Below, one piece after another: positions 1-64,000 of a DNA stretch of 64,000 nucleotides. The stretch lies in assembly GCF_000184745.1 (NCBI RefSeq), contig NC_014931.1, positions 5,580,001-5,644,000 of the forward strand. Direction: 5' to 3'. A model generated the notes under the pieces. It worked only from the letters and a program-made list of their open reading frames with translations, searched no databases and was not told the origin of the DNA. This stretch comes from Variovorax paradoxus EPS (GTDB taxonomy: Bacteria; Pseudomonadota; Gammaproteobacteria; Burkholderiales; Burkholderiaceae_C). Position 1 is the stretch's first letter. The number at the start of each line of letters is the position of its first letter. Both the position numbers and the translations under genes were made by a program.

Positions 1-666
1 GCCCAGTTGTCGAGCGATCTGCCGGGTCTCGGCAGCGATGTAGGCGCCCCCGTTGTCCGAGAGGAACTCCAAGACGTGGGTACTGGGAACACCCTCGACG
101 CCGCCGAAGCGCTTCTCCACGGCCTCGATGAGCATTTCGCGCACCGGCTCGCCCGGCAGCCCTTTGCCCTCCCATGCCCGATAGGCCAGGATCTCACGGT
201 CGCAGCAGTCCTTGGTGAAGGTCGCGGTCACGGTCTGCCCCGAATCACACTTGATCTCGAAGCCGTCCGAGCACCAGCGCATGTCGCTGTGCGCGACGGC
301 CACCTTGCCCTCATGGGGCCGGCTGGACTGGCGCCGTCTCGGCGCCTTCGGTAGCAGCAATGCATGAGCCGCCATCACGCGGTAGATGCGCTTGGCGTTC
401 ACTCGCGTCGCACCGGTGGTGGCTCGATGCCGGTTCACCAACGCGCAGGCACGCCGGTAGCCATAGGTCGGCAACTCGGTGATCTGGGCCTTGATCTCGT
501 CGAGCAAGGCCACGTCGCTTGCAGGCGCCGTGCGTCGTGTCCGGGCGTCGATCCAGGACTCGGAGCGAGCTTGCAAGCGATGAATGTTCGAGCGCGCCAA
601 CCCAAGGGCCTGGCAGACGGCCTTCACTGGCCGTCCCCGTCCAGCAAGGGCGAGCGCGCAATCCAT
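1..666 (-). CDS. IS3-family transposase OrfB (catalytic part, 3' end missing)
   Basis: This frame encodes the DDE integrase-like catalytic half of the transposase. From the ATG at 666 the minus strand stays open to the window edge. Visible landmarks are a helix-rich start ([18 protein letters not shown]), the first catalytic-Asp region ([11 protein letters not shown]) and the second ([11 protein letters not shown]). The final catalytic Glu lies outside the window. The ATG sits on a run of eight A (666-673) inside orfA, in the -1 frame, so an OrfAB fusion by -1 slippage is expected. A GTG at 627, overlapping the orfA stop, is an alternative independent start. No frameshift or stop is visible in the part present, so the transposase may be functional. 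Confidence 0.85.
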
Positions 667-1016
667 TTTTTTTCCGCGGCGTACTCCACAGCTTCCTTGA
701 GGATCTCGTTCTCCAGCGTCTTCTTGCCAAGCACGCGCTGTAGCTTGGCGATCTCGGCACGAGCGGCTGCCAGTTCCGAAGCCGGCACCACAGCCTCGCC
801 CGCCGATACAGCCGTCAGCGCCCCTTGCCGCTCCAGCTTGCGCCACTGGAACAGCAGGCTGGCGGCAACGCCTTCCTGACGTGCGACGAGCGACACGCTC
901 ATGCCAGGTTCGTAGCTTCGACGAACCAGCGCGGCCTTCTCTGCAAGGGACCAGCGCCTGCGGCGCTGGTCCCTCATGATCACTTCGACGGTATCCGTAT
1001 TTCTAGTCGTACTCAC
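624..1016 (-). CDS. IS3-family transposase OrfA (helix-turn-helix, IS2-like)
   Basis: OrfA is the DNA-binding half of an IS2-like transposase, about 130 residues. It has a helix-turn-helix region ([13 protein letters not shown], then [20 protein letters not shown]) and a C-terminal leucine/coiled-coil segment ([20 protein letters not shown]). I start it at GTG 1016 because AGGAG lies about 8 nt upstream. The longer frame from ATG 1064 would begin inside the IS terminus. The A8 run at 666-673, read as GAA AAA AAA TGG, is a classic slippery sequence for making the OrfAB fusion. Confidence 0.85.
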
Positions 1017-1077
1017 AGTCCTACTCCTATCTTTAAAGATAAGCGATAGACCGTGTCCTGTCATTCAAGGGGCCAGC

Positions 1078-1683
1078 TCAGAAGCTCGCGCCGGCGAGCA
1101 CGCCGTTGGCGCGGTGGTTCTGTTGCCCCACGGCCAGAGCGCCCTTGCTCATGTCCAGGTTGGTGACGTGCCGGGCCCCTGCCTGCAATGCGACCACCGA
1201 AAACGCGCAGGTGTAAGCAAACAGGTTGAGCACCTTGACGCGCGACCGGGCGTCTGGGCGCGCCTTCACAAACGCACGAACCCAGCGCCGTCCTTCGGCC
1301 ATGTCGAGAAACAGACCGTGGTTCTGGCCCCGGCCCACGTTAACGCGATAGCGAGCGCCCTCCTCGGTGACCCAATGCGGGTCGGGCACCGAACCGCCCA
1401 TAAGTCGTGTGCTGCTCTGGCCTTCATGCCGGCACTGAAACACCCATTGCAGCGTTTCACCCGGTGCCAACTGTGACCAGCGACGCTCCAGTGCGGCGCC
1501 AATTGCAGCCAGTTCGCCGTCGGTCGCAGGCTTGAAGCTGGTCAACACCCAAACCGGCGGGAAAAAGTCGAGCGACAAGTGAGCGCACTCGGGATGAAGC
1601 CCACCGCGGCCGTGGAAGATGCGCTGCGCATCCACCGGTGCGGACATTGAAGCGATTGCGTCGAACAGGGGCTGCATCGGCAT
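1078..1683 (-). pseudogene. Class I rRNA-type methyltransferase, C-terminus truncated by IS
   Basis: The product resembles RlmI-like SAM-dependent methyltransferases. SAM-binding motif I is present as VLNLFAYTCAFSVVALQAG, followed by the acidic motif TNLDMSKGAL and the usual NHRANG helix. The product stops 10 residues later, at the IS boundary near 1080, so the catalytic C-terminal half is missing. ATG 1683 or ATG 1677 follows GGAG at 1690-1687. About 200 residues remain, where such enzymes usually have well over 300. The rest of the gene may lie beyond the IS, left of the window. It is probably non-functional. Confidence 0.75.
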
Positions 1684-1923
1684 AGGCTCCAATTCTGACC
1701 GGATATCGCGGTGGTCCTGGCCAAGACTTTACTGGGCGAACTGGACCGCCAACGCAGCCGCCGGCTGCAGCAGACCTAGTCGGCTGCGGCACCCTTCAAA
1801 CAGGCTTCACGCACATCCCGACCATCACCAATGCGGGTGCGCGGCTACAGTCGGCCACTACCAGCCAGTGACCTACTTCGGCTTGCGCGCAGGCCAGCGA
1901 CTGCTCGGCAACCACTCAAACCC

Positions 1924-2409
1924 ATGCAACGCAAAGACAGCATTCCACGAGAGGCATTGACCCAAGTATTGGGCGCGGTTTACCAAGGCTCACCCGTGGT
2001 GATGGAGGGCTATGGCGTGCCCGGCTGCGAATTGATGCAATTCGAGGACCAGCCGGCGCTCGAGCAGTTCATTGCCGCCGAACTTGCAGCCGGCCGCACC
2101 ACAGCTAATCTGACGCTGCACTATCCCGAGACGGGCGGACTTGCAGTGCAGGAGCGCATCGATCTGAACAATCCCGCCACCAATGGCGCTACTTGGCGCT
2201 ACACCCTCGGAGGATGGGGCCTCATACAACTGCAACTCGAAATCCGCCAGCCCGGCTTGGTCGGCTGCCGCATCGCTGTTAACAGCGCTGAACGCGCGCG
2301 TGCCTGGGCCAAAACCTACCCTCGTTTGGGCGAACCCGACTTGTGGGATTGGCCGGCGATTGAGAAGCACGCACGACGGCTGATCCGAGTGCTGCGTAAG
2401 TACGCATGA
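1924..2409 (+). CDS. Hypothetical protein, 161 aa
   Basis: I do not recognise this protein. It starts at an ATG followed by QRKDSIPREAL. It has no signal peptide or membrane segment and is a mixed, soluble-looking sequence. Its C-terminus is basic (KHARRLIRVLRKYA), and a conserved-looking core contains YPETGG and LGGWGLIQLQLEI. The frame remains open upstream to 1831, but the residues before this ATG look like non-coding sequence. It lies between two insertion sequences, diverging from the broken methyltransferase. A protein of immunity or effector-associated type is possible, but nothing in the sequence decides it. Confidence 0.55.
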   Translation: MQRKDSIPREALTQVLGAVYQGSPVVMEGYGVPGCELMQFEDQPALEQFIAAELAAGRTTANLTLHYPETGGLAVQERIDLNNPATNGATWRYTLGGWGLIQLQLEIRQPGLVGCRIAVNSAERARAWAKTYPRLGEPDLWDWPAIEKHARRLIRVLRKYA

Positions 2410-2548
2410 TTGGCCGGGGCAACGGGTGAAGGACAGCTTTGTGCCGCTGACGTCGGGCGACTGAAGGACCGCAACGGGCCCTAAGCAGCCGATCGGCCAA
2501 CTCTGAAACAGTCATTGGAAAGGTCGCAGCTTTTGACTACCACGTCTG

Positions 2549-2653
2549 TCACTTGCTACACGTGATGGCGAGTTCGCCTGGCCAGTTACGTCCTGACTTG
2601 TAGAACGAAAGCTCGTCGTCTACAGATGGTCTTGACTCCAGACAAATGCGGTC
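2549..2653 (-). pseudogene. 3' remnant of the DUF1444-like gene split by the IS
   Basis: Reading the minus strand leftwards from the IS edge at 2653 gives 34 codons to a TGA at 2549-2551. The peptide includes DDELSFYKSGRNW, which fits the C-terminal pattern I recall for DUF1444-like proteins: a hydrophobic stretch, then Phe/Tyr-Lys-x-Gly-x-Trp. The frame joins exactly with the 5' fragment ending at 3975 if the IS (2654-3974) is removed. It has no start codon of its own and is not expected to be expressed. Confidence 0.55.
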
Positions 2654-2703
2654 TGAATCGCCCCGGCTTTTGTGGAGGCTCAACACTCTGAGAGGATTGA
2701 GCC

Positions 2704-3027
2704 ATGAAGAAGTCGAACAAGTTTTCACCCGAGGTGCGTGAGCGCGCGGTGAGGATGGTGCAGGAGCACCGCGGGGAGTACCCGTCGCTGTGGGCGGCAG
2801 TCGAGTCGATCGCACCGAAGATCGGCTGTGTGCCGCAGACGCTGAACGAATGGGTCAAGCGCGACGAGGTCGACAACGGCGTTCGAGAAGGCGTGACGAC
2901 CAGCGAGGCCCAGCGGATGAAGGAGCTCGAACGCGAGGTCAAGGAGCTGCGCCGAGCCAACGAGATCCTGAAGCTGGCGAGCGCGTTTTTCGCCCAGGCG
3001 GAGCTCGACCGCCGGCTGAAGTCCTGA
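2704..3027 (+). CDS. IS3-family transposase OrfA
   Basis: This 107-residue protein is the DNA-binding half of the transposase. It has an N-terminal helix-turn-helix ([18 protein letters not shown], then [16 protein letters not shown]) and a C-terminal leucine-zipper-like coiled coil ([19 protein letters not shown]). The ATG follows GAGAGGA at 2691-2697. OrfB lies in the -1 frame. A T5C run at 2986-2991 near the end of orfA is the likely slip site, although it is not a perfect heptamer. Confidence 0.92.
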
Positions 3028-3935
3028 GGGATTTCATCGACAAGCATCGCGGCACCTTCGGGGTCGAGCCGATCTGCAAGGTCTTGCAGGTCGCCCCGTC
3101 GGGCTACCGGCGGCACGCGGCGCTGCTGCGTGAGCCGCACAAGCGCTGCGCCAGAGCACACCGCGACGATGTCCTCATGCCGGCGATACAGCGCGTCTGG
3201 CAGGCCAACATGCAGGTCTATGGCGCCGACAAGGTCTGGAGGCAACTGGCACGCGAAGGCACGGCTGTGGCCCGCTGCACAGTCGAGCGTCTGATGCGGC
3301 GCCTGGGGCTGAGAGGCGTAATGCGCGGCAAGGTGGTGAAGACCACGATCAGCGATGCCAGAGCACCATGCCCGCTGGATCGTGTCAACCGGCAGTTCCG
3401 AGCACAGCGCCCGAACCAGCTATGGGTCTCGGATTTCACGTACGTGTCGACATGGCAGGGCTGGCTGTACGTCGCCTTCGTGATCGATGTGTTCGCCCGA
3501 CGCATCGTGGGCTGGCGGGTCAGCAACTCGATGCGCACGGACTTCGTGCTCGATGCTTTGGAGCAAGCGCTGTACGACCGTCAACCCGAACGCGACGGCA
3601 GCTTGATTTGTCACTCCGATCGCGGGTCGCAATACGTCAGCATCCGATACACCGAACGGCTTGCAGAGGCTGGCATCGAGCCATCAGTGGGAAGCAAAGG
3701 CGACTCCTATGACAACGCCCTGGCCGAGACGATCAACGGCCTCTATAAGGCCGAGTTGATCCATCGCCGAGCACCGTGGAAGACCAAGGAGGCGGTGGAG
3801 TTCGCGACGCTCGAGTGGGTGGCCTGGTTCAACCACCATCGCCTGCTCGAACCCATCGGCTACATCCCGCCTGCAGAAGCTGAGGCAAACTATTACCGGC
3901 AACTCGCCAGTCAGACCGCCAAGATGGCGGCTTGA
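2988..3935 (+). CDS. IS3-family transposase OrfB (DDE catalytic domain)
   Basis: This frame takes over after -1 slippage near 2986-2991. A CTG at 3024 is the only start-like codon for an independent product, so an OrfAB fusion is the likely active form. The rve integrase core is intact. The first Asp is in [11 protein letters not shown], the second in [11 protein letters not shown], and the Glu in [16 protein letters not shown]. The C-terminal [18 protein letters not shown] stretch is typical of the IS3 subgroup. The TGA lies 39 bp before the right terminus. Confidence 0.9.
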
Positions 3936-3971
3936 CTTAAACCAATCGGCCTCCATGAAAGCCGGGGCGAT

Positions 3972-4538
3972 TCAACCAGAGACGGCTTTGACGTCTGATA
4001 GTGGCGTGTAGAGCAGACCACCGCGCTTCGGAAGGGCCACAATGACGCCATCTGGGTGGCTTTTGCTAATGGCTGCCCAGAACTCTCGGTCCAGAAAGTA
4101 GCTGCTGTCATAGTCGGGTTCTTTGCCCTTGACTAGCTGCAAGTCGTTCCACGGTACAGAGGTCGGGCTACCGTAAACCCTCTTGAGATTCGCCATTGCG
4201 ACAGCCAACGCCTTTTCGGGTGATAGGCCGAGGCGCTCCAAGTCCTTCATGTTGGCGCTGTGGACCATGCTTGGGGCATCGAAGACAAATCGGAGATGCG
4301 TGTCGCCGATGTATTGAAACCAGGCGGGATATTCCACGAACTTGGTTCCATTCGGCAGCGTTCCTTCGATCTTGGTGATTGCGACAAGTGCATCGGTCTG
4401 CCTGTTCTGATTCGGTGACTCTCGCACTACGACCATCAAGTTCTCAAGGGATTGGGCAGGGACTGCTTGACCATGGGCATAGCCTGCGATGAATGTCATC
4501 AGCAAAAAGGCGGTCAAACCTCGGCGTCGTTGTGTCAT
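3972..4538 (-). pseudogene. Secreted DUF1444-like protein, C-terminus cut off by IS
   Basis: The 188-residue product has a clear signal peptide (basic MTQRRR, hydrophobic core LTAFLLMTFIAG, cleavage near AHGQA). The mature part has the DUF1444-like pattern LGLSPEKALAVAMANLKRVYG, then DSSYFLDREFWAAI and GVIVALPKRGGLLYTP. The stop TGA (3974-3972) is the first three bases of the IS inverted repeat. The original C-terminus is the in-frame remnant at 2549-2653. The full protein would have been about 222 residues. The family assignment is from remembered sequence patterns and the function is unknown. The truncated protein could still be made and exported. Confidence 0.65.
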
Positions 4539-4694
4539 TTGGTGCTGGTGATTCTCAGGCGAATGTCATCGCAGATTTTGTGCCGGTGGCGGGGCATCGA
4601 CCACCGACGGAAACGTAGTGACGAAATCCTGTTACTTGCTTCATTGTTAACCGCTCCATGCTCAGCATAGCTTCGTTGTATGCCGGTGACGAAG

Positions 4695-4710
4695 GTCCGC
4701 TTCTGGCCGA
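4695..4710. repeat. Dispersed 16-bp repeat, copy 1 (copy 2 at 7069-7084)
   Basis: GTCCGCTTCTGGCCGA occurs here between two minus-strand ORFan genes. It recurs with a single mismatch at 7069-7084, in the gap upstream of the last ORFan. It is a short extragenic repeat of unknown function. Confidence 0.5.
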
Positions 4711-4719
4711 AGGCCGAAA

Positions 4720-5001
4720 TCAAAGCCAGCGTCGTGACGCTGCGTCAGCGTCTACATCGTTGGGCGTGAGCGATCCGATCAGGGCTGCGGAAAAGTAGAA
4801 ACCAACGGCCGCAACGAGCATTTGAAGAATTTCGCCCACGGTCGGAATGAGGCGCCAAGGCAAGTTGCAGAGCACCACCGTCGCAAAGAACGAAAACAGT
4901 GCCAACCGAGCGCCTTGTCGATACAGCGTCAACGTCCGACCCAGGATGGGAACCCTGAGCATCAAATCCCCCCGAAGCTTCTGCAGCATTGACATCGTCA
5001 T
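4720..5001 (-). CDS. Small hypothetical membrane protein, 93 aa
   Basis: I do not recognise this protein. From ATG 5001 it begins MTMSMLQKLRGDL and has two hydrophobic stretches (ALFSFFATVVLCNLPW and LQMLVAAVGFYFSAALIG), so it probably spans the inner membrane twice. AAGG lies directly before ATG 5001 and 6 nt before a second ATG at 4995, so 4995 may be the true start. The open frame continues upstream to 5106, but that part reads like extragenic sequence. It is an ORFan-type gene in a minus-strand run of small genes. Confidence 0.45.
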   Translation of the reverse strand: MTMSMLQKLRGDLMLRVPILGRTLTLYRQGARLALFSFFATVVLCNLPWRLIPTVGEILQMLVAAVGFYFSAALIGSLTPNDVDADAASRRWL

Positions 5002-5231
5002 CCTTGAATTGAATTTGAGGGCGTCCTGAGGGACCGCTCCTGGCCGGCTGTAGCCGCATGAGTTCCCGGCGCAAAGGGTGCGTTGCAGTCCCACGGTCTG
5101 CTTCATAGCCGACGTTCAGCCAGGCAAAGCCCAGGCACAGCCCACTTGAAAGTGGCTTAGTCCGAATCGACCTTGTGTATCACCGCAAGTCATCTAGTGG
5201 CTCTCGCGTGTAAGCCTCAAATCTCACTTGC

Positions 5232-5867
5232 TCAGTGCGCCATCCGCGCGAGAAGCGCATTGGAAAATGCGGTATAGCTTTCGACAAAGGGTGAGCTCTT
5301 GGGCCCGGCCTCTTCTTTGGCCTCCTGCAACTTCTTGCACAGGAACTCCGACGCGAGGGCGATCTCGCCATCCAAGTACAGGACGATCGGAGCATAGTGA
5401 TGAAATCGACACATGACAGGCTCTTCAAAGATCCCAGATATGGCGTTATCAATCAACAGGCGAAGGCGCGCGCGGTCGGTGTAATCCTTCATCTTGGAAA
5501 GCCCCAGATCGAAAGTTTCCATGAGAGGTTCGAAGCCACGCGTTTCGAAGTCCGCTTCAGATGCGAAGCCCCAACCGCTGGCTGTAGTTCGGTCAACCAA
5601 GTGCCGAAGGTCGGCTCCGAGCATCCCAGTTTGTGCCAACAAATCGATGCCCATCGTCTGCGCAAGAACCTTCTCGATGTCATCAAAGCGGACTCCGAGA
5701 CCGAATTCCAGCCAAAAGCCTCTCGCGTCGCGTCTTGATCGCAGACTTACAAGAAGCTGAACGTCGGGCTCGATCTCTTGAATCCAGAATTCTGGCTCCA
5801 GTCGTTCAAGACCTCGGGCGTCGAGAGCAGCGGCGATTTTTTCTAACAACGCAGGTTTCACATCCAA
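5232..5867 (-). CDS. Hypothetical protein, 211 aa
   Basis: I do not recognise this protein. It is soluble, acidic and mixed alpha/beta in appearance, with no signal peptide or membrane segment. The start MDVKPALLEKIAAAL and the end FSNALLARMAH both look like real helical protein ends. The middle has an aromatic segment, RDARGFWLEFGLGVRF. Codon use is typical of the genome, so the gene is probably real. It lies in the minus-strand ORFan series; 185 bp separate it from the next gene upstream, and I see no shared promoter. Confidence 0.6.
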   Translation of the reverse strand: MDVKPALLEKIAAALDARGLERLEPEFWIQEIEPDVQLLVSLRSRRDARGFWLEFGLGVRFDDIEKVLAQTMGIDLLAQTGMLGADLRHLVDRTTASGWGFASEADFETRGFEPLMETFDLGLSKMKDYTDRARLRLLIDNAISGIFEEPVMCRFHHYAPIVLYLDGEIALASEFLCKKLQEAKEEAGPKSSPFVESYTAFSNALLARMAH

Positions 5868-6052
5868 ATATGACTTGAGTTAGGACGCCGGGCCACTACT
5901 GGGCCTCCAGGCCGGATTTTGCTGCAGCACCGACGCTTGCCCCCCGATCACAGCCCCTGGCAAGCGCGCCAGAGTTCAATCACATCGCCAAGACGGAACG
6001 CGTACGTTGATGCTCGAACTGAGCACCGCCGTCGAATGACGGGTTATGGCCG

Positions 6053-6643
6053 TCAACGGCCAACTTGGCTACCGTGCCGAGCGAGCAAGGTCGCTACCGC
6101 GAAGTACAGGACGGCGATAACTACCACTGCCCATGTTCCCCATAGCCACCGCTCGCGCAACAGCTGAGCCTTCTCGGCATAGTCGGTGTAGGGGATGACA
6201 TCGCCAGCCTGGCTGGACACGGCGAAAATCGCACCGCGGTGAAGCATGATGCGCAAATTCGGTCCCGCTCCCTCCACCGCTTGAGCCTGGGTCCTTGAGA
6301 TGTCCAGCACGTCAGCGAATGGCACGTACAAAACAGGTTGCAATTTTCTGAGCATCTCGTTGCGTTCGATGTCGTTCTCTACGCCAATTCCGATTCCCGC
6401 CTTAAATCGAGTGCTGCCATGCTGTATCCCACTGCGACTCACGACGGTTTCGAGGTCGCCGATGTAGCGCAGGGAAACGTCACGCGCAGATAGCGCTTGC
6501 AGCGGCACGACTTCAAGCTCGGATCGGTACTTTGCAGCCAGTCCCGCGACCGCAAGCAAGGCTAAGAAAAGATAAATTCGGTGGTGCACCAGCCATTGCG
6601 CGACGGAGTTCTTGAGCATAAGAGTCGATTGTGGCTGGACCAT
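6053..6643 (-). CDS. Hypothetical bitopic membrane protein, 196 aa
   Basis: I do not recognise this protein. A transmembrane helix near residues 21-37 (IYLFLALLAVAGLAA) is followed by a domain of about 130 residues. A second helix lies near the C-terminus (WGTWAVVVIAVLYFAVATLL), with a short tail. The central domain would therefore sit on one side of the membrane, probably in the periplasm. An internal ATG at 6619 (MLKNSVAQW) is an equally good start. Nothing in the surroundings suggests a role. Confidence 0.55.
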   Translation of the reverse strand: MVQPQSTLMLKNSVAQWLVHHRIYLFLALLAVAGLAAKYRSELEVVPLQALSARDVSLRYIGDLETVVSRSGIQHGSTRFKAGIGIGVENDIERNEMLRKLQPVLYVPFADVLDISRTQAQAVEGAGPNLRIMLHRGAIFAVSSQAGDVIPYTDYAEKAQLLRERWLWGTWAVVVIAVLYFAVATLLARHGSQVGR

Positions 6644-6706
6644 CGGTCAGTGCGCACGCGCTTCGGACGCCGCGTTCGACTGGCCGGTCTCGGCCGGATT
6701 TTGCCT

Positions 6707-7027
6707 CTAGAGCTCGAACGTTCCCTTGAACTGCGCAGGCCAAACGACCACGTACTTCTCGCTCGTCTTCAGGCGCTTTACGACCAGCGCTTCCTTCAGC
6801 ACTCCGCGAAGCTTGAGAAAGGCGTAGACACGCTCCAAAACTGGCCCCCACGTGCCCGTTGGATAGATGAAGATGTTGAACCGACCTTGGCCGATGTCGT
6901 GGCCATCGACCTCAGCGAAGCTGTTCTGAGAGAAGGCCTGCACGAGTGTTTCCTCCACATGTAGCAACGTGTCGAGGCTCGTGGACGCAGTTATGGGTAG
7001 CTGGACGATGAGCTGATTGCGAGGCAT
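6707..7027 (-). CDS. Hypothetical small protein, 106 aa
   Basis: This soluble 106-residue protein starts MPRNQLIVQLP. Its core, GHDIGQGRFNIFIYPTG, and the basic segment EALVVKRLKTSEKYVVVWP suggest a compact alpha/beta fold. I recall the overall look from small orphan or immunity-type proteins in Burkholderiales but cannot name a family. It is the first gene of the minus-strand ORFan series (6707, 6053, 5232, 4720). Confidence 0.5.
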   Translation of the reverse strand: MPRNQLIVQLPITASTSLDTLLHVEETLVQAFSQNSFAEVDGHDIGQGRFNIFIYPTGTWGPVLERVYAFLKLRGVLKEALVVKRLKTSEKYVVVWPAQFKGTFEL

Positions 7028-7190
7028 GCGAAGGATGATTGTGTGCGAACTGGAGGCTCGGGTCGAACGTCCGCTGCTGGCCGATAGTACTCATCCACGA
7101 CAGCACATCAACCGTCAACAGCCAGACTTCAAGAGACATTCACTGTCACGCCGCTAATCGGCTAGCGCCGTGACCCCCGGAGCCCCTCAA

Positions 7191-8198
7191 TCAATCCAAC
7201 GAAACATTCGCCTTCTTAATCACATCCCCAAACCGCTGCGTCTCACTCGCCACAAACTGATCGAACTGCGGCCGCGTCGTCGGGAACGGCTCATAGCCGA
7301 AGCTCTTGAACTTCTCCAGCACATCGGGTTCCGCCAGCCCCTTCTCGATGTCGCGCTTGATCTTCTCGGTCACCGAAGCGGGCAGGCCCTTGGGCACGGC
7401 AATCGCGTTCCAGCCGATCACCTCGAAACCCTTGGGGCCGCCCGATTCGGCGACGGTCGGCACGTCGGGAAAAGCGGCGTTGCGCTGGGGCGCGGCCACA
7501 GCCAGAAAGCGCAGCTTGTTCGCGCGCTGCAGCGGGCCGGCGGTGGCGCTGCTGCCGAGGGCAAAGGCCAGTTCGCCCGTGGCCACCGAGGTGTAGAGCT
7601 GCGTGGTTTCCTTGTAGATGATGTGTTCCATCTGCGTGCCGGTGGCCGACTCGAAAAGCTCCGAGCCCAGGTGCACCGGGTTGCCGACCGACCATGAGCC
7701 GTAGTCGAGCTTGCCGGGGTTGGCCTTGGCGTCGGCGATGAGGTCGCCCACGGTCTTGTACTTGCTGTTGGTGGCAACGGTGAAGAAGAAATACGTCTTG
7801 AAGAGCGGCAGCAGCGTGTCGAAGTCCTTGGCGCTGTCGTAGGGCAGCTTCTTGAAGAGCGCCGGGTACGCGGCCAGGTGCACGTTGTCCAGAACGATGA
7901 TGTCGTGGCCGTCCTTGGCGCCGCGCTTGAAGGCGTCGATGGCGATGAAGCCGTTGCCGCCCGGGCGGTTCTCGACCACCACCGGCTGGCCCCACGCGCG
8001 CGAGAGCTTGTCGGCCACGAGGCGGGCCACGCCGTCGGGGCCGCCGCCGACCGGGAACGGCGTGATGATGCGCACGGGCTTGGTGGGGAATGCAGCTTGT
8101 GCCGATGCGGTGACGGGCGCCAGCGCGGCGGTGGCGAGCGCGAGTGCTGCGGCCACGCCGATGGCGCGACGCGTTGTGTTGGTGTTCGTGTTCTTCAT
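7191..8198 (-). CDS. Bug-family tripartite tricarboxylate transporter receptor (periplasmic)
   Basis: This 335-residue Bug/TctC periplasmic solute-binding protein has a signal peptide ending near ASAQA. The family landmarks are FPTKPVRIITPFPVGGGPDG, PVVVENRPGGNG (ligand loop) and a late FPDVPTVAESG motif. Such proteins bind small carboxylates and often work without adjacent TctA/TctB. The gene is last in the run pcaI-pcaJ-pcaF-bug-bug, so an aromatic or dicarboxylate ligand linked to the beta-ketoadipate pathway is a reasonable inference. A (CTGTTG)10 repeat lies just upstream. Confidence 0.93.
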   Translation of the reverse strand: MKNTNTNTTRRAIGVAAALALATAALAPVTASAQAAFPTKPVRIITPFPVGGGPDGVARLVADKLSRAWGQPVVVENRPGGNGFIAIDAFKRGAKDGHDIIVLDNVHLAAYPALFKKLPYDSAKDFDTLLPLFKTYFFFTVATNSKYKTVGDLIADAKANPGKLDYGSWSVGNPVHLGSELFESATGTQMEHIIYKETTQLYTSVATGELAFALGSSATAGPLQRANKLRFLAVAAPQRNAAFPDVPTVAESGGPKGFEVIGWNAIAVPKGLPASVTEKIKRDIEKGLAEPDVLEKFKSFGYEPFPTTRPQFDQFVASETQRFGDVIKKANVSLD

Positions 8199-8293
8199 CT
8201 CTCTGATCCTCTTCTTTCGGTTCTCTTGGTTTGAAACTTGTTCTCTGCCCGTGCGATGCGGGCTGCGCGGCGACTGACTGCGTGACTGCTGCC

Positions 8294-8358
<65 letters not shown>

Positions 8359-8363
8359 CGCTG

Positions 8364-9355
8364 CTACTGCGCCGTCGCGCCCGAGCTCTTGACAATCGCC
8401 GCCCACTTCTCGCTCTCCCGCGAGATGAGCGCTGCGTACTCGGCCGGCCCGCCGAGCAAGGGCACGGCGCCTTCCACGTCGAGGCGCGACTGGAATTCCT
8501 TGTCGCCCGCCACCTTGAGCATCTGCGCCGCAAGCTCCTTCACGACCGCATCGGGCGTGCCGCGCGGCGCGAGGAGGCCGTAGGTGAGCGTGCTCTCGAA
8601 GCCCGCGAGCTCGCGCAGGCCCGACTCGGCCACGGTGGGCACGTCGGGCAGCGAAGGCAGGCGCTTGTCGCCGGTGACGGCAATGGCGCGCAGCCGCCCG
8701 CTCTTGACGAGCGCGAGCGCGGGCGGGATGACGCTGAACATCATCTGCACCTGCCCGCCCGCCAGATCAGTGAGCGCGGGGTTGGTGCCCTTGTAGGGAA
8801 TGTGATTGAGCCTGGTGCCGGTGCGCTGCGCGAAGAGTTCGCCGGTCAGGTGGCCGCCGGTGCCGCTGCCGCTCGATGCGTAGTCGAGCATGCCGGGCCG
8901 CGCCTTGGCTTCGGCCACGAGGTCGGCCACGCTGCGCACCTTCGATGCGGCGGGCACCACGAGCACGAGCGCCGATGACGCGAACATCGCGACGGGCACG
9001 AGGTCTTTGCGCGCATCGAACTTCAGGCCCTTGTAGAGCGCGGGGTTGATCGACACGGTGCCCGTGTGGCCGAGCAGGAGCGTGCTGCCGTCGGGCGCGC
9101 TGCGCACGACCTGCTCGGTGCCGAGGTTGCCGCCCGCGCCGGGCTTGTTGTCGACGATGACGCCCGACTTGCGCAGCTCGCCGAGGCCCTTGGCCATCTG
9201 GCGCGCGAACACGTCGTTGCCGCCGCCGGCCGCGAAGGGCACGACGATGCGGATGGGCCTGGCCGCATCGCTCTGATGCTGCGCATGCGCTGGCAGGCCC
9301 GCCGCGGCGAGCAGGCCCAGCAGCAGCTCGCGTCGCGCGAGGCCGACCATCGCCA

Positions 9356-9356
<1 letters not shown>
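8364..9356 (-). CDS. Bug-family tripartite tricarboxylate transporter receptor
   Basis: This 330-residue periplasmic binding protein has the Bug motifs PIRIVVPFAAGGGNDV, VIVDNKPGAGGN and LPDVPTVAESG. I start it at ATG 9356, whose A is also the last base of the pcaF stop (TGATG), so the two genes are translationally coupled. From there the signal peptide is VGLARRELLLGLLAAAGLPAHA, with an Arg pair ahead of the core. The tight coupling to pcaF suggests the ligand feeds the beta-ketoadipate pathway. It could bind protocatechuate, adipate or 3-oxoadipate, but no residue seen here decides that. Confidence 0.92.
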
Positions 9357-10561
<1,205 letters not shown>

Positions 10562-10592
10562 GTGATCTGTGTCTCTGTAATGTTTGAACGGG

Positions 10593-11240
10593 TCAGGCTG
10601 CGATGGGCAAACCGACGAGCTTCTCGAGTTCTTCGCGGCTGAGCCCTTCGACGAGGTCGACGAGCTTCAAACCTTGCGGCGTGCATTCGAGCGTGGCGAG
10701 GTCGGAGTACACGCGCTTGACGCAGCCAATGCCGGTCAGCGGATAGGTGCATGCCTGCACCAGCTTGCTCGTGCCCTGCCTGGTGAGCAGATCCATCATC
10801 ACCCACGTCTGCTTCGCGCCGATGGCCAGGTCCATCGCGCCGCCGACGGCGGGAATGGCGTCTTTCTCGCCGGTGTGCCAATTGGCGAGGTCGCCGGTGG
10901 CCGACACCTGGAACGCGCCGAGCACGCAGATGTCGAGGTGGCCGCCGCGCATCATCGCGAAGCTGTCGGCGTGGTGAAAGAACGAGCCGCCCGGCAGCAG
11001 CGTGACGGGTTGCTTGCCGGCGTTGATGAGGTCGTAGTCTTCTTCGCCGGCCTCGGGCGCGGGGCCCATGCCGAGGATGCCGTTCTCGCTTTGCAGGATG
11101 ACCTCGCGGCCAGCAGGCAAGTGGTTGGCCACGAGCGTGGGCTGGCCGATGCCGAGGTTGACGACGGCGCCGTCGAAGATGTCCTGCGCGACGCGGGCTG
11201 CCAACTGGTCTTTGGTGCGACGTGTGTATGCCATGTTCAT
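10593..11240 (-). CDS. pcaJ: 3-oxoadipate CoA-transferase, subunit B
   Basis: This 215-residue beta subunit works with PcaI to move CoA from succinyl-CoA to 3-oxoadipate. The catalytic Glu is in LQSENGILGMG. The start MNMAYTRRTKDQLAARVA and the motif NLGIGQPTLVANHLP are typical of the family. Its ATG (11240) overlaps the TGA of pcaI by the ATGA arrangement, which keeps the two subunits in balance. The gap to pcaF is 31 bp. Confidence 0.95.
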   Translation of the reverse strand: MNMAYTRRTKDQLAARVAQDIFDGAVVNLGIGQPTLVANHLPAGREVILQSENGILGMGPAPEAGEEDYDLINAGKQPVTLLPGGSFFHHADSFAMMRGGHLDICVLGAFQVSATGDLANWHTGEKDAIPAVGGAMDLAIGAKQTWVMMDLLTRQGTSKLVQACTYPLTGIGCVKRVYSDLATLECTPQGLKLVDLVEGLSREELEKLVGLPIAA

Positions 11241-11938
11241 GCTGCCTTCTTGAAACCGCCGGCTTGCGTCGCCACGCGTTCGATGCGCACCACCTGGTGC
11301 ACGAAGATGCCCGGGGTCACGACGGTCTCGGGATCGAGGGTGCCGAGCTCGGCGATGTCGTGCACGGTGGCAATGGTCTTCTTCGAGGCCATGGCCATCA
11401 CCGGGCCGAAGTTGCGCGCGGCCTTGCGGTAGACCAGGTTGCCCCAGCGGTCGCCGCGCTCGGCCTTGATGAGCGCCACGTCGCCGTGGATGGGGTACTC
11501 CAGCACGTACTGCTTGCCATTGATCTCGCGCGTTTCGCGGTTGCCTGCGAGCTGCGTGCCGTAGCCGGTCGGGCAGAAGAAGGCGCCGATGCCGGCGCCC
11601 GCGGCGCGGATGCGCTCGGCGAGGTTGCCCTGGGGCACGAGTTCGAGTTCGAGCTTGCCGCTGCGGTAGAGCCCGTCGAACACCTGGCTGTCGGCCTGGC
11701 GCGGGAAGCTGCAGATGATCTTGCGCACGCGGCCGGCCTTGAGCAGCGCTGCGAGGCCGGTGTCGCCGTTGCCGGCGTTGTTGTTGACGACGGTGAGGTC
11801 CTTGGCGCCCTGCTCGACGAGGCCGTCGATGAGCTCGCCGGGAATGCCGGCGGTGCCGAAGCCGCCGATGAGAACCGTGGCGCCGTCTTGGATGCCCGAG
11901 AGGGCATCGGCGACCGAGCGCGCGATCTTGTTGATCAT
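11237..11938 (-). CDS. pcaI: 3-oxoadipate CoA-transferase, subunit A
   Basis: This 233-residue alpha subunit begins MINKIARSVADALSGIQDGA and has the glycine-rich GGFGTAGIPGELI motif and the NNNAGNGDTG loop. The frame stays open much further upstream, but ATG 11938 gives the family start and follows an AGGAG-like GGAGACAAG. It is the first gene of the pcaIJF-bug-bug run and diverges from the IclR-type regulator. The operator in between presumably controls both directions. Confidence 0.95.
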   Translation of the reverse strand: MINKIARSVADALSGIQDGATVLIGGFGTAGIPGELIDGLVEQGAKDLTVVNNNAGNGDTGLAALLKAGRVRKIICSFPRQADSQVFDGLYRSGKLELELVPQGNLAERIRAAGAGIGAFFCPTGYGTQLAGNRETREINGKQYVLEYPIHGDVALIKAERGDRWGNLVYRKAARNFGPVMAMASKKTIATVHDIAELGTLDPETVVTPGIFVHQVVRIERVATQAGGFKKAA

Positions 11939-11990
11939 GAAGCTTGTCTCCGGGTGAATCGAAAGGGGATCGAAAAACGGACGACTCGAA

Positions 11991-12020
11991 ATGTTCGTAT
12001 ACAGAACATTTGTTCGTATA
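11991..12020. promoter_or_regulatory. IclR-type operator with three half-sites
   Basis: Two half-sites (ATGTTCGTAT at 11991-12000 and ACAGAACATT at 12001-12010) form an inverted repeat. A third, TGTTCGTATA at 12011-12020, repeats the first in direct orientation. A palindrome plus one extra direct copy is the architecture described for PcaU of Acinetobacter, an IclR-family pca regulator. A perfect TATAAT at 12017-12022 overlaps the third half-site and could be the -10 of the regulator gene, which implies autoregulation. The operator also sits within about 80 bp of the pcaI start. Confidence 0.75.
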
Positions 12021-12046
12021 ATGAATTCTAGAGAGGATCGCTCACC

Positions 12047-12841
12047 ATGGCAACCCAGCCCCCCAAGACCAATAACACCGAAACACCCGCCCCCGGCGAC
12101 AGCTATGTGCAGTCGTTCGCGCGCGGCCTGCAGGTGATTCGCTCGTTCAGCGAGAGCGCGCCGCGCCAGACGCTGAGCGAGGTCGCCGCGGTCAGCGGCC
12201 TCACGCGGGCGGGTGCGCGGCGCATCCTGCTCACGCTGCAGGCGCTGGGCTATGTGGTGACCGACGGCAAGCTCTTCACGCTCACGCCGCGCATCCTCGA
12301 CCTCGGGTTTGCATACCTCTCGTCGATGCCGATCTGGAACCGCGCCGAGCCGGTGATGGAGGCGCTGGTGCAAGAGGTGCAGGAGTCGTGCTCGGCCGCC
12401 GTGCTGGATGCGACCGACATCGTCTATGTGCTGCGCGTGCCGACCAAGAAGATCATGCACATCAGCCTGGGCGTGGGCTCGCGGTTGCCTGCTTACTGCA
12501 CGTCGCTCGGCCGGCTGCTGCTGTCCGACCTTGAAGACGACGAGGTGCGCGCGCGGCTCGAAGCCTCGAACATCGAGGCGCTCACCAAGCACACGGTGAC
12601 CGACATCGATGCGCTCATGGCCAAGGTCGCACAGGCACGCAAGCAGCAGTGGTGCCTGGTGAATCAGGAGCTCGAAGAAGGCCTCATCTCCGTGGCCGCG
12701 CCCATCGTCAACAAGCAGGGCCAGATGGTGGCCGCGCTCAACATCAGCGGGCAGGCGAACCGCACGAGCGCGAAGGTGATGCAGGAGACGATGCTGCCGG
12801 CGCTGATCGATGCGGCGAAGCAGGTGTCGCGGCTGCTCTAG
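12047..12841 (+). CDS. IclR-family regulator of the pca genes (PcaR/PcaU-like)
   Basis: The 264-residue protein has an N-terminal winged helix (QTLSEVAAVSGLTRAGARRILLTL) and a C-terminal effector domain (YCTSLGRLLLSDL, later LVNQELEEGLISVAAPI). Both fit the PcaR/PcaU/PobR branch of IclR. These proteins respond to beta-ketoadipate or protocatechuate and control pca genes. It is transcribed away from pcaIJF, with the three-half-site operator between them. ATG 12047 follows GAGAGGA at a suitable distance. The exact effector cannot be read from the sequence. Confidence 0.9.
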   Translation: MATQPPKTNNTETPAPGDSYVQSFARGLQVIRSFSESAPRQTLSEVAAVSGLTRAGARRILLTLQALGYVVTDGKLFTLTPRILDLGFAYLSSMPIWNRAEPVMEALVQEVQESCSAAVLDATDIVYVLRVPTKKIMHISLGVGSRLPAYCTSLGRLLLSDLEDDEVRARLEASNIEALTKHTVTDIDALMAKVAQARKQQWCLVNQELEEGLISVAAPIVNKQGQMVAALNISGQANRTSAKVMQETMLPALIDAAKQVSRLL

Positions 12842-12889
12842 GTGCTATGAGGCCGGCCTCAGGTTGAGGCCGTCGTGCCCTCACCCTAG

Positions 12890-12910
12890 CCCTCTCCCAG
12901 AGGGAGAGGG
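12890..12910. terminator. Hairpin between convergent genes (CCCTCTCCC/GGGAGAGGG)
   Basis: CCCTCTCCC at 12890-12898 pairs perfectly with GGGAGAGGG at 12902-12910 across a 3-nt loop. It lies between the convergent ends of the IclR gene and the third Bug gene. No T run follows. It has the look of the CCCTCACCC...CCCTCTCCC extragenic repeat found in many Gram-negative genomes. Confidence 0.6.
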
Positions 12911-12919
12911 AACAAGGCA

Positions 12920-13927
12920 TCAAGCCTCGGAGTGGATGCCCTTCATGATGATCACGCCGCCCAGCCGCGCCGTGTCCGCGCGCATGCGGCGGGCCAGCGC
13001 CTCGGGCGTGCCGGGCTGTGCCTGCCAGCCGGTCTTGAGCAGCGCCTGGGTCACGTCGGGCATGCTGGTCACTTCGGACAGCGCCGCACTCAGCCGCGCC
13101 ACCGCGTTCTTGTTCATGCCCGCGGGCGCGGCCAGCGCGGTCCAGATTTCGAGGTCGGCGCCGCGCACATCCGCATCGCGGATGGTGGGCAGTTCGCTCG
13201 CGAGCGGGCTGCGCTCGGGCGAGGTGACGCCGATCGCCTTCAGCTTGCCCGACTTCAGATGCGGCAGCGCCAGGCCTGGCGGCAACAGGGCCAGCTGGAT
13301 CTCGCCGCCGAGCAGGCCGGCGATCACCTGCGGGTTGCCGGTGTAGGGCTTGTGCTGCGCGGTGATGGCGGCGCGGCTCTTCAGAAGCTCCATGCCCAGG
13401 TGCCCCACGGTGCCCACGCCGGGCGTGCCGTACTTGCCGCCGGTGCCGAGGTTGCGCGCCCACAGCAAGAGGTCGGCCGGCGTCTTGCCGGGGGCGTTGC
13501 CAGACACCGCGAGCACCAGCGGCGCGGTGCCGACCATGCCGACGGGCGCGAAGTCTTTTTCAGGATCGAACGGGATCGCGGGGTTCAGCAGTTTGGCGAT
13601 GGTGAGGTTGCCGTTGATCAGCGCGCCGATGGTGTGGTCGTCGGTCGCCTTGGCCACCTGGTCGGCCACGAGGTTGCCGCTGGACCCGGGCTTGTTTTCG
13701 ACCGTGACCGGCTGGCGAAGGATCTTCGCGAGCGGCTCGGCAATGGCGCGGGCCGCGAGGTCCGGCGAGGCGCCGGCGGGAAAGCCCACGAGGATGCGCA
13801 CGGGCTTGGTGGGCCATGCGGCTTCGGCAGCGGCCGGCTTCGGCTGGGACCACGCGCCGGGCGCGAAGAGCGAGGTGGCAAAAGCCGCGGCGCCGCCTTC
13901 CAGCAGGCGGCGTTTGGTGATCGTCAA
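12920..13927 (-). CDS. Bug-family tripartite tricarboxylate transporter receptor
   Basis: This third Bug protein in the window is 335 residues long. It has TKRRLLEGGAAAFATSLF at the N-terminus, a possible Tat-like start because of the Arg pair, and the motifs WPTKPVRILVGFPAGASPD and PVTVENKPGSSGN. It is a single gene convergent to the IclR regulator and is not tightly coupled to anything else, so its ligand is open. Divergent sequence at 13928-14103 holds its promoter, but I cannot assign boxes there. Confidence 0.9.
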   Translation of the reverse strand: MTITKRRLLEGGAAAFATSLFAPGAWSQPKPAAAEAAWPTKPVRILVGFPAGASPDLAARAIAEPLAKILRQPVTVENKPGSSGNLVADQVAKATDDHTIGALINGNLTIAKLLNPAIPFDPEKDFAPVGMVGTAPLVLAVSGNAPGKTPADLLLWARNLGTGGKYGTPGVGTVGHLGMELLKSRAAITAQHKPYTGNPQVIAGLLGGEIQLALLPPGLALPHLKSGKLKAIGVTSPERSPLASELPTIRDADVRGADLEIWTALAAPAGMNKNAVARLSAALSEVTSMPDVTQALLKTGWQAQPGTPEALARRMRADTARLGGVIIMKGIHSEA

Positions 13928-14103
13928 GGGAGACTCCAGAGCAATGAAAGAAGTGATGAAATGTCACCACATTGTTTCAAACGTTACTGGATCATGCTGT
14001 ACCGCGCAAGTCCAAAGTCCGTCCGCGCGGGGCCATCAGGATGGCCCGCCCGCGCGTCGCACATGGCGCCGCCGCGAGGCAGCCAGAGGGAGATTCAGCA
14101 CCG

Positions 14104-14604
14104 ATGATCGAGTTTTTCCATACCAAGGAACGCCTTCGTTTTCTGTTGTACGTGGGCGCCATTGCGACGCCGATCCTGCTCATCTCGGCCTGGGTCGTGA
14201 GCAGCATGGAATCATCGGCCGCCGCCAAGGGCGAGCCCAACGACAAGGGCGGGCTGCACTACCGCATCCAGGAAAAAAGCGGCGCCAAGGAACTGCCGCC
14301 CGCGCTGGCGGCGCTGGTCGCGGTGCCGCCGAACACCGCGATGACCGACGTGAGCGTCGACACCGACGGCGCCGGCCGCGTGACGAGCGCGGCGGTCAAG
14401 GCCTTCAGCACCGACGACTTCAAGACGGTCGCGGCCTTTTACAAGCCCACGCTCGCCCCGGTGACCACCGACAGCGCGGCGTCGCTCGAGGGCGTGCGCG
14501 ACGGCTACGAGATCCGCATCTCGCACGAGAAGAAGTTCTTCGACAACGATCCCTACAAGGACCGCACGAAGATCGAATACACGATCAACCCCGCGAAGAA
14601 ATAG
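14104..14604 (+). CDS. Hypothetical membrane-anchored protein, 166 aa
   Basis: One N-terminal transmembrane helix near residues 14-33 (FLLYVGAIATPILLISAWVV) follows a short basic cytoplasmic start. The rest is a periplasmic domain of about 130 residues with no recognised family. The segment DFKTVAAFYKPTLAPVTTD and the end RTKIEYTINPAKK look like a small alpha/beta fold. It is probably an envelope protein, since the two genes downstream are also periplasmic, but no function is visible. Confidence 0.6.
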   Translation: MIEFFHTKERLRFLLYVGAIATPILLISAWVVSSMESSAAAKGEPNDKGGLHYRIQEKSGAKELPPALAALVAVPPNTAMTDVSVDTDGAGRVTSAAVKAFSTDDFKTVAAFYKPTLAPVTTDSAASLEGVRDGYEIRISHEKKFFDNDPYKDRTKIEYTINPAKK

Positions 14605-14945
14605 CCGCGGCCGGCGCCATCCGGCAGGTGGTGCGGCACTTGTTCAGCAGCGAGGCGAAGCGGCCGACCACCTCGGCGCAGTCGCGCAAGAAGGCCTGCC
14701 CCATGTCGCCGAGCCGAACCACCCGCGTGCTGCGGCGGAAGAGCGGCGCACCTGGTAAATGCGAGGGCCTGCTTTTTTTGCCTCCGGGCACAGGCCGCCT
14801 GGCGCCCACGGGGAAAGCCCCGGGGCTGGCGCGTTGCGGGCACGACGAAAGACCCGTTATCCCTGTTTCGGAGGGTTACCCGCCCACTTACAATGCCTGC
14901 CGCCCAACCTGCAGCGTTATCCACCCCTACGAGGTCTTGTCCGCA
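14605..14945. other. 341-bp intergenic region without a convincing gene
   Basis: Open frames here have poor codon use and no recognisable start. A TACAAT at 14889-14894 could be the -10 box of the TPR gene downstream, with no good -35. A T7 run at 14773-14779 follows GC-rich sequence and may mark termination of the upstream transcript. Nothing else stands out. Confidence 0.4.
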
Positions 14946-16097
14946 ATGCCCAAGAGCCCCCGGCCTCGCGCCCGCTTCTCCTTTTCTCCCACCGTGCGCG
15001 CACTGCTGCTGGCCGTTGCCGCCTGCGGCGTGGCACTCCCGGCACTGGCCGCGATCGAGCATGAAGACGTCGACCGCCTCATGCAGGCCGGCAAGCTCGA
15101 CGAGGCGATGGCCAAGGCCGATGCATTCCTGAAGGACAAGCCCCGCGATCCGCAGATGCGCTTTCTGAAGGGCGTGATCCAGCTGGACACCGGCAAGCGC
15201 GCCGAGGCGATCGCCGCCTTCACCCAGCTCACGCAGGACGCGCCTGAACTGCCCGAGCCGTTCAACAACCTCGCGGTGATCTACGCGAGCCAGAACCAGT
15301 TCGACAAGGCCCGCAGCGCGCTGGAAAGCGCCATTCGCACCAACCCCAGCTACGCCACCGCCCAGGAGAACCTCGGCGACGTGTACGCGCGGCTCGCGAG
15401 CCAGGCCTACAGCAAGGCGCTGCAGCTCGACCAGAACAACACCGCGGTGCAGCCCAAGCTGGCCGTGATCCGCACACTCTTCACGCCGACGCCGGGCGCC
15501 AAGACCGCGACGCTGGTGGCGGCAGCGCCCGAGGCCGCACGGCCCGCGCCCGCCGCGAAGGCGCCCGCCCCGGCACCTGCCGCTGCACCTGCACCCGCGC
15601 CGGCTCCTGCTCCCGCCAAGGTGGCGGCAGCGCCCGCACCCGTCGCAACACCGGCACCCGCACCCGCGCCCGCTCCGGCTCCCGCCAAGGTCGCGGCTGC
15701 GCCGGCCGCCAAGGCGCCTGAAGCCGCTCCGGCGCCGGCACCTGCTGCCGCACCGGCCTCCAGCGCCGAAGTCGAAACCGCGGTGCGCGGCTGGGCTTCC
15801 GCCTGGGCCGGCCAGGACATGGACCGCTACTTCGCCGCCTACGGCCCCGACTTCGCACCCGGCGGCGGCCAGAGCCGCAAGGGCTGGGAAGAAGAACGGC
15901 GCGCCCGCATCGTCGGCAAGTCGAGCATCAGCGTGAACATCGAGAACCTCGTGATCAAGGTCGACGGGCAGAACGCCACGGCGAAGTTCCGCCAGATCTA
16001 CCGCGCGGACAACCTCAACATCTCGAGCCGCAAGACGCTGGACATGCAGCGCTCGGGCAACCAATGGCACATTCGCAAGGAAAGCGTCGGCGGCTAG
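14946..16097 (+). CDS. Periplasmic TPR protein with C-terminal NTF2/SnoaL-like domain
   Basis: The 383-residue product has a signal peptide (ALLLAVAACGVALPALAA). TPR-like helices follow (LMQAGKLDEAMAKADAFL, FNNLAVIYASQNQFDKARSAL, ATAQENLGDVYARLA). A linker of about 90 residues, almost pure Ala/Pro, comes next. A C-terminal NTF2-like domain (VRGWASAWAGQDMDRYFAAYG to WHIRKES) ends the protein. The gene overlaps the L,D-transpeptidase gene by one base or more, and that protein also ends in an NTF2-like domain, so the two probably work together on the cell wall. Confidence 0.8.
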   Translation: MPKSPRPRARFSFSPTVRALLLAVAACGVALPALAAIEHEDVDRLMQAGKLDEAMAKADAFLKDKPRDPQMRFLKGVIQLDTGKRAEAIAAFTQLTQDAPELPEPFNNLAVIYASQNQFDKARSALESAIRTNPSYATAQENLGDVYARLASQAYSKALQLDQNNTAVQPKLAVIRTLFTPTPGAKTATLVAAAPEAARPAPAAKAPAPAPAAAPAPAPAPAPAKVAAAPAPVATPAPAPAPAPAPAKVAAAPAAKAPEAAPAPAPAAAPASSAEVETAVRGWASAWAGQDMDRYFAAYGPDFAPGGGQSRKGWEEERRARIVGKSSISVNIENLVIKVDGQNATAKFRQIYRADNLNISSRKTLDMQRSGNQWHIRKESVGG

Positions 16098-17590
16098 TGG
16101 CAGACCTCGTCCGGCGCGGCCGGCTCAAGAATCCTCCGTTTCCGCGCCGCGGAAACCTGCTCGCAGCGCTGATGACCGCATCGGCGCTGATGCTGGCAGC
16201 ACCCGGCGCCGCCTTCGCTTCATCGAACAAGACGGGCAGCGCAAAGACCAGCAGCGGCGCCAAGGCCGGCAGCAGCGCCAAGGCCGGCAAGAGCAGCACC
16301 GGCAGCCGCAGCGCGGCGCACGCCTCGTCCGGCAGCCGTGCTTCCGCCAAAGAAGCCCGGGGCGGCGCCGGCAAGTCGTCGGCGCAGGCCAAGGGCAAGA
16401 AGGCTGCACTGGCAGAGACCCGGACCGCATCCGCAGCCAAACCCGCCCGCAAGGCCGCACCTGCAGGGTCGATCCAGGAAGCCAGCAGCGCCGAAGCCCG
16501 CCTGATCTCCGTCTACGAAATGTTCGGCCGAGGCCAGGCCCGCCCTGCGCTCGCCAAAGCGCGCGACCTGGTGCGGGACTACCCGAACTTCCAGCTCGCG
16601 CAGCTCGTCTACGGCGATCTGCTCGCGGCGCAGCTGCCGCCCACGAATTCGCTTCCCGACACGGCCGGCATCGCCAGGATGCGCGGCAACCCGGCCATGT
16701 CCGAACTGCACGAGGAATCGCGCCGCCGCCTGCAGGCCCTGCGCGAGCGGCCGCCGGTGGGCACCGTGCCCTCGCAGTTCCTGTCGCTCTCGACCAGGAG
16801 CCGCTACGCCATTGCGGTCGATGCCTCGCGCTCGCGCCTGTACCTGCTGGAGAACTCCGACAAGGGGTTGAAGCTGGTGGCCGACTACTACATCTCGGTC
16901 GGCAAGTCGGGCACCGACAAGCTCGCCGAGGGCGATGCCCGCACCCCGCTGGGCGTGTACTACATCACCAGCCGCCTCGACCCGAAATCGCTGAAGGACT
17001 TCTACGGTGCGGGCGCCCTGCCCATCAACTACCCGAACCCGTACGACGTGCGGCGCGGCCGCACCGGCAGCGGCATCTGGCTGCACGGCACCCCGCCCCA
17101 GCAGTTCGCCCGGGCGCCGCTCGCGAGCGACGGCTGCGTGGTCATGGCCAACCCCGACCTGAAGCAGCTGTTGCGCAAGGTGCAGATCGGCGCCACGCCG
17201 GTGGTCACCGCCCGCAGCCTGCAATGGATTTCGCCGCCGCAGGCCGAAAAAGAAGCCCAGACATTTACCAATGCAATTACCGCCTGGAAAGATACACGGG
17301 CCAGCGGAAATGAAGCGCAATTAAAGAAATTCTATTTACCGGATTTCCAGCGCAGCAGCAAAAAACCCATCGACGGTAATTCGGCTCCGCACGACGAAGT
17401 GGAATATGCCCAGGGCAAGCGCGTCCAGTTCAAGGACATGTCCTACCTGCACTGGCGCGACGGCGACGACACCATGGTCGCCACCTTCGGAGAAGTCTTC
17501 GAAGGCGAAAAGAGCGGGCGCACCCGGCGCCAGTACTGGCTGCGCCAAGGCAGCGAGTGGAAGCTCTTTCACGAAGAAATCCTGGGCTGA
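16097..17590 (+). CDS. L,D-transpeptidase (YkuD) with C-terminal NTF2-like domain
   Basis: The YkuD domain carries the active-site motif IWLHGTPP...ASDGCVVM, with His and the nucleophilic Cys. This predicts L,D-transpeptidase activity on peptidoglycan stem peptides or protein anchoring. The N-terminus has a signal peptide (LLAALMTASALMLAAPGAAFA), then about 90 residues rich in Ser, Ala, Lys and Gly. The C-terminal 120 residues (TNAITAWKDTRASGNEAQLK onward) form an NTF2-like domain. I start at GTG 16097, which overlaps the previous stop by one base; ATG 16064 is the alternative. A GC-rich hairpin and a T6 run follow the stop (about 17615-17646). Confidence 0.85.
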   Translation: MADLVRRGRLKNPPFPRRGNLLAALMTASALMLAAPGAAFASSNKTGSAKTSSGAKAGSSAKAGKSSTGSRSAAHASSGSRASAKEARGGAGKSSAQAKGKKAALAETRTASAAKPARKAAPAGSIQEASSAEARLISVYEMFGRGQARPALAKARDLVRDYPNFQLAQLVYGDLLAAQLPPTNSLPDTAGIARMRGNPAMSELHEESRRRLQALRERPPVGTVPSQFLSLSTRSRYAIAVDASRSRLYLLENSDKGLKLVADYYISVGKSGTDKLAEGDARTPLGVYYITSRLDPKSLKDFYGAGALPINYPNPYDVRRGRTGSGIWLHGTPPQQFARAPLASDGCVVMANPDLKQLLRKVQIGATPVVTARSLQWISPPQAEKEAQTFTNAITAWKDTRASGNEAQLKKFYLPDFQRSSKKPIDGNSAPHDEVEYAQGKRVQFKDMSYLHWRDGDDTMVATFGEVFEGEKSGRTRRQYWLRQGSEWKLFHEEILG

Positions 17591-17670
17591 ACACCCTGTC
17601 GAAGCCCTGACGACGATGGGGGCACCCCCCAAATCTGTGATTTTTTGCGCACCGAAAGTGCCTATTTTGG

Positions 17671-17766
17671 GTGTTACAACTCGCCTTCCGAGACCCCGTG
17701 CTACGTAACACGTAACGCGTTTGTTCCCGTAACACCCCCCTCCCGCGCGTTCCCGCCACCGTAACG
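17671..17766 (+). promoter_or_regulatory. Cluster of five GTAAC half-sites upstream of flp (candidate activator sites)
   Basis: In 96 bp there are five copies of GTAAC on one strand or the other: GTGTTAC at 17671, CGTAACAC at 17704, CGTAACGC at 17711, CGTAACAC at 17728 and GTAACG at 17761. They lie 100-195 bp upstream of the candidate sigma-54 promoter at 17865-17880, the normal distance for enhancer sites. Similar sites precede the repeat-protein gene and the ABC exporter gene. Binding by the activator encoded at 30412-31842 is an inference. Confidence 0.5.
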
Positions 17767-17864
17767 TTCCCTCCCATCTTCATGGGAGGTCGGACGCGGT
17801 TTACAGAGGGAAAAATACGTCTCTAGATTGTTAACAACCCTGACCAGGATCGTCCTGGACTGGG

Positions 17865-17880
17865 TGGCAGGAGGCTGGCC
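17865..17880 (+). promoter_or_regulatory. Candidate sigma-54 promoter for the tad/flp operon
   Basis: TGGCAGGAGGCTGGCC matches the sigma-54 consensus TGGCACG-N4-TTGCW with the required GG-N10-GC spacing and mismatches in the -24 C, the second T of the -12 box and its last base. It would start a transcript near 17892, leaving a leader of about 124 nt before flp. A weaker sigma-70-like pair (TTGATA 17944-17949, TATAAC 17965-17970, 15-bp spacer) is the alternative. Confidence 0.45.
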
Positions 17881-17946
17881 GCCATCCTGCTATGTACTTC
17901 CCCATTAGCACACCGAGGACCTCACCCCTGGGGGTTTTCAGTGTTG

Positions 17947-17967
17947 ATACAGGGAGTTACTCTGTAT
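17947..17967 (+). promoter_or_regulatory. Operator-like palindrome upstream of flp
   Basis: ATACAG at 17947-17952 and CTGTAT at 17962-17967 form a perfect inverted repeat. Near-matching inner bases (GGAGT and ACT) extend the symmetry. It overlaps the possible sigma-70 boxes and lies about 50 bp before the flp start, so it could be a repressor site or a leader hairpin. Confidence 0.45.
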
Positions 17968-18015
17968 AACATTCGCTCTGCCAGTCGTTGTTCAACTCTC
18001 CTCAAGGGGTAAATC

Positions 18016-18201
18016 ATGTTCAGTTCTATTACTCGTTTTATTCGTGATGAAGAAGGTGCTACCGCAATTGAATACGGAATTATTGCGGGAATGATGGCCG
18101 TTCTTTTGGTCGCCGTATTCAGCCCATCCGGAACTCTTTATGGCGCAATCGAAGGCGTTTTCGGAAGAATTTCAACCGCGCTGGACACCGTCACCCCGTA
18201 A
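18016..18201 (+). CDS. flp: Flp/Fap-type major pilin
   Basis: The 61-residue prepilin has a short leader and the Flp cleavage and assembly motif. The leader MFSSITRFIRDEEG ends in Gly. The mature protein begins ATAIEYGIIAGMMAVLLVAVF, with the Glu and Tyr of the Flp motif five and six residues after the Gly. It is the structural subunit of the Tad pilus. AAGGGG lies before the start. It is first in the tad operon, and the prepilin peptidase frame begins within 15 bp of its stop. Confidence 0.95.
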   Translation: MFSSITRFIRDEEGATAIEYGIIAGMMAVLLVAVFSPSGTLYGAIEGVFGRISTALDTVTP

Positions 18202-18215
18202 TCAAGGCCTCGACT

Positions 18216-18722
18216 CTGAAAGCCGAGATTCCGCTCCTGATCTGGCTGCTTTTCGTCACCGTCTATGACTTTCGAAAACGGCGTGTTCCGAACTGGCTTG
18301 TGCTGTCCGGGGCCACTTTGGCCTTGGCGGCACTCGCCTTCGGTTTACAGCCATTCGGGAACTCTTGGAGCTCTGCACTTATTGGCAGCGCGGTCGGCTT
18401 CGGATTTCTGCTGCTGTTCTACGCTGCTGGACTCATGGGAGCAGGTGACGTGAAGTTCGCAGGCGCTCTCGGACTGTGGGTGGGCGCCTCAGCACTGGTG
18501 CCGATATGGATCGGCGCAAGCTTGCTGGCCGGCGCACATAGCGTGCTTTGGCTGGTGTTGCAGCGCTGGCCGTGGTTTCCACGGCTCTCGCTGATGTTGT
18601 CGGGCAACCCATCTGCTGGCACCGACATCAACGGTCCGCGCCGACGTGCGCGCTTTATTCCTTACGCGGCCTATCTTGCATTGGCCACCGCGGTGTGGAT
18701 GGTTTGGGGCCGACAGAGATAG
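18216..18722 (+). CDS. cpaA: Tad prepilin peptidase (CpaA/TadV type), non-canonical start
   Basis: This A24-family aspartic peptidase cleaves the Flp leader in the inner membrane. The first catalytic Asp is in FVTVYDFRKRRVPNW and the second in the GxGD-type motif LMGAGDVKFAG. Hydrophobic helices alternate through the protein. The first ordinary start codon in the frame is GTG 18300, which would remove the first Asp, so translation must begin upstream. The candidates are CTG 18216 (AAGG 8 nt before it) or ATT 18228. There is no ATG, GTG or TTG between the flp stop and the conserved Asp. Confidence 0.85.
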   Translation: MKAEIPLLIWLLFVTVYDFRKRRVPNWLVLSGATLALAALAFGLQPFGNSWSSALIGSAVGFGFLLLFYAAGLMGAGDVKFAGALGLWVGASALVPIWIGASLLAGAHSVLWLVLQRWPWFPRLSLMLSGNPSAGTDINGPRRRARFIPYAAYLALATAVWMVWGRQR

Positions 18723-18798
18723 CTAGCGCTTCCCCTGCCACCGCGGGCTGCTCATCGTCGAACACGGATCGTTTGCCCCCTCCTTCAGCACGCCGCTC

Positions 18799-19782
18799 AT
18801 GATCAACCTCACAAAAATCATTGCCGCCATCCTGGTGCTCCTGGCCATCGCGCTAGGGGGATATGCCTGGATGCTCAGCCGCCAAGCGCCTGCACCACGC
18901 CCTATCGCGACAACGCCCAACACAGCGTCGGCGAAGACACAGCAAGCTGTCACCTACCCCGTGGTAGTAGCAGCCAAGGCCTTGCCTGCAGGACAGATCA
19001 TCCCCGCCGACGCCCTGCGCGTGGAGCGACTGACCATCAATCCGTCTGGCGCATTCCAGGACACAGCCGTGGCGACCGGACGCGTGCCAGTCTTGGATCT
19101 CGGCGAAGGCACCCCCCTGCTTGAAGGTCAACTGGTTTCCGGCCTGGCTCTGAAGATCGCCGAAGGCGAACGTGCCGTGGCAGTCAAGGCTGACGAGGTC
19201 ATGGGCGTGGGCAACAAGGTTCAACCTGGTGACTTCGTCGATGTTTTCATCCTGCTCAAGTCCGATGGCAAAGACGTGGATCGCAGCCAGGCAAGGCTGC
19301 TGCTCTCCCGGAAACGAGTACTGGCCTTTGGCAACGCCTCTGTGGACGGCTTGACTTCGAAAACCGCAGACAAGCAGCAGCCTCAACGTGCCGAACCCGC
19401 GCGAACGGCGGTGCTTGCAGTCCCGGTAGATGACATCAATCGACTCACGCTGGCCGAATCGAGCGGCCGCCTACTGCTGGCGCTACGCAATCCAACCGAT
19501 ATGCAGGAGCCTGACCCAAAGCTTTTTGCAGAATTGCCGACAGCGTTGCAGCCTCCGCGCACCAAGGCCGGAGAGCCGCCTCGCGGCCCCTTGGAAGGAC
19601 TGGATCGGGCACAGGCCGGCCTGACTGCCGTCGACTTGGTCACCGGCGGCCAATCCGGCGCTCGCCCCCCGACGGCCGCCGCTCGGCCCGTCGTGACCGG
19701 TGCCCGCGCTGGCAGTCCCGCGCGAGCCGGACTGCAGGTCGAGGTGATTCGCGGCGAGAAAAGCGAAACACTGAACTACTGA
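18799..19782 (+). CDS. cpaB: Tad pilus periplasmic protein CpaB/RcpC (SAF domain)
   Basis: The 327-residue protein has an N-terminal signal anchor (IAAILVLLAIALGGYAWML). A SAF domain follows (VVVAAKALPAGQIIPADALR) and then the CpaB core (GERAVAVKADEVMGVGNKVQPGDFVDVFI). CpaB/RcpC stabilises or gates the outer-membrane secretin. It has a longer C-terminal tail, low in complexity and rich in Pro, Ala and Arg. It lies 38 bp before cpaC. Confidence 0.92.
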   Translation: MINLTKIIAAILVLLAIALGGYAWMLSRQAPAPRPIATTPNTASAKTQQAVTYPVVVAAKALPAGQIIPADALRVERLTINPSGAFQDTAVATGRVPVLDLGEGTPLLEGQLVSGLALKIAEGERAVAVKADEVMGVGNKVQPGDFVDVFILLKSDGKDVDRSQARLLLSRKRVLAFGNASVDGLTSKTADKQQPQRAEPARTAVLAVPVDDINRLTLAESSGRLLLALRNPTDMQEPDPKLFAELPTALQPPRTKAGEPPRGPLEGLDRAQAGLTAVDLVTGGQSGARPPTAAARPVVTGARAGSPARAGLQVEVIRGEKSETLNY

Positions 19783-19820
19783 TCCAACAGCCAGCAAGCG
19801 CCCAGTCCAAGAAAGAAAAC

Positions 19821-21209
19821 ATGCCTTACAAGTTCCGTACGAAGTCGGTCAGCGTCACCCGCAGTCCAAGAGCTGCAGGCTCTCTTTTGCTTCGCCCGTC
19901 CCTGTTGGTGCTGTGCCTTTTTGCTCCTGGCATCTGGCCCGCTGCTTCTGTGGCTGCCAATGCAACGCCACCACCGCGCCAATCGCAAATTCCGTTGGTC
20001 GTTGGCGCCGGTACTCAGCAAGAACTGCTGATCCAGAAGGGCATCGATCGCTTGGCCATCGCCGACGAAACCGTGGCTGGCGTAACCATCACCCGCAAGA
20101 CCCCAAATTCCCCGGCGGCACGATTGATCATCACCGGCAAGACCGCGGGACGGACCACGCTGATGGTCTGGGAAAAAGGGAGTGCCAGCGCCACGACCTA
20201 TGCGCTGGAAGTCCGGCGCCGCGCCTCCACGTTGACAGGCACGCTGGACAGCATGGTCGAACACCAGCAGGCACGCGATGCAGCCTCCGCCGGCGCCGGC
20301 GACAAGACGCCCCTCGTCGACCGCTCGATCGTGAACGTGCGCAGCAACACGGTCCAGGTCGAAGTGAAAGTCGTGGAATTCAATCGCAGCGTGCTCAAGC
20401 AGGCTGGCCTGAACATCTTCAGCACTCGCGCAAACTCCAATGGCTTCAGCTTTGGCGTCTTCTCGCCGGCCGGTCTCAAGTCCTCGACGTTTGCCTCTGA
20501 CGGGTCGATCAATGGCGAATACAACAATCCGCTGGCACAGGCGTTCAGCCTACTGTTCAATTTCGGCAAGGCCGGCATCGGATTGAACGTAGGGTTTCTC
20601 GAAGGCAACGGCATGGCGCGAGTGCTTGCCGAACCGACCCTCGTCGCGATGTCGGGGCAAAGCGCGAGTTTCCTGTCGGGTGGAGAACTGCCTGTTCCTG
20701 TGCCCCAGGGTCTGGGCACCACAAGCATCGAATACAAGCCTTTCGGTATCGGCCTGACGCTGACGCCCACCGTCCTGTCGAATGACCGCATCGTGCTCAA
20801 GGTGGCGCCCGAAGCCAGCGACCTGGACTACACCAATTCGCTCAGCATCAACGGTATCGCAGTGCCGGCCATCAGCACGCGGCGCGCAGACACCACTGTC
20901 GAACTGGGCGACGGCGAGAGCTTCATCATCGGCGGCCTTGTGAGTCGCACCACCACGTCCAACGCCGACAAAGTTCCACTGCTCGGTGATCTGCCGATCC
21001 TTGGCTCGTTCTTCAAACAAAACAAATACCAGATGAGCGAGAAGGAACTCGTGATCCTCGTGACGCCACATCTGGTCAAGCCAATCGCTCGTGGTACCGA
21101 CCTGGCGCCCTACCTTCCCGGCACGGCAGAACAGCGCGACGGTGCCGTATGGCGTTCGTATTTCCTTGGTGGAGCAGCCGGTACGGCGGTTCCTGGTTTC
21201 TCACGTTGA
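19821..21209 (+). CDS. cpaC: Tad secretin CpaC/RcpA
   Basis: This 462-residue outer-membrane secretin is the exit channel of the Tad pilus. After a signal sequence there is a BON/N0-like domain (KGIDRLAIADETVAGVTI, then GRTTLMVWEKG). The type II/III secretin domain follows (NGMARVLAEPTLVAMSGQSASFLSGGELPVP) and ends in LVILVTPHLVKPI. The 5' end of cpaE/tadZ follows 32 bp later. Confidence 0.95.
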   Translation: MPYKFRTKSVSVTRSPRAAGSLLLRPSLLVLCLFAPGIWPAASVAANATPPPRQSQIPLVVGAGTQQELLIQKGIDRLAIADETVAGVTITRKTPNSPAARLIITGKTAGRTTLMVWEKGSASATTYALEVRRRASTLTGTLDSMVEHQQARDAASAGAGDKTPLVDRSIVNVRSNTVQVEVKVVEFNRSVLKQAGLNIFSTRANSNGFSFGVFSPAGLKSSTFASDGSINGEYNNPLAQAFSLLFNFGKAGIGLNVGFLEGNGMARVLAEPTLVAMSGQSASFLSGGELPVPVPQGLGTTSIEYKPFGIGLTLTPTVLSNDRIVLKVAPEASDLDYTNSLSINGIAVPAISTRRADTTVELGDGESFIIGGLVSRTTTSNADKVPLLGDLPILGSFFKQNKYQMSEKELVILVTPHLVKPIARGTDLAPYLPGTAEQRDGAVWRSYFLGGAAGTAVPGFSR

Positions 21210-21241
21210 CGAAGACGGACCACGCGCCGCCGATTCGCACC

Positions 21242-22516
21242 ATGAACGCTCCACGCGACAGCATTCCGGAAGTGGGCGCAGAAACCTATCTCTTCGCCTC
21301 GATTGACGGCGGCCACATCACTTGGCTGACCGATGCGCTTGCGCGCCTGGGCTCTGTGGTGGTGCTCGGACCAGACACTCAATCGATTGACGAGCGCATC
21401 ACGCTCCTGAGTCCGGTTGCAGTATTCATCGACTTCTCGTCCGAGCAGAGTGCCATCGCCGCCTCGCTTCACCAGCGACTCAAGCGCGACTGGCCGGCCC
21501 TGCCCATACTCGCCACCGGTGTCTCTGCCGAACCCGCAGCCATGCTCGCGGCACTGCGCGCGGGCGTCGACGATTTCATCGACATGGCGGCGCCTCCCAC
21601 TGATGCGGTGAGCACGTTGCGAACCTTGCTTGAACGGCGCAGCAGCCAGCAGGTGGGCTCCCGCGGATGCACTCTGACGCTGCTCGGCGCCCGGGCGGGA
21701 CTGGGCGTCACCACGCTGGCCACCAGCCTCGCATTGACATTGCATGACCTGCTGACCCAGACGCCCGCGCGCCCTCCAGGCCGGGTCTCGCGGCATGGGG
21801 TGGCACTGCTCGACCTGGGATTGCCCGCGCGTGACGGCCTTCTATACCTGGACACGCAAAGTGGTTTCAGCTTCGTTGACGGCGTGCGCAACCTGCGACG
21901 GCTCGATCAGACCCTGCTGCACACCGCACTGGCGCATCACGGTAGCGGCGTTGCGGTGCTGCCATTGCCCGCCAGCCTCACGCAGGTTCGCGAGATTTCG
22001 CATGCCGATTCGGTAGCGCTCATCAAGCGTCTGAGCGACTTCTTCGATTTTCAGATTGCCGATCTTGGCGGTTTCTCGACCGTCGATTTCATCGCGCAGA
22101 CCGTGCGTGAAGCGCAGCGAACCTGGGTCGTCTGCGATCAGAGCATTGGCGCCATCGTGTCGACCGCCCATCTGCTCAAGGAACTGCGTTCGCGCGGCGT
22201 GGAGACTGAGGGCCTTTCGCTGGTGGTCAACAAGTTCGACAACCACGTGGGACTCTCCGCCAAGGACATTGCCGAGCGCCTCGAACTGCCTCTGCGCCAC
22301 GTGCTGCCCGCGCGCAGCGCACAACTGCTGACCGCTGCGAGCCGCGGCGAGATGCTGGTGCGCTCCGCGCGCACCGACCCCTATTCGCAGGCAGTCTCGG
22401 TCTTAGCCCGCAGTCTGCACCAGGAATTCATGTCTCCAGCGGGCCAACCGCCGGCCAAAGATCCTCGCTGGGGCGCGCTGATATCGCGCTTCCGGAAGAG
22501 CCCAAGTGAAGGTTGA
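21242..22516 (+). CDS. tadZ: Tad localisation ATPase-like protein TadZ/CpaE
   Basis: The 424-residue protein has an N-terminal receiver-like domain (DDFIDMAAPPTDAVSTLR region) and a C-terminal ParA/MinD-like domain. It positions the pilus machine at the inner face of the membrane. The Walker A position reads GARAGLGVTTLA, with no conserved Lys, whereas a normal deviant Walker A is KGGVGKT. Several TadZ proteins are known to have such atypical sites. Other ParA landmarks (VALLDLGLPARDG and LSLVVNKFDN) are present. I start at ATG 21242; the frame is open further upstream over the end of cpaC. Confidence 0.9.
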   Translation: MNAPRDSIPEVGAETYLFASIDGGHITWLTDALARLGSVVVLGPDTQSIDERITLLSPVAVFIDFSSEQSAIAASLHQRLKRDWPALPILATGVSAEPAAMLAALRAGVDDFIDMAAPPTDAVSTLRTLLERRSSQQVGSRGCTLTLLGARAGLGVTTLATSLALTLHDLLTQTPARPPGRVSRHGVALLDLGLPARDGLLYLDTQSGFSFVDGVRNLRRLDQTLLHTALAHHGSGVAVLPLPASLTQVREISHADSVALIKRLSDFFDFQIADLGGFSTVDFIAQTVREAQRTWVVCDQSIGAIVSTAHLLKELRSRGVETEGLSLVVNKFDNHVGLSAKDIAERLELPLRHVLPARSAQLLTAASRGEMLVRSARTDPYSQAVSVLARSLHQEFMSPAGQPPAKDPRWGALISRFRKSPSEG

Positions 22517-22520
22517 GCCC

Positions 22521-23837
22521 ATGTCCACCGATATCGAATTTGCCGACGACGACCAGACGTTCATCAACTCGCAGCAGTTCCAGGACATCAAGAGTTGGAC
22601 ACACGACCATCTGCTGAGCCGCATCGAAGAGTTGGGCGCGGAGTTCGGCCGCTGGTCGCGCGCCTCGATTCAGCAGTTCGTCGAACTCGAGGTCGACAGC
22701 TTCGTGCGCCTGCGCCGCGTGCCGATCAACGACCGCGAGATGCAGCTCATCGCCGATGCGCTGACCAAGGAACTCGCGGGCTTCGGCCCGCTGGAAGATT
22801 TGCTCAACGATCCCGCGGTGGAAGACATCCTGATCAACGGGCACACGAATGTCTATGTGTCGCGAAACGGTATCCTGGAACGCGAGACCTTGCGGTTCGC
22901 CGACACTGAACATGTGATGCGCATCGTGCGCCGCATCCTCGCGCCGCTCGGTCGCCGGCTGGACGAAGCCAATCCGATGGTCGACGCGCGGCTGCCCGAC
23001 GGCGGGCGGATCAACGTGATCATCGAACCACTCGCGATCGACGGTTTGTCGGTGTCGATACGGAAGTTTCGCAAGGAGCCGCTCACGCCAGCAGATCTTG
23101 TGAAGCTGGGTACCTTCGATGCCGGCATGGCACAACTGCTGGAAATCGCTGTACGGTCTCGCTGCAACATCCTTGTGAGTGGCGGTACGAGTTCGGGGAA
23201 GACCTCGCTGCTCAATGCGCTCGCGAGCTTCATTCCCTCAAGAGAACGCGTCATCACCATCGAGGACACAGCCGAACTATCCCTTGGAACCAGCCACGTG
23301 GTGCGACTCGAAAGCCGGCCCGGTGGTTTTGATGGGGCTGGCGTGGTCTCAATCCGCGACCTGTTGCGCAACAGCCTGCGCATGCGGCCCGACCGAATCA
23401 TCGTTGGCGAGGTGCGCGGCGCAGAGGTCATCGAGATGATGCAAGCCATGAATACCGGCCATGAAGGCTCCATGGGAACCATCCACGCAAGCTCGCCACG
23501 CGAGTGTCTCTACCGGCTTGAGATGCTTGCTGGGTTTGCGGGCTATCAGGGAAGCGAGACCAGCCTGCGCCGGCAGATCGCCAATGCGATCGACTTCATT
23601 GTTCAAATCGGGCGCCTGTCGGGCGGTCAACGGCGAATTCTTTCGCTCAGTGAAGTCACAGGCGTCAACGACAACATAGTCGCCATGCAGGAGCTGTATC
23701 GGTACGAGCCCATCGTCTCGCCCGATGGCGAGGAGCGCGATCGCTGGGTGTCACTAGGTATCGCGCCGCATTCTCCGAAGATCACGCGCTTCCGCCAGAC
23801 TCTGGCGCGGCCGCAGCCTGGAGAACACCGTGCGTGA
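22521..23837 (+). CDS. tadA: Tad pilus assembly ATPase TadA/CpaF
   Basis: This 438-residue hexameric type II/IV secretion ATPase powers pilus extension and, in some bacteria, retraction. It has an N-terminal domain (IADALTKELAGFGPLEDLL). Walker A is LVSGGTSSGKTSLLNAL and the Asp box is VITIEDTAEL. Walker B and the His box are RPDRIIVGEVRGAEVIEMMQA and NTGHEGSMGTIHA. ATG 22521 has GAAGG 9 nt upstream; GTG 22506 is possible. It lies 4 bp after tadZ and overlaps tadB by 8 bp. Confidence 0.95.
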   Translation: MSTDIEFADDDQTFINSQQFQDIKSWTHDHLLSRIEELGAEFGRWSRASIQQFVELEVDSFVRLRRVPINDREMQLIADALTKELAGFGPLEDLLNDPAVEDILINGHTNVYVSRNGILERETLRFADTEHVMRIVRRILAPLGRRLDEANPMVDARLPDGGRINVIIEPLAIDGLSVSIRKFRKEPLTPADLVKLGTFDAGMAQLLEIAVRSRCNILVSGGTSSGKTSLLNALASFIPSRERVITIEDTAELSLGTSHVVRLESRPGGFDGAGVVSIRDLLRNSLRMRPDRIIVGEVRGAEVIEMMQAMNTGHEGSMGTIHASSPRECLYRLEMLAGFAGYQGSETSLRRQIANAIDFIVQIGRLSGGQRRILSLSEVTGVNDNIVAMQELYRYEPIVSPDGEERDRWVSLGIAPHSPKITRFRQTLARPQPGEHRA

Positions 23838-24822
23838 AGCACTGGTCGTTGCGATTGGCATCGCGTTGCTGATGGCAGCCGCGGGGCTGCTGTTGTGGCA
23901 ATGGGCCAAGAATCGCCAGAGCAAGCAAACAGCGGATCGGCATCTCGCGCAGCGAATCGAGGCCAGCCTCGCAGCTGAAGTGCCTGTGCCAATGCCATTG
24001 CGCGAAACCTCTCTGGGCAGCGCTCCCTCCGAACTCACGTCTGACCCATGGCTGGAGACGGGCCTGGATTTACCCACACTGCCACGCAAGAGTCGCATTG
24101 AGACTCTCTTGCCGGACTGGCTGGTGGGGGTAGTTCGAGCACGCACTGCGGTGATCGCTGCGGTCCTCATCCTGATGATGTGTGCATTGGTCGGGTCATT
24201 CGCCGGATGGCTTGCTGCGGGTGGCGTTCTACTTCTGCTCGTACTGGTGGCATCTTTCGCACTCTGGCTGCGCCTCCAGAAATTCCGTCGCCAACTGGTC
24301 AGTCAACTTCCAGCCTACATCGATTCCATGGTGCGATTGATCACCATCGGAAACTCCACGCAGGCAGCCTTTCAGCTAGCTATTGCAAACTGTGAGCCAC
24401 CGTTGCGGGGTTATCTGGATCGCGCCGCCAGTCTGGTCAGGGCGGGCGTCGATCTAGACCGTGCACTGCACCAGACGGCTGTCAGCGTACGCATCGAAGA
24501 GATGTATCTGCTGGCCTCGATTTTGGGCCTAGGCGTCCGCTACGGCGGCAGGGCCGACCTTTTGCTGGAGCGTGTCGCCAATTTCATGCGGGATCGTGAA
24601 CAGGCCGAGCACGAGCTGGTGGCAATGTCTTCGGAAACGAGGCTCTCCGCTTGGATCCTTGGGCTGTTGCCCGTTGGCGTTTGCACGTTCCTGATGATTT
24701 CCAATCCCAGCTATTTCATGGGACTCTGGAACGATGGCACGGGGCGCATGTTGATCTTCTCCGCAGTAGGACTTCAGCTACTCGGTGCAGCGTTTCTCTA
24801 TCGATTGGCGAGACTCGCATGA
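23830..24822 (+). CDS. tadB: Tad inner-membrane platform protein TadB
   Basis: The 330-residue protein contains a type II secretion F domain (QLPAYIDSMVRLITIGNSTQAAFQLAI) and four hydrophobic helices, two near residues 110-145 and two at the C-terminus. TadB and TadC form the inner-membrane platform that the TadA ATPase works on. The GTG start overlaps the tadA end by 8 bp, and the stop overlaps the tadC start in an ATGA. Confidence 0.93.
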   Translation: MREALVVAIGIALLMAAAGLLLWQWAKNRQSKQTADRHLAQRIEASLAAEVPVPMPLRETSLGSAPSELTSDPWLETGLDLPTLPRKSRIETLLPDWLVGVVRARTAVIAAVLILMMCALVGSFAGWLAAGGVLLLLVLVASFALWLRLQKFRRQLVSQLPAYIDSMVRLITIGNSTQAAFQLAIANCEPPLRGYLDRAASLVRAGVDLDRALHQTAVSVRIEEMYLLASILGLGVRYGGRADLLLERVANFMRDREQAEHELVAMSSETRLSAWILGLLPVGVCTFLMISNPSYFMGLWNDGTGRMLIFSAVGLQLLGAAFLYRLARLA

Positions 24823-25769
24823 CGCTTACCTCCGCTCAATTGGCAGTTGCCAGCCTTGTACTGCTGGCGCTTGGATTGACGATTGCAGCCGGTGCGCTGA
24901 TTGCGACTGAATTGCGGCGCGCACGCAGCGGACACGCGATTGGGCGCGCCATCCGCCGGGGGGTAGAAACGCAGATCGAACCCGCGTCTACAGCAGAGCC
25001 TGAGGTGCCCCGATCCGACATCGAACTGCCCTTTCACTGGCTCGATACGCGAATGGGACGAGCGCTTGTTGCAGATGAAGATCGGCAACTCATCGATCAA
25101 TGCGGCTTGCCATCGCAGCGAGCGCAACTGATCTTCCTTGTTACTCGCATCGCATTGGCGGTGCTCCTCCCATTGCTCGTGTACGCACTCTGGAGTACCG
25201 GACATTCGCAGCGCACTGTCATCGCTGTGTTGGTGGTCGCCTTTGTGTTTGGATTCATGGTGCCTAAATGGGTTCTGGGCCAATTTGCCGCCGCCCGGCG
25301 GGAGCGCGTGGCGCAGGAACTTCCCCTTTTCATCGATCTTTTGAGGCTGCTGCAGGGCGTGGGATTGAGCCTCGATCAGAGCTTGCAGATCATGGCAAAT
25401 GATTTTTCGCACGTGCTCCGCGTACTTGGCTACGAGTTGGCGTTTGCCAATCGCCAATACAGTCAAGGGCGCACGCGCGAGCATTCACTTCAACGCCTTG
25501 CGACGCTTCACAAGAACGAGAACCTTGGGGGTCTTGTTTCCCTGCTCGTTCAGGTCGATCGCCACGGCGGTGCGATTCAGGAGCCGTTGCGTATCTTCAG
25601 CGACCGCCTGCGCGAGCATCGTCGTTCTGAAATGAAGGATCGGATCGGGAAAATCACCGTGAAGATGACCGGCGTCATGGTCACGACACTGTTGCCCGCT
25701 TTGATCATCGTCACCGCAGGACCGGGATTCATTGCGATCATTCGTTCACTGGGGTCCATCAGCAAATGA
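24819..25769 (+). CDS. tadC: Tad inner-membrane platform protein TadC
   Basis: The 316-residue partner of TadB has a T2SSF domain (ERVAQELPLFIDLLRLLQGVGLSLDQ) and ends with the conserved pattern DRIGKITVKMTGVMVTTLLP. Three or four transmembrane helices are visible. ATG 24819 overlaps the tadB stop (ATGA); a longer open frame from 24651 is not credible because it would overlap tadB by 170 bp. The tadD start overlaps its end in the same way. Confidence 0.93.
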   Translation: MTLTSAQLAVASLVLLALGLTIAAGALIATELRRARSGHAIGRAIRRGVETQIEPASTAEPEVPRSDIELPFHWLDTRMGRALVADEDRQLIDQCGLPSQRAQLIFLVTRIALAVLLPLLVYALWSTGHSQRTVIAVLVVAFVFGFMVPKWVLGQFAAARRERVAQELPLFIDLLRLLQGVGLSLDQSLQIMANDFSHVLRVLGYELAFANRQYSQGRTREHSLQRLATLHKNENLGGLVSLLVQVDRHGGAIQEPLRIFSDRLREHRRSEMKDRIGKITVKMTGVMVTTLLPALIIVTAGPGFIAIIRSLGSISK

Positions 25770-26746
25770 AAAAACGTGGCCTTCCCCCTCTGCGCGCAGC
25801 CATCCATCCGATGGTTGCAAGACGAATCGCGGCATGCGCCGCTGCAACTGTGCTTGCATTGGCGACCATTGGCTGTGCCAACGTCAAGGATCAATACGCA
25901 GCCAGCGCCGACGCGCAGCAGCGACAGGCGGCAGAGGCGGCCACCGATACGAGAGCCAGCGCCAACGTCGATACGCAAGCAACCTATCTCAGGCTGGTCG
26001 AGCAGATGCAGCAGGAAGGTCTGTGGTTCGCTTCGCTGGCGCACATCGACGCTCTTGAGCAGCGCTGGGGCGTCTCGCCCGAGTCCAACCGGATGAGGGG
26101 CGACGCGTTACGGCAAACGGGCCAGGCTGCAATGAGCGAGGATGCGTACAAGCGTCTGATGGGGACGCCACTGGAGGCGGCGGGATATCGCGGTCTCGGC
26201 CTCTTGGCAGGTGCCCGCGGCGACTACACGTTGGCTGTTCAGATGCTGAAACAGGCACAACGCCGCACGCCGACCGACGCACTGCTGCTGAGCGATTTGG
26301 GCTATGCCAGTCTCCGTGCTGGTCTGATGTCCGAAGCGCGCCTTCCGCTGATGCAGGCTCTGCAACTCAAGCCCGACAGCCAGCAGGCTCAAGCCAATCT
26401 CGCGCTGTATCTGGAACTCAGCGGTCAGACCGCACAGGCGAACTCGTTGATGGAAACCTCGCGCATGCCGGCCGCCACCCGCGCCGGTGTCGTGGAAGCA
26501 GCACGACAGTTGCGCTCGGGGCAGCCCGCAGTTTTTGCATCGACGATCACTCAACCGTTTTCTCTGGCTTCTGGAAGTCAGAACAGCCCAACGCGCACCG
26601 ACGAGACGGAGGCTGCGCCTCTCGCTCTCAAAGCCTCGCGCTGGTCCGGCGTTGGCGGCACACGCTCCATCGGCCGCTTGAATCCGCCGCAGGCTGATCT
26701 GGGGCCCGCATCGTTATCTAGCCCGACTTCACAAGGTACGCAATGA
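25766..26746 (+). CDS. tadD: TPR lipoprotein TadD
   Basis: The 326-residue protein has a lipoprotein signal with lipobox ATIGC (after TVLALATIGCAN). Several TPR units follow (AAGYRGLGLLAGARGDYTLA and DALLLSDLGYASLRAGLMSE). TadD acts like a pilotin or scaffold for the secretin and machine assembly. The C-terminal 80 residues, rich in Ser/Thr/Pro, are not repeat-like. Both ends overlap neighbours by 4 bp. Confidence 0.88.
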   Translation: MKKRGLPPLRAAIHPMVARRIAACAAATVLALATIGCANVKDQYAASADAQQRQAAEAATDTRASANVDTQATYLRLVEQMQQEGLWFASLAHIDALEQRWGVSPESNRMRGDALRQTGQAAMSEDAYKRLMGTPLEAAGYRGLGLLAGARGDYTLAVQMLKQAQRRTPTDALLLSDLGYASLRAGLMSEARLPLMQALQLKPDSQQAQANLALYLELSGQTAQANSLMETSRMPAATRAGVVEAARQLRSGQPAVFASTITQPFSLASGSQNSPTRTDETEAAPLALKASRWSGVGGTRSIGRLNPPQADLGPASLSSPTSQGTQ

Positions 26747-27189
26747 AGCACAACCCAATCCGTCGTCCCGCTGCCTTGTCTGCTCTCGGACTGGCGCTGA
26801 CTCTTGCCACTGCATCTGTTGCAACGGCACAGGAACCAGCGACTAAGCCCGCCACCGGCACTCGCGCAATAGCCGAGGCTCCTGCGGACGGCAAGAAGCC
26901 AACAGACCTGCATACCGCAACACCTTTGCCAGACCGGCATGCCGCGGACGACATGGCACAAGCCGAGTACGAGTATGAGATAGAGCCTCCCCTGCAAGTG
27001 GGTGATGCCACACAGGGCTTGTTCGCTTGGCAACGTAGCGGTGAGTTGGCTTCTGCAACGCCTCGTCCAATCGCAGGAAGCGTGGCGAACAGGAGCTACG
27101 AGCGCTATTTGAAAAGCTTCGAGTTCCCGATACCTGAGCGCATGAGTTCGATTGTGAAGTCGGCCAACGGGAGCGGGAGCGGTAAGTAG
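26743..27189 (+). CDS. DUF3613 family protein of the tad locus
   Basis: The 148-residue exported protein has a signal peptide (ALGLALTLATASVATAQ). Its C-terminal signature, VGDATQGLFAWQRSGELAS then YERYLKSFEFPIPERM, I associate with DUF3613 proteins found in tad loci of Beta- and Gammaproteobacteria. The role is unknown; location suggests a periplasmic accessory factor. The start overlaps the tadD stop by ATGA. Confidence 0.75.
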   Translation: MKHNPIRRPAALSALGLALTLATASVATAQEPATKPATGTRAIAEAPADGKKPTDLHTATPLPDRHAADDMAQAEYEYEIEPPLQVGDATQGLFAWQRSGELASATPRPIAGSVANRSYERYLKSFEFPIPERMSSIVKSANGSGSGK

Positions 27190-27227
27190 CCGCCGCGTCC
27201 TTGTATCGACCAAGCTGCAAGAACATC

Positions 27228-27701
27228 ATGACGATCCCGCGTTCACATTCAGCCGCACACGGCCAACGCGGCATCTATGCAATCGAATTCGCGATTGTGT
27301 TCTTGCTTTTTTTCGCTCTGCTGTACGCGATCGTCTGTTACGGCCTCGTAGTGGCGCTGCGCTTCGGCTTGCAGAATGCGGCTGAAGATGGAGCGCGAGC
27401 TGCGTTGCGCTATCAATTGAACTTGCCGGCCCGGCAGGTTGAGGCAGAAGCCGTCGCATTGCTTCGCAGCAATTGGATGCCGGCAGTGGTAACGCGAGAC
27501 GCCGATGCCAATGTATGTCAGGTCGCCACCAATAACTGCACTTCACCAGTTTGTGGTGTCGCGTGGGAAGACCGATGCCAGATGGTGGTGACAATTACCG
27601 CAACCAACATGCGACAGCTGTTGCCGCCGCTGCCGAGCTTCGCCGTACCTAGCCAATTGATAGGTCAGGCCAGCATGCTGCTCGACGGGAGAAAGCAATG
27701 A
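27228..27701 (+). CDS. tadE: TadE-like minor pseudopilin
   Basis: The 157-residue protein has a prepilin-like N-terminus, QRGIYAIEFAIVFLLFFALL, with the Glu six residues after the Gly as in TadE. A helix (GLQNAAEDGARAALRYQL) and a C-terminal globular domain with four Cys follow. TadE and TadF are processed by the prepilin peptidase and prime or cap the Flp pilus. ATG 27228 is preferred to ATG 27201 because it places the motif closer to the N-terminus. The end overlaps tadF. Confidence 0.88.
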   Translation: MTIPRSHSAAHGQRGIYAIEFAIVFLLFFALLYAIVCYGLVVALRFGLQNAAEDGARAALRYQLNLPARQVEAEAVALLRSNWMPAVVTRDADANVCQVATNNCTSPVCGVAWEDRCQMVVTITATNMRQLLPPLPSFAVPSQLIGQASMLLDGRKQ

Positions 27702-28189
27702 TTTCCGGTGGCTCCAGGCACGGCAATGGCGGAGTGCGACGCTTGCAGCGAGGTTTGGCGGCCATTGAGTTTGCTTTGGTGTTTCTGGTTCTTTTTCTTT
27801 TCATTTACGGCCTTGCCACGGTCGGCTCAGTGTTCTACGTGCAGCAAGCTGTTTCGCGCGCGGCCGAAGATGGCGCAAGGGCGGCACTACTCGTCAGTCA
27901 CGACATTGCAAGCAATGACTCACGCGTTCAAACCGTTATTTATGAATCGCTCGCATCGTCACTTGTTACGCCTGCCAGTGCAGGCACGACACCGGCATCG
28001 AGGCTCGCTTGGTTGCGAACAAAAGTTACGCCCGCTTCATTCGAAGTGAATATTTCCAATCCGGCACAAGTCACGGTAAGGGTCACCTACCCCTATAGAG
28101 CAAATCCGTTGTTGCCTCCCATGCCTATGACAAGAGACCTGATACCCAACAACCTGCTGGGAAAAGCGATCGCCTCCAGGCCTTCGTGA
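27698..28189 (+). CDS. tadF: TadE/TadF-like minor pseudopilin
   Basis: The 163-residue protein is a paralogue of the preceding gene, with QRGLAAIEFALVFLVLFLF as the pseudopilin motif and the same VSRAAEDGARAALLVS helix. The C-terminal half lacks the Cys residues of its neighbour. It starts four bases before the tadE end (ATGA). Confidence 0.87.
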   Translation: MISGGSRHGNGGVRRLQRGLAAIEFALVFLVLFLFIYGLATVGSVFYVQQAVSRAAEDGARAALLVSHDIASNDSRVQTVIYESLASSLVTPASAGTTPASRLAWLRTKVTPASFEVNISNPAQVTVRVTYPYRANPLLPPMPMTRDLIPNNLLGKAIASRPS

Positions 28190-28199
28190 TAAGGCCAAT

Positions 28200-30320
28200 A
28201 TGCATTCAATTTTTCCTAGACCTAACACTCGCAGCTGCCGGCAACGTGGTTCCGTGCTGGTCAACGCAGTTATCGCATTGAGCCTGATCGTGATAGTTCT
28301 GATCGGCAGCGAGCTAGGTTATCTGTTTTATCTGAAACGGGAGTTCCAGAAGTCGGCAGACCTCTCTGCGCTCGCTGGTGCGCAGGCGCTCGTTCCGGAC
28401 AACTGCACAAGTGCGACGGCCGCAGCTATTGCCAATGCATCGCAAAATCTTCCGAGTGGATTCCAAATGACCGCAGCAGATGTAGTCTGCGGTCGCTGGG
28501 ATCCAGAGAACCAGCCATCTCCGAGGCATTTTTCGCCGGGCATGCAGCCATTCAACGCGGTCAGTGTGTCCATACAGAGAACGCCTCCCCTTTTGCTGCC
28601 AAGCCTTCCCGGCAATCAACCCCGGGTTCTCTCGCTTGAGGCCTTGGCTGCCAAAACCGATCCTTCCGCCGCATTTTCCGTTGGCTCCAGACTGCTTCGA
28701 TTGAGCGGCGACTCGACGCTTGGTGCTTTGCTGAAAGCCATCGGACTCAATCTGGACAATACGATCGTTGCAGGTTACGAGGGCTTGGCAACGGTTTCGA
28801 TCACGCCTGGGGGCTTACTGTGCACTCCACCTCTTGAGGCCGTTGTCTGCCCCGCAGCCAATATCACGGTGGGCGGATTGAACGATCTGCTGAACAACAA
28901 TGTCACGCTGGGGCAATTGCTGGATGCAGTGGTGGTCGCCGGCGGCCACAATGAACTGCTGGGGGCGAACGTAGCACTCATCGACGCACTCAAGGCCAAG
29001 CTGGGGGTTCAGAATCTGAATCTGCAGCTTGGCTCCGCAAACAGCAATTCGGGGCTATTTGCGCTAATCAGCACACAGAGCGCCAACTCGGCATTAGATG
29101 CAAAGATCAATGCGCTAGACCTGATTCAAGCGGCAATCGGCATCGCATCTGAGGGGCATGCAGTTAATGCCGCACTACCGGTCGATCTATTAGGATTGGT
29201 GACGATATCTTCTAAGGTTGGCATTGTGGAGCCCCCTTCGATCGCTATCGGATCGAGGGGCATCACGGCCTATACCGCGCAAGTGCGCACGTATATTCAA
29301 ATACAAACTAGCGGGGCGCTGGCCGCACTGGTGAAACTGAATCTACCTATCGTGATCGATCTGGTAACCGCGACGGCGAAGCTAGAGGAACTATGTACGC
29401 CTGCGCTGGTTTCTTCGACTGGAAAGCAGAGAGCGTCGTTCGATGTGCAGGGCACCATCCTCAAAGGATGTATCGGAAAAATAGCGAACAGCACTGGAAC
29501 CCAGGATTGCTCTTTAGCAGCTAGCGATGCAAAGCATCAAGCGTGTCTTGATAACTTGTTGTTCTCCAAGAAAGATGCTTGCGAGCAGAACCTGTACGAC
29601 ACGGAATTGTTAAATGTCCTGGGCTTAGCTAGAACCACTAACAGTACCTCACTGAATGTTCTACCGCTTCGTGAACCAACGCTCATCGTTCTCGAGGAGG
29701 GGCAGACCGGAACCGCCGGCAACGAGTTGTCCGTTGGCGCAACGGTTATCAATTTGGTCAACACGATTTCAGACCTCCTGTTTACCGCCCCGCCACCCCC
29801 GACGGACGCTGCGACGGCAGCTGCCCAAATCTGGGCAGCAACCGGCGATTCCGTTGCGAATGGCGGCGCCGGTTGTACAGCCGACACCACTGCGTGCCGA
29901 GAAAAGCGGCTGAAGAACGCACGACAACGGATCGAAGCCAATGCTGCGCAAAGCGGATTGATCGATGGCCTACTAACCGGCATCGGCGATCTGCTAGGAG
30001 CAGTCGGGGGCATCGCTGCTGGTGATGGCTGTAGTTACACGGGGTTATTGGGTGGCGTGCTCAACCCTACCTCCAATTCAAAGTGCATCAAGCTTATCGA
30101 GGGCACTCTCAATAAAAATTCTCCCTCTCTTCTGGGCGGCCTTGTCTCAAATGTTTTGGCAGTGGTTACTGGGCTTCTCAAGCAGCTCCAGCCAGTACTT
30201 GACGCGATCGGAAACAGCTTATTGACTCCATTGCTCCGAGACTTGCTCGGTATTCACTTGGGTGAAGTAGATGTCAAGCTCCAAACTCTTCAATGCAACA
30301 ACGCCCAACTGGTCTATTAG
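28200..30320 (+). CDS. tadG: TadG-like pilus-associated protein with large exported domain
   Basis: The 706-residue protein begins with the TadG-type N-terminus (QRGSVLVNAVIALSLIVIVL, then YLKREFQKSADLSALAGAQAL). The transmembrane helix leaves a periplasmic or surface domain of about 650 residues. That domain is rich in Leu, Asn and Thr with short repeats (LNLDN, LLGLVTISSK, LLNNNVTLGQLLDAV). It may be a minor tip or anchor component. No VWA domain is evident, unlike some TadG proteins. It is the last gene of the pilus run. Confidence 0.85.
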   Translation: MHSIFPRPNTRSCRQRGSVLVNAVIALSLIVIVLIGSELGYLFYLKREFQKSADLSALAGAQALVPDNCTSATAAAIANASQNLPSGFQMTAADVVCGRWDPENQPSPRHFSPGMQPFNAVSVSIQRTPPLLLPSLPGNQPRVLSLEALAAKTDPSAAFSVGSRLLRLSGDSTLGALLKAIGLNLDNTIVAGYEGLATVSITPGGLLCTPPLEAVVCPAANITVGGLNDLLNNNVTLGQLLDAVVVAGGHNELLGANVALIDALKAKLGVQNLNLQLGSANSNSGLFALISTQSANSALDAKINALDLIQAAIGIASEGHAVNAALPVDLLGLVTISSKVGIVEPPSIAIGSRGITAYTAQVRTYIQIQTSGALAALVKLNLPIVIDLVTATAKLEELCTPALVSSTGKQRASFDVQGTILKGCIGKIANSTGTQDCSLAASDAKHQACLDNLLFSKKDACEQNLYDTELLNVLGLARTTNSTSLNVLPLREPTLIVLEEGQTGTAGNELSVGATVINLVNTISDLLFTAPPPPTDAATAAAQIWAATGDSVANGGAGCTADTTACREKRLKNARQRIEANAAQSGLIDGLLTGIGDLLGAVGGIAAGDGCSYTGLLGGVLNPTSNSKCIKLIEGTLNKNSPSLLGGLVSNVLAVVTGLLKQLQPVLDAIGNSLLTPLLRDLLGIHLGEVDVKLQTLQCNNAQLVY

Positions 30321-30411
30321 CACTCAATTCATACGCTACAGCTTCAAGCGATTCCAGTTCCATACCGGTCATGGCCGATTGGCTCGCTAGCTACTAGCCC
30401 CCCCGCCCGAC

Positions 30412-31842
30412 ATGACACTGTCCCCCACCCATTTCGACGAACTCGACCTCTTTGTCTGGGAAGGCAAAGCCGACATCCTTGACCGCATCGCGCGGTGCAT
30501 GGCGAGCTTCGACGTGGAAGTCACACGGGCCGATGGCCTGCCGCCTCCGCAGCAGGAGCGCGGCGTGGCGATGCGGCCTGCGGTCGCGATCATCAGCGTC
30601 ACGGTCATCGACAGCGGCGGTCTCGCGCACGCCACCGAGTTCCTCCAGGGCATGCCGGTGATCTGGGTGGCCGCGGGTTCGCGCGAGCGCGATTCGCGCA
30701 CCTATCCGCCCGAGTACCTGCACGTGCTGCCCTACGACTTCACCTGCGCCGAGCTGCGCACGCTGGTCGCGAAGCTGGTGCGGCAACTGCGCGCGCGCGA
30801 GATCGCGCCGCAGGCACCCGATGTGCTGGTGGCGCATTCCGAAGCGATGAAGGCGCTGCTCGCCGAAGTGGGCGCCTTTGCCGACTGCAACCATCCGGTG
30901 CTGGTGCGCGGCGAAACCGGCGTGGGCAAGGAGCGCATCGCGCAGCAGTTGCACCTCGGGCATCAGTCGTACAGCAAGGGCGCGTTCGTGGCAGTGAACT
31001 GCGGCGCGATTCCCGATGGGCTTTTCGAATCGCTGTTCTTCGGCCACACGAAGGGCTCGTTCACCGGCGCCGTGCATGCGCACCGCGGCTACTTCGAACA
31101 GGCCACGGGCGGCACGCTGTTCCTCGATGAAATCGGCGACCTGCCGCGCTACCAGCAGGTGAAGCTCTTGCGCGTGCTGGAAGACAACGCGGTCACGCGG
31201 CTGGGGGCCACATCGCCGGTGCGCGTGGACTTCCGGCTTGTGGCGGCGACCAATCGCAACCTGCGCGAGATGGTGGCGAGCGGCGAGTTTCGCGCCGACC
31301 TTTTCTATCGGCTCGCGGTGATCGAGCTGCATGTGCCGAGCCTCGAAGAGCGCGGCGAGGTCGACAAGATCGCGATCTTCAAGGCGCTGCTGGGCAACGT
31401 GCTCGGCGACGAACTCGAGACGCTGGGCGAAACGCCGCACTGGCTCAGCGACGCCGTCGCTGAAACCTACTTCCCCGGCAATGTGCGGCAGTTGCGCAAC
31501 CTCGCGGAGCGCGTGGGCGTGATCGCGCGGCAACTGCGCGGCTGGGACCAGAACCTGATCCAGCGCGCCATCGCACTCACGCGCGGCACGCCGGCGCCCG
31601 CGATCGCCGCCGACAGGAATGGCGGCGGCGGCAGCAGTGGTGGTGTCGCGCTCGACAGCAACGGCGATCGCAAAGGCTGGAACAGCAGCGAGCGCAACCG
31701 CATCATTGCGGCGCTGGAGGTCAACGACTGGAAGCGCCAGGACACCGCGCAGCATCTGGGCATCAGCCGCAAGGTGCTGTGGGAAAAGATGCGCAAGTAC
31801 CAGATCCTGGACGGCGAACCCGGCATTCCTGAAGACACTTGA
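30412..31842 (+). CDS. Sigma-54-dependent activator, VpsR/FleQ-like degenerate receiver type
   Basis: The 476-residue protein has an N-terminal domain of about 125 residues that looks like a receiver without a clear phosphorylation Asp. A central AAA+ domain follows, with Walker A GETGVGKE (167-174), a GSFTGA loop (215-220; consensus GAFTGA) and Walker [13 protein letters not shown]. The C-terminus is a Fis-type helix-turn-helix ([20 protein letters not shown], then [13 protein letters not shown]). This is the layout of VpsR and FleQ, which regulate biofilm matrix, pili or flagella and often sense cyclic di-GMP. It sits between the tad operon and the type I secretion locus, and sigma-54-like promoters precede both flp and the repeat-protein gene. 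Confidence 0.92.
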
Positions 31843-31882
31843 GGCTTGCCGAGGGCGGTGCGCAGCCCTTCGACAAGCTCAG

Positions 31883-32008
31883 GACGAACGGGAGGGATGA
31901 CTCAGGGCGAACGGGAGGGATGACTCGGGGCGAACGGGAGGGATGACTCAGGGCGAACGGGAGGAATGACTCAGGACGAACGGGGAGGGATGACTCAGGC
32001 CGAACGGG
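31883..32008. repeat. Tandem repeat, 23-bp unit, about five copies
   Basis: Five near-identical 23-bp units, each containing CGAACGGGAGGGATGACTCA, follow the stop of the activator gene. A few single-base changes separate the copies. The repeat grows out of one arm of the CTTCGACAAGCTCAGGACG extragenic element just before it (31868). Confidence 0.85.
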
Positions 32009-32047
32009 ACTGGTGGATGATTTCTCTTTTCTCGGCACCTCCACCAC

Positions 32048-32106
32048 CGTTCGGGCTGAGCTTGTCGAAGCCGGGGCGCAGTCCTTCGACAAGCTCAGGA
32101 CGAACG
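32048..32106. repeat. REP-like palindrome built on CTTCGACAAGCTCAGGACG
   Basis: A 23-nt left arm (32048-32070) and a 23-nt right arm (32084-32106) pair with two mismatches across a 13-nt loop. The arm sequence is a widespread extragenic palindrome in Burkholderiales, as I recall. It lies between the convergent ends of the activator gene and the tolC-like gene, so it may act as a two-way terminator. Confidence 0.75.
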
Positions 32107-32193
32107 GGGTGGTGCGACGAGCTCAGGACGAACGGGGTGGTGCGACGAGCTCAGGACGAACGGGGTGGTGCGACAAGCTCGGGACGAAACGGG
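32094..32193. repeat. Tandem repeat, 28-bp unit, 3.5 copies
   Basis: Units begin at 32094, 32122 and 32150, with a partial unit at 32178. Each starts CTCAGGACGAACGGGGTGGT. The first unit shares its beginning with the right arm of the REP-like palindrome, so a partial duplication of that element probably seeded the array. It ends four bases before the stop of the tolC-like gene. Confidence 0.85.
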
Positions 32194-32197
32194 AGTC

Positions 32198-33775
32198 TCA
32201 GCGTTCGGCCAGGCGCGGTGTGCGGCGCAGCGGTGGATTGGCACTTGCGGCACCCGGCGAGCGTTCGACCACGGGCTCGGTGGGGCAGGCCGAATTGCTC
32301 GAGATGCACATCTGCGAGAGCAGGCCGTCTTCGGTGATGACCGCGCGGTTCGGCGGGCCGAAGATGCGGTCGATCCAGTTGTTGGTGCCGTCGGGGTCGA
32401 TGCGCAATTCGCCGGTGGTGCGCGCGAGGCGCAGCTCGGAAATGCGCAGGTCGAAGACGCCGTCGACGTAGTCGAACAGGAGCGTGTAGTAGTCCAGCTG
32501 CGCATCGAGCACCTTGGGCAGCGTCTCGCGGCCGAATTCCATCAGGCGGCGACGGCCGCGGAAGGCCAGGCCCGAGGTGCTGACGGCTTCCATCAACTGC
32601 TTCTCGCGCTCGCGTCCCGACATGGTGCGGGCCCATGACGCCGAGGTGAGTTCGAAGAGGTTGTTCCGCACGCCTTCGAGCTTGGCTTCCTGGTTGGCGA
32701 CTTCGGAGAGCGCGCCCTTCAGTCGCAGTTGGCGGTCGAAGCCGTTGCCGAAGTTCCAGTTGAGTTCGAAGGCCGCGCGCGTCGGGTCCTGCGGCGACAC
32801 GCCGCGCGGGTCCTTGCTCTTCACGACCACGGCGTCGAGCGTCGGGTAGAGGCTGGACTCCTGCTGCTCGACCAGCGCCCTCGCGCGATCGATGCGGCCC
32901 TGCGCTTCGGCGATCTCCGTGCTGCGGCTCTCGGCGCGGCGCAGCGCCTCGTCCTGCGAGCCGATGCGCCACTGCAGCGGCGCCGCGAGCACGGGCAGCG
33001 ATTCGGTGTTGGGCGTGAACTTGAAGTAGTTGCGGAACTTCGCGAGCGCCTCGTCGCGCTGGGCTTCGAAGTCGGACTCGCGCGCAGCCACGAGCGCGCG
33101 GCGCGAGGCGGCCATGTTGAGGTCGTTGTCGCCGGACACGCCGAGCGCGACGCGGCGCGCTTCCGCCTTCGAGAGCTCGGCCGTCACCTCGGTGGCGCGG
33201 TGCGCGATCTGCTTCTTCAGGTCGAAGCGCTGCACCTGGAGGTAGGCGGTGAGCGCGTCCAGCACCACCTTCTGCGAGGTGGTGATGACGGCTTCGTCGT
33301 CGGCCTTGTTGCCGGCCTCGGCGGCGCGCTGCGCGGCGCTCATGGCACCGCCATCGATCAGGCTCACGCGCGCTTCGGCGGTGAGCACGGTGTAGCCCTG
33401 GGTCTTGGCGTTGTCGGCGCCGCTGTTGTAGTTGCCCGACGAGGTGCCGATCTTGAAGCGCGGATAGCGCGCCTGCTTGGCGGCATCGACGCTGTAGCTG
33501 CTGGTATTGGCGGCGGCCTGGGCCGACTGCACCTCGGGGTATTCCTGCGAAAGCGCGATCAGCGCCTGCTTCACGCGCTGCGCGTAGCTCGCAGCGCCGA
33601 GTGAGGGCGTCGAGAGCCGGCGCGAGAGCGAAAGCGATGGCGGCGGGCCGTCTTGTTGTCCCGCGGCGTCCTGCGCAAAGGCGGCCTGCGGCGGCAGCGC
33701 GAAGCTCGCGCACAGTGCTGCGCACAGCACCCCGGTGCCCGTGCGGCGCCGGCTTGTGGCGTTGCGCTCCTTCAT
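32198..33775 (-). CDS. TolC-family outer-membrane channel of type I secretion
   Basis: The 525-residue protein has a signal peptide (GVLCAALCASFALPPQAAFAQ) and two OEP repeats rich in long amphipathic helices (ALIALSQEYPEVQSAQAAAN and later AEAQGRIDRARALVEQQESS). Beta-barrel strands lie at YPRFKIGTSSGNYNSG and AAFELNWNFGNGFDRQ. It should be the outer-membrane tunnel for the exporter. ATG 33775 overlaps the hlyD-like stop (ATGA). The C-terminal 45 residues are a Pro/Ser/Arg-rich periplasmic tail. Confidence 0.9.
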   Translation of the reverse strand: MKERNATSRRRTGTGVLCAALCASFALPPQAAFAQDAAGQQDGPPPSLSLSRRLSTPSLGAASYAQRVKQALIALSQEYPEVQSAQAAANTSSYSVDAAKQARYPRFKIGTSSGNYNSGADNAKTQGYTVLTAEARVSLIDGGAMSAAQRAAEAGNKADDEAVITTSQKVVLDALTAYLQVQRFDLKKQIAHRATEVTAELSKAEARRVALGVSGDNDLNMAASRRALVAARESDFEAQRDEALAKFRNYFKFTPNTESLPVLAAPLQWRIGSQDEALRRAESRSTEIAEAQGRIDRARALVEQQESSLYPTLDAVVVKSKDPRGVSPQDPTRAAFELNWNFGNGFDRQLRLKGALSEVANQEAKLEGVRNNLFELTSASWARTMSGREREKQLMEAVSTSGLAFRGRRRLMEFGRETLPKVLDAQLDYYTLLFDYVDGVFDLRISELRLARTTGELRIDPDGTNNWIDRIFGPPNRAVITEDGLLSQMCISSNSACPTEPVVERSPGAASANPPLRRTPRLAER

Positions 33776-35103
33776 GGTTCGCGGAAGGCTTCGCGCCGCA
33801 ACTTGAGCACTGGACGAAGGATGTACCAGATGAACGGATCGGTGCCTACGCGCAGGTCGACTTCGGACTCCATGCCGGCGGTGATGCGGTTTTCGACACG
33901 GCCCACATGCGACTGCGACATGCTGATCAGCAGGCGGTAGTACGGCGCGCCCTGGGCGATGGCCGCGTCGCGATCGGCGTCGGCCGCGACCAGCATCACC
34001 TTGCCTTCGACAGCGCCGTAGCGCAGGTAGTCGTAGGCGGTGATCTTCACGCGCGCCGACTGGCCGATCTCCACGAAGCCGCGGTCGTTCGGATTGAGCC
34101 GGGCCTCGACCATGATCTCGTCCTTGTCGGGCACCACTTCGAGAATCGATTCGCCGGGCTTCACCACCCAGCCCGGGCTGGAATTGCGCAGGCCCTTGAC
34201 GATGCCGTCCGAAGGCGCCTTCACCACGGTGCGCGAACGCTGCGTGCGGGCGCGTGCGAGGTCTTCGCTCAAGCTGGCGAACTGTCGCTCGACGGTGGCC
34301 AGTTCGTCCGAGGCGCGGCGGCGAAAGCGTCCTTCGGCCTCGGCCATCTTGGCTTGCGATTCGGTGATGGCGGCGTTGGCCGAAATCACGCCTTGGCGCG
34401 CCACCGCGAGTTCGCTGCGCACGCCCTCGGCCTGGCGGCGCTTCTCCAGCACCTCGACCTGGCCGACCAGTTTCTCGCTGAACAGTTGCTCGGAGATCTC
34501 GAGCTCTTTCTGCATCAGCTCGAGCCGGTCGCTCAGGCCCTTCACCTTGGCTTGTTGCTCCAGTTGCTTGCTGCGTGCCTGCTCCAGGCCCGACACCGCG
34601 CCGGCCATCACGCCGCGCTGTTCGAGCGAGCGCGCCTGGTAGGCGCCGAGTTCGCCTTCGAACACGCTCTCGTCGATGTCGGTGGCAAAGGACTGGCGGC
34701 TGAGCGGCTGGCCGCGGCTCTCGGCCATGAGGCGCACGCGCGTGGCCTGCGTGGCGGCGTACCGCGCGGTGAGTTCCTCGAAGTTCAGGCCGCTGCCGCC
34801 CAGGTCGATCTCGACCAGCGACTGGCCCTGCTTGACCGATTCGCCCTCCTTCACCAGCACGGCGCTGACGATGCCGCCTTCCAGATGCTGGATGGACTTG
34901 ACGCGGTCCGAGGGGATCACGCGGCCCGGCGCGACGACCACGGTTTCCATCGGAAAGCCGAGGCCGACGAGGGCCAGCACGGCGACCGCGCCGCCGATGA
35001 TCCATTGGCGCCGCCGCCCTTTCGGCGAGGTCTGCGCCGCGCGCTTGGTTTCTTCATCCTGAAGAATCTGCGGCAGGTCTGATTTCAAGTTCACGATCCC
35101 CAA
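33772..35103 (-). CDS. HlyD-family type I secretion adaptor
   Basis: The 443-residue membrane-fusion protein has a cytoplasmic N-terminus of about 32 residues and one transmembrane helix (WIIGGAVAVLALVGLGF). A lipoyl half (GRVIPSDRVKSIQHLEGGIV, EGESVKQGQSLVEID) and a long coiled coil (residues about 170-290) follow. The end contains RLNPNDRGFVEIGQSARVKI. The SIQHLEGGIV motif is diagnostic for the type I secretion HlyD/PrtE group. It bridges the ABC protein and the TolC-like channel. Confidence 0.95.
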   Translation of the reverse strand: MGIVNLKSDLPQILQDEETKRAAQTSPKGRRRQWIIGGAVAVLALVGLGFPMETVVVAPGRVIPSDRVKSIQHLEGGIVSAVLVKEGESVKQGQSLVEIDLGGSGLNFEELTARYAATQATRVRLMAESRGQPLSRQSFATDIDESVFEGELGAYQARSLEQRGVMAGAVSGLEQARSKQLEQQAKVKGLSDRLELMQKELEISEQLFSEKLVGQVEVLEKRRQAEGVRSELAVARQGVISANAAITESQAKMAEAEGRFRRRASDELATVERQFASLSEDLARARTQRSRTVVKAPSDGIVKGLRNSSPGWVVKPGESILEVVPDKDEIMVEARLNPNDRGFVEIGQSARVKITAYDYLRYGAVEGKVMLVAADADRDAAIAQGAPYYRLLISMSQSHVGRVENRITAGMESEVDLRVGTDPFIWYILRPVLKLRREAFREP

Positions 35104-35131
35104 TCACTCGTCATGAGTCAAGCAGGCAGCA

Positions 35132-36946
35132 TCACGCCATGGAGCGGGAAGCCGGAGCCCCCGCGTTGTCTTCGTCGCCCACCGCCACCAGCGGCTTCTT
35201 CACGCCGAAGAGCTTGGGCACCATGACCGCGGCGGTGCCCACTTCGATGTCGCCCTGGCCCGTCACGTGGTAGACCGCCGAGGCGGCCGAGACGATGCGC
35301 AGCGAGTGCGTGACCACCACCACGGTGCGCACCTTGGCCACCGCGAGCAGCGTGGCGAGCAGGTTGCGCTCGCTCTGAAAATCCAGGTCGTTGCTGGGCT
35401 CGTCGAGCACCAGCACCGAGGGCTTGCGCAGGAAGCTCATGGCCAGCGCGAGCTTGCGGCGTTCGCCCACCGAGACGCCGGTGCCGCCCTCGCCGACCAT
35501 GGTGCGGTAGCCGTCGGGCAGCCGCGAAATGAATTCGTGCGCGCCCGAGAGCTTGCAGGCCGAGACGATCTGTTCATCGCTCTGGCCGGGCGCGGCGCGG
35601 CGCATGGTGTCGATCAGCGTGCCGCCGAACCAGTAGACCTCTTGCGAGAGGTAGCTGATCCAGCGGGAGAGCTCTTCGCGGCCGAACTGCGAGAGGTCGT
35701 ACTCGCCGATGCTGATGATGCCGCGCGTGGGCGTGTAGAGACCCGAGAGCAGCTTCACCAGCGTCGACTTGCCCGCGCCGTTGCGCCCGACGATCACATG
35801 CAGGCCGCCCGGGCCGATGTCCAGATTGACGCTTTCGAGCACCGGCTGCTGCGCGGTCTCTGTGAAGCTGAAGCTCACGTCCTTGAGCGTGATGCGGCCG
35901 AGCGGCTGCGGCAGGGTCATGCCCGTGGGCGGCTTCTCGACCGGCTCGCCCAGCACGGTTTCCAGGCGCTTGGCGGCTTCCTTCGCGGTGGCCAGCGAGC
36001 GCCAGTTCGACACCAGCCCGGCCACCGGCTGCAGCGCCTTGAGCGCCAGCATGTTGGAGGCCACGAGGCCGCCCACCGTCATCCATTGCTCCATCACCGA
36101 GATGGCGCCCACGGTCACCACGACGACCGAGAACACGGTGAGCAGCACCGTGGTGCCGTCGCGCGCGGTTTCGATCTGGCCGTTCTTGCTGAAGCTCTCG
36201 GTGAGCCAGGCGTTGTAGGTCTGGCGCCACATGTCGCTGATGGGGCCGTCGTTGGCCTGCGTCTTGAGCGTTTCGCGCGCGTTGCAGATCTCGAAGGTCA
36301 TGCGGTCGAGGCCGCGTCCGCGCTGCACTTCTTCCACGCGACCGGCGCGCACTTCGTCGGCCCACCACCAAGCCAGGAACGACATGATCGCGAGGAACGC
36401 AGCCACCACCGGCAACACCGGCAGCGCGACGATGCCGATCACCACGAGCGCGAAGACGGCCATGGGCAGGTCGAAGATCGATTGCGCGAGGCCGCCGGTG
36501 ACGGTGCCGCGCACCGAGCCCACGTCGCGAAAGTACTGCTGCCACACCGAAGCCGGCCGCGCTTCGAGCGCGCGCAGCGGACGCGCGAGCATCGATTGCA
36601 ACAAGGCACCCGAGACACCGTGGTCGATGATCGCGCCCGCGTTGCGCAGCATGCGCGAGCGCCGCGTGCGCAGCCAGAACTCGATGCACAGGAAGAAGAG
36701 GATGCCGCTCACCAGCGCGGCGAGCGTGGAGGTGCCGCTGCGCGAGAGCACGCGGTCATACACCTGCAGGAGAAAGATGGAGGGCAAGAGCCCGAACAGG
36801 CTGATGGGCAGCGAGCGCCATGCCGCGCTCTTCACGAGCGGGTAGGCCGCGCGGAACGCCGTGTTCAGCGCCTTTGCGTAAGGACTGGCACCCGGCTCGT
36901 CCGGCGTTTCGGCAACCAGTTGGCTGGGCAAAAGAAACTTGATCAT
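35132..36946 (-). CDS. Type I secretion ABC transporter (permease-ATPase)
   Basis: The 604-residue half-transporter has about five hydrophobic spans in residues 45-285, then an ATPase domain. Walker A is GRNGAGKST (387-395) and Walker B is VLVLDEP followed by SNDLD. The signature position reads GVSVGERRK (490-498) instead of LSGGQ, an unusual substitution. There is no N-terminal C39 peptidase or C39-like domain, so cleavage of a leader is not expected. The nearest likely substrate is the repeat protein at 41129-45430. The gene has its own 91-bp upstream gap with two GTAAC sites. Confidence 0.92.
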   Translation of the reverse strand: MIKFLLPSQLVAETPDEPGASPYAKALNTAFRAAYPLVKSAAWRSLPISLFGLLPSIFLLQVYDRVLSRSGTSTLAALVSGILFFLCIEFWLRTRRSRMLRNAGAIIDHGVSGALLQSMLARPLRALEARPASVWQQYFRDVGSVRGTVTGGLAQSIFDLPMAVFALVVIGIVALPVLPVVAAFLAIMSFLAWWWADEVRAGRVEEVQRGRGLDRMTFEICNARETLKTQANDGPISDMWRQTYNAWLTESFSKNGQIETARDGTTVLLTVFSVVVVTVGAISVMEQWMTVGGLVASNMLALKALQPVAGLVSNWRSLATAKEAAKRLETVLGEPVEKPPTGMTLPQPLGRITLKDVSFSFTETAQQPVLESVNLDIGPGGLHVIVGRNGAGKSTLVKLLSGLYTPTRGIISIGEYDLSQFGREELSRWISYLSQEVYWFGGTLIDTMRRAAPGQSDEQIVSACKLSGAHEFISRLPDGYRTMVGEGGTGVSVGERRKLALAMSFLRKPSVLVLDEPSNDLDFQSERNLLATLLAVAKVRTVVVVTHSLRIVSAASAVYHVTGQGDIEVGTAAVMVPKLFGVKKPLVAVGDEDNAGAPASRSMA

Positions 36947-36969
36947 GAGAAAGGGCCGATCCGTCGTGC

Positions 36970-36987
36970 AATGACGCGTGCGTCATT
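36970..36987. promoter_or_regulatory. 18-bp palindrome upstream of the ABC exporter gene
   Basis: AATGACGCGTGCGTCATT is a perfect 8+8 inverted repeat around a 2-bp centre. It lies 24 bp upstream of the exporter ATG (36946), where a repressor site or a short leader hairpin would act. Confidence 0.5.
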
Positions 36988-36994
36988 ATCGACT

Positions 36995-37010
36995 GTTACC
37001 CAACTGTTAC
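36995..37010 (-). promoter_or_regulatory. Two GTAAC half-sites upstream of the ABC exporter gene
   Basis: ACTGTTAC occurs twice, 11 bp apart (GTTAC at 36995-36999 and 37006-37010), about one helical turn on the same face of the DNA. On the transcribed strand these are GTAACAG. They match the half-sites upstream of flp and the repeat protein. No good sigma-54 promoter is visible between them and the start codon. Confidence 0.4.
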
Positions 37011-37037
37011 AAGGCAAAAATTCGCGCTTTGTGCACC

Positions 37038-37340
37038 TCAGCATCGAGGCACGCTTGCCTTTGTCGAGTCGACCTGTCGCTCATGTCTCGTCACATGTCC
37101 CATCTCATGTTTCGCGTCGCGTCGCGATGACGTTTGCGTGGCCGTGCAGCCGGCCTGCCGGTCCACCGTCGCCTCCCCTCGCACTGCGGGCAAACCCTCG
37201 GCCAGCACCAGCGCGATGTTGGCGCACAACAGCATGCACAACACCCATGCGAACAGCAGTTGCAGCCAGCCAAGCCACCAACGCCGCGGCGCCTCCACGT
37301 CGCGTTCGTAGGGCATGTGAATCAATGCGTTCCATCTCAT
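37038..37340 (-). CDS. Small single-span membrane protein coupled to the Mur-like fusion
   Basis: ATG 37340 overlaps the TGA of the Mur-like gene (ATGA), so this 100-residue product is very probably translated. The N-terminus is MRWNALIHMPYERDVEAPRR. One hydrophobic helix, WWLGWLQLLFAWVLCMLLC and following residues, spans the membrane. The C-terminal 55 residues are polar and basic. Its role is unknown; the coupling suggests it anchors or assists the Mur-like protein at the inner membrane. Confidence 0.6.
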   Translation of the reverse strand: MRWNALIHMPYERDVEAPRRWWLGWLQLLFAWVLCMLLCANIALVLAEGLPAVRGEATVDRQAGCTATQTSSRRDAKHEMGHVTRHERQVDSTKASVPRC

Positions 37341-40300
37341 GGCAGTGCTTTCAAAACCCGGGCAAGCCGGGACAGGCCGACGCCCGCGGAACTCTTGGCC
37401 AGCACCCAGTCGCCCGGTTGCAGCAGACCGCCCAATGCGGTCGACAGGTCCGACACATCCACGAACCAATGTGAACGGACCTTGGTACGAATGCTTGCGT
37501 GCAGCGCCCGCATGAGCGGACCGCACAGCAGCACCCGGTCGGGCTGCGACGCCAGCAACTCGGCTTCCAGGTCGAGGTGATGGCGTTGCGCCGCAGGACC
37601 CAGCTCCTGCATGTCGCCGAGGATGGCGACACGTCGCGCAGGTTCGCAGGGGGCTTGTGACAGCAATTCGAGCGCCGCCCGCATCGAGCTGGGGTTGGCG
37701 TCATAGGTTTCATCGATCAGCTTGAAGCTTCCGCCGCCGATGTGAATGGTGTGCAGCGCACCGCGTCCGCCCGGTGGCTCGAAGTGCGCGAAGGGCTCCA
37801 CCGCCGCGGCCAGCGGCAGGCGCAGCGACTGCAGCGCGCCGAGCGCGGCCACGGCGGCGGCGCCCATGTGGCGGCCCGGCGCGTTGAGCCGCAGTTGAAA
37901 GGGCTCGCCCGCCACCTGCGCCTGCACCTCGCCGTGGTCGAAGGCCAGGAGGCGCACGTCGGCGTCCTCGTGCTCGCCGTAGGTCACGATCTGCAGTTGG
38001 TGCGCCGTCGCGGCTTCCGCAAAGATCGGGAACTCGGGCATGTCGCGGTTGAGCACCACGTTGTCGCCGGCGGCCATGCCCTGGAAAATCCGCGCGTCCA
38101 TGCGCGCGGCGGCGTCCGAGGGACCGCGGTGCTTCTGCGATGCGGCCGAGAGCCCGGTCACCACCACCAGCGAAGGCCGCACCAGTTGCGACGACGCGGG
38201 CATGTGCGAGGTGCCCATCTCCAGCACCCAGTAAGCCGCATGCCGCGGCATGCAGGTGAGGTTCCACGCAATGCCCGAGGGCAGGCTGATGTTGCCTTCG
38301 GGCTGGCCGACCTCGCCCCACACGGTGAGCGCGCCGGCCATCATCGCGGCCACGGTGCTGCTGCCCGTGCCGTGCCCCAGCACGCCGCAGACGCGGCCGG
38401 TGAATTCGGTGCGCGCATGCTCGCCCAGTTGCAGCACGGCCTGCAGCACGTTCGGCACCTTGAGCACCGGCACGCGCTTGTCCAGGTGCGGCTTGGGGTC
38501 GGTGCACAGCACGGCCGCGGCCGGCTGCAGCACGCCCTTGAGCGTGACGGCCGCGAGCGGCGTCTTCGACGGGCGCGTCTGGTTCTCGAACACCACGCGG
38601 CCCTTGCGCATGAAGGAGCGCTGCGTCACGCCGCTCGCGCGCCAGCCGTCTTCGGGGCGCACCACCCATTCGCCGCCGGTCACGCGCGCCATTTCGCTCG
38701 CGGTCCAGCTCGCGCCGTCGTCGCGCGGGCTGCTGGCGGCGCCGCTCATCGCGCCCAGCGGCACGCGGCGCTCGATGAGGTAGCGGTGGTACGACGCGAA
38801 GCCCGAGACGTACTGCTCCACGTCGTCGATGCGCACCCGAAACGCGTGGTGGCGAATGAAGAACGAGCCGACGACGGTGGACGGCCGCCGGAAGTACATC
38901 GCCATCTCCGGCCAGAAGAAGCCGTTGAGGAGATAGTGCGCGCGGTAGTCGAGCGCGCGGTAGAACTTCTCGGTGTCCAGCTCGTCGAGCAGGTGCCGCA
39001 TCGCGGGCATGCTTTCCAGGCGCTGGAGCATCTGCTGCGCGGCGAGCATGAGCCCGAGCAAGGTCGGGAAGGTGGTCTTGCGGTCGAGCACGAAGTCCAG
39101 ATAGCCCGCGACGTTCTGCAGCCCGAAGCGGAAGTACTTTTCCTGCGGGCTCCAGTGCGTGAGCTCGTTGACGCAGCAGCTCAACCAGTGGTCGTGCGCC
39201 TGCCAGTGCTGGCTCGCGATGAAATGATCGAAGGCCTTCTCGACCGCCGCCAGCCAGCGCGCATCGCGCGTGAGGCCGTAGAGCCGCATGAGGCCGTAAG
39301 CCGCCTCGCCGTCGTAATAGATGACGCGCGACGCCTGCTTCACCGCGAGGTCGGTGGCGTGCAGCACATGGTTGAAGCGGCCGGTGGCCGGGTCCTGCAG
39401 CGACACGATGCCCAGCGCCAGCTTCTCCAGCAACGGCAGCCAGCGGCGCGTGTCCATGAGCTCGCAGTACTTCACCAGCGCGAGCACGCAGGCCGCGTTG
39501 CCGCCCAGCTTGATCTCCCCGCCGGTGTCGACAAGAAAAGCCACCTCGCGGCCGTCGGCGAGCTGGTAGTCGCGGATCAGCCAGTTGGTGAGATGGTCGA
39601 GCGCGCGGTCGATGGCCGAGCGCAGGGTTTCGTCGCGCGTGACTTCCCACGCCTCGAGCATCGCGTGGATCGCGCTTGCATGGCGCATCGCGTCGTAGGT
39701 CGGGATGCGGCGGTCGAAGCACGGGAAGTAGCCGTACACGAAGAGCCCGTCGCTCTGCACCTGGCGCGCGAGGTAGGCCGAGCCGCTGCGCACGAGGTCC
39801 ATCGCCGACTGCGGATTGAGCGCCGGCATCTGGCGGCGCCCCGCATCGAGCCCCGTGCCGATGAGCTTGTGCACCACGCCGTCGGGCTGGCAGAAAACAC
39901 CCACGGTCGCGAGCAGGTAGACCGGGTGGTCCGTCGGCATGTCGAGCGCGAGCGTGCGCTGGAAACGCGCCTGGCCGTAGGCCTCGAAGTTGCGCGGGTT
40001 CATCACCGCATGCGCAACGGTCGAGTCGCCCGCGAGCATCGCGTTGGCGTTGAGCTCCTGCTCGGTGAAGGCGATCTCGAAGTCTTTGTCGAACGCCAGG
40101 CCGAGACGGAAGTAGTTGCGCTTGACGGCGGTGAGCTGGGTCTTGAACTGCGCCCAGTCCATCGGGCTCGCGCCCTCGACCCAGTCGATGCGAAGCCAGG
40201 GCGACACGACACCGTGGTCGCGCACCCAGCGCTCGACGATGTCGGCGCCTTCGCTCCATGCGGTCTCGAACGCGGCGGCCCGCGCATGCACGACGTGCGC

Positions 40301-40423
40301 ACGCTGCGAACCGTCGCTCACCGAGAAGAACAGCGTGAACGCGGGGTAAGGCGCAGGCAACGCCGCGCACACCGACGCAAGGCGTTCGTGGCAGGCGTGG
40401 AGCTGGTCTGAAAAGGACATCAT
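37337..40423 (-). CDS. Alpha-toroid / Mur-ligase-like fusion protein, 1028 aa
   Basis: The protein has at least two parts. Residues about 200-520 show repeated helix pairs of the (alpha/alpha)6 toroid kind (MRHASAIHAMLEAW, LGGNAACVLALVKY, YYDGEAAYGLMRLYG), as in sugar-active enzymes and epimerases. Residues about 640-1028 resemble MurF. The MurF substrate-domain pattern is present as LIDETYDANPSSMRAAL (about 903-920) and AILGDMQELG (about 934-943), and the central VLEMGTSH and VVLNRD are also there. The ATP loop reads GVLGHGTGSST (about 680-690) where MurF has GxxGxxGKTT, and the usual carbamoylated Lys position is Arg/Met. So either the ligase chemistry is lost or ATP is bound differently. 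No signal peptide is seen. It lies in the secretion operon, between the OmpA lipoprotein and the exporter. Confidence 0.8.
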   Translation of the reverse strand: MMSFSDQLHACHERLASVCAALPAPYPAFTLFFSVSDGSQRAHVVHARAAAFETAWSEGADIVERWVRDHGVVSPWLRIDWVEGASPMDWAQFKTQLTAVKRNYFRLGLAFDKDFEIAFTEQELNANAMLAGDSTVAHAVMNPRNFEAYGQARFQRTLALDMPTDHPVYLLATVGVFCQPDGVVHKLIGTGLDAGRRQMPALNPQSAMDLVRSGSAYLARQVQSDGLFVYGYFPCFDRRIPTYDAMRHASAIHAMLEAWEVTRDETLRSAIDRALDHLTNWLIRDYQLADGREVAFLVDTGGEIKLGGNAACVLALVKYCELMDTRRWLPLLEKLALGIVSLQDPATGRFNHVLHATDLAVKQASRVIYYDGEAAYGLMRLYGLTRDARWLAAVEKAFDHFIASQHWQAHDHWLSCCVNELTHWSPQEKYFRFGLQNVAGYLDFVLDRKTTFPTLLGLMLAAQQMLQRLESMPAMRHLLDELDTEKFYRALDYRAHYLLNGFFWPEMAMYFRRPSTVVGSFFIRHHAFRVRIDDVEQYVSGFASYHRYLIERRVPLGAMSGAASSPRDDGASWTASEMARVTGGEWVVRPEDGWRASGVTQRSFMRKGRVVFENQTRPSKTPLAAVTLKGVLQPAAAVLCTDPKPHLDKRVPVLKVPNVLQAVLQLGEHARTEFTGRVCGVLGHGTGSSTVAAMMAGALTVWGEVGQPEGNISLPSGIAWNLTCMPRHAAYWVLEMGTSHMPASSQLVRPSLVVVTGLSAASQKHRGPSDAAARMDARIFQGMAAGDNVVLNRDMPEFPIFAEAATAHQLQIVTYGEHEDADVRLLAFDHGEVQAQVAGEPFQLRLNAPGRHMGAAAVAALGALQSLRLPLAAAVEPFAHFEPPGGRGALHTIHIGGGSFKLIDETYDANPSSMRAALELLSQAPCEPARRVAILGDMQELGPAAQRHHLDLEAELLASQPDRVLLCGPLMRALHASIRTKVRSHWFVDVSDLSTALGGLLQPGDWVLAKSSAGVGLSRLARVLKALP

Positions 40424-40543
40424 TCGGCCCCGATCGAGTGCGGGAGACCGGCCGCGTCCGTCATCTATCTGCTCTCGCTGCTAGAACGACGGAATCGCTG
40501 ACCGGAGACTGTTGCCTTCGACGTCATCGCTTGGGCTCCGGTT

Positions 40544-41047
40544 TCAGCGGTAGCTGAATTCGGCGCGGCGATTGAGCTGGTAGCCCTCCTCGGTGGTTTC
40601 CATGGACGCGGGCTTTTCGATGCCCCAGCTGATGGCCTCGACACGCTCGGCCGGGACGCCGAGCTGCGTGAGCGCCCGTTGCACCGACTCCGAACGGCGC
40701 TGCCCCAGCGCGAGGTTGTATTCGCGGCCGCCGCGCGAGTCGGTGTGGCCTTCGATGACCACGCGGCTCGTCGAGCGGTTCTTCAGGAAGCTCGCATGCG
40801 CTTCCACGATCCGCTGGTCCTGTGGACGGATGTTGTATTTGTCGAAGTCGAAATACACGATCTTCGGCACGCCCGCCGGGCCGTTCTGCACCGCTGCCGG
40901 AGGCGGCGGCTCCACCTTGGCGACCGCGGCCGCGCCCTTGTTCGAGTAGTAGTAAGTCGCGTCGTCGCGGCCGCTCTTGGGCGTGCTGCAGGCAGCGAGG
41001 CTGGCCCCGAGGGCCACGATGGCCAATATCCGGAAATTCTTTTTCAT
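40544..41047 (-). CDS. OmpA-family peptidoglycan-binding lipoprotein (Pal-like)
   Basis: The 167-residue lipoprotein has the lipobox SLAAC (ILAIVALGASLAACS). An OmpA/Pal domain follows, with the peptidoglycan-binding pattern VVIEGHTDSRGGREYNLALG (Asp and Arg ligands for diaminopimelate) and NRRAEFSYR at the end. It tethers the outer membrane or a surface structure to the wall. Its place directly after the repeat-protein gene, across an 81-bp gap with a strong hairpin, suggests it serves that locus rather than the Tol-Pal system. Confidence 0.9.
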   Translation of the reverse strand: MKKNFRILAIVALGASLAACSTPKSGRDDATYYYSNKGAAAVAKVEPPPPAAVQNGPAGVPKIVYFDFDKYNIRPQDQRIVEAHASFLKNRSTSRVVIEGHTDSRGGREYNLALGQRRSESVQRALTQLGVPAERVEAISWGIEKPASMETTEEGYQLNRRAEFSYR

Positions 41048-41061
41048 ATCGATCCTTTCGC

Positions 41062-41088
41062 GGGACAGGCCGGTGGCCGGCCTGTCCC
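41062..41088. terminator. Perfect 12-bp hairpin between repeat-protein and OmpA genes
   Basis: GGGACAGGCCGG (41062-41073) and CCGGCCTGTCCC (41077-41088) form a perfect stem with a 3-nt loop. There is no T run, so it may be a partial terminator or an mRNA-stabilising structure that lowers downstream expression after the abundant repeat protein. Confidence 0.7.
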
Positions 41089-41128
41089 TGTGCTGCGGTT
41101 TCCCTCTCTCCTTCGCTTGCTCTTTTGC

Positions 41129-44100
41129 TTAACCCAACAGGCCGTGCAGGACGTTGGTCACTGGCGACAGCGTGTGTTCGACCAGGCTGGTGATCGGGGT
41201 CACGACCTCGGTCACCAGCGGGGTGACTGCGTGGTCGACGGTGTTCACCACCGTCTCGACCACCGGAGTCACCGTGCCCGTTGCGCCGGCCAGGATGTCG
41301 GTCACCGGTGCCACTGCGCCGGAAACCGTACCCGTCACCGTCGAGACGATCGGCGCGACGGTGTCCGTCAGGCCGCTTGCCACGCCGGAGATCGGCTCCA
41401 GGATGTTGGCGAGCGGGCCGTCGCTGCCCAGCACGCCGCCGAGCAAGCCACCGACCAGACCGTCCTGACCCAGCAGGCTGCCGACGAGACCGTCGTTGCC
41501 CAGCAGGTTGCCCACGAGGCCGTCGTCGCCCAGGAGGCCACCGACCAGGCCGTCGTTGCCGAGGACGCCACCGAGGAGGCCGCCGTCACCGCCGAGGACG
41601 CCGCCCAGCAGGCCGTCGTCACCCAGCACGCCGCCGAGCAGGCCACCGTCGCCGCCGAGGACTCCGCCCAGGAGGCCGTCGTCACCCAGCACGCCGCCGA
41701 GCAAACCGCCGTCACCGCCGAGGACGCCGCCCAGGAGGCCGTCGTCACCCAGCACGCCGCCGAGCAGGCCGCCGTCACCGCCGAGCAGACCGCCTACGAG
41801 GCCGTCGTCGCCGAGGATGCCGCCGAGCAGGCCGCCGTCACCGCCGAGCAGACCACCTACGAGGCCGTCGTCGCCGAGGATGCCGCCGAGGAGGCCACCG
41901 TCACCGCCGAGGACGCCGCCCAGGAGGCCGTCGTCACCCAGCAAGCCGCCGAGCAAACCACCGTCGCCGCCGAGGACGCCGCCCAGGAGGCCGTCGTCGC
42001 CCAGCACGCCGCCGAGCAAACCGCCGTCACCGCCGAGCAGACCGCCCACGAGGCCGTCGTCGCCGAGGATGCCGCCGAGGAGACCACCGTCGCCGCCGAG
42101 GACGCCGCCCAGCAAGCCGTCGTCACCCAGCACGCCGCCGAGCAAGCCACCGTCGCCACCGAGCAGACCGCCTACGAGGCCGTCGTCGCCGAGGATGCCG
42201 CCGAGGAGACCGCCGTCGCCGCCGAGCAGACCGCCCAGCAGGCCGTCGTCACCCAGGACACCGCCGAGGAGACCACCGTCGCCGCCGAGCAGACCGCCCA
42301 GCAGGCCGTCGTCACCCAGGACACCGCCGAGGAGGCCGCCGTCGCCGCCGAGCAGACCGCCCAGCAGGCCGTCGTCACCCAGGACACCGCCGAGGAGGCC
42401 ACCGTCGCCGCCGAGCAAACCACCCAGCAGGCCGTCGTCACCCAGAACGCCACCGAGGAGGCCACCGTCGCCGCCGAGCAGACCACCCAGCAGGCCGTCG
42501 TCACCCAGCACGCCGCCGAGCAGGTCGCCGTCCAGCAGATGCGCCACGCCGTCGGTGAGGAAGTCCACTTGCGTGTCCACCGCATTCAGCAGCGCCGCGG
42601 TCGTTCCCGCGCCGAGCAGCTGGTCGGCCAGCGGGCTCACGAGGCCGCTCACACCGTCCGTCACCTGGTCCACCACGCCGTCGACCGGGTCGAGGACGTT
42701 GGGGTTGTTCGGGGTGAACACGTCGCCGAAGATCGGCGCCAGCAGGCCGTCGACCACGTCGGTGACGTTGTCGGTGAGGCCGACCACCGGGGTCAGCAGG
42801 TCGCCGAGGCCCAGGTCGCCGAGCACGCCGTTGTTCAGGCCGCCGACGATGCCGCCCACGATGCCGTCGGTCGGATCGAGCAGCGCCGGACCGCCAGGGG
42901 TGCCGGGGTTGCCGATGCCGCCCAGCACGCCGCCGAGCAGACCGCCCAGGAGGCCGTCGTCGCCGAGCAGGCCACCGACGATGCCGTCGTCGCCCAGCAG
43001 GCCGCCGGCCAGGCCGTCCGGTCCGAGCAGGCCACCGACCAGACCGTCGTCGCCGAGCAGGCCGCCGACGATGCCGTCGTCGCCCAGCACACTACCGAGG
43101 AGGCCGTCGTCGCCGAGCAGGCCGCCCACGAGGCCGTCACCGCCGAGCAGACCGCCGACCAGGCCGTCGTCGCCGAGCACGCCGCCCAAGAGGCCGTCGT
43201 TGCCGAGCAGGCCGCCGACGATGCCGTCGTCACCCAGCACGCCGCCGAGGAGGCCGTCGTCGCCGAGCAGGCCACCCACGAGGCCGTCGTTGCCAAGCAG
43301 ACCGCCGAGCACGCCATCGCTGCCGAGGAGGCCGTCTTCACCGAGCAGGCCGCCTACCAATCCATCGTCGCCGAGCAGGCCGCCCAAGAGACCGTCATCA
43401 CCGAGGAGACCGCCGAGCAGGCCGCCGTCGCCGCCGAGCACGCCGCCCAGCGGGCCGCCTTCGCCCAGCACGCCGCCCAGGAGACCGTCTTCACCGAGCA
43501 GGCCGCCCAGGAGGCCATCGGAGCCGAGCAGGCCGCCGACCAGACCGTCTTCACCCAGCAGGTTGCTGAGCACGCCGTCTTCGCCGAGCAGACCGCCGAC
43601 CAGGCCGTCGTCGCCCAGGAGGCCGCCGAGGGCGCTGTCGTCACCGAGCAGGCTGCCCAGGAGGCCGTCCGCACCGAGCACACCGCCCACGACGCCGCCG
43701 AGCAGGCCGTCTTCGCCGAGCAGGCCGCCCAGTGCGCCGTCGTCGCCCAGCAGGTTGCCCAGGAGGCCGCCCAGCGCGCCGTCGTCGCCGAGCAGGCCGC
43801 CGACGAGGCTGTCGTCGCCCAGGAGGCCGCCGATCAGGCCGTCGTCGCCCAGGAGGCCGCCAACGAGGCCGTCTTCGCCCAGCACGCCGTCGAGCAGGCC
43901 GCCGACGAGGCCGTCTTCGCCCAGCAGCTCGCCCAGGCCGAGGCCGGCGGTCAGGCCGCCCAGCGGGCCTTCACCGCCGAGCAGGTTGCTCAGGCCGTCG
44001 GTCACGTAGTCGACCTGGCCCAGCAGCGAGCCGAGCAGCGCATCGGTCACGCCGGCGCCCAGGATGTTGTCCACGACGGGGCTGATCGTCTCGCCCAGCG

Positions 44101-45430
44101 GATCGAGGATGTTGCCCACGGCGGTGTCCACCGGATCGAACTCGTTGGGATCGTTCGGCATGAATTCGGAACCGAGTAGCGGAGCGAGCACGCTGTCGAC
44201 CACATCGGTCACACCGTCCACCACACCGGACACGGGTGCCAGGACACCGCCCAGGTTGAGGGTGTCGTCGATCGCGTCGATGGCACCGCCGACGAGGTTG
44301 TCGGCTGGATCGAGCAGGTGGTCTGCGTCGGCATCGGCGTCGGCATCGGCATCTGCGTCTGCGTCTGCATCGGCATCGGCATCTGCGTCTGCATCAGCAT
44401 CGGCATCAGCATCGGCATCTGCATCTGCATCAGCATCGGCATCGGCATCGGCATCTGCATCAGCATCTGCATCAGCATCTGCATCGGCGTCGGCATCGGC
44501 ATCAGCGTCTGCATCAGCGTCGGCATCCGCATCCGCATCGGCATCAGCGTCTGCATCGGCATCAGCGTCGGCATCCGCATCGGCATCGGCATCGGCATCG
44601 GCATCCGCATCGGCATCTGCATCTGCGTCGGCATCGGCATCGGCATCTGCATCTGCGTCGGCATCGGCATCGGCATCTGCGTCGGCATCGGCATCTGCAT
44701 CTGCGTCGGCATCCGCATCGGCATCGGCATCGGCATCCGCGTCAGCGTCCGCATCGGCATCACCGTCGGCATCGGCATCCGCATCCGCGTCGGCATCCGC
44801 ATCCGCATCGCCGCCATCGCCGATGCCAGGAACCAGGAACGGCACGCCGCTGCTGCCGCCATCGCCACCACCGCTCAGTGCGGCACCCAGTGCCGCGGCA
44901 CCCAGCGCGCCCAGCGCGAATTCGCCGAGGCCAATGCCGCTGCCGGCAGCGAGCTTCTTGGTCACGGCCAGCGCGGCTGCGTCTGCGTCGCTGTCGGGCG
45001 GGGTGACCTGCAGGTCACCGGAGGCCACATCCACATTCACTTGTTCGAGGCCGCCGGGCAGCTTGGTCGAGCCGATGGTCGCATCGGTGCCGCCGGTGAA
45101 GACGCCGGCCAGCGGCGCCTTGTTGGAAGCCGAGCCGGGGAACAGCACATTGGCGGAGCCGTCCTGCGGAACGATCACGCGGTCACCCGCGATCAGGGTC
45201 TGGTTGCCGTCCACCGGGATGCGGACACCGTCGCGCATCACGGCAGTGCCGGGCGTAGCATTGGACAATGTCCCGATGCTGGCAGGCCCGGAAGGGGCGG
45301 CGGAAGCCGCCGAACCCATCGCGGCAGGACTGCCTAGCGGGGTGACGGTGGCTTGGGCGAGAACCACAGGAGCTGCGCTGGATGCGGCAAGTCCTTCGGT
45401 CGATGCGGTCGATGCTTGTGGAGCGTTCAT
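41129..45430 (-). CDS. Giant repeat surface protein, likely type I secretion substrate
   Basis: The 1433-residue protein starts at ATG 45430, not at the longer frame from 45499, because AGAGG precedes it and the sigma-54 promoter lies just upstream. Residues about 1-200 contain a retention-module-like fold ([20 protein letters not shown], then [15 protein letters not shown]) and a Gly/Ala hydrophobic segment. An Asp-Ala dipeptide tract follows (about 207-371). A module of about 120 residues comes next, then a first Asp/Gly/Leu repeat array. A second copy of the module follows, then a more regular array with units of the [16 protein letters not shown] kind. The last 100 residues are Val/Thr-rich and end VLHGLLG. 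There is no RTX nonapeptide, Sec signal or LPXTG. The acidic repeats could bind calcium. The nearest exporter is the ABC-HlyD-TolC set in the same orientation. Confidence 0.88.
41560..42530 (-). repeat. 63-bp tandem repeat array in the repeat-protein gene
   Basis: About 15 units of 63 bp (21 codons) encode [11 protein letters not shown] followed by [10 protein letters not shown]. Several neighbours differ by only a few bases, so recent unit duplication or conversion is likely. Some units carry LVGG instead of LLGG. Confidence 0.9.
42930..43930 (-). repeat. Irregular Asp/Gly/Leu repeat array, 30-33-bp unit
   Basis: About 30 degenerate units of 10-11 codons ([10 protein letters not shown] and variants such as [10 protein letters not shown]) form the N-terminal repeat array. 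They are more diverged than the downstream 63-bp array, suggesting an older expansion. Confidence 0.85.
44318..44810 (-). repeat. Asp-Ala dipeptide tract, about 82 repeats
   Basis: About 490 bp of 6-bp repeat (GAY GCN on the coding strand) encode (Asp-Ala)n with one Asp-Gly break near the start. Synonymous codons vary from unit to unit (GATGCC, GATGCA, GACGCA, GATGCG), which points to protein-level selection rather than simple slippage alone. Confidence 0.95.
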
Positions 45431-45464
45431 GGCAGCCTCTGTGACAAAAGATGCATGTACAGGG

Positions 45465-45478
45465 GCAACTTGCGTGCC
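45465..45478 (-). promoter_or_regulatory. Sigma-54 promoter of the repeat-protein gene
   Basis: On the minus strand the sequence is CGGCACGCAAGTTGCCC, against the consensus TGGCACG-N4-TTGCW. GG (45478-45477) and GC (45466-45465) are exactly 10 bp apart. Only the first T and the last W deviate. Transcription would start near 45453, 23 nt before the ATG at 45430. Confidence 0.7.
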
Positions 45479-45605
45479 GCTTTTTGCAAGCCTTGCCAAC
45501 GAGGCGCCAGAAGCGATTCAAGTCGTTGATTTACATGAGAATTTTTTTGAAAAACGTCGGCGCGGCCGCACATCGAAACAGCGCGTAAGGAGGTCATTTC
45601 GCGAT

Positions 45606-45625
45606 TCGTTACGTAACGATGTAAC
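45606..45625. promoter_or_regulatory. GTAAC palindrome, candidate enhancer site of the repeat-protein gene
   Basis: TCGTTACGTAACGA (45606-45619) is a perfect 14-bp palindrome of two GTAAC half-sites. A third, GTAAC, lies at 45621-45625. It is about 130-145 bp upstream of the -24 element, the usual place for a sigma-54 activator, and has the same half-site as the flp upstream cluster. Confidence 0.55.
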
Positions 45626-45632
45626 GCCCCGT

Positions 45633-45659
45633 ACCCGGAACGCCGGGCGTGTTCCGGGT
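45633..45659. other. Perfect 9-bp hairpin in the divergent region
   Basis: ACCCGGAAC (45633-45641) and GTTCCGGGT (45651-45659) pair perfectly around a 9-nt loop. It lies next to the GTAAC palindrome between divergent genes. No T run follows, so it is more likely an operator or structural element than a terminator. Confidence 0.5.
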
Positions 45660-45740
45660 GCTGCGAAGGCCGGCGCGCAATGGCACTTCGAGCGACTTCC
45701 TCCACGCGCTTTCTTCCCTCTCTTCTTCTTATCTATATAT

Positions 45741-46175
45741 ATGTTCAACCCCTCCCAGGAAGACGTGCGCCGCTTCTTCTGCGATGTGTACGCCAAGCAC
45801 CGGCAGGGCCTTCCGATGGAAGCGCTCGAGACCATCGCCGCCGGCTGGATCGACGAGCACCCCGAGTACCACGAGGACCTGGCCGATGCCGATGCCGCGG
45901 TGGCACGTGTCTACGACGGATCGAACGGACGCGAGAACCCGTTCCTTCATCTGTCGATGCATCTGTCGATCAGCGAGCAGTGCTCCATCGACCAGCCGCG
46001 CGGCATCCGCCAGGCCGTCGAGCTGCTGGCCGCGCGCCGCGGCTCGCTGCTGCATGCGCACCACGAGGCGATGGATTGCCTCGGCCAGATGATGTGGGAG
46101 AGCCAGCGCGCGGGGCGCCCGCCCGATGGCGATGGCTATGTGGCGTGCGTGCAGCGCCGCGCCACGAAAGATTGA
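45741..46175 (+). CDS. DUF1841 family protein
   Basis: The 144-residue soluble protein starts MFNPSQEDVRRFFCDVYAKH and contains the DUF1841 pattern NPFLHLSMHLSISEQ and AHHEAMDCLGQMMWESQR. The function is unknown; the family is common in Beta- and Gammaproteobacteria. The ATG is preceded by a pyrimidine-rich stretch and ATCTATATAT, with no Shine-Dalgarno. The stop codon abuts the stop of the convergent pcaQ gene, with no room for a separate terminator. Confidence 0.85.
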   Translation: MFNPSQEDVRRFFCDVYAKHRQGLPMEALETIAAGWIDEHPEYHEDLADADAAVARVYDGSNGRENPFLHLSMHLSISEQCSIDQPRGIRQAVELLAARRGSLLHAHHEAMDCLGQMMWESQRAGRPPDGDGYVACVQRRATKD

Positions 46176-47159
46176 TCAGGGTTTCTGCCTACTCCGGGCC
46201 GGCAAGTCGCCCTGCTGCCTCGCGCCTTCGCGCAGCAACGCGGCCATCGCAACGCGCAGCGACGACGCGTCGGCATCGCTGCGCAACAACAGGCCGACCG
46301 GCTCTTCGGTGCCCGCGGTGTCGATTCGCAAGCGCACGAGCCGGCCTTGTGCCAGCTCGCCGCGCGCGGCGCCGAGCGGTGTGATCCAGACGGCATCGGA
46401 CACCGCCACCAGCGCGCCCGCCACGCCGACATCGAGCGTCTGCAGCGCATGGGTCGGCAGCACGAGGCCGCGCGCCGACAAAAAGCTCTCGGTGTTGTGG
46501 CGCGGGATCGTGCCCTCGCCGTAGACCACCAGCGGATAGTCGAGCACGGCCTGCACCGGCGCCGGCTTGAGCGCGAGCGGATGCCCCGCGCGGACGGCGA
46601 ACACCAGGGGCTCGGTGTAGAGCAGCTCGAAGCTCAGGCCGGCCATGAGGCGCGGATCGCTCATGCGGCCGACCACCAGATCGAGCTCGCCGGCGCGCAG
46701 CTCGTCGAGCAGTACCGCGTTGGCGGCGCTCTTCACGGCGATCTGCGCGGCGGGCCAGTGGTCCCGCAGGCGCGCGAGTGCCGACGGCAGCAGCGCCGGC
46801 GCCACGCTCGGCAACGCGCCGATGCGCAGGCGCTCGATGCGTCCGCCGGCGGTCGGCGCCACCGCCTCGGCGCTGGCATCGAGCGCTTCGAGCACGCGCA
46901 GCGCATGCGCCAGCAGTTGCTCGCCGGCCGGCGTGAGCCCCTGGACGCCGCGGCGGCCGGCCTGGCTGCGGTCGACCAGGCGCGTGCCCACGATGGCTTC
47001 CAGTTCCGAGAGCGTCTTCGACACCGCCGGCTGGCTCAGCGCGAGCCGCGCCGCCGCGCGCGCCAGATGGCGCTCCTGCGCCACGGCGACAAAGGCGCGC
47101 AGGTGCCGCAACTGCACGTTGCGGATGAAATCCTGGCGAAGATCGGCGGGCTTTTTCAA
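46176..47159 (-). CDS. pcaQ: LysR-family activator of protocatechuate genes, PcaQ-like
   Basis: The 327-residue protein has an N-terminal winged helix (QLRHLRAFVAVAQERHLARA, then LSQPAVSKTLSELEAIVG) and a LysR effector domain. It is divergent from pcaHG, and the N-terminal layout matches PcaQ, which activates protocatechuate dioxygenase genes in response to beta-carboxy-muconate. The frame begins at TTG 47159; a GTG 14 codons in is a possible start. A LysR-type palindrome lies 31 bp upstream. Confidence 0.9.
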   Translation of the reverse strand: MKKPADLRQDFIRNVQLRHLRAFVAVAQERHLARAAARLALSQPAVSKTLSELEAIVGTRLVDRSQAGRRGVQGLTPAGEQLLAHALRVLEALDASAEAVAPTAGGRIERLRIGALPSVAPALLPSALARLRDHWPAAQIAVKSAANAVLLDELRAGELDLVVGRMSDPRLMAGLSFELLYTEPLVFAVRAGHPLALKPAPVQAVLDYPLVVYGEGTIPRHNTESFLSARGLVLPTHALQTLDVGVAGALVAVSDAVWITPLGAARGELAQGRLVRLRIDTAGTEEPVGLLLRSDADASSLRVAMAALLREGARQQGDLPARSRQKP

Positions 47160-47189
47160 TGACTGTTGGTTATGAAAACTGGAGCAATC

Positions 47190-47208
47190 TTCAATTTACA
47201 TCATTGAA
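47190..47208. promoter_or_regulatory. LysR-type operator between pcaQ and pcaH
   Basis: TTCAAT (47190-47195) and ATTGAA (47203-47208) are a perfect inverted repeat with a 7-bp spacer, matching the T-N11-A core of LysR sites. It does not match the ATAACC-N4-GGTTAT box known for rhizobial PcaQ, although one GGTTAT half occurs nearby at 47168-47173. Confidence 0.6.
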
Positions 47209-47263
47209 CTGCGCTTCTAAAGTGGCGCCTCGAGAATTCGTCCCACGACAGGAGACAACGCAC

Positions 47264-47989
47264 ATGACGACCCCCACCAAGGGCACCCTTCCCGCGCTCA
47301 CCCCGCGCGACTGGGACTCCCATCCCGCCTACGTCTACCCCGGCTACAAGTCGACGGTGAAGCGCGGCCCGCAGAAGCCGCTGATCCCGCTGAAGGCTTC
47401 GCTCGGCGAGCTGCAGCAGCCGGTGTACGGCCACGACAGCATCGGCGAGTTCGACCATGACCTGACGCGCAACGCGCGCAAGAACGGCGAGCCGCTGGGC
47501 GAACGCATGATCCTCACCGGCCAGGTGCTCGACGAGCGCCGCCGCCCGGTCGCCAACACGCTGGTCGAGCTCTGGCAGGCCAACGCCTCCGGGCGCTACG
47601 TGCACAAGGTCGACCAGCACGATGCGCCGCTCGATCCGAACTTCCTCGGCGCGGGCCGGTGCCTGACCGACAGCGAAGGCCGCTACCGCTTCCTGACCAT
47701 CAAGCCCGGCGCCTATCCGTGGGGCAACCACCCGAACGCCTGGCGTCCGCAGCACATCCACCTGTCGCTGTTCGGCCAGAGTTTTGCGAGCCGCCTGGTC
47801 ACGCAGATGTACTTCCCCGGCGACCCGCTGATGCAGTACGACCCGATGATCACCGGCACCCCCGAGCGCTACCGCAACCGGCTGATTGCCGACTTCAGCC
47901 TCGACATCACCGAAGAGGGCTACGCGCTGGGCTACCAGTTCGACATCGTGCTGCGCGGCGCCGACGAGACGCCGTTCGAGAACCGCTGA
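47264..47989 (+). CDS. pcaH: Protocatechuate 3,4-dioxygenase beta subunit
   Basis: This subunit of 241 residues carries the non-haem iron(III). It cleaves protocatechuate between the hydroxyls to beta-carboxy-cis,cis-muconate. Ligand positions are visible: Tyr in ASGRYVHKVD, Tyr in KPGAYPWGNH, and two His in RPQHIHLSLFG. The ATG at 47264 follows AGGAGA. The pcaG gene follows 14 bp later. Confidence 0.96.
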   Translation: MTTPTKGTLPALTPRDWDSHPAYVYPGYKSTVKRGPQKPLIPLKASLGELQQPVYGHDSIGEFDHDLTRNARKNGEPLGERMILTGQVLDERRRPVANTLVELWQANASGRYVHKVDQHDAPLDPNFLGAGRCLTDSEGRYRFLTIKPGAYPWGNHPNAWRPQHIHLSLFGQSFASRLVTQMYFPGDPLMQYDPMITGTPERYRNRLIADFSLDITEEGYALGYQFDIVLRGADETPFENR

Positions 47990-48003
47990 AAGAGGAATTC
48001 CCC

Positions 48004-48615
48004 ATGCCATTGATGACCGCACAGGAAGCCGACTTCGGCCAGACGCCTTCGCAGACCGTGGGCCCCTACTTCGCCTACGGCCTCACCGCCACGCAGTACG
48101 GCTACGACTTCGACCAGCCCTTCGACGCCGTCGTGGCGCTCGACGGTGCGACCGGCCAACGCATCCGCCTCGAAGGCCGGGTGATCGACGGCGACGGCAA
48201 TGCGATCGGCGATGCGCTGGTCGAGATCAGCCAGCCCGACGGCGAAGGCCGCTATCCACAGACGCCGGAGGAAGCGCGTGCATTGGGCTTTCGCGCCTTC
48301 GGCCGCGTGGGCACCGGCACCGATGCGCAGAACCGCTTCGTTTTCCACACCGTCAAGCCCGGCGCACAAGCGCCCGGCGAGGCACCGCACATCAACCTGA
48401 TCGTGCTGATGCGCGGCCTGCTGCTGCATGCGTTCACGCGCGTGTATTTCAGCGATGAAGCCGAGGCGAACGCGAAGGACGCGGTGCTGCAGAGCGTGCC
48501 GGCCGAGCGCCGCCATACGCTGATCGCCGAGCGCGTGGAGCAAGGCGGCGCGGTGAGCTACCGCATCGACATCCGCATGCAGGGCGCGGACGAGACGGCG
48601 TTCTTCGACGTCTGA
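48004..48615 (+). CDS. pcaG: Protocatechuate 3,4-dioxygenase alpha subunit
   Basis: The 203-residue alpha subunit starts MPLMTAQEADFGQTPSQTVG, with the family motif TPSQTVGPYFAYGL, and pairs with PcaH. As usual for alpha subunits, the two iron His are replaced (PHINLIVLMRG). AGAGGAATTCCCC lies before the ATG, and the stop is followed by a strong terminator. Confidence 0.96.
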   Translation: MPLMTAQEADFGQTPSQTVGPYFAYGLTATQYGYDFDQPFDAVVALDGATGQRIRLEGRVIDGDGNAIGDALVEISQPDGEGRYPQTPEEARALGFRAFGRVGTGTDAQNRFVFHTVKPGAQAPGEAPHINLIVLMRGLLLHAFTRVYFSDEAEANAKDAVLQSVPAERRHTLIAERVEQGGAVSYRIDIRMQGADETAFFDV

Positions 48616-48633
48616 TCTCAGGGAAATCCCCAA

Positions 48634-48662
48634 ACAAAAGCCCGCATCGCGCGGGCTTTTTG
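48634..48662. terminator. Bidirectional terminator after pcaG
   Basis: AAAAGCCCGC, a short loop and GCGGGCTTTTT form a strong stem flanked by an A run on one side and a T run on the other. It serves pcaHG from the left and the cytochrome c gene from the right. Confidence 0.92.
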
Positions 48663-48690
48663 TTGGAAGAAACACGAAGCGCTGGAGTGC

Positions 48691-49386
48691 TTACTGCGCT
48701 GCGTGATGGATGCGCGACTCGGGCACCGTCTTCAGTTCGCCGGGCACCGTGGCGATGTAGCGGGCCAGCGTCTTGAGTTCGGCGTTGGTGAACTTCTTGG
48801 GTTCGACCTGGCCGGCCATCACCGCGTTCGAGCGGCCGAGGTGCACGTTGTTCTTGACGCGGTACGACTTGAGCGCCACGAAGAGGTAGTCGGCATGCTG
48901 GCCGGCCAGCTTGGGCACGGTGCCGTCGTTCGGGGTGTTGAAGTTGGCGCCGTGGCACTTGGTGCAGCTGTTGTCGGGGCCGTTGCGGCCGACCAGCGCG
49001 GTGATGTTCTCGGGCATGGCCTTGGCGAGCGCGGCGGGCGGTGCATCGCCTTCCTTCACGCCCAGCTGGCTGTAGTAGGCGGCCACGTCGGCGATGTCCT
49101 GCTCGGAGAGCGAATCGGCAATGGCGCGCATGGTGGGGTGCTTGCGGTCGCCGCCCTTGTACTGGGTGAGCGCGGCGGCGATGTACGTGGCGCTCTGGCC
49201 CGCGATCATCGGCACCTTGTGGATTTCAGGGAAGCTGGCCTGGTAGCCAATGATGCCGTGGCAGCCCACGCACATCTGAACCTTCTTTGCCCCGTCCTGG
49301 GCCTTGCCAGTGACTTGTTGGGCTTGTGCCGAGAGCGTCACGCAAGCGACAGCAAGGGCAAACATCGTGGTCAACAGCTTGTTCAT
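48691..49386 (-). CDS. Periplasmic dihaem cytochrome c (cytochrome c4-like)
   Basis: The 231-residue product has a signal peptide (LLTTMFALAVACVTLSAQAQ) and two haem-binding CxxCH sites, CVGCH and CTKCH. Each sits in a cytochrome c domain of about 95 residues with a downstream Met ligand candidate (HKVPMIAGQ, SNAVMAGQ). It is probably an electron carrier to a terminal oxidase or a c4-type dihaem protein. ATG 49386 is used; the open frame upstream is not a plausible signal sequence. Confidence 0.93.
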   Translation of the reverse strand: MNKLLTTMFALAVACVTLSAQAQQVTGKAQDGAKKVQMCVGCHGIIGYQASFPEIHKVPMIAGQSATYIAAALTQYKGGDRKHPTMRAIADSLSEQDIADVAAYYSQLGVKEGDAPPAALAKAMPENITALVGRNGPDNSCTKCHGANFNTPNDGTVPKLAGQHADYLFVALKSYRVKNNVHLGRSNAVMAGQVEPKKFTNAELKTLARYIATVPGELKTVPESRIHHAAQ

Positions 49387-49419
49387 TTTGCGCGCACAAT
49401 CTCGTGGAGATACAGTTTT

Positions 49420-49440
49420 TCGAATCAACATTCGATTATA
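49420..49440 (-). promoter_or_regulatory. Palindrome and -10 box before the cytochrome c gene
   Basis: TCGAAT-CAAC-ATTCGA (49420-49435) is a perfect 6+6 inverted repeat. On the minus strand it is overlapped at its edge by TATAAT (49440-49435), a perfect -10 box for the cytochrome gene. No convincing -35 was found. Confidence 0.5.
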
Positions 49441-49548
49441 TGCAAGGGTCCTCCGGGAACCCCGCAGAGCTGCCCAAGAGGCTGTGCGATGCGCGTCGAG
49501 TGTGTTCTTTTCTCCACCCCGCCTTTCCACCTCGCTTCTCGTTCACTC

Positions 49549-50403
49549 ATGAAATTCCAGGGCTCAGACAACTACGTCGCCACTCAGGACCTGATGCTGG
49601 CGGTCAACGCCGCCATCACGCTCAAGCGCCCGCTGCTCGTCAAGGGCGAACCCGGCACGGGCAAGACCATGCTGGCCGAGGAAGTGGCGCAATCGCTCGG
49701 GCTGCCGCTCCTGCAGTGGCACATCAAATCGACCACCAAGGCACAGCAGGGCCTGTATGAATACGACGCGGTGAGCCGCCTGCGCGATTCGCAACTGTCC
49801 GACGTGGACGGCGGCGAGCGCGTGAAGGACATCCAGAACTACATCGTCAAGGGCGTGCTGTGGCAAGCCTTCACGGCCGACGAGCCGGTGGCCCTTCTCA
49901 TCGACGAGATCGACAAGGCCGACATCGAATTCCCGAACGACCTGCTGCGCGAAATCGACCGCATGGAGTTCTACTGCTACGAGACGCGCGAACTCATCCG
50001 CGCCAAGCACCGGCCGGTGGTGTTCATCACCTCCAACAACGAGAAGGAACTGCCCGACGCGTTCCTTCGCCGCTGCTTCTTCCACTACATCAAGTTCCCC
50101 GATGCCGAGACGATGAAGCACATCGTCGCCGTGCACTTCCCGGGCCTCAAGCAAGAGCTGCTCACGGCCGCGATGAAGACCTTCTACGACGTGCGCAACC
50201 TGCCGGGCCTGAAGAAGAAGCCCTCGACCTCCGAGCTGCTCGACTGGCTCAAGCTGCTGGTGGCCGAAGACATTCCCCTCGAAGCGCTGCAGAGCAAGGA
50301 CGACAAGGTCGCCGTGCCGCCGCTGGTGGGCGCGCTGCTCAAGAACGAGCAGGACGTGACGCTCTTCGAGAAGCTCGTCTTCATGCAGCGCAACAACCGA
50401 TGA
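49549..50403 (+). CDS. MoxR-type AAA ATPase
   Basis: The 284-residue AAA+ ATPase has Walker A VKGEPGTGKTMLAEE, Walker B VALLIDEIDKAD, sensor 1 PVVFITSNNEKELP and a DAFLRRC arginine-finger region. MoxR proteins act as chaperones that insert metal or cofactor, usually with a VWA protein partner. The VWA gene at 51276 is that partner in this cluster. ATG 49549 has no strong Shine-Dalgarno. Confidence 0.93.
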   Translation: MKFQGSDNYVATQDLMLAVNAAITLKRPLLVKGEPGTGKTMLAEEVAQSLGLPLLQWHIKSTTKAQQGLYEYDAVSRLRDSQLSDVDGGERVKDIQNYIVKGVLWQAFTADEPVALLIDEIDKADIEFPNDLLREIDRMEFYCYETRELIRAKHRPVVFITSNNEKELPDAFLRRCFFHYIKFPDAETMKHIVAVHFPGLKQELLTAAMKTFYDVRNLPGLKKKPSTSELLDWLKLLVAEDIPLEALQSKDDKVAVPPLVGALLKNEQDVTLFEKLVFMQRNNR

Positions 50404-50651
50404 GCGAATCACCGCGGCCGCATTCCACCAGCCAACTGCTCAAGCTGGGCGTGGCCCAGGCGGTGCTGTTCGTCGCGGGTGCGCTGCTCGGCCGCTGGGT
50501 CGGACTGCTGCTGGGCCTGGATGCCTTCGGCGCCGGCGGCTACGGCAACAAGGAGATCTTCGGCATCCTCTTGATCGGCCTCGGCGGCGGTGGTGGGGTG
50601 CAGATCGCACGCGCCTGGTATGTGCGCAAGTACGGCAATCCGAGAAGCTGA
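50400..50651 (+). CDS. Small membrane protein, 83 aa, coupled to moxR
   Basis: ATG 50400 overlaps the moxR stop (ATGA). Two hydrophobic segments (LGVAQAVLFVAGALLGRWVG and EIFGILLIGLGGGGGVQIA) suggest a small inner-membrane protein. I do not recognise the family. Coupling to moxR makes it a probable real gene. Confidence 0.65.
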   Translation: MSESPRPHSTSQLLKLGVAQAVLFVAGALLGRWVGLLLGLDAFGAGGYGNKEIFGILLIGLGGGGGVQIARAWYVRKYGNPRS

Positions 50652-50669
50652 AATTCAGAGGTGTTTGAG

Positions 50670-51257
50670 ATGGCGTTCGTCGAACCTGTCACGCTGAAGG
50701 CCCGCGGCATCGCGCTGGTGCCGCTGTCGCTCGATCACGAAGAGGGCCTGCGCGCCGCGGCCGCCGACGGCGAACTCTGGAAGCTGCGCGTCACCTCGGT
50801 GCCCGAGCCCGAGAACACCCGCGCCTACATCGAGACCGCGCTGAAAACTGCCGACCGCTTCGCCTTCGCCGTCACCGAAGCAGCCACCGGCACCGTGCTC
50901 GGCAGCACCAGCTTCCACGACATCCTGCCGGGCGTGAAGCGCGTCGAGATTGGCTACACCTGGTACGCCGCGCGCTGCCAGCGCACCCACGTCAACACCA
51001 CCTGCAAGCTCCTGATGCTCACGCATGCGTTCGACACGCTCGGCTGCAACGTGGTGGGCTGGCGCACCGACAACTTCAACTTCGCTTCGCAGCGCGCCAT
51101 CGAGCGGCTGGGCGCGAAAAAAGACGGCGTGATCCGCGGCCACGCGATGCGTCGCGACGGCACCATCCGCGACACCGTCATGTACAGCCTCCGTTCGGGC
51201 GAGTGGCCCGAGGTGAAGGCGCAGTTGCTCTACCTGCTCGACAAGCCGCGCGACTGA
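50670..51257 (+). CDS. GNAT-family acetyltransferase
   Basis: The 195-residue protein is an RimJ/RimL-type GNAT: the N-terminus ARGIALVPLSLDHEEGLR, the core KRVEIGYTWYAARCQRTHVN and LGCNVVGWRTDNFNFASQRA, which carries the usual Asn near the acetyl-CoA site, and GAKKDGVIRGHAMR. The substrate is probably an N-terminal or small-molecule amine, not predictable here. ATG 50670 has GAGG 9 nt upstream. It lies between the small moxR partner and the VWA gene. Confidence 0.88.
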   Translation: MAFVEPVTLKARGIALVPLSLDHEEGLRAAAADGELWKLRVTSVPEPENTRAYIETALKTADRFAFAVTEAATGTVLGSTSFHDILPGVKRVEIGYTWYAARCQRTHVNTTCKLLMLTHAFDTLGCNVVGWRTDNFNFASQRAIERLGAKKDGVIRGHAMRRDGTIRDTVMYSLRSGEWPEVKAQLLYLLDKPRD

Positions 51258-51275
51258 CTCACAAGGAGCGACCCC

Positions 51276-52463
51276 ATGCTCATCGATTTCTTCTACACCC
51301 TGCGCTCGGCCAAGCTGCCCGTGTCCGTCAAGGAATACCTCACGCTGCTCGAGGCGCTGCAGGCCGACGTGGTGGGCCCCAATTCCGACGGCGCCTATGG
51401 CATCGACGACTTCTACTACCTCTCGCGCACCGCGCTCGTGAAGGACGAGAAGCACTACGACAAGTTCGACCGTGCCTTCGCCGCCTACTTCAAGGGCGTG
51501 GAGATGCTCACCGATTTCACGAAGGAAGTGCCGCTCGACTGGCTCAAGAAGACGCTGGAGCGCGAGTTCACCGCCGAAGAGAAAGCCAAGATCGAGAAGA
51601 TGGGCTGGGACGAGCTCATGGAGACGCTCAAGAAGCGCTTCGAGGAGCAGAAGGAGCGCCACGAGGGCGGAAGCAAGTGGATCGGCACCGGCGGCACCTC
51701 GCCCTTCGGCAACGGCGGCTACAACCCGCAGGGCATCCGCATCGGCGGCGCCGGCAAGAACAAGAGCGCCGTGAAGGTGTGGGACCAGCGCGCCTACAAG
51801 GACTACGACGACACCCAGGAGCTGGGCACGCGCAACATCAAGGTCGCGCTGCGGCGCCTTCGCAAGTTCGCGCGCGAAGGCCACGAGGAAGAGCTGGACC
51901 TGGACAACACCATCCACTCGACCGCGGCCAACGCCGGCTACCTCGACATCAAGATGCGGCCCGAGCGCCACAACAACGTCAAGGTGCTGCTCCTGATGGA
52001 CGTGGGCGGCACGATGGACGAGCACATCCAGCGCGTCGAGGAATTGTTCTCGGCCGTGAAGACGGAGTTCAAGCACCTGGAGTTCTATTACTTCCACAAC
52101 TGCGTCTACGACTTCATGTGGAAGAACAACAAGCGCCGCTTCTCCGAGAAGTTCGCGACCTGGGACATCCTGCGCAAGTACAACAAGGACTACAAGCTCA
52201 TCTTCGTCGGCGACGCGACCATGAGCCCCTACGAGATCCTGCAGCCCGGCGGCAGCGTCGAATACAACAACGAAGAGGCCGGCGCCGAGTGGATCCAGCG
52301 CCTGACGCACACCTTCCCTAAGTTCGCGTGGATCAATCCCGAGCCCCAGGGCGTGTGGCAATACAGGCAGAGCATCGCGGTGATGCAGCAGCTCATGTCC
52401 AACCGCATGTACCCGCTCACGCTGCGCGGCCTGGAAGACGCGATGCGCATGCTGTCCAAGTAA
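51276..52463 (+). CDS. VWA (CoxE-like) domain protein, MoxR partner
   Basis: The 395-residue protein begins MLIDFFYTLRSAKLPVSVKEYL and has a VWA domain in the C-terminal half. The MIDAS motif is present as VLLLMDVGGTMDEH (DxGxT instead of the usual DxSxS) and FVGDATMSPYEI. The N-terminal half is highly charged. Such proteins work with MoxR ATPases in metal or cofactor loading, for example of CO dehydrogenase-like enzymes. No client enzyme is encoded nearby. Confidence 0.9.
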   Translation: MLIDFFYTLRSAKLPVSVKEYLTLLEALQADVVGPNSDGAYGIDDFYYLSRTALVKDEKHYDKFDRAFAAYFKGVEMLTDFTKEVPLDWLKKTLEREFTAEEKAKIEKMGWDELMETLKKRFEEQKERHEGGSKWIGTGGTSPFGNGGYNPQGIRIGGAGKNKSAVKVWDQRAYKDYDDTQELGTRNIKVALRRLRKFAREGHEEELDLDNTIHSTAANAGYLDIKMRPERHNNVKVLLLMDVGGTMDEHIQRVEELFSAVKTEFKHLEFYYFHNCVYDFMWKNNKRRFSEKFATWDILRKYNKDYKLIFVGDATMSPYEILQPGGSVEYNNEEAGAEWIQRLTHTFPKFAWINPEPQGVWQYRQSIAVMQQLMSNRMYPLTLRGLEDAMRMLSK

Positions 52464-52548
52464 TGCGCAAGTAGGACACCAGGAGGACAGCGCCGTTCTG
52501 TATCCGGAAGCTTCAGGAACGGACAAATCTTGCTGTCAGAATCCGCCC

Positions 52549-54480
52549 ATGGTCAGGGTGGTTTCCGTTTCTTCGCCGGCGTGGTGGCCGGCTTTGCTTT
52601 TTTGTGGCGTCCTTCTTTTGCAAGGCTGCAGCTTGCTGCCGAAAAAAGAAAGCACCGAGGGCAAGCCCGTGACCGGCCTCGTGCGCAGCGGCGATGCCGA
52701 CAGCACCGCCGCCAAGGACAGCAGCAAGGACGAGAAGAAAGTCGACAAGCGCGACGCCTTCACCGTCGACGTGCGAGGGCCTGAAGCGGTTCGCGACTAC
52801 CTCACGCTTCATCTGGAAATCCAGCGCTACCGCGAACTCGACGACCTCGGCGCGACGGAAATCTCCCGCCTCATGGTCGCCGCCGAAGCCAATGCGCGCG
52901 AACTGCTCGGCACCCTCGGCTACTTCACCCCCACGCTGACGCTCGAACTCAACGAGACACCCGAGAGCACCAAGGCCCCTCGCGAGATCGTCATCACCGT
53001 CGCGCCCGGCGAGCCCACCAAGGTGAGCAATGTGCAGATCAGCTATGCCGGAGCTATCGCCGACGACGCCACCGCCGAGGCGCAGCGAGACTCGATCCGC
53101 ACCGGCTGGGCCCTGCGCGCAGGCCTGCCCTTCACCCAGCAGGCCTGGGACGACGCCAAGACCACCGCGCTGCGCAGCCTGACGGCCAAGCGCTTCCCCA
53201 CCGGCAACATCGAGGTGAGCCGCGCCGAGGTCGATGCCGACCGCAGCGAGGCGCGCCTTAGCGTCACCTACCAATCGGGCCCCGCCTACAAGTTCGGCCC
53301 GCTCGTGCTGCGGGGCCTTTCGCGCTACGACCCCGACGGCGCGCGCCGCATCGCACGCCTGCCCAGCGGCACCGACTACGACCAGCAGAAGCTGCTCGAC
53401 GCCCAGCAGCGCCTGGCCAGCAGCGGCTACTACGACTCGGTGTTCCTCACGCTCGACACCGAGAGCGGCAACCCGCTGGCCGCGCCCGTCATCGCGCAGT
53501 TGCGCGAGGCGCCGCTGCAGAAGGTGGTGCTGGGGGCCGGCTTCACCACCGACAACGGCCCGCGCCTGTCGATCGACCACATCCACAACCAGATTCCGCT
53601 GCTGGGTTGGCGCGCGGTCTCGCGGCTCTCGGTGGACAACGACATCAAGTCGCTGGGCACCGAGTGGAACGCGATCCCCGACGACAAGGGCTGGCGCTGG
53701 TTCTCCGGCGCCGAACTCAAGCGCGAGGAAGCGGGCAGCTACATCGTCGACAGCGGCCGGCTGCGCGGCGGGCGCAACAAGTCCAGCGACCACATCGACC
53801 GCAGCTACTTCCTGCAGTACGACTACGCGCAGAACCGCGGCATCGACGCACCGCCCTCGGCCTCGGCGGTCACAGCCAACTGGGGCTGGACCGGGCGCTA
53901 CTTCGACAACAACTCGGCCCCCACGCGCGGCTACGCGCTCGCGCTCGAACTCGCGGCCGGCTACACGCTCACGGGCGAGCAGACGCCCTTCACCCGCACC
54001 TATGTGCGCGGGCTGGGCATCCTGCCGCTCGGCTCGGCCGAGGACACCGAGGCGCGCGCGCGCCGCAGCCGCCTGCAGTTGCGCGTCGAGGCCGGCGCGG
54101 TGTCGGCGAAAGACTCCGCGCAGATCCCGTCCACGCTGATGTTCCTCACCGGCGGCGACACCACCGTGCGCGGCTACAGCTACAAGCAGATCGGCACCGT
54201 GCGCGCTGATGGCCAAACGGTGGCCGGCCGCTACCTCGGCGTGGCGAGCGTCGAGTGGCAGCGCCCCTTCGTCTACAACAACAAGCTCACCGAATGGGAG
54301 AGCGTGGTGTTCGTCGATGCCGGCGCCGTGGCCGACAAGCCCGGCGAGCTCAAGCCCAAGGTGGGCGTGGGCGTGGGTGCGCGATGGCGCAGCCCGGTCG
54401 GGCCGGTGCAGGCTGATCTGGCCTACGGCGTGGACACGAAGAAATTCCGCCTGCACTTTCGCCTCGGCTTCACTTTCTGA
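52549..54480 (+). CDS. tamA: TamA-like outer-membrane protein of the Omp85 family
   Basis: The 643-residue protein has POTRA-like domains followed by an Omp85 barrel that ends in KKFRLHFRLGFTF, the typical aromatic C-terminus. The DTTVRGYSYKQIG motif is the Omp85 loop 6 VRGY box. The N-terminus carries a lipobox, LLQGC (residues 24-28), so the protein may be lipidated, unusual for TamA. It pairs with the next gene, tamB, and together they insert or translocate outer-membrane proteins or lipids. ATG 52549 is used. Confidence 0.9.
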   Translation: MVRVVSVSSPAWWPALLFCGVLLLQGCSLLPKKESTEGKPVTGLVRSGDADSTAAKDSSKDEKKVDKRDAFTVDVRGPEAVRDYLTLHLEIQRYRELDDLGATEISRLMVAAEANARELLGTLGYFTPTLTLELNETPESTKAPREIVITVAPGEPTKVSNVQISYAGAIADDATAEAQRDSIRTGWALRAGLPFTQQAWDDAKTTALRSLTAKRFPTGNIEVSRAEVDADRSEARLSVTYQSGPAYKFGPLVLRGLSRYDPDGARRIARLPSGTDYDQQKLLDAQQRLASSGYYDSVFLTLDTESGNPLAAPVIAQLREAPLQKVVLGAGFTTDNGPRLSIDHIHNQIPLLGWRAVSRLSVDNDIKSLGTEWNAIPDDKGWRWFSGAELKREEAGSYIVDSGRLRGGRNKSSDHIDRSYFLQYDYAQNRGIDAPPSASAVTANWGWTGRYFDNNSAPTRGYALALELAAGYTLTGEQTPFTRTYVRGLGILPLGSAEDTEARARRSRLQLRVEAGAVSAKDSAQIPSTLMFLTGGDTTVRGYSYKQIGTVRADGQTVAGRYLGVASVEWQRPFVYNNKLTEWESVVFVDAGAVADKPGELKPKVGVGVGARWRSPVGPVQADLAYGVDTKKFRLHFRLGFTF

Positions 54481-54494
54481 CCGCACCGCATTCG

Positions 54495-57400
54495 ATGTCG
54501 AACGAAGAAGCCGTCTCCAACCCCACGCCGCCCGTGCCACCCGCGGTCAAGGCCAAGCGCTCGCGCGCACGCCGAGCCATGCGCGCGCTGGCATGGACTT
54601 TCGCGGGCCTCTTCCTCGCCGTGCTGCTGCTCGTTGCGGGCGCGTGGTGGTGGCTGGGCTCGAACACCTCGCTCGCGTTCGCGCTGGCGCAAGCGGCGCA
54701 GCGCCTGCCCGCGGGCCAGACGCTCGAGAGCCGCGACGTGACCGGGTCCCTGCGCACCGGCGGGCACATCGGCTGGCTCAAGTACCAGAGCGAGAGCATC
54801 GCCGTCGAGGTGAACGACGCCACCATCGGCTGGCAGTTCGCGCCCCTCTTCCAGCGCAAGGTGCAGCTCGGCGAGGTGCATGCGAAGCAGGTGCTGATCG
54901 AGAAGCGCGGTGCGCCGAGCGAAGAACCGACCCAGCCGCTCGAACAGCTTGTGCTGCCGGTCGATGTGGATGTGCCCTTCCGCATCGATGAGGTGCGCTG
55001 GGCCGGCCCACCCGTGCTGGAAGCGAAGAACCTCACCGGCAGCTACGTCTACAAGAACGCCGAGCACGCGCTCGAAGTGAAGGGCGTCGACATTGCCGAT
55101 GGCCATTACAGCGCGCGCATCAAGCTGCAGGGCCCCGCGCCGATGGCGATCGATGCAGCGCTCGATGGCCGCGTGAAGGCGCCGCTTGCCGAAGACCACA
55201 ACATCGACGTGATCGCGCAAGCCACCGTGAAGGGCACGCTCGCCGGCACGGCTGCGCGCTTGCAGGTCGCCGCCGAACTCAAGCCCGCCGAAGAGAACGC
55301 CGATGCGCCGATGGAAGCCAAGCTGCAGGCGCAGATCGCGCCCTGGCTGCCGCAGCCGGTGATCGACGCCAAGGCCGATCTCAGCAATGTCGATGCATCG
55401 AGTCTCTGGCCCGGCGCACCCGAAACCCAGCTCACCGGCACCGTCTCGGTCGAACCCGATCCGGACGCGGGCGCGTCCGCATGGAAGGCCTCGGCCGACA
55501 TCCGCAACGCCTTGCCCGGCCCGTGGGACCGATCGAAGCTCCCGGTCGAGCAGGTGCAAGGCCGCGTCGGCTTCGACGGCACCAACTGGACCATCCCCGA
55601 AGCCACGGTGCGCGCCGGCGGCGGCCGCATCGATGCCGAGGGCCGCTGGAGCCCCGCACCCGCGCCCTGGCAGATTCGCGCCACCGTGCGCAGCGTGCGG
55701 CCCGGCGCATTGCACAGCGAACTGGCCGGCGCGCCCGTCAGCGGCCAGGTCACCGCGCAGCAGCGCGAAGACACCATCACCTTCGACGCATCGCTCAAGG
55801 CCGAAGGCGGCGCGGGCAGCAAGTCGCTGCCCGGCTTTGCGCTCGACCGCGCGCTGGCGCAGGGCCAGTGGAAAGACCAGGTGCTCGACCTGCGCACGCT
55901 GCGCATCGAAGCCCAGCGCGCGAGCGTCGACGGCAAGCTCCAGGTGCGCGTGGCCGAACAGGCCGCGAGCGGCAAGCTCAACCTCGTGCTGCCCGGCGGC
56001 GGCGCGCAGCTCGAAGGCCGCATCGCGCCGGACGCGGGCGCAGGCGACATCAAGGCGCGCATCGATGATGCCGACACCCTGCAGCGCTGGGTCGAAGGCC
56101 TGCCCGGTCTCTCGGGCGTGTTCGCAGGCACGACGGCCAAGGGCTCGGCGCGGCTCGACGCCAGTTGGCAAGGCGGCTGGCGGACCATCCAGCGCCGCAT
56201 CGAGAACGCGAACGCACCGGCACAACGCGGCATCGCCGAGCCCACGCTCAAGGCCGCGCTCACCGTGCCTCGCCTCGACCTCAACCTGCCGGCCGCACAG
56301 CCGGGCGGTACCGCCACCGCGGTGCAACTGCGCGAACTGCAGGCCGACCTTTCCGGCAGCCTCGCGCAAGCCGCGCTCACGCTCAAAGGCGAAGCCACCA
56401 CCGGCACCCAGAAGATCACGCTCGACACCCGTGCCAGCGGCGGCATTGCCGGCGCCAACCAGTGGCGCGCCGCCCTCGCCAGCCTGCGCCTGCAGGCACA
56501 GGACAGCGCGCGCCCAGGCAACCCGTGGATCGTGGAGCTGAGCCGCGAAGTCACTGCCACCATCCGCGCGGGCGGCAATCCGGCCCGCCTCGACGTCGAA
56601 GCCTCCGCCGCTTCGGCCACGCTGCGCGGCCCAGTGCCCGGCACCGTGCGCATCGACTGGCAGCCGCTGCGCTTCAGCCAGAGCGGCGCGGCGCCCAACA
56701 AGGTGTTCCGCGTGCAGTCGAAGGGCCAGATGCAGGGCCTGCCGATGGCCTGGGCCGGCGCCTTCGGTGCGAGCTCGACGCTCAGCGAACTGGGCATCAG
56801 CGGCGACCTGATGTTCGACGGCGACTGGGACATCGACGCCGGCGACACGCTGCGCGCCAAGGCCCGCATCGCGCGCCAGAGCGGCGACATCCGCGTGCAG
56901 GCTGGCGAGGCCGCGCTGGTTACCCGCATCACGAGCACCGGCACCGGCACGGCGAGCGAGCGCACGATGAATTCCGCCTCGGCGGGCGGCGCCGATTCGC
57001 CCAGCACCCCCGCGGGCCTGCGCCAGGCCGAGTTGCGGCTCGACGCCGAAGGCGATGCCGTGCGCGCCACGCTCGCATGGGACAGCGAACGCGCCGGCAA
57101 GATCAACGCCGACATGAACACGCGCGTCACGCAGCGCGCCGGCGGCTGGCAGTGGGCACCCGATGCGCCGCTGGGCGGCAGCATCAAGGCCACGCTGCCG
57201 AACCTGGGTGTGTGGTCGATGCTCGCGCCGCCGGGCTGGCGCATCGCCGGCACGCTCGACGCCAACGCCACGCTCTCGGGCAACCGCGCCGCGCCGCGCT
57301 GGAACGGCACGCTCGGCGCCGACAAGCTCGCGCTGCGCGCACCGGTCGAAGGGCTGGACCTGCGCGACGGGCGCCTGCGCGCCAGCCTCGCCGGCGACCG

Positions 57401-58580
57401 CATCGAGATCACCGAGTTCACGCTCAAGGGCGGCGCCGGCAGCTCGGCCCGCATTGGCGGCCAGAGCGGCAACCGCAGCACCGCGGCGAGCGAGGCGGGC
57501 ACCGATGGCGGCTCGCTCTCGGCGCGCGGCGACATGAGCTGGGGCGCCGCACCGGGCACCGCCACGCCGAGCATCCGCATGGCGCTGCAAGGCGAACTGC
57601 GCGCGCTGCGCGTGCTGGTGCGCACCGATCGGCAGGTCACGCTCTCGGGCGACCTGCAGGCGCGGCTCGACGCCGGCCAGTTCACCGTGCGCGGCAAGCT
57701 CAAGACCGACCGCGCCGTCATCATCCTGCCCGACGAAACCGCGCCGAGCCTCGGCACCGACGTGGTCGTGCGCTCGGCCGCCAAGGACCGCGAAGCGGCC
57801 GAGGCCGCGCAGCGCGAATCGGCCCGCGCCGATGCGCAGGCCGCCAAGCCGCAGACCGCGAAGCCGCCCGACATCGTCGTGAACTTCGACCTCGGCGACG
57901 ACTTCGCGGTGCAGGGCCGCGGCATCACGACGCGGCTCGAAGGCGACCTGGAAATCCGCAGCACCAAGCTCAATGCGCCGCCGCGCATCACCGGCGAGGT
58001 GAAGACCGTGAAGGGCCAGTACCGCGCCTACGGCCAGCAGCTCGATGTGGAAACCGGCGTGGCGCGCTTCAACGGGCCTTTCGACAATCCGCAACTGGAC
58101 ATCCTCGCGATCCGCCCGAACATCTCGCAGCGCGCGGGCGTGCAGATCTCGGGCAGCGCGCAATCGCCGCGCGTGAAGCTCTATTCGGAGCCCGCGCTCT
58201 CCGATGCGGAAACGCTCTCGTGGGTGATCCTCGGGCGCGCTTCGGCCACCAGCGGCGGCGAGTCGGCGCTGCTGCAGCAGGCCGCGCTCGCGGTGCTGGG
58301 CAAGATCGGCAAGTCCGGCAGCGGCGGCAGCCTCGCGAGCCGCTTCGGCCTGGACGAACTCGGCTTCAAGGGCCCGGGCAGCGGCGGCGATCTGCGCGAG
58401 TCGGCGGTCACGCTGGGCAAGCGGCTGTCGAAGGATTTCTACGTGACCTACGAACGCAGCGTCGGCGGCACCTTCGGCACGCTCTTCATCTTCTACGACC
58501 TGACGACACGCCTCACGCTGCGCGGACAGGCGGGCCAGACCAGCGGCCTCGACCTGATCTACACCCTGAAGTACGACTGA
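54495..58580 (+). CDS. tamB: TamB-like translocation and assembly protein
   Basis: The 1361-residue protein has an N-terminal transmembrane helix (LAWTFAGLFLAVLLLVAGAWW). About 1200 residues of beta-rich AsmA/TamB repeats follow, and then a C-terminal DUF490 domain (LSWVILGRASATSGGESALL; FYVTYERSVGGTFGTLFIFYDL). It forms a periplasmic groove linking the inner membrane to TamA. It lies 14 bp after tamA, and its stop is the first base pair region of a 188-bp palindrome. Confidence 0.94.
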   Translation: MSNEEAVSNPTPPVPPAVKAKRSRARRAMRALAWTFAGLFLAVLLLVAGAWWWLGSNTSLAFALAQAAQRLPAGQTLESRDVTGSLRTGGHIGWLKYQSESIAVEVNDATIGWQFAPLFQRKVQLGEVHAKQVLIEKRGAPSEEPTQPLEQLVLPVDVDVPFRIDEVRWAGPPVLEAKNLTGSYVYKNAEHALEVKGVDIADGHYSARIKLQGPAPMAIDAALDGRVKAPLAEDHNIDVIAQATVKGTLAGTAARLQVAAELKPAEENADAPMEAKLQAQIAPWLPQPVIDAKADLSNVDASSLWPGAPETQLTGTVSVEPDPDAGASAWKASADIRNALPGPWDRSKLPVEQVQGRVGFDGTNWTIPEATVRAGGGRIDAEGRWSPAPAPWQIRATVRSVRPGALHSELAGAPVSGQVTAQQREDTITFDASLKAEGGAGSKSLPGFALDRALAQGQWKDQVLDLRTLRIEAQRASVDGKLQVRVAEQAASGKLNLVLPGGGAQLEGRIAPDAGAGDIKARIDDADTLQRWVEGLPGLSGVFAGTTAKGSARLDASWQGGWRTIQRRIENANAPAQRGIAEPTLKAALTVPRLDLNLPAAQPGGTATAVQLRELQADLSGSLAQAALTLKGEATTGTQKITLDTRASGGIAGANQWRAALASLRLQAQDSARPGNPWIVELSREVTATIRAGGNPARLDVEASAASATLRGPVPGTVRIDWQPLRFSQSGAAPNKVFRVQSKGQMQGLPMAWAGAFGASSTLSELGISGDLMFDGDWDIDAGDTLRAKARIARQSGDIRVQAGEAALVTRITSTGTGTASERTMNSASAGGADSPSTPAGLRQAELRLDAEGDAVRATLAWDSERAGKINADMNTRVTQRAGGWQWAPDAPLGGSIKATLPNLGVWSMLAPPGWRIAGTLDANATLSGNRAAPRWNGTLGADKLALRAPVEGLDLRDGRLRASLAGDRIEITEFTLKGGAGSSARIGGQSGNRSTAASEAGTDGGSLSARGDMSWGAAPGTATPSIRMALQGELRALRVLVRTDRQVTLSGDLQARLDAGQFTVRGKLKTDRAVIILPDETAPSLGTDVVVRSAAKDREAAEAAQRESARADAQAAKPQTAKPPDIVVNFDLGDDFAVQGRGITTRLEGDLEIRSTKLNAPPRITGEVKTVKGQYRAYGQQLDVETGVARFNGPFDNPQLDILAIRPNISQRAGVQISGSAQSPRVKLYSEPALSDAETLSWVILGRASATSGGESALLQQAALAVLGKIGKSGSGGSLASRFGLDELGFKGPGSGGDLRESAVTLGKRLSKDFYVTYERSVGGTFGTLFIFYDLTTRLTLRGQAGQTSGLDLIYTLKYD

Positions 58581-58766
58581 TCGAAATCCTGGTACGTCGC
58601 CCCGGAGATTTCGAAACATGACGAAAGCGATGGATTCGCGCCGAGGGCAAGGCGCAAACCGCAGCGATACCCGTAGGTATCGCGAGGATTTGCAACGCCG
58701 CCATCGGGGCGAAGACGCGCTTTCGTGTTTCGAAATCTCTGGGGCGATGTACTAGGGACTTCGATC
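58579..58766. repeat. 188-bp near-full-length palindrome at the tamB stop
   Basis: The two halves are imperfect inverted copies over the whole length. The outer arms contain ATTTCGAAACA (left) and TGTTTCGAAAT (right), and the middle ends in CGATACC-CGTA-GGTATCG. Together they can fold into one long hairpin. The palindrome includes the last two bases of the tamB stop codon. I recall similar arms as repeated genomic elements in Variovorax, but cannot test that here. Confidence 0.8.
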
Positions 58767-58823
58767 TTGACCGGGCCGAACCCGGAGTTAACAATTCGTT
58801 GACGCCTTCACCGAGGAGCGACG

Positions 58824-59126
58824 ATGAAAAAAGATGGAGACAAGGGCGACCACAGCCCGGTGCACGACCGTCGGATGTACGACGCGCCGACGTCCTCGCG
58901 GATCGCGCTCGTGCGCAGCGCGCTGCATGTGGTGATCGCGGTCGTCGCGCTTCTGGCGATCGCCACGTCGATCCCGCACTGGGGCGGCGAGAACTTCCCC
59001 GTGCTGAGCCTGGTGATCTACGTCGCGGGAATGGTGTTCATCGCGATGCCGCTGTGCCTTTGCTATGAGGCGCTGCTGAAGTCATACACGGAGCAGCAGC
59101 AGATGAGGCGCACCAGCCTCACCTGA
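58824..59126 (+). CDS. Hypothetical small membrane protein, 100 aa
   Basis: The 100-residue protein has a polar N-terminus of about 30 residues (MKKDGDKGDHSPVHDRRMY). Two hydrophobic helices follow (ALHVVIAVVALLAIATSIP and VLSLVIYVAGMVFIAMPLCL), and a short polar tail. GAGGAG precedes the ATG. The family is not recognised. Confidence 0.65.
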   Translation: MKKDGDKGDHSPVHDRRMYDAPTSSRIALVRSALHVVIAVVALLAIATSIPHWGGENFPVLSLVIYVAGMVFIAMPLCLCYEALLKSYTEQQQMRRTSLT

Positions 59127-59138
59127 TCCGGGACCTAC

Positions 59139-59447
59139 CTACCCCGCGTCGCCGCCCCCCGGCGGAAACTGCTCTTTCCTTTCAGCCAGCTCGACCGCCC
59201 CGCCCGGCAGCAGGTTCGCGCGATGGCTGCGCACGGCCGACGCAACGATCGGCATCAGGTGCGTCGCGCCGCCCGCTTCGAGCGCGCGGATCAACTGCAT
59301 GCGCATGCTCGGCGCCCAGAACGATTTCAGGTGCGCCGCGATCGCGTCCGTGGCCATCGTCGCGTTGTCGGGCGACTGGGCCTGGAAGAAGCTGCCGATC
59401 TGGTTGGCCATCTTGACCAGTTGCGCCGTCGGATCGTGGTCGTGCAT
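59139..59447 (-). CDS. fdsD: NAD-dependent formate dehydrogenase delta subunit
   Basis: The 102-residue protein matches the small FdsD subunit: VKMANQIGSFFQAQSPDNAT, then AIAAHLKSFWAPSMRMQLI. It stabilises the soluble fds formate dehydrogenase. It is the last gene of the minus-strand fdsB-fdsA-fdhD-fdsD run, 43 bp after fdhD. Confidence 0.92.
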   Translation of the reverse strand: MHDHDPTAQLVKMANQIGSFFQAQSPDNATMATDAIAAHLKSFWAPSMRMQLIRALEAGGATHLMPIVASAVRSHRANLLPGGAVELAERKEQFPPGGGDAG

Positions 59448-59490
59448 GCACTGCCTTTGAAGAGATGAAGTAGCTTGCCGGCAGCTCGCG

Positions 59491-60381
59491 TCAGTGCGCG
59501 CGGCGCCCGGTCGATGTGGATGAGAGTTCCCGCCCAGCCGTCGTCACGCGCTCCGGATGGCTGTAGACGGCCAGGTCGTCCTTGCGCGCGAAGCCCACCA
59601 GCGTGAGCCGCGCGCGTTCCGCCGTGGTCACGGCGAACGAAGTCGGCGCCGACACCGCAGCGAGCAGCGGCACGCCCGCCATCGCGGTCTTCTGCACCAT
59701 CTCGAAACTCGCGCGGCTGGTGACGGCGATGAAGCCGGTGGACGCGTCGATGTCATTGCTCGCGAGCGCACCGATGAGCTTGTCGAGCGCGTTGTGGCGG
59801 CCCACGTCTTCGCGCAGCCACATCACCTCGCCTTCGGCGGAGCACCACGCCGCCGCATGCACCGCGCCGGTGGCCTGCTGCAGCGTCTGCAGCGACTGGA
59901 ACTGCGACATCGCGCGCGCAATCGCCTGGCGTTCCAGCGCCACAGCCGCATCGCCGAGCACCGGCAGTTCACGCGATACATGCGCCAGGCTCTCGGTGCC
60001 GCACAGGCCGCAGCCGGTGCGGCCCGCGATCGTGCGGCGCCGCTGCTTCAGGCGGTTGAACGCGGCGCTCGACACCTGCAGACGCACCGTGATGCCGAGG
60101 TCCGAGGGCGCGATGTCCACCGAATAGAGCTCGTGCGCCGCATCGAGGATGCCTTCACCGAGCGAGAAGCCGAGCGCAAAGTCTTCCAGGTCCAGCGGCG
60201 TCGCGAGCATCACCGCGTGCGAGATGCCGTTGAACTCCAGCGCCACGGGCACTTCCTCGGCCACCCAGTCCTGCACCGCATAGGCCTCGCCGCCGCGCAC
60301 GCCGTGCACGGGCAAGAGCAGCGCGCCTTCGCAGAAGGTGTCGGCGCCTTCGGCGGCCGGCAGGGTGGCGATGTTGTTCAC
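59491..60381 (-). CDS. fdhD: Formate dehydrogenase accessory sulfurtransferase
   Basis: This 296-residue FdhD/FdsC protein transfers sulfur to the molybdenum cofactor of formate dehydrogenase. The CxxC motif is in RTGCGLCGTES. FAVTTAERARLTLVGFARKD is part of the conserved C-terminal region. It lies 15 bp after fdsA. Confidence 0.93.
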   Translation of the reverse strand: MNNIATLPAAEGADTFCEGALLLPVHGVRGGEAYAVQDWVAEEVPVALEFNGISHAVMLATPLDLEDFALGFSLGEGILDAAHELYSVDIAPSDLGITVRLQVSSAAFNRLKQRRRTIAGRTGCGLCGTESLAHVSRELPVLGDAAVALERQAIARAMSQFQSLQTLQQATGAVHAAAWCSAEGEVMWLREDVGRHNALDKLIGALASNDIDASTGFIAVTSRASFEMVQKTAMAGVPLLAAVSAPTSFAVTTAERARLTLVGFARKDDLAVYSHPERVTTAGRELSSTSTGRRAH

Positions 60382-60396
60382 GGCGCGCTTGCTTCC

Positions 60397-63273
60397 CTAC
60401 TTCGCGGGGATCGTCTCGTTGCTGCGGTCCGTCGCCGAAGCAGCAGTCGCCAGGTCGAGCTGCGTCTTGTTGAAGCGGCTGTACTCCTGCTGCCAGGTCG
60501 AGGGCTGCATCACCGGCATCACCTGCACGGCCGTCACCTTGTACTCGGGGCAATTGGTGGCCCAGTCGGAGTTGTCGGTGGTGATCACGTTGGCGCCCGA
60601 CTCGGGGAAGTGGAAGGTCGTGTAGACCACGCCCGGCTGCATGCGCTCGGACACCGTGGCGCGCAGCACCGTCTCGCCCGCGCGGCTCTGGATGCCGACC
60701 CAGTCGTCGTCCTTCACGCCGCGCTCCTCCGCATCGTGCGGATGGATCTCCAGCCGGTCTTCGCCGTGCCACAGGTTGTTGTCGGTGCGGCGCGTCTGCG
60801 CGCCCACGTTGTACTGCGACAGGATGCGCCCGGTGGTCAGCAGCAGCGGGAACTTGCGCGTGACCTTCTCGTCCGTCGCCACGTACTGCGTGACGATGAA
60901 GCGCCCCTTGCCGCGCACGAAGGCATCGATGTGCATCGTTGGCGTGCCGTCGGGCGCGTCGTCGTTGCAGGGCCACTGGATGCTGCCGAGTTCGTCCAGG
61001 CGCTTGTAGCTCACGCCGTGGAAGGTCGGCGTCAGCGCGGCGATCTCGGCCATGATGTCTTCGGGGCTCTTGTAGTTCATCGGGTAGCCCAGCGCCTCTG
61101 CGAGCTTCACCGTGATTTCCCAGTCGGCGAGGCCCGCCTTCGGCGGCATCACCTTGCGAACGCGCGAGATGCGGCGCTCGGCATTGGTGAAGGTGCCGTC
61201 CTTCTCGAGGAACGACGAACCCGGCAGGAACACATGCGCGTACTTGGCGGTTTCGTTGAGGAACATGTCCTGCACCACCACGCACTCCATCGCCATCATG
61301 GCCGCGGCCACGTGCTGCGTGTTGGGGTCCGACTGCACGATGTCCTCGCCTTCGCAGTACAGGCCCTTGAAGCCGCCGCCGATGGCGGAGTCGAACATGT
61401 TGGGAATGCGCAGGCCCGGCTCCGGGTCGATGGTCACGCCCCAGGCCGCTTCGAACGAGGCACGCGTGGTGCTGTCCGATACATGGCGGTAGCCCGGCAG
61501 CTCGTGCGGGAACGAGCCCATGTCGCACGCGCCCTGCACGTTGTTCTGGCCTCGCAGCGGGTTCACGCCCACGCCTTCACGGCCGACGTTGCCGGTGGCC
61601 ATCGCGAGGTTGGCAATGCCCATCACGGTGGTGGAGCCCTGGCTGTGCTCGGTCACGCCGAGGCCGTAGAAGATTGCGCCGTTGGCGGCGCTCGCGAACA
61701 AGCGGGCCGCGGCGCGCATCTCGGCAGCCGGCACGCCGGTGGCCTTCTCGGTGGCCTCGGGCGATTGCTCGGGCTGCGCGACGAAATCCCTCCACGCAGC
61801 GAACGAGGCGGTGTCGCAGCGCTCGGCGATGAAGGCATCGGCCGTGAGCCCCTCGGTCACGATCACGTGCGCGAGCGCGGTGACCACGGCCACGTTGGTG
61901 CCGGGCTTCAACTGCAGGTGGTGCGAGGCCTTCACGTGCGGCGACTTCACGATGTCGATGCGGCGCGGATCGACCACGATCAGCTTGGCGCCTTCGCGCA
62001 AGCGCTTCTTCATGCGCGAGGCGAACACCGGGTGGCCATCGGTCGGATTGGCGCCGATCACCATGATCACGTCGGCCTTCTCCACCGACTTGAAGGTCTG
62101 CGTGCCGGCCGATTCACCGAGCGTCTGCTTCAGACCATAGCCCGTGGGCGAGTGGCACACGCGGGCGCAGGTGTCGACGTTGTTGTTGCCGAAGGCCGCA
62201 CGCACCAGCTTCTGCACGAGGTAGGTTTCTTCATTCGTGCAGCGCGACGACGTGATGCCGCCGATCGAATCCTTGCCGTACTTGGCCTGCAGGCGCTTGA
62301 ATTCGCCGGCAGCGTAGTTGAGCGCGGTGTCCCAGCTCACCTCTTGCCACGGGTCGCTGATGTTCTTGCGGATCATCGGCTTGAGCATGCGGTCCTGGTG
62401 GGTCGCATAGCCCCAGGCGAAGCGGCCCTTCACGCAGGAGTGGCCTTCGTTGGCCTTGCCGTCTTTCCACGGCGTCATGCGCACGACCTCGTTGCCCTTC
62501 ATCTCGGCCTTGAAGGCGCAACCCACGCCGCAGTAGGCGCAGGTGGTGATGATGCTGTGCTCGGGCTGGCCGAGCCAGATGACCGACTTCTCTTGCAAGG
62601 TGGCTGTCGGGCAGGCTTCGACGCAGGCGCCGCAGCTCACGCACTCCGATTCCATGAAGGCTTCGTCCTGGCCCGGCGACACGCGCGACTCGAAGCCGCG
62701 GCCGCTGATGGTCAGCGCGAAGGTGCCCTGCGTTTCCTCGCAGGCGCGCACGCACCGGTTGCACACGATGCACTTCGAAGGGTCGTAGGTGAAGTACGGG
62801 TTCGACTCGTCCTTCTGGTCCTTCAGGTGGTTCGCGCCGTCGAAGCCGTAGCGCACGTTGCGCAGGCCCGTGACGCCCGCCATGTCCTGCAGCTCGCAGT
62901 TGCCGTTGGCCGAGCAGGTAAGGCAGTCGAGCGGATGGTCGGAGATATAGAGCTCCATCACGCCCTTGCGCAGGTCCTGCAGCTTGGGCGTTTGCGTGCG
63001 CACCTTCATGCCGGCTTCGGCCGGTGTGGTGCACGAGGCCGGAAAGCCCTTGCGGCCCTCGATCTCGACCAGGCACAGGCGGCACGAGCCGAAGGGCTCC
63101 AGGCTGTCGGTGGCGCAGAGCTTGGGCACGTTGATGCCGGCATCCACCGCCGCGCGCATCAGCGAGGTGCCCGCGGGCACGGTGACTTCGTTGCCGTCGA
63201 TCTCCAGCGTCACTTCGCGCGTCGATTCGCGCTTGGGGGTGCCGTAGTCGATTTCTTTCAGATGGTCGAGCAT
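60397..63273 (-). CDS. fdsA: NAD-dependent formate dehydrogenase alpha subunit
   Basis: This 958-residue molybdenum subunit oxidises formate to CO2. An N-terminal 2Fe-2S domain (FGSCRLCLVEI) is followed by a His/Cys cluster (HPLDCLTCSANGNC). Two ferredoxin-type clusters are present (CIVCNRCVRACEE and CVSCGACVEACPT), then the molybdopterin part with CAYCGVGC. A Cys in DTCARVCHSPTGYG is the Mo ligand. ATG 63273 precedes MLDHLKEIDYGTPK. It lies 47 bp after fdsB. Confidence 0.96.
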   Translation of the reverse strand: MLDHLKEIDYGTPKRESTREVTLEIDGNEVTVPAGTSLMRAAVDAGINVPKLCATDSLEPFGSCRLCLVEIEGRKGFPASCTTPAEAGMKVRTQTPKLQDLRKGVMELYISDHPLDCLTCSANGNCELQDMAGVTGLRNVRYGFDGANHLKDQKDESNPYFTYDPSKCIVCNRCVRACEETQGTFALTISGRGFESRVSPGQDEAFMESECVSCGACVEACPTATLQEKSVIWLGQPEHSIITTCAYCGVGCAFKAEMKGNEVVRMTPWKDGKANEGHSCVKGRFAWGYATHQDRMLKPMIRKNISDPWQEVSWDTALNYAAGEFKRLQAKYGKDSIGGITSSRCTNEETYLVQKLVRAAFGNNNVDTCARVCHSPTGYGLKQTLGESAGTQTFKSVEKADVIMVIGANPTDGHPVFASRMKKRLREGAKLIVVDPRRIDIVKSPHVKASHHLQLKPGTNVAVVTALAHVIVTEGLTADAFIAERCDTASFAAWRDFVAQPEQSPEATEKATGVPAAEMRAAARLFASAANGAIFYGLGVTEHSQGSTTVMGIANLAMATGNVGREGVGVNPLRGQNNVQGACDMGSFPHELPGYRHVSDSTTRASFEAAWGVTIDPEPGLRIPNMFDSAIGGGFKGLYCEGEDIVQSDPNTQHVAAAMMAMECVVVQDMFLNETAKYAHVFLPGSSFLEKDGTFTNAERRISRVRKVMPPKAGLADWEITVKLAEALGYPMNYKSPEDIMAEIAALTPTFHGVSYKRLDELGSIQWPCNDDAPDGTPTMHIDAFVRGKGRFIVTQYVATDEKVTRKFPLLLTTGRILSQYNVGAQTRRTDNNLWHGEDRLEIHPHDAEERGVKDDDWVGIQSRAGETVLRATVSERMQPGVVYTTFHFPESGANVITTDNSDWATNCPEYKVTAVQVMPVMQPSTWQQEYSRFNKTQLDLATAASATDRSNETIPAK

Positions 63274-63320
63274 GTGTTCTTGTCTCCTGCTGCTTGTGCG
63301 GTGCGGTGCGAGCGACGCGC

Positions 63321-64000
63321 TCAAGCAGCCTTGCGATCGGGAACCACCAGACCGAAGTCCTGTGGGAAATGGTCGAGTGCGGACAGCACCGGGAACGGCG
63401 TCATGCCGCCCATGGCGCACAGCGAACCGTGGACCATGGTGTTGCACAGGTCGCGCAGCAGGATGACGTGCTCCACGCGCTTGTTGTCCGCGCGGATCTT
63501 GTCGATCACCTCGACGCCGCGCGTCGATCCGATGCGGCACGGCGTGCACTTGCCGCACGATTCGATGGCGCAGAACTCCATCGCATAGCGCGCGAGCTTC
63601 GAGAGGTCCGCCGTGTCGTCGTGCACCACGATGCCGCCGTGGCCCACGGTGCCGCCCACGGCCGCGTAGGCCTCGTAGTCGAGCGGCAGGTCCCATTGCG
63701 ATTCGGGAAGGTACGCACCGAGTGGCCCGCCGACCTGCACCGCCTTGATCGGCCGGCCCGAGGCGGAGCCGCCGCCATAGTCGTACAGCAGCTCCCGCAG
63801 CGTGACGCCGAAGGCCTTCTCCACCAGCCCGCCGTGCTTGATGTTGCCGGCCAGCTGCATCGGCAGCGTGCCGCGCGAACGGCCCACGCCGAAGTCGCGG
63901 TAGTGCTCGGCACCGCGCGCAAGGATCAGCGGCACGCTCGCGAGCGTGATCACGTTGTTGATGAGCGTCGGCTGCCCGAAGAGGCCGGTGATGGCCGGCA
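63321..64000 (-). CDS. fdsB: NAD-dependent formate dehydrogenase beta subunit (5' end missing)
   Basis: This C-terminal part of the flavin- and NAD-binding subunit resembles NuoF. GLFGQPTLINNVITLASVP begins at the right edge. The 4Fe-4S cluster motif is CAIESCGKCTPCRIGSTRG, with the last Cys in LRDLCNTM. FMN, NAD and any thioredoxin-like N-terminal part lie beyond the window. fdsG should come next upstream. Confidence 0.95.
   Translation of the reverse strand, partial: PAITGLFGQPTLINNVITLASVPLILARGAEHYRDFGVGRSRGTLPMQLAGNIKHGGLVEKAFGVTLRELLYDYGGGSASGRPIKAVQVGGPLGAYLPESQWDLPLDYEAYAAVGGTVGHGGIVVHDDTADLSKLARYAMEFCAIESCGKCTPCRIGSTRGVEVIDKIRADNKRVEHVILLRDLCNTMVHGSLCAMGGMTPFPVLSALDHFPQDFGLVVPDRKAA

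Follow-up and report, generated by a model that had tools for sequence, protein, structure and literature searches.

In Staphylococcus aureus the gene gtfC sits directly downstream of pls, which encodes a repeat surface protein. The available sections of the study of pls-gtfC-gtfD (PMC5230774) report that full glycosylation of the Ser-Asp repeat of Pls requires GtfC, that GtfC alone gave no detectable Pls glycosylation, and that the protein modified by GtfC and GtfD raises biofilm; they also report that the repeats of ClfA and other Sdr proteins of S. aureus are glycosylated by SdgA and SdgB. In Paracoccus denitrificans, as described in excerpts of PMC5588039, BapA is a T1SS-dependent protein encoded beside its exporter, consists mostly of Asp-Ala repeats (891) and is required for biofilm. 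It migrates on gels as a larger protein would, and the authors left a modification open; the words Mur and ligase are absent from the main text of that paper. Two predicted glycosyltransferase genes adjoin sesJ, whose product has a repeat containing aspartate (from portions of PMC7403478 and PMC4850167), and the DDxP proteins, as presented in part of PMC7730722, are a different repeat family. GtfC is unmentioned in PMC8561734.

Here we analyze a locus of Variovorax paradoxus EPS, contained in a chromosomal window of 64,000 nucleotides, that shares features with both of these systems. Like pls-gtfC-gtfD in the available part of PMC5230774, it places a protein of what appears to be the same family, an alpha-toroid, by a surface protein with Asp-dipeptide repeats. 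In the staphylococcal system the protein is of LPXTG type with Ser-Asp repeats, and the partner GtfD is a glycosyltransferase, whereas the Variovorax locus is of the type I secretion system (T1SS) type, with Asp-Ala repeats, a dead MurF half fused to the toroid and no glycosyltransferase gene. Like bapA-bapBCD in the excerpts of PMC5588039, it encodes a probable T1SS substrate with Asp-Ala repeats beside the exporter. In openly licensed PMC, no paper linking these locus parts was found among the matches listed, and none was found there on a Mur ligase with type I secretion and poly-gamma-glutamate, or with BapA and an adhesin. We propose, with a probability of about 0.58, that the locus serves type I secretion of an adhesin and devotes one protein, the fusion, to handling its repeat; the toroid of this fusion would modify, or enable modification of, a run of alternating Asp (Asp-X) before export.

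Layout of the locus and the repeat protein

All seven minus-strand genes named by an earlier sequence-only reading are present on the Variovorax chromosome (Table 1). Its description of several overlaps holds for two of the six junctions, which are ATGA overlaps (37337-37340 and 33772-33775), and the other four are gaps of 28 to 120 nt. Pfam searches at E 0.1 identified Mur_ligase_M and Mur_ligase_C in fusion residues 689-1012 and OmpA, ABC, HlyD and OEP domains in the neighboring proteins, with no family in the repeat protein, the 100-residue protein or fusion residues 1-688, no C39 peptidase in the ABC transporter and, by Pfam, no glycosyltransferase among the seven genes. ABC, HlyD and TolC proteins are encoded together as a type I secretion set, with HlyD above its family cut-off and ABC and TolC below theirs. 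In our locus comparison the 100-residue membrane protein was recognized in Variovorax loci only. A conserved NtrC-like regulator adjoins most of the loci and may have a role in them.

Table 1. Features of the Variovorax paradoxus EPS locus, in window coordinates
Feature	Position	Strand	Basis or remark
Repeat protein (giant, 1433 aa), likely type I secretion substrate	41129..45430	-	open reading frame; without Pfam family
Asp-X dipeptide run, 164 residues, nearly all Asp-Ala (residues 208-371 of repeat protein)	44318..44809	-	
Pal-like OmpA lipoprotein	40544..41047	-	PF00691 E 5e-23; TIGR02802 126.1 bits, cut-off 125.35
Toroid/MurF-like fusion, 1028 aa	37337..40423	-	open reading frame
Toroid half of fusion, residues 1-553, GtfC-family	38765..40423	-	homology to P0122; cellobiose 2-epimerase fold
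MurF-like half of fusion, residues 575-1028, pseudo-ligase	37340..38701	-	
Degenerate P-loop of fusion, residues 683-694	38342..38377	-	alignment
100-aa protein, one apparent membrane stretch (by eye)	37038..37340	-	ATGA overlap with fusion
Type I secretion ABC transporter	35132..36946	-	Pfam; best NCBIfam TIGR03375, below cut-off
HlyD-type membrane fusion protein, TTG start	33772..35103	-	TIGR01843 316.4 bits, cut-off 208.65
TolC-type outer membrane protein	32198..33775	-	PF02321 E 1.3e-31; ATGA overlap with hlyD
NtrC-like regulator (named by eye), beyond tolC	30412..31842	+	adjoins most of the loci, conserved

By composition the repeat protein is Gly/Leu-rich first of all (391 G, 286 L and 230 D among 1433 residues). 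The earlier label of an Asp-rich repeat protein is accurate for the single run at residues 208-371, where Asp occupies every second position, and the rest is primarily Gly/Leu-rich. The Ser/Thr fraction at the 81 X positions of the run is 0.0, so Ser-linked HexNAc, as published, is excluded as its modification, and Ser glycosylation is not simply transferable to this protein. The N-terminal ~205 residues are recognized upstream of pal in most of the Comamonadaceae loci compared. The protein is not a BapA/Bap/LapF adhesin, as neither the NF045619 C-terminal region nor BapA_N was found at E 0.1, unlike in the adhesins of relatives, and it is not an RTX protein, as it has no HemolysinCabind glycine-rich nonapeptide repeats and no Pfam family at E 0.1.

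Our best reading is that the fusion works in the cytoplasm, modifying or handling the Asp-Ala run ahead of type I export. This reading builds on family membership, co-occurrence, the loss of catalytic residues and selection, all established computationally. The fusion is most likely cytoplasmic, with no obvious signal peptide by eye. We infer that it acts on the Asp-Ala run of the repeat protein, and its working part is probably the toroid rather than the MurF-like half. The N-terminal toroid would act on the Asp-X stretch while the repeat protein is still inside the cell, either modifying it or enabling its modification, and the protein would then exit in one step via ABC-HlyD-TolC to work as an adhesin on the surface or in biofilm. 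The MurF-like half would be a former partner ligase whose ATP-binding residues were lost in the Comamonadaceae clade and which may now bind or position something instead of ligating.

The toroid family

The toroid aligns to the staphylococcal protein P0122 at 33% identity over 520 columns (E 4e-114; profile probability 100), the homology covering the whole ~540-residue protein, and the context is also GtfC-like, with the 164-residue run in the repeat protein encoded two genes upstream of the toroid gene. Judged by length, gene position and identity percentages rather than by GtfC's own sequence, P0122 appears to be GtfC or a near-copy, which would place GtfC in the toroid family. Because Mur structures took up the results of a fold search with the complete fusion, the toroid was folded alone; it forms an (alpha/alpha)6-barrel with a cellobiose 2-epimerase fold over residues 200-556. 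The barrel fold is shared with AGE-type sugar epimerases and GH76 at 12-13% identity, and the toroid differs from these in a further N-terminal domain of ~200 residues. It scores 16 bits against the 800-bit cut-off of NF041848 (N-acylglucosamine/cellobiose 2-epimerase), and searching PDB sequences with the toroid profile yielded a single match, weak and partial. Both halves of the alpha-toroid/MurF-like protein named by the sequence-only reading are present, but the conserved actor is the toroid, which that reading had not recognized as a family.

Toroid partners vary and include a Mur ligase, a GT4 glycosyltransferase, a methyltransferase, CapA or none. Pfam found no glycosyltransferase domain in three standalone or cut-out members of the family, and toroids also accompany Asp-Ala and Asp-Gly runs that contain hardly any Ser. 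On both counts GtfC, as an apparent member, cannot simply be a Ser glycosyltransferase. It is conceivable, though in our estimate unlikely, that the toroid and the dead Mur half only bind: as a chaperone or docking factor they would keep hold of the acidic low-complexity stretch and pass the protein on to the exporter, leaving it covalently unchanged. Such a binding role predicts the constraint on a Mur half that lacks ATP-binding residues (dN/dS 0.127), and it accords with standalone toroids that have none of the known partner families alongside and with the absence of glycosylation by GtfC alone in the accessible text of PMC5230774. Against it, the barrel has the fold of a sugar epimerase or GH76 hydrolase with 94 invariant columns in 47 proteobacterial toroid sequences, many of them charged or His, and the partners found elsewhere belong to catalytic families (Mur ligase, GT4, methyltransferase).

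Co-occurrence of toroids and Asp-X runs

In the sequence available, an Asp-X run of at least 10 pairs is present in 113 of 155 toroid loci, and many of the other 42 are short contigs. A class-wide sample was too thin for an adhesin control, with NF045619 found in one of the 369 genomes and the toroid in three, V. paradoxus EPS itself among them, so the control was moved to Pseudomonas and the G775 family; the other toroid genomes of the sample were G758, with an exporter and a 420-residue run, and G528 (29% identity), with neither. Among 149 Pseudomonas genomes, 22 carry the NF045619 adhesin family and 3 the toroid, and all three toroids lie within 10 kb of that adhesin. These three BapA/LapF-type adhesins all contain Asp-X runs (88, 184 and 384 residues), compared with 0 of 19 toroid-less adhesins, whose longest run is 6 residues in the parts read, seven having been read short of full length and three of four others compared ending at contig ends. 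The association gives a Fisher p of 6.5e-4, or 0.005 minus the centre genome, for genomes of one genus that are not independent and with the centre genomes of both the Pseudomonas and G775-family controls chosen as toroid-bearing. Within the G775 family (190 genomes) a run occurs in 9 of 11 toroid stretches. Of 54 toroid-bearing plasmid records, 17 toroid stretches were read and 15 have a run of at least 48 residues, including in sortase-type proteins of Listeria, S. aureus, S. epidermidis (sdrF) and Enterococcus. The toroid recurs beside T1SS adhesins of many Proteobacteria as well as sortase-type proteins. The tie is not strict: in the available stretches no run was found at 8 of 11 toroid-CapA loci, orphan Variovorax toroids, L103 or an A. 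baumannii locus.

The Ser/Thr fraction at X is 0.92-1.0 in the four glycosyltransferase loci with a run, versus a median of 0.01 in 85 Mur-labelled loci, many of which are near-copies from Variovorax and at least one of which (L060, a methyltransferase fusion) is wrongly labelled. A strict rule assigning Ala to Mur and Ser to glycosyltransferase partners is broken by L010, L020, L026, L051, L052, L061 and L174.

An improbable alternative is that the enzyme synthesizes or alters a surface polymer distinct from the adhesin, either a poly-amino-acid or a polysaccharide, with the adhesin merely co-regulated or polymer-binding. Toroid fusions with CapA (PGA_cap) and a Mur ligase do exist, and the same genome has a toroid whose operon also contains a kinase-like gene and an NTP-transferase gene, with no Asp-X protein in the stretch read. 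However, the Asp-X tie spans T1SS and sortase systems and separates adhesins within one genus, neither of which polymer synthesis predicts.

A pseudo-ligase half

The degenerate P-loop noted from the sequence is real, reading GHGTGSSTV in the fusion versus GSNGKTTV in L008, the genome's other MurF-like protein, which we take as its MurF. The pattern GxxGK[ST] is absent from the fusion (GHGTGSST) and occurs in none of the 44 loci in the Variovorax set versus 59 of 72 elsewhere, with some genomes counted twice. The 22 aligned Variovorax fusions lack the Lys of the P-loop, the second Asn of HNxxN and also the Lys of ARxKSxIF that relatives with intact loops retain, although this last loss weighs little because the genome's own MurF also lacks that Lys.

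The fusion has the MurF fold and scores 178.5 bits with TIGR01143, whose cut-off is 288.6 bits. In contrast to MurF (UDP-MurNAc-tripeptide:D-Ala-D-Ala ligase), it lacks the P-loop and another catalytic position, is joined to a toroid and falls below family cut-offs; the catalytic positions and scores rule out an ordinary MurF or MurF duplicate, and the ATP-grasp plus Mur domain combination of cyanophycin synthetase is absent. With its ATP-binding residues gone, the MurF-like half is nonetheless under strong purifying selection (dN/dS 0.127 for the Mur half and 0.033 for the C-domain), which suggests that it now binds or positions rather than ligates. It is dispensable, being wholly absent from relatives of the same locus. 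A fold-search match, the plastid-encoded RNA polymerase subunit 8r6s_Q, has a Mur-ligase-like fold in another machine with no common context; we take it to be a MurE-like protein without ligase activity. A direct role of the MurF-like half in joining amino acids to Asp side chains, or in tying the repeat protein to peptidoglycan precursors, is very unlikely given the missing P-loop Lys and second HNxxN Asn and the lack of a Mur half at this locus in Variovorax relatives, and ordinary Mur-type ligation by this protein is unsupported on the same grounds.

Association with exporters

The toroid gene lies within 6 kb in all 51 Variovorax genomes that have the locus ABC gene (101 searched), an association beyond chance. 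A type I ABC transporter and HlyD accompany 44 of the 48 named fusion/toroid loci flanked on each side by at least 7 kb, and 26 of the 30 such loci outside Variovorax. The sequence-only reading had offered a fusion usually far from any exporter as grounds for its own rejection, and the outcome favored it; the functional tie that it drew between the fusion and an exported Asp-rich protein is supported by this co-location and by the Asp-X runs found near toroids in more than one type of secretion system. Within Variovorax the locus is passed on as a single block, as expected if the fusion were only co-inherited in the operon without a role for the repeat protein, but such hitch-hiking is scarcely credible when the toroid recurs although exporter, gene order, strand, partner domain and even secretion system change, and when, in the parts read, runs in the Pseudomonas adhesins are confined to toroid-bearing genomes.

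Implications

Beyond the dedicated repeat-handling protein proposed for Variovorax, we tentatively consider that the toroid could be a general Asp-X repeat enzyme targeting the constant Asp. The toroid, or a coupled ligase, glycosyltransferase or methyltransferase, would decorate alternating Asp side chains, hundreds of them, or the residues next to them in giant Gram-negative and Gram-positive surface proteins, and in Variovorax the ligase would have become a pseudo-ligase subunit. If true, there would be a class of polymer-like modified protein stretches, working partly like cyanophycin. One protein family that often travels with Asp-X surface proteins across phyla and secretion systems is a concrete suspect for such modification, and its apparent inclusion of GtfC would recast the role of that protein. 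The MurF-like half offers a traceable case of a ligase that became a conserved pseudoenzyme and was then lost.

Gene layout and domains of the locus

The sequence-only reading of the window, positions 5580001-5644000 of its contig, described seven minus-strand genes, several of them overlapping. We found all seven at the positions claimed; ATGA overlaps occur at two junctions, but the remaining junctions are gaps of 28-120 nt. Searches with Pfam and NCBIfam matched OmpA/Pal, Mur_ligase_M/C, ABC, HlyD and OEP, and Pfam returned no family for the repeat protein, the 100-residue protein or residues 1-688 of the fusion, the protein joining an N-terminal toroid to a MurF-like half. The repeat protein carries numerous LLG(D/G)DG-type repeats and, at residues 208-371, a 164-residue Asp-X run, in which Asp occupies every second position. 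Matches to tadG and NtrC adjoin the locus in many of the Variovorax loci examined, and the window also holds an ALIL pseudoknot, usually a frameshift signal in IS3-type elements.

Coordinates of features in the window and in related loci
Stretch	Position	Feature	Surroundings
Window	26743-30320	Genes resembling TadE/TadG (by eye)	Adjoin NtrC-type gene
Window	30412-31842	NtrC-type gene
Window	2982-3098	ALIL pseudoknot (RF01497, 115 bits)
L006 (window's own genome)	8088-12866	1592-aa toroid-CapA-Mur protein; ligase P-loop intact (GKSS)	No Asp-X protein in 19 kb read
L007 (window's own genome)	5664-9784	Standalone 567-aa toroid in apparent operon with kinase-like (APH) and NTP-transferase genes	No Asp-X protein in 18 kb read
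L078 and L109 (Pseudomonas and Rhizobiales loci)	13185-14075 and 13046-14164	Small alpha/beta hydrolase	Adjoins toroid-Mur gene
L120 (Klebsiella michiganensis)	10001-13138	Toroid-GT4 fusion	Adjoins Asp-Ser-rich BapA-type adhesin
L060 (one Methylobacter)	9998-13327	Toroid-methyltransferase fusion	Adjoins 422-residue Asp-X run
L170	11776-13434	Toroid

A toroid family beside type I exporters and adhesins

The window toroid is a member of a wider protein family. Its own genome encodes two further toroid proteins (L006 and L007), the former a candidate synthase of a poly-amino acid or surface polymer. Among 101 Variovorax genomes searched, 54 contained a match to the fusion and 51 a window-type ABC gene, with a toroid at most 6 kb away in all 51. 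Other Comamonadaceae keep the order repeat protein, pal, toroid(-Mur), abc, hlyD, tolC, and an NtrC-type gene usually lies past tolC; in four genomes (G007, G056, G017 and G307) the toroid stands in this order alone, without the Mur half.

A scan of GTDB genomes yielded 402 stretches encoding a relative, and we retained the best 80. Within these 80, 48 loci had at least 7 kb on either side; 44 of the 48 encode a type I ABC protein and HlyD, and 40 an Asp-X run of at least 24 residues (26 and 22 of the 30 without Variovorax). For three of the eight run-less loci (L112, L113 and L115) a longer stretch reveals runs of 594, 580 and 956 residues; in two (L086 and L101) a contig end cuts the adhesin, and three (L103, L117 and L127) have no run in the available DNA. 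Of the 30 toroid genomes outside Variovorax that were searched, 23 have an adhesin of the BapA/Bap/LapF family (NF045619), and four of five neighboring adhesin candidates scanned are members of it. Outside Comamonadaceae, gene order and strand are unlike those of the window. A Pal gene was recognized in 34 of the best 80 loci, all of which carry the name of a Comamonadaceae genus. Eighteen of the 30 non-Variovorax loci with full flanks contain a small alpha/beta hydrolase.

Toroids and Asp-X runs in the control groups

We took as a control 149 Pseudomonas genomes around G764, itself picked as toroid-bearing. The NF045619 adhesin occurs in 22 and the toroid in three, each time within 10 kb of such an adhesin. 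Runs in these three adhesins span 88, 184 and 384 residues, whereas the remaining 19, as read, reach no more than 6; seven of these 19 were incomplete (three exceeding the 20-kb stretch, three at contig ends, one a fragment). A second control covered 190 genomes from the family to which G775 (Mesorhizobium sediminum) belongs: eight have the adhesin, 11 the toroid and six both, at most 9 kb apart. Nine of the 11 toroid stretches contain a run, three of them distant standalone toroids adjoining Asp-Gly runs; the remaining two stop at contig ends. Among adhesins without a nearby toroid, no run was seen in that of G741, nor in those of G1095 and G1107 and the second of G956, all three cut pieces.

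Pooling the adhesins, a run is present in 8/9 with a toroid versus 0/23 without (6/7 versus 0/23 with the center genomes removed). Because the genomes are related, the p-values are indicative only: 1.2e-5 for the pooled comparison without center genomes, 6.5e-4 for the Pseudomonas toroid-run association (Fisher; 0.005 without G764) and 2e-7 for adhesin-toroid co-occurrence in the G775 family (hypergeometric; 2.7e-6 without G775). Overall, 113 of 155 toroid loci carry a run 10 or more pairs long in the available DNA.

Gram-positive and plasmid toroids

Searches with tblastn found toroids in 54 plasmid records. We read 17 stretches, spanning all ten genera listed, and 15 contain a run of 48 residues or more. 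No run appeared in the stretches read from A. baumannii, where a T1SS-target protein adjoins the toroid, or from a plasmid of Variovorax, on which the toroid clusters with the orphan L007 type. The Listeria toroid comes immediately after an LPXTG protein containing an Asp-Ala run of 266 residues; S. aureus pWBG759 has the order LPXTG-type repeat protein, toroid, Mur ligase (GSMGKSS), and S. epidermidis has sdrF, toroid and a convergent glycosyltransferase. Public records name the L170 toroid and many staphylococcal ones 'poly(glycerol-phosphate) alpha-glucosyltransferase'. This looks like transfer by weak similarity; Pfam found no glycosyltransferase domain in the Listeria or pWBG759 toroids tested.

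The window toroid aligns with the staphylococcal toroid P0122 at 33% identity over 520 columns (E 4e-114), and a toroid profile matches P0122 with probability 100. According to PMC5230774, S. aureus COL has the order pls, gtfC, gtfD; the 538-residue GtfC, encoded directly downstream of pls and not predicted as a glycosyltransferase by CAZy, shares 92% identity with a protein of S. aureus C75S and 69% with one of S. epidermidis. Since the length, position, gene order and percentages of our staphylococcal toroids coincide with these, we take GtfC to be a probable member of the toroid family. PMC5230774 also reports that GtfD alone glycosylates Pls weakly (COL) or not at all (1061), GtfC alone does not, and both together do so fully; the attached N-acetylhexosamines most probably sit on repeat Ser, and Pls modified by GtfC/GtfD increases biofilm.

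Partner domains and a proposed role before export

Toroid partners in Pfam, fused or adjoining, are Mur ligase, CapA plus Mur, CapA, GT4 glycosyltransferase (fused in K. michiganensis and genome G122), methyltransferase, or none. On a tree of 115 toroids partner labels require 25 changes where the least possible is 3, so partners were repeatedly gained, lost or swapped; the tree was built by a quick method, contig ends affect some labels and L060 is mislabeled. At the four loci that combine a glycosyltransferase partner with a run, Ser/Thr fill 92-100% of the X positions, and Mur-partnered loci have mostly Asp-Ala, with exceptions. Across runs Asp is constant and X is in most cases Ala, Ser, Gly or Thr, so the toroid either recognizes the alternating Asp or modifies it.

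Type I exporters take their substrates directly from the cytoplasm, and the fusion has no obvious signal peptide; any action on the run would therefore precede export. A purely chaperone role for the toroid seems to us unlikely. We favor, with a probability of about 0.58, a toroid that would modify the Asp-X stretch, or present it for modification, before the surface protein is exported, the dead Mur half perhaps binding that stretch or a small ligand.
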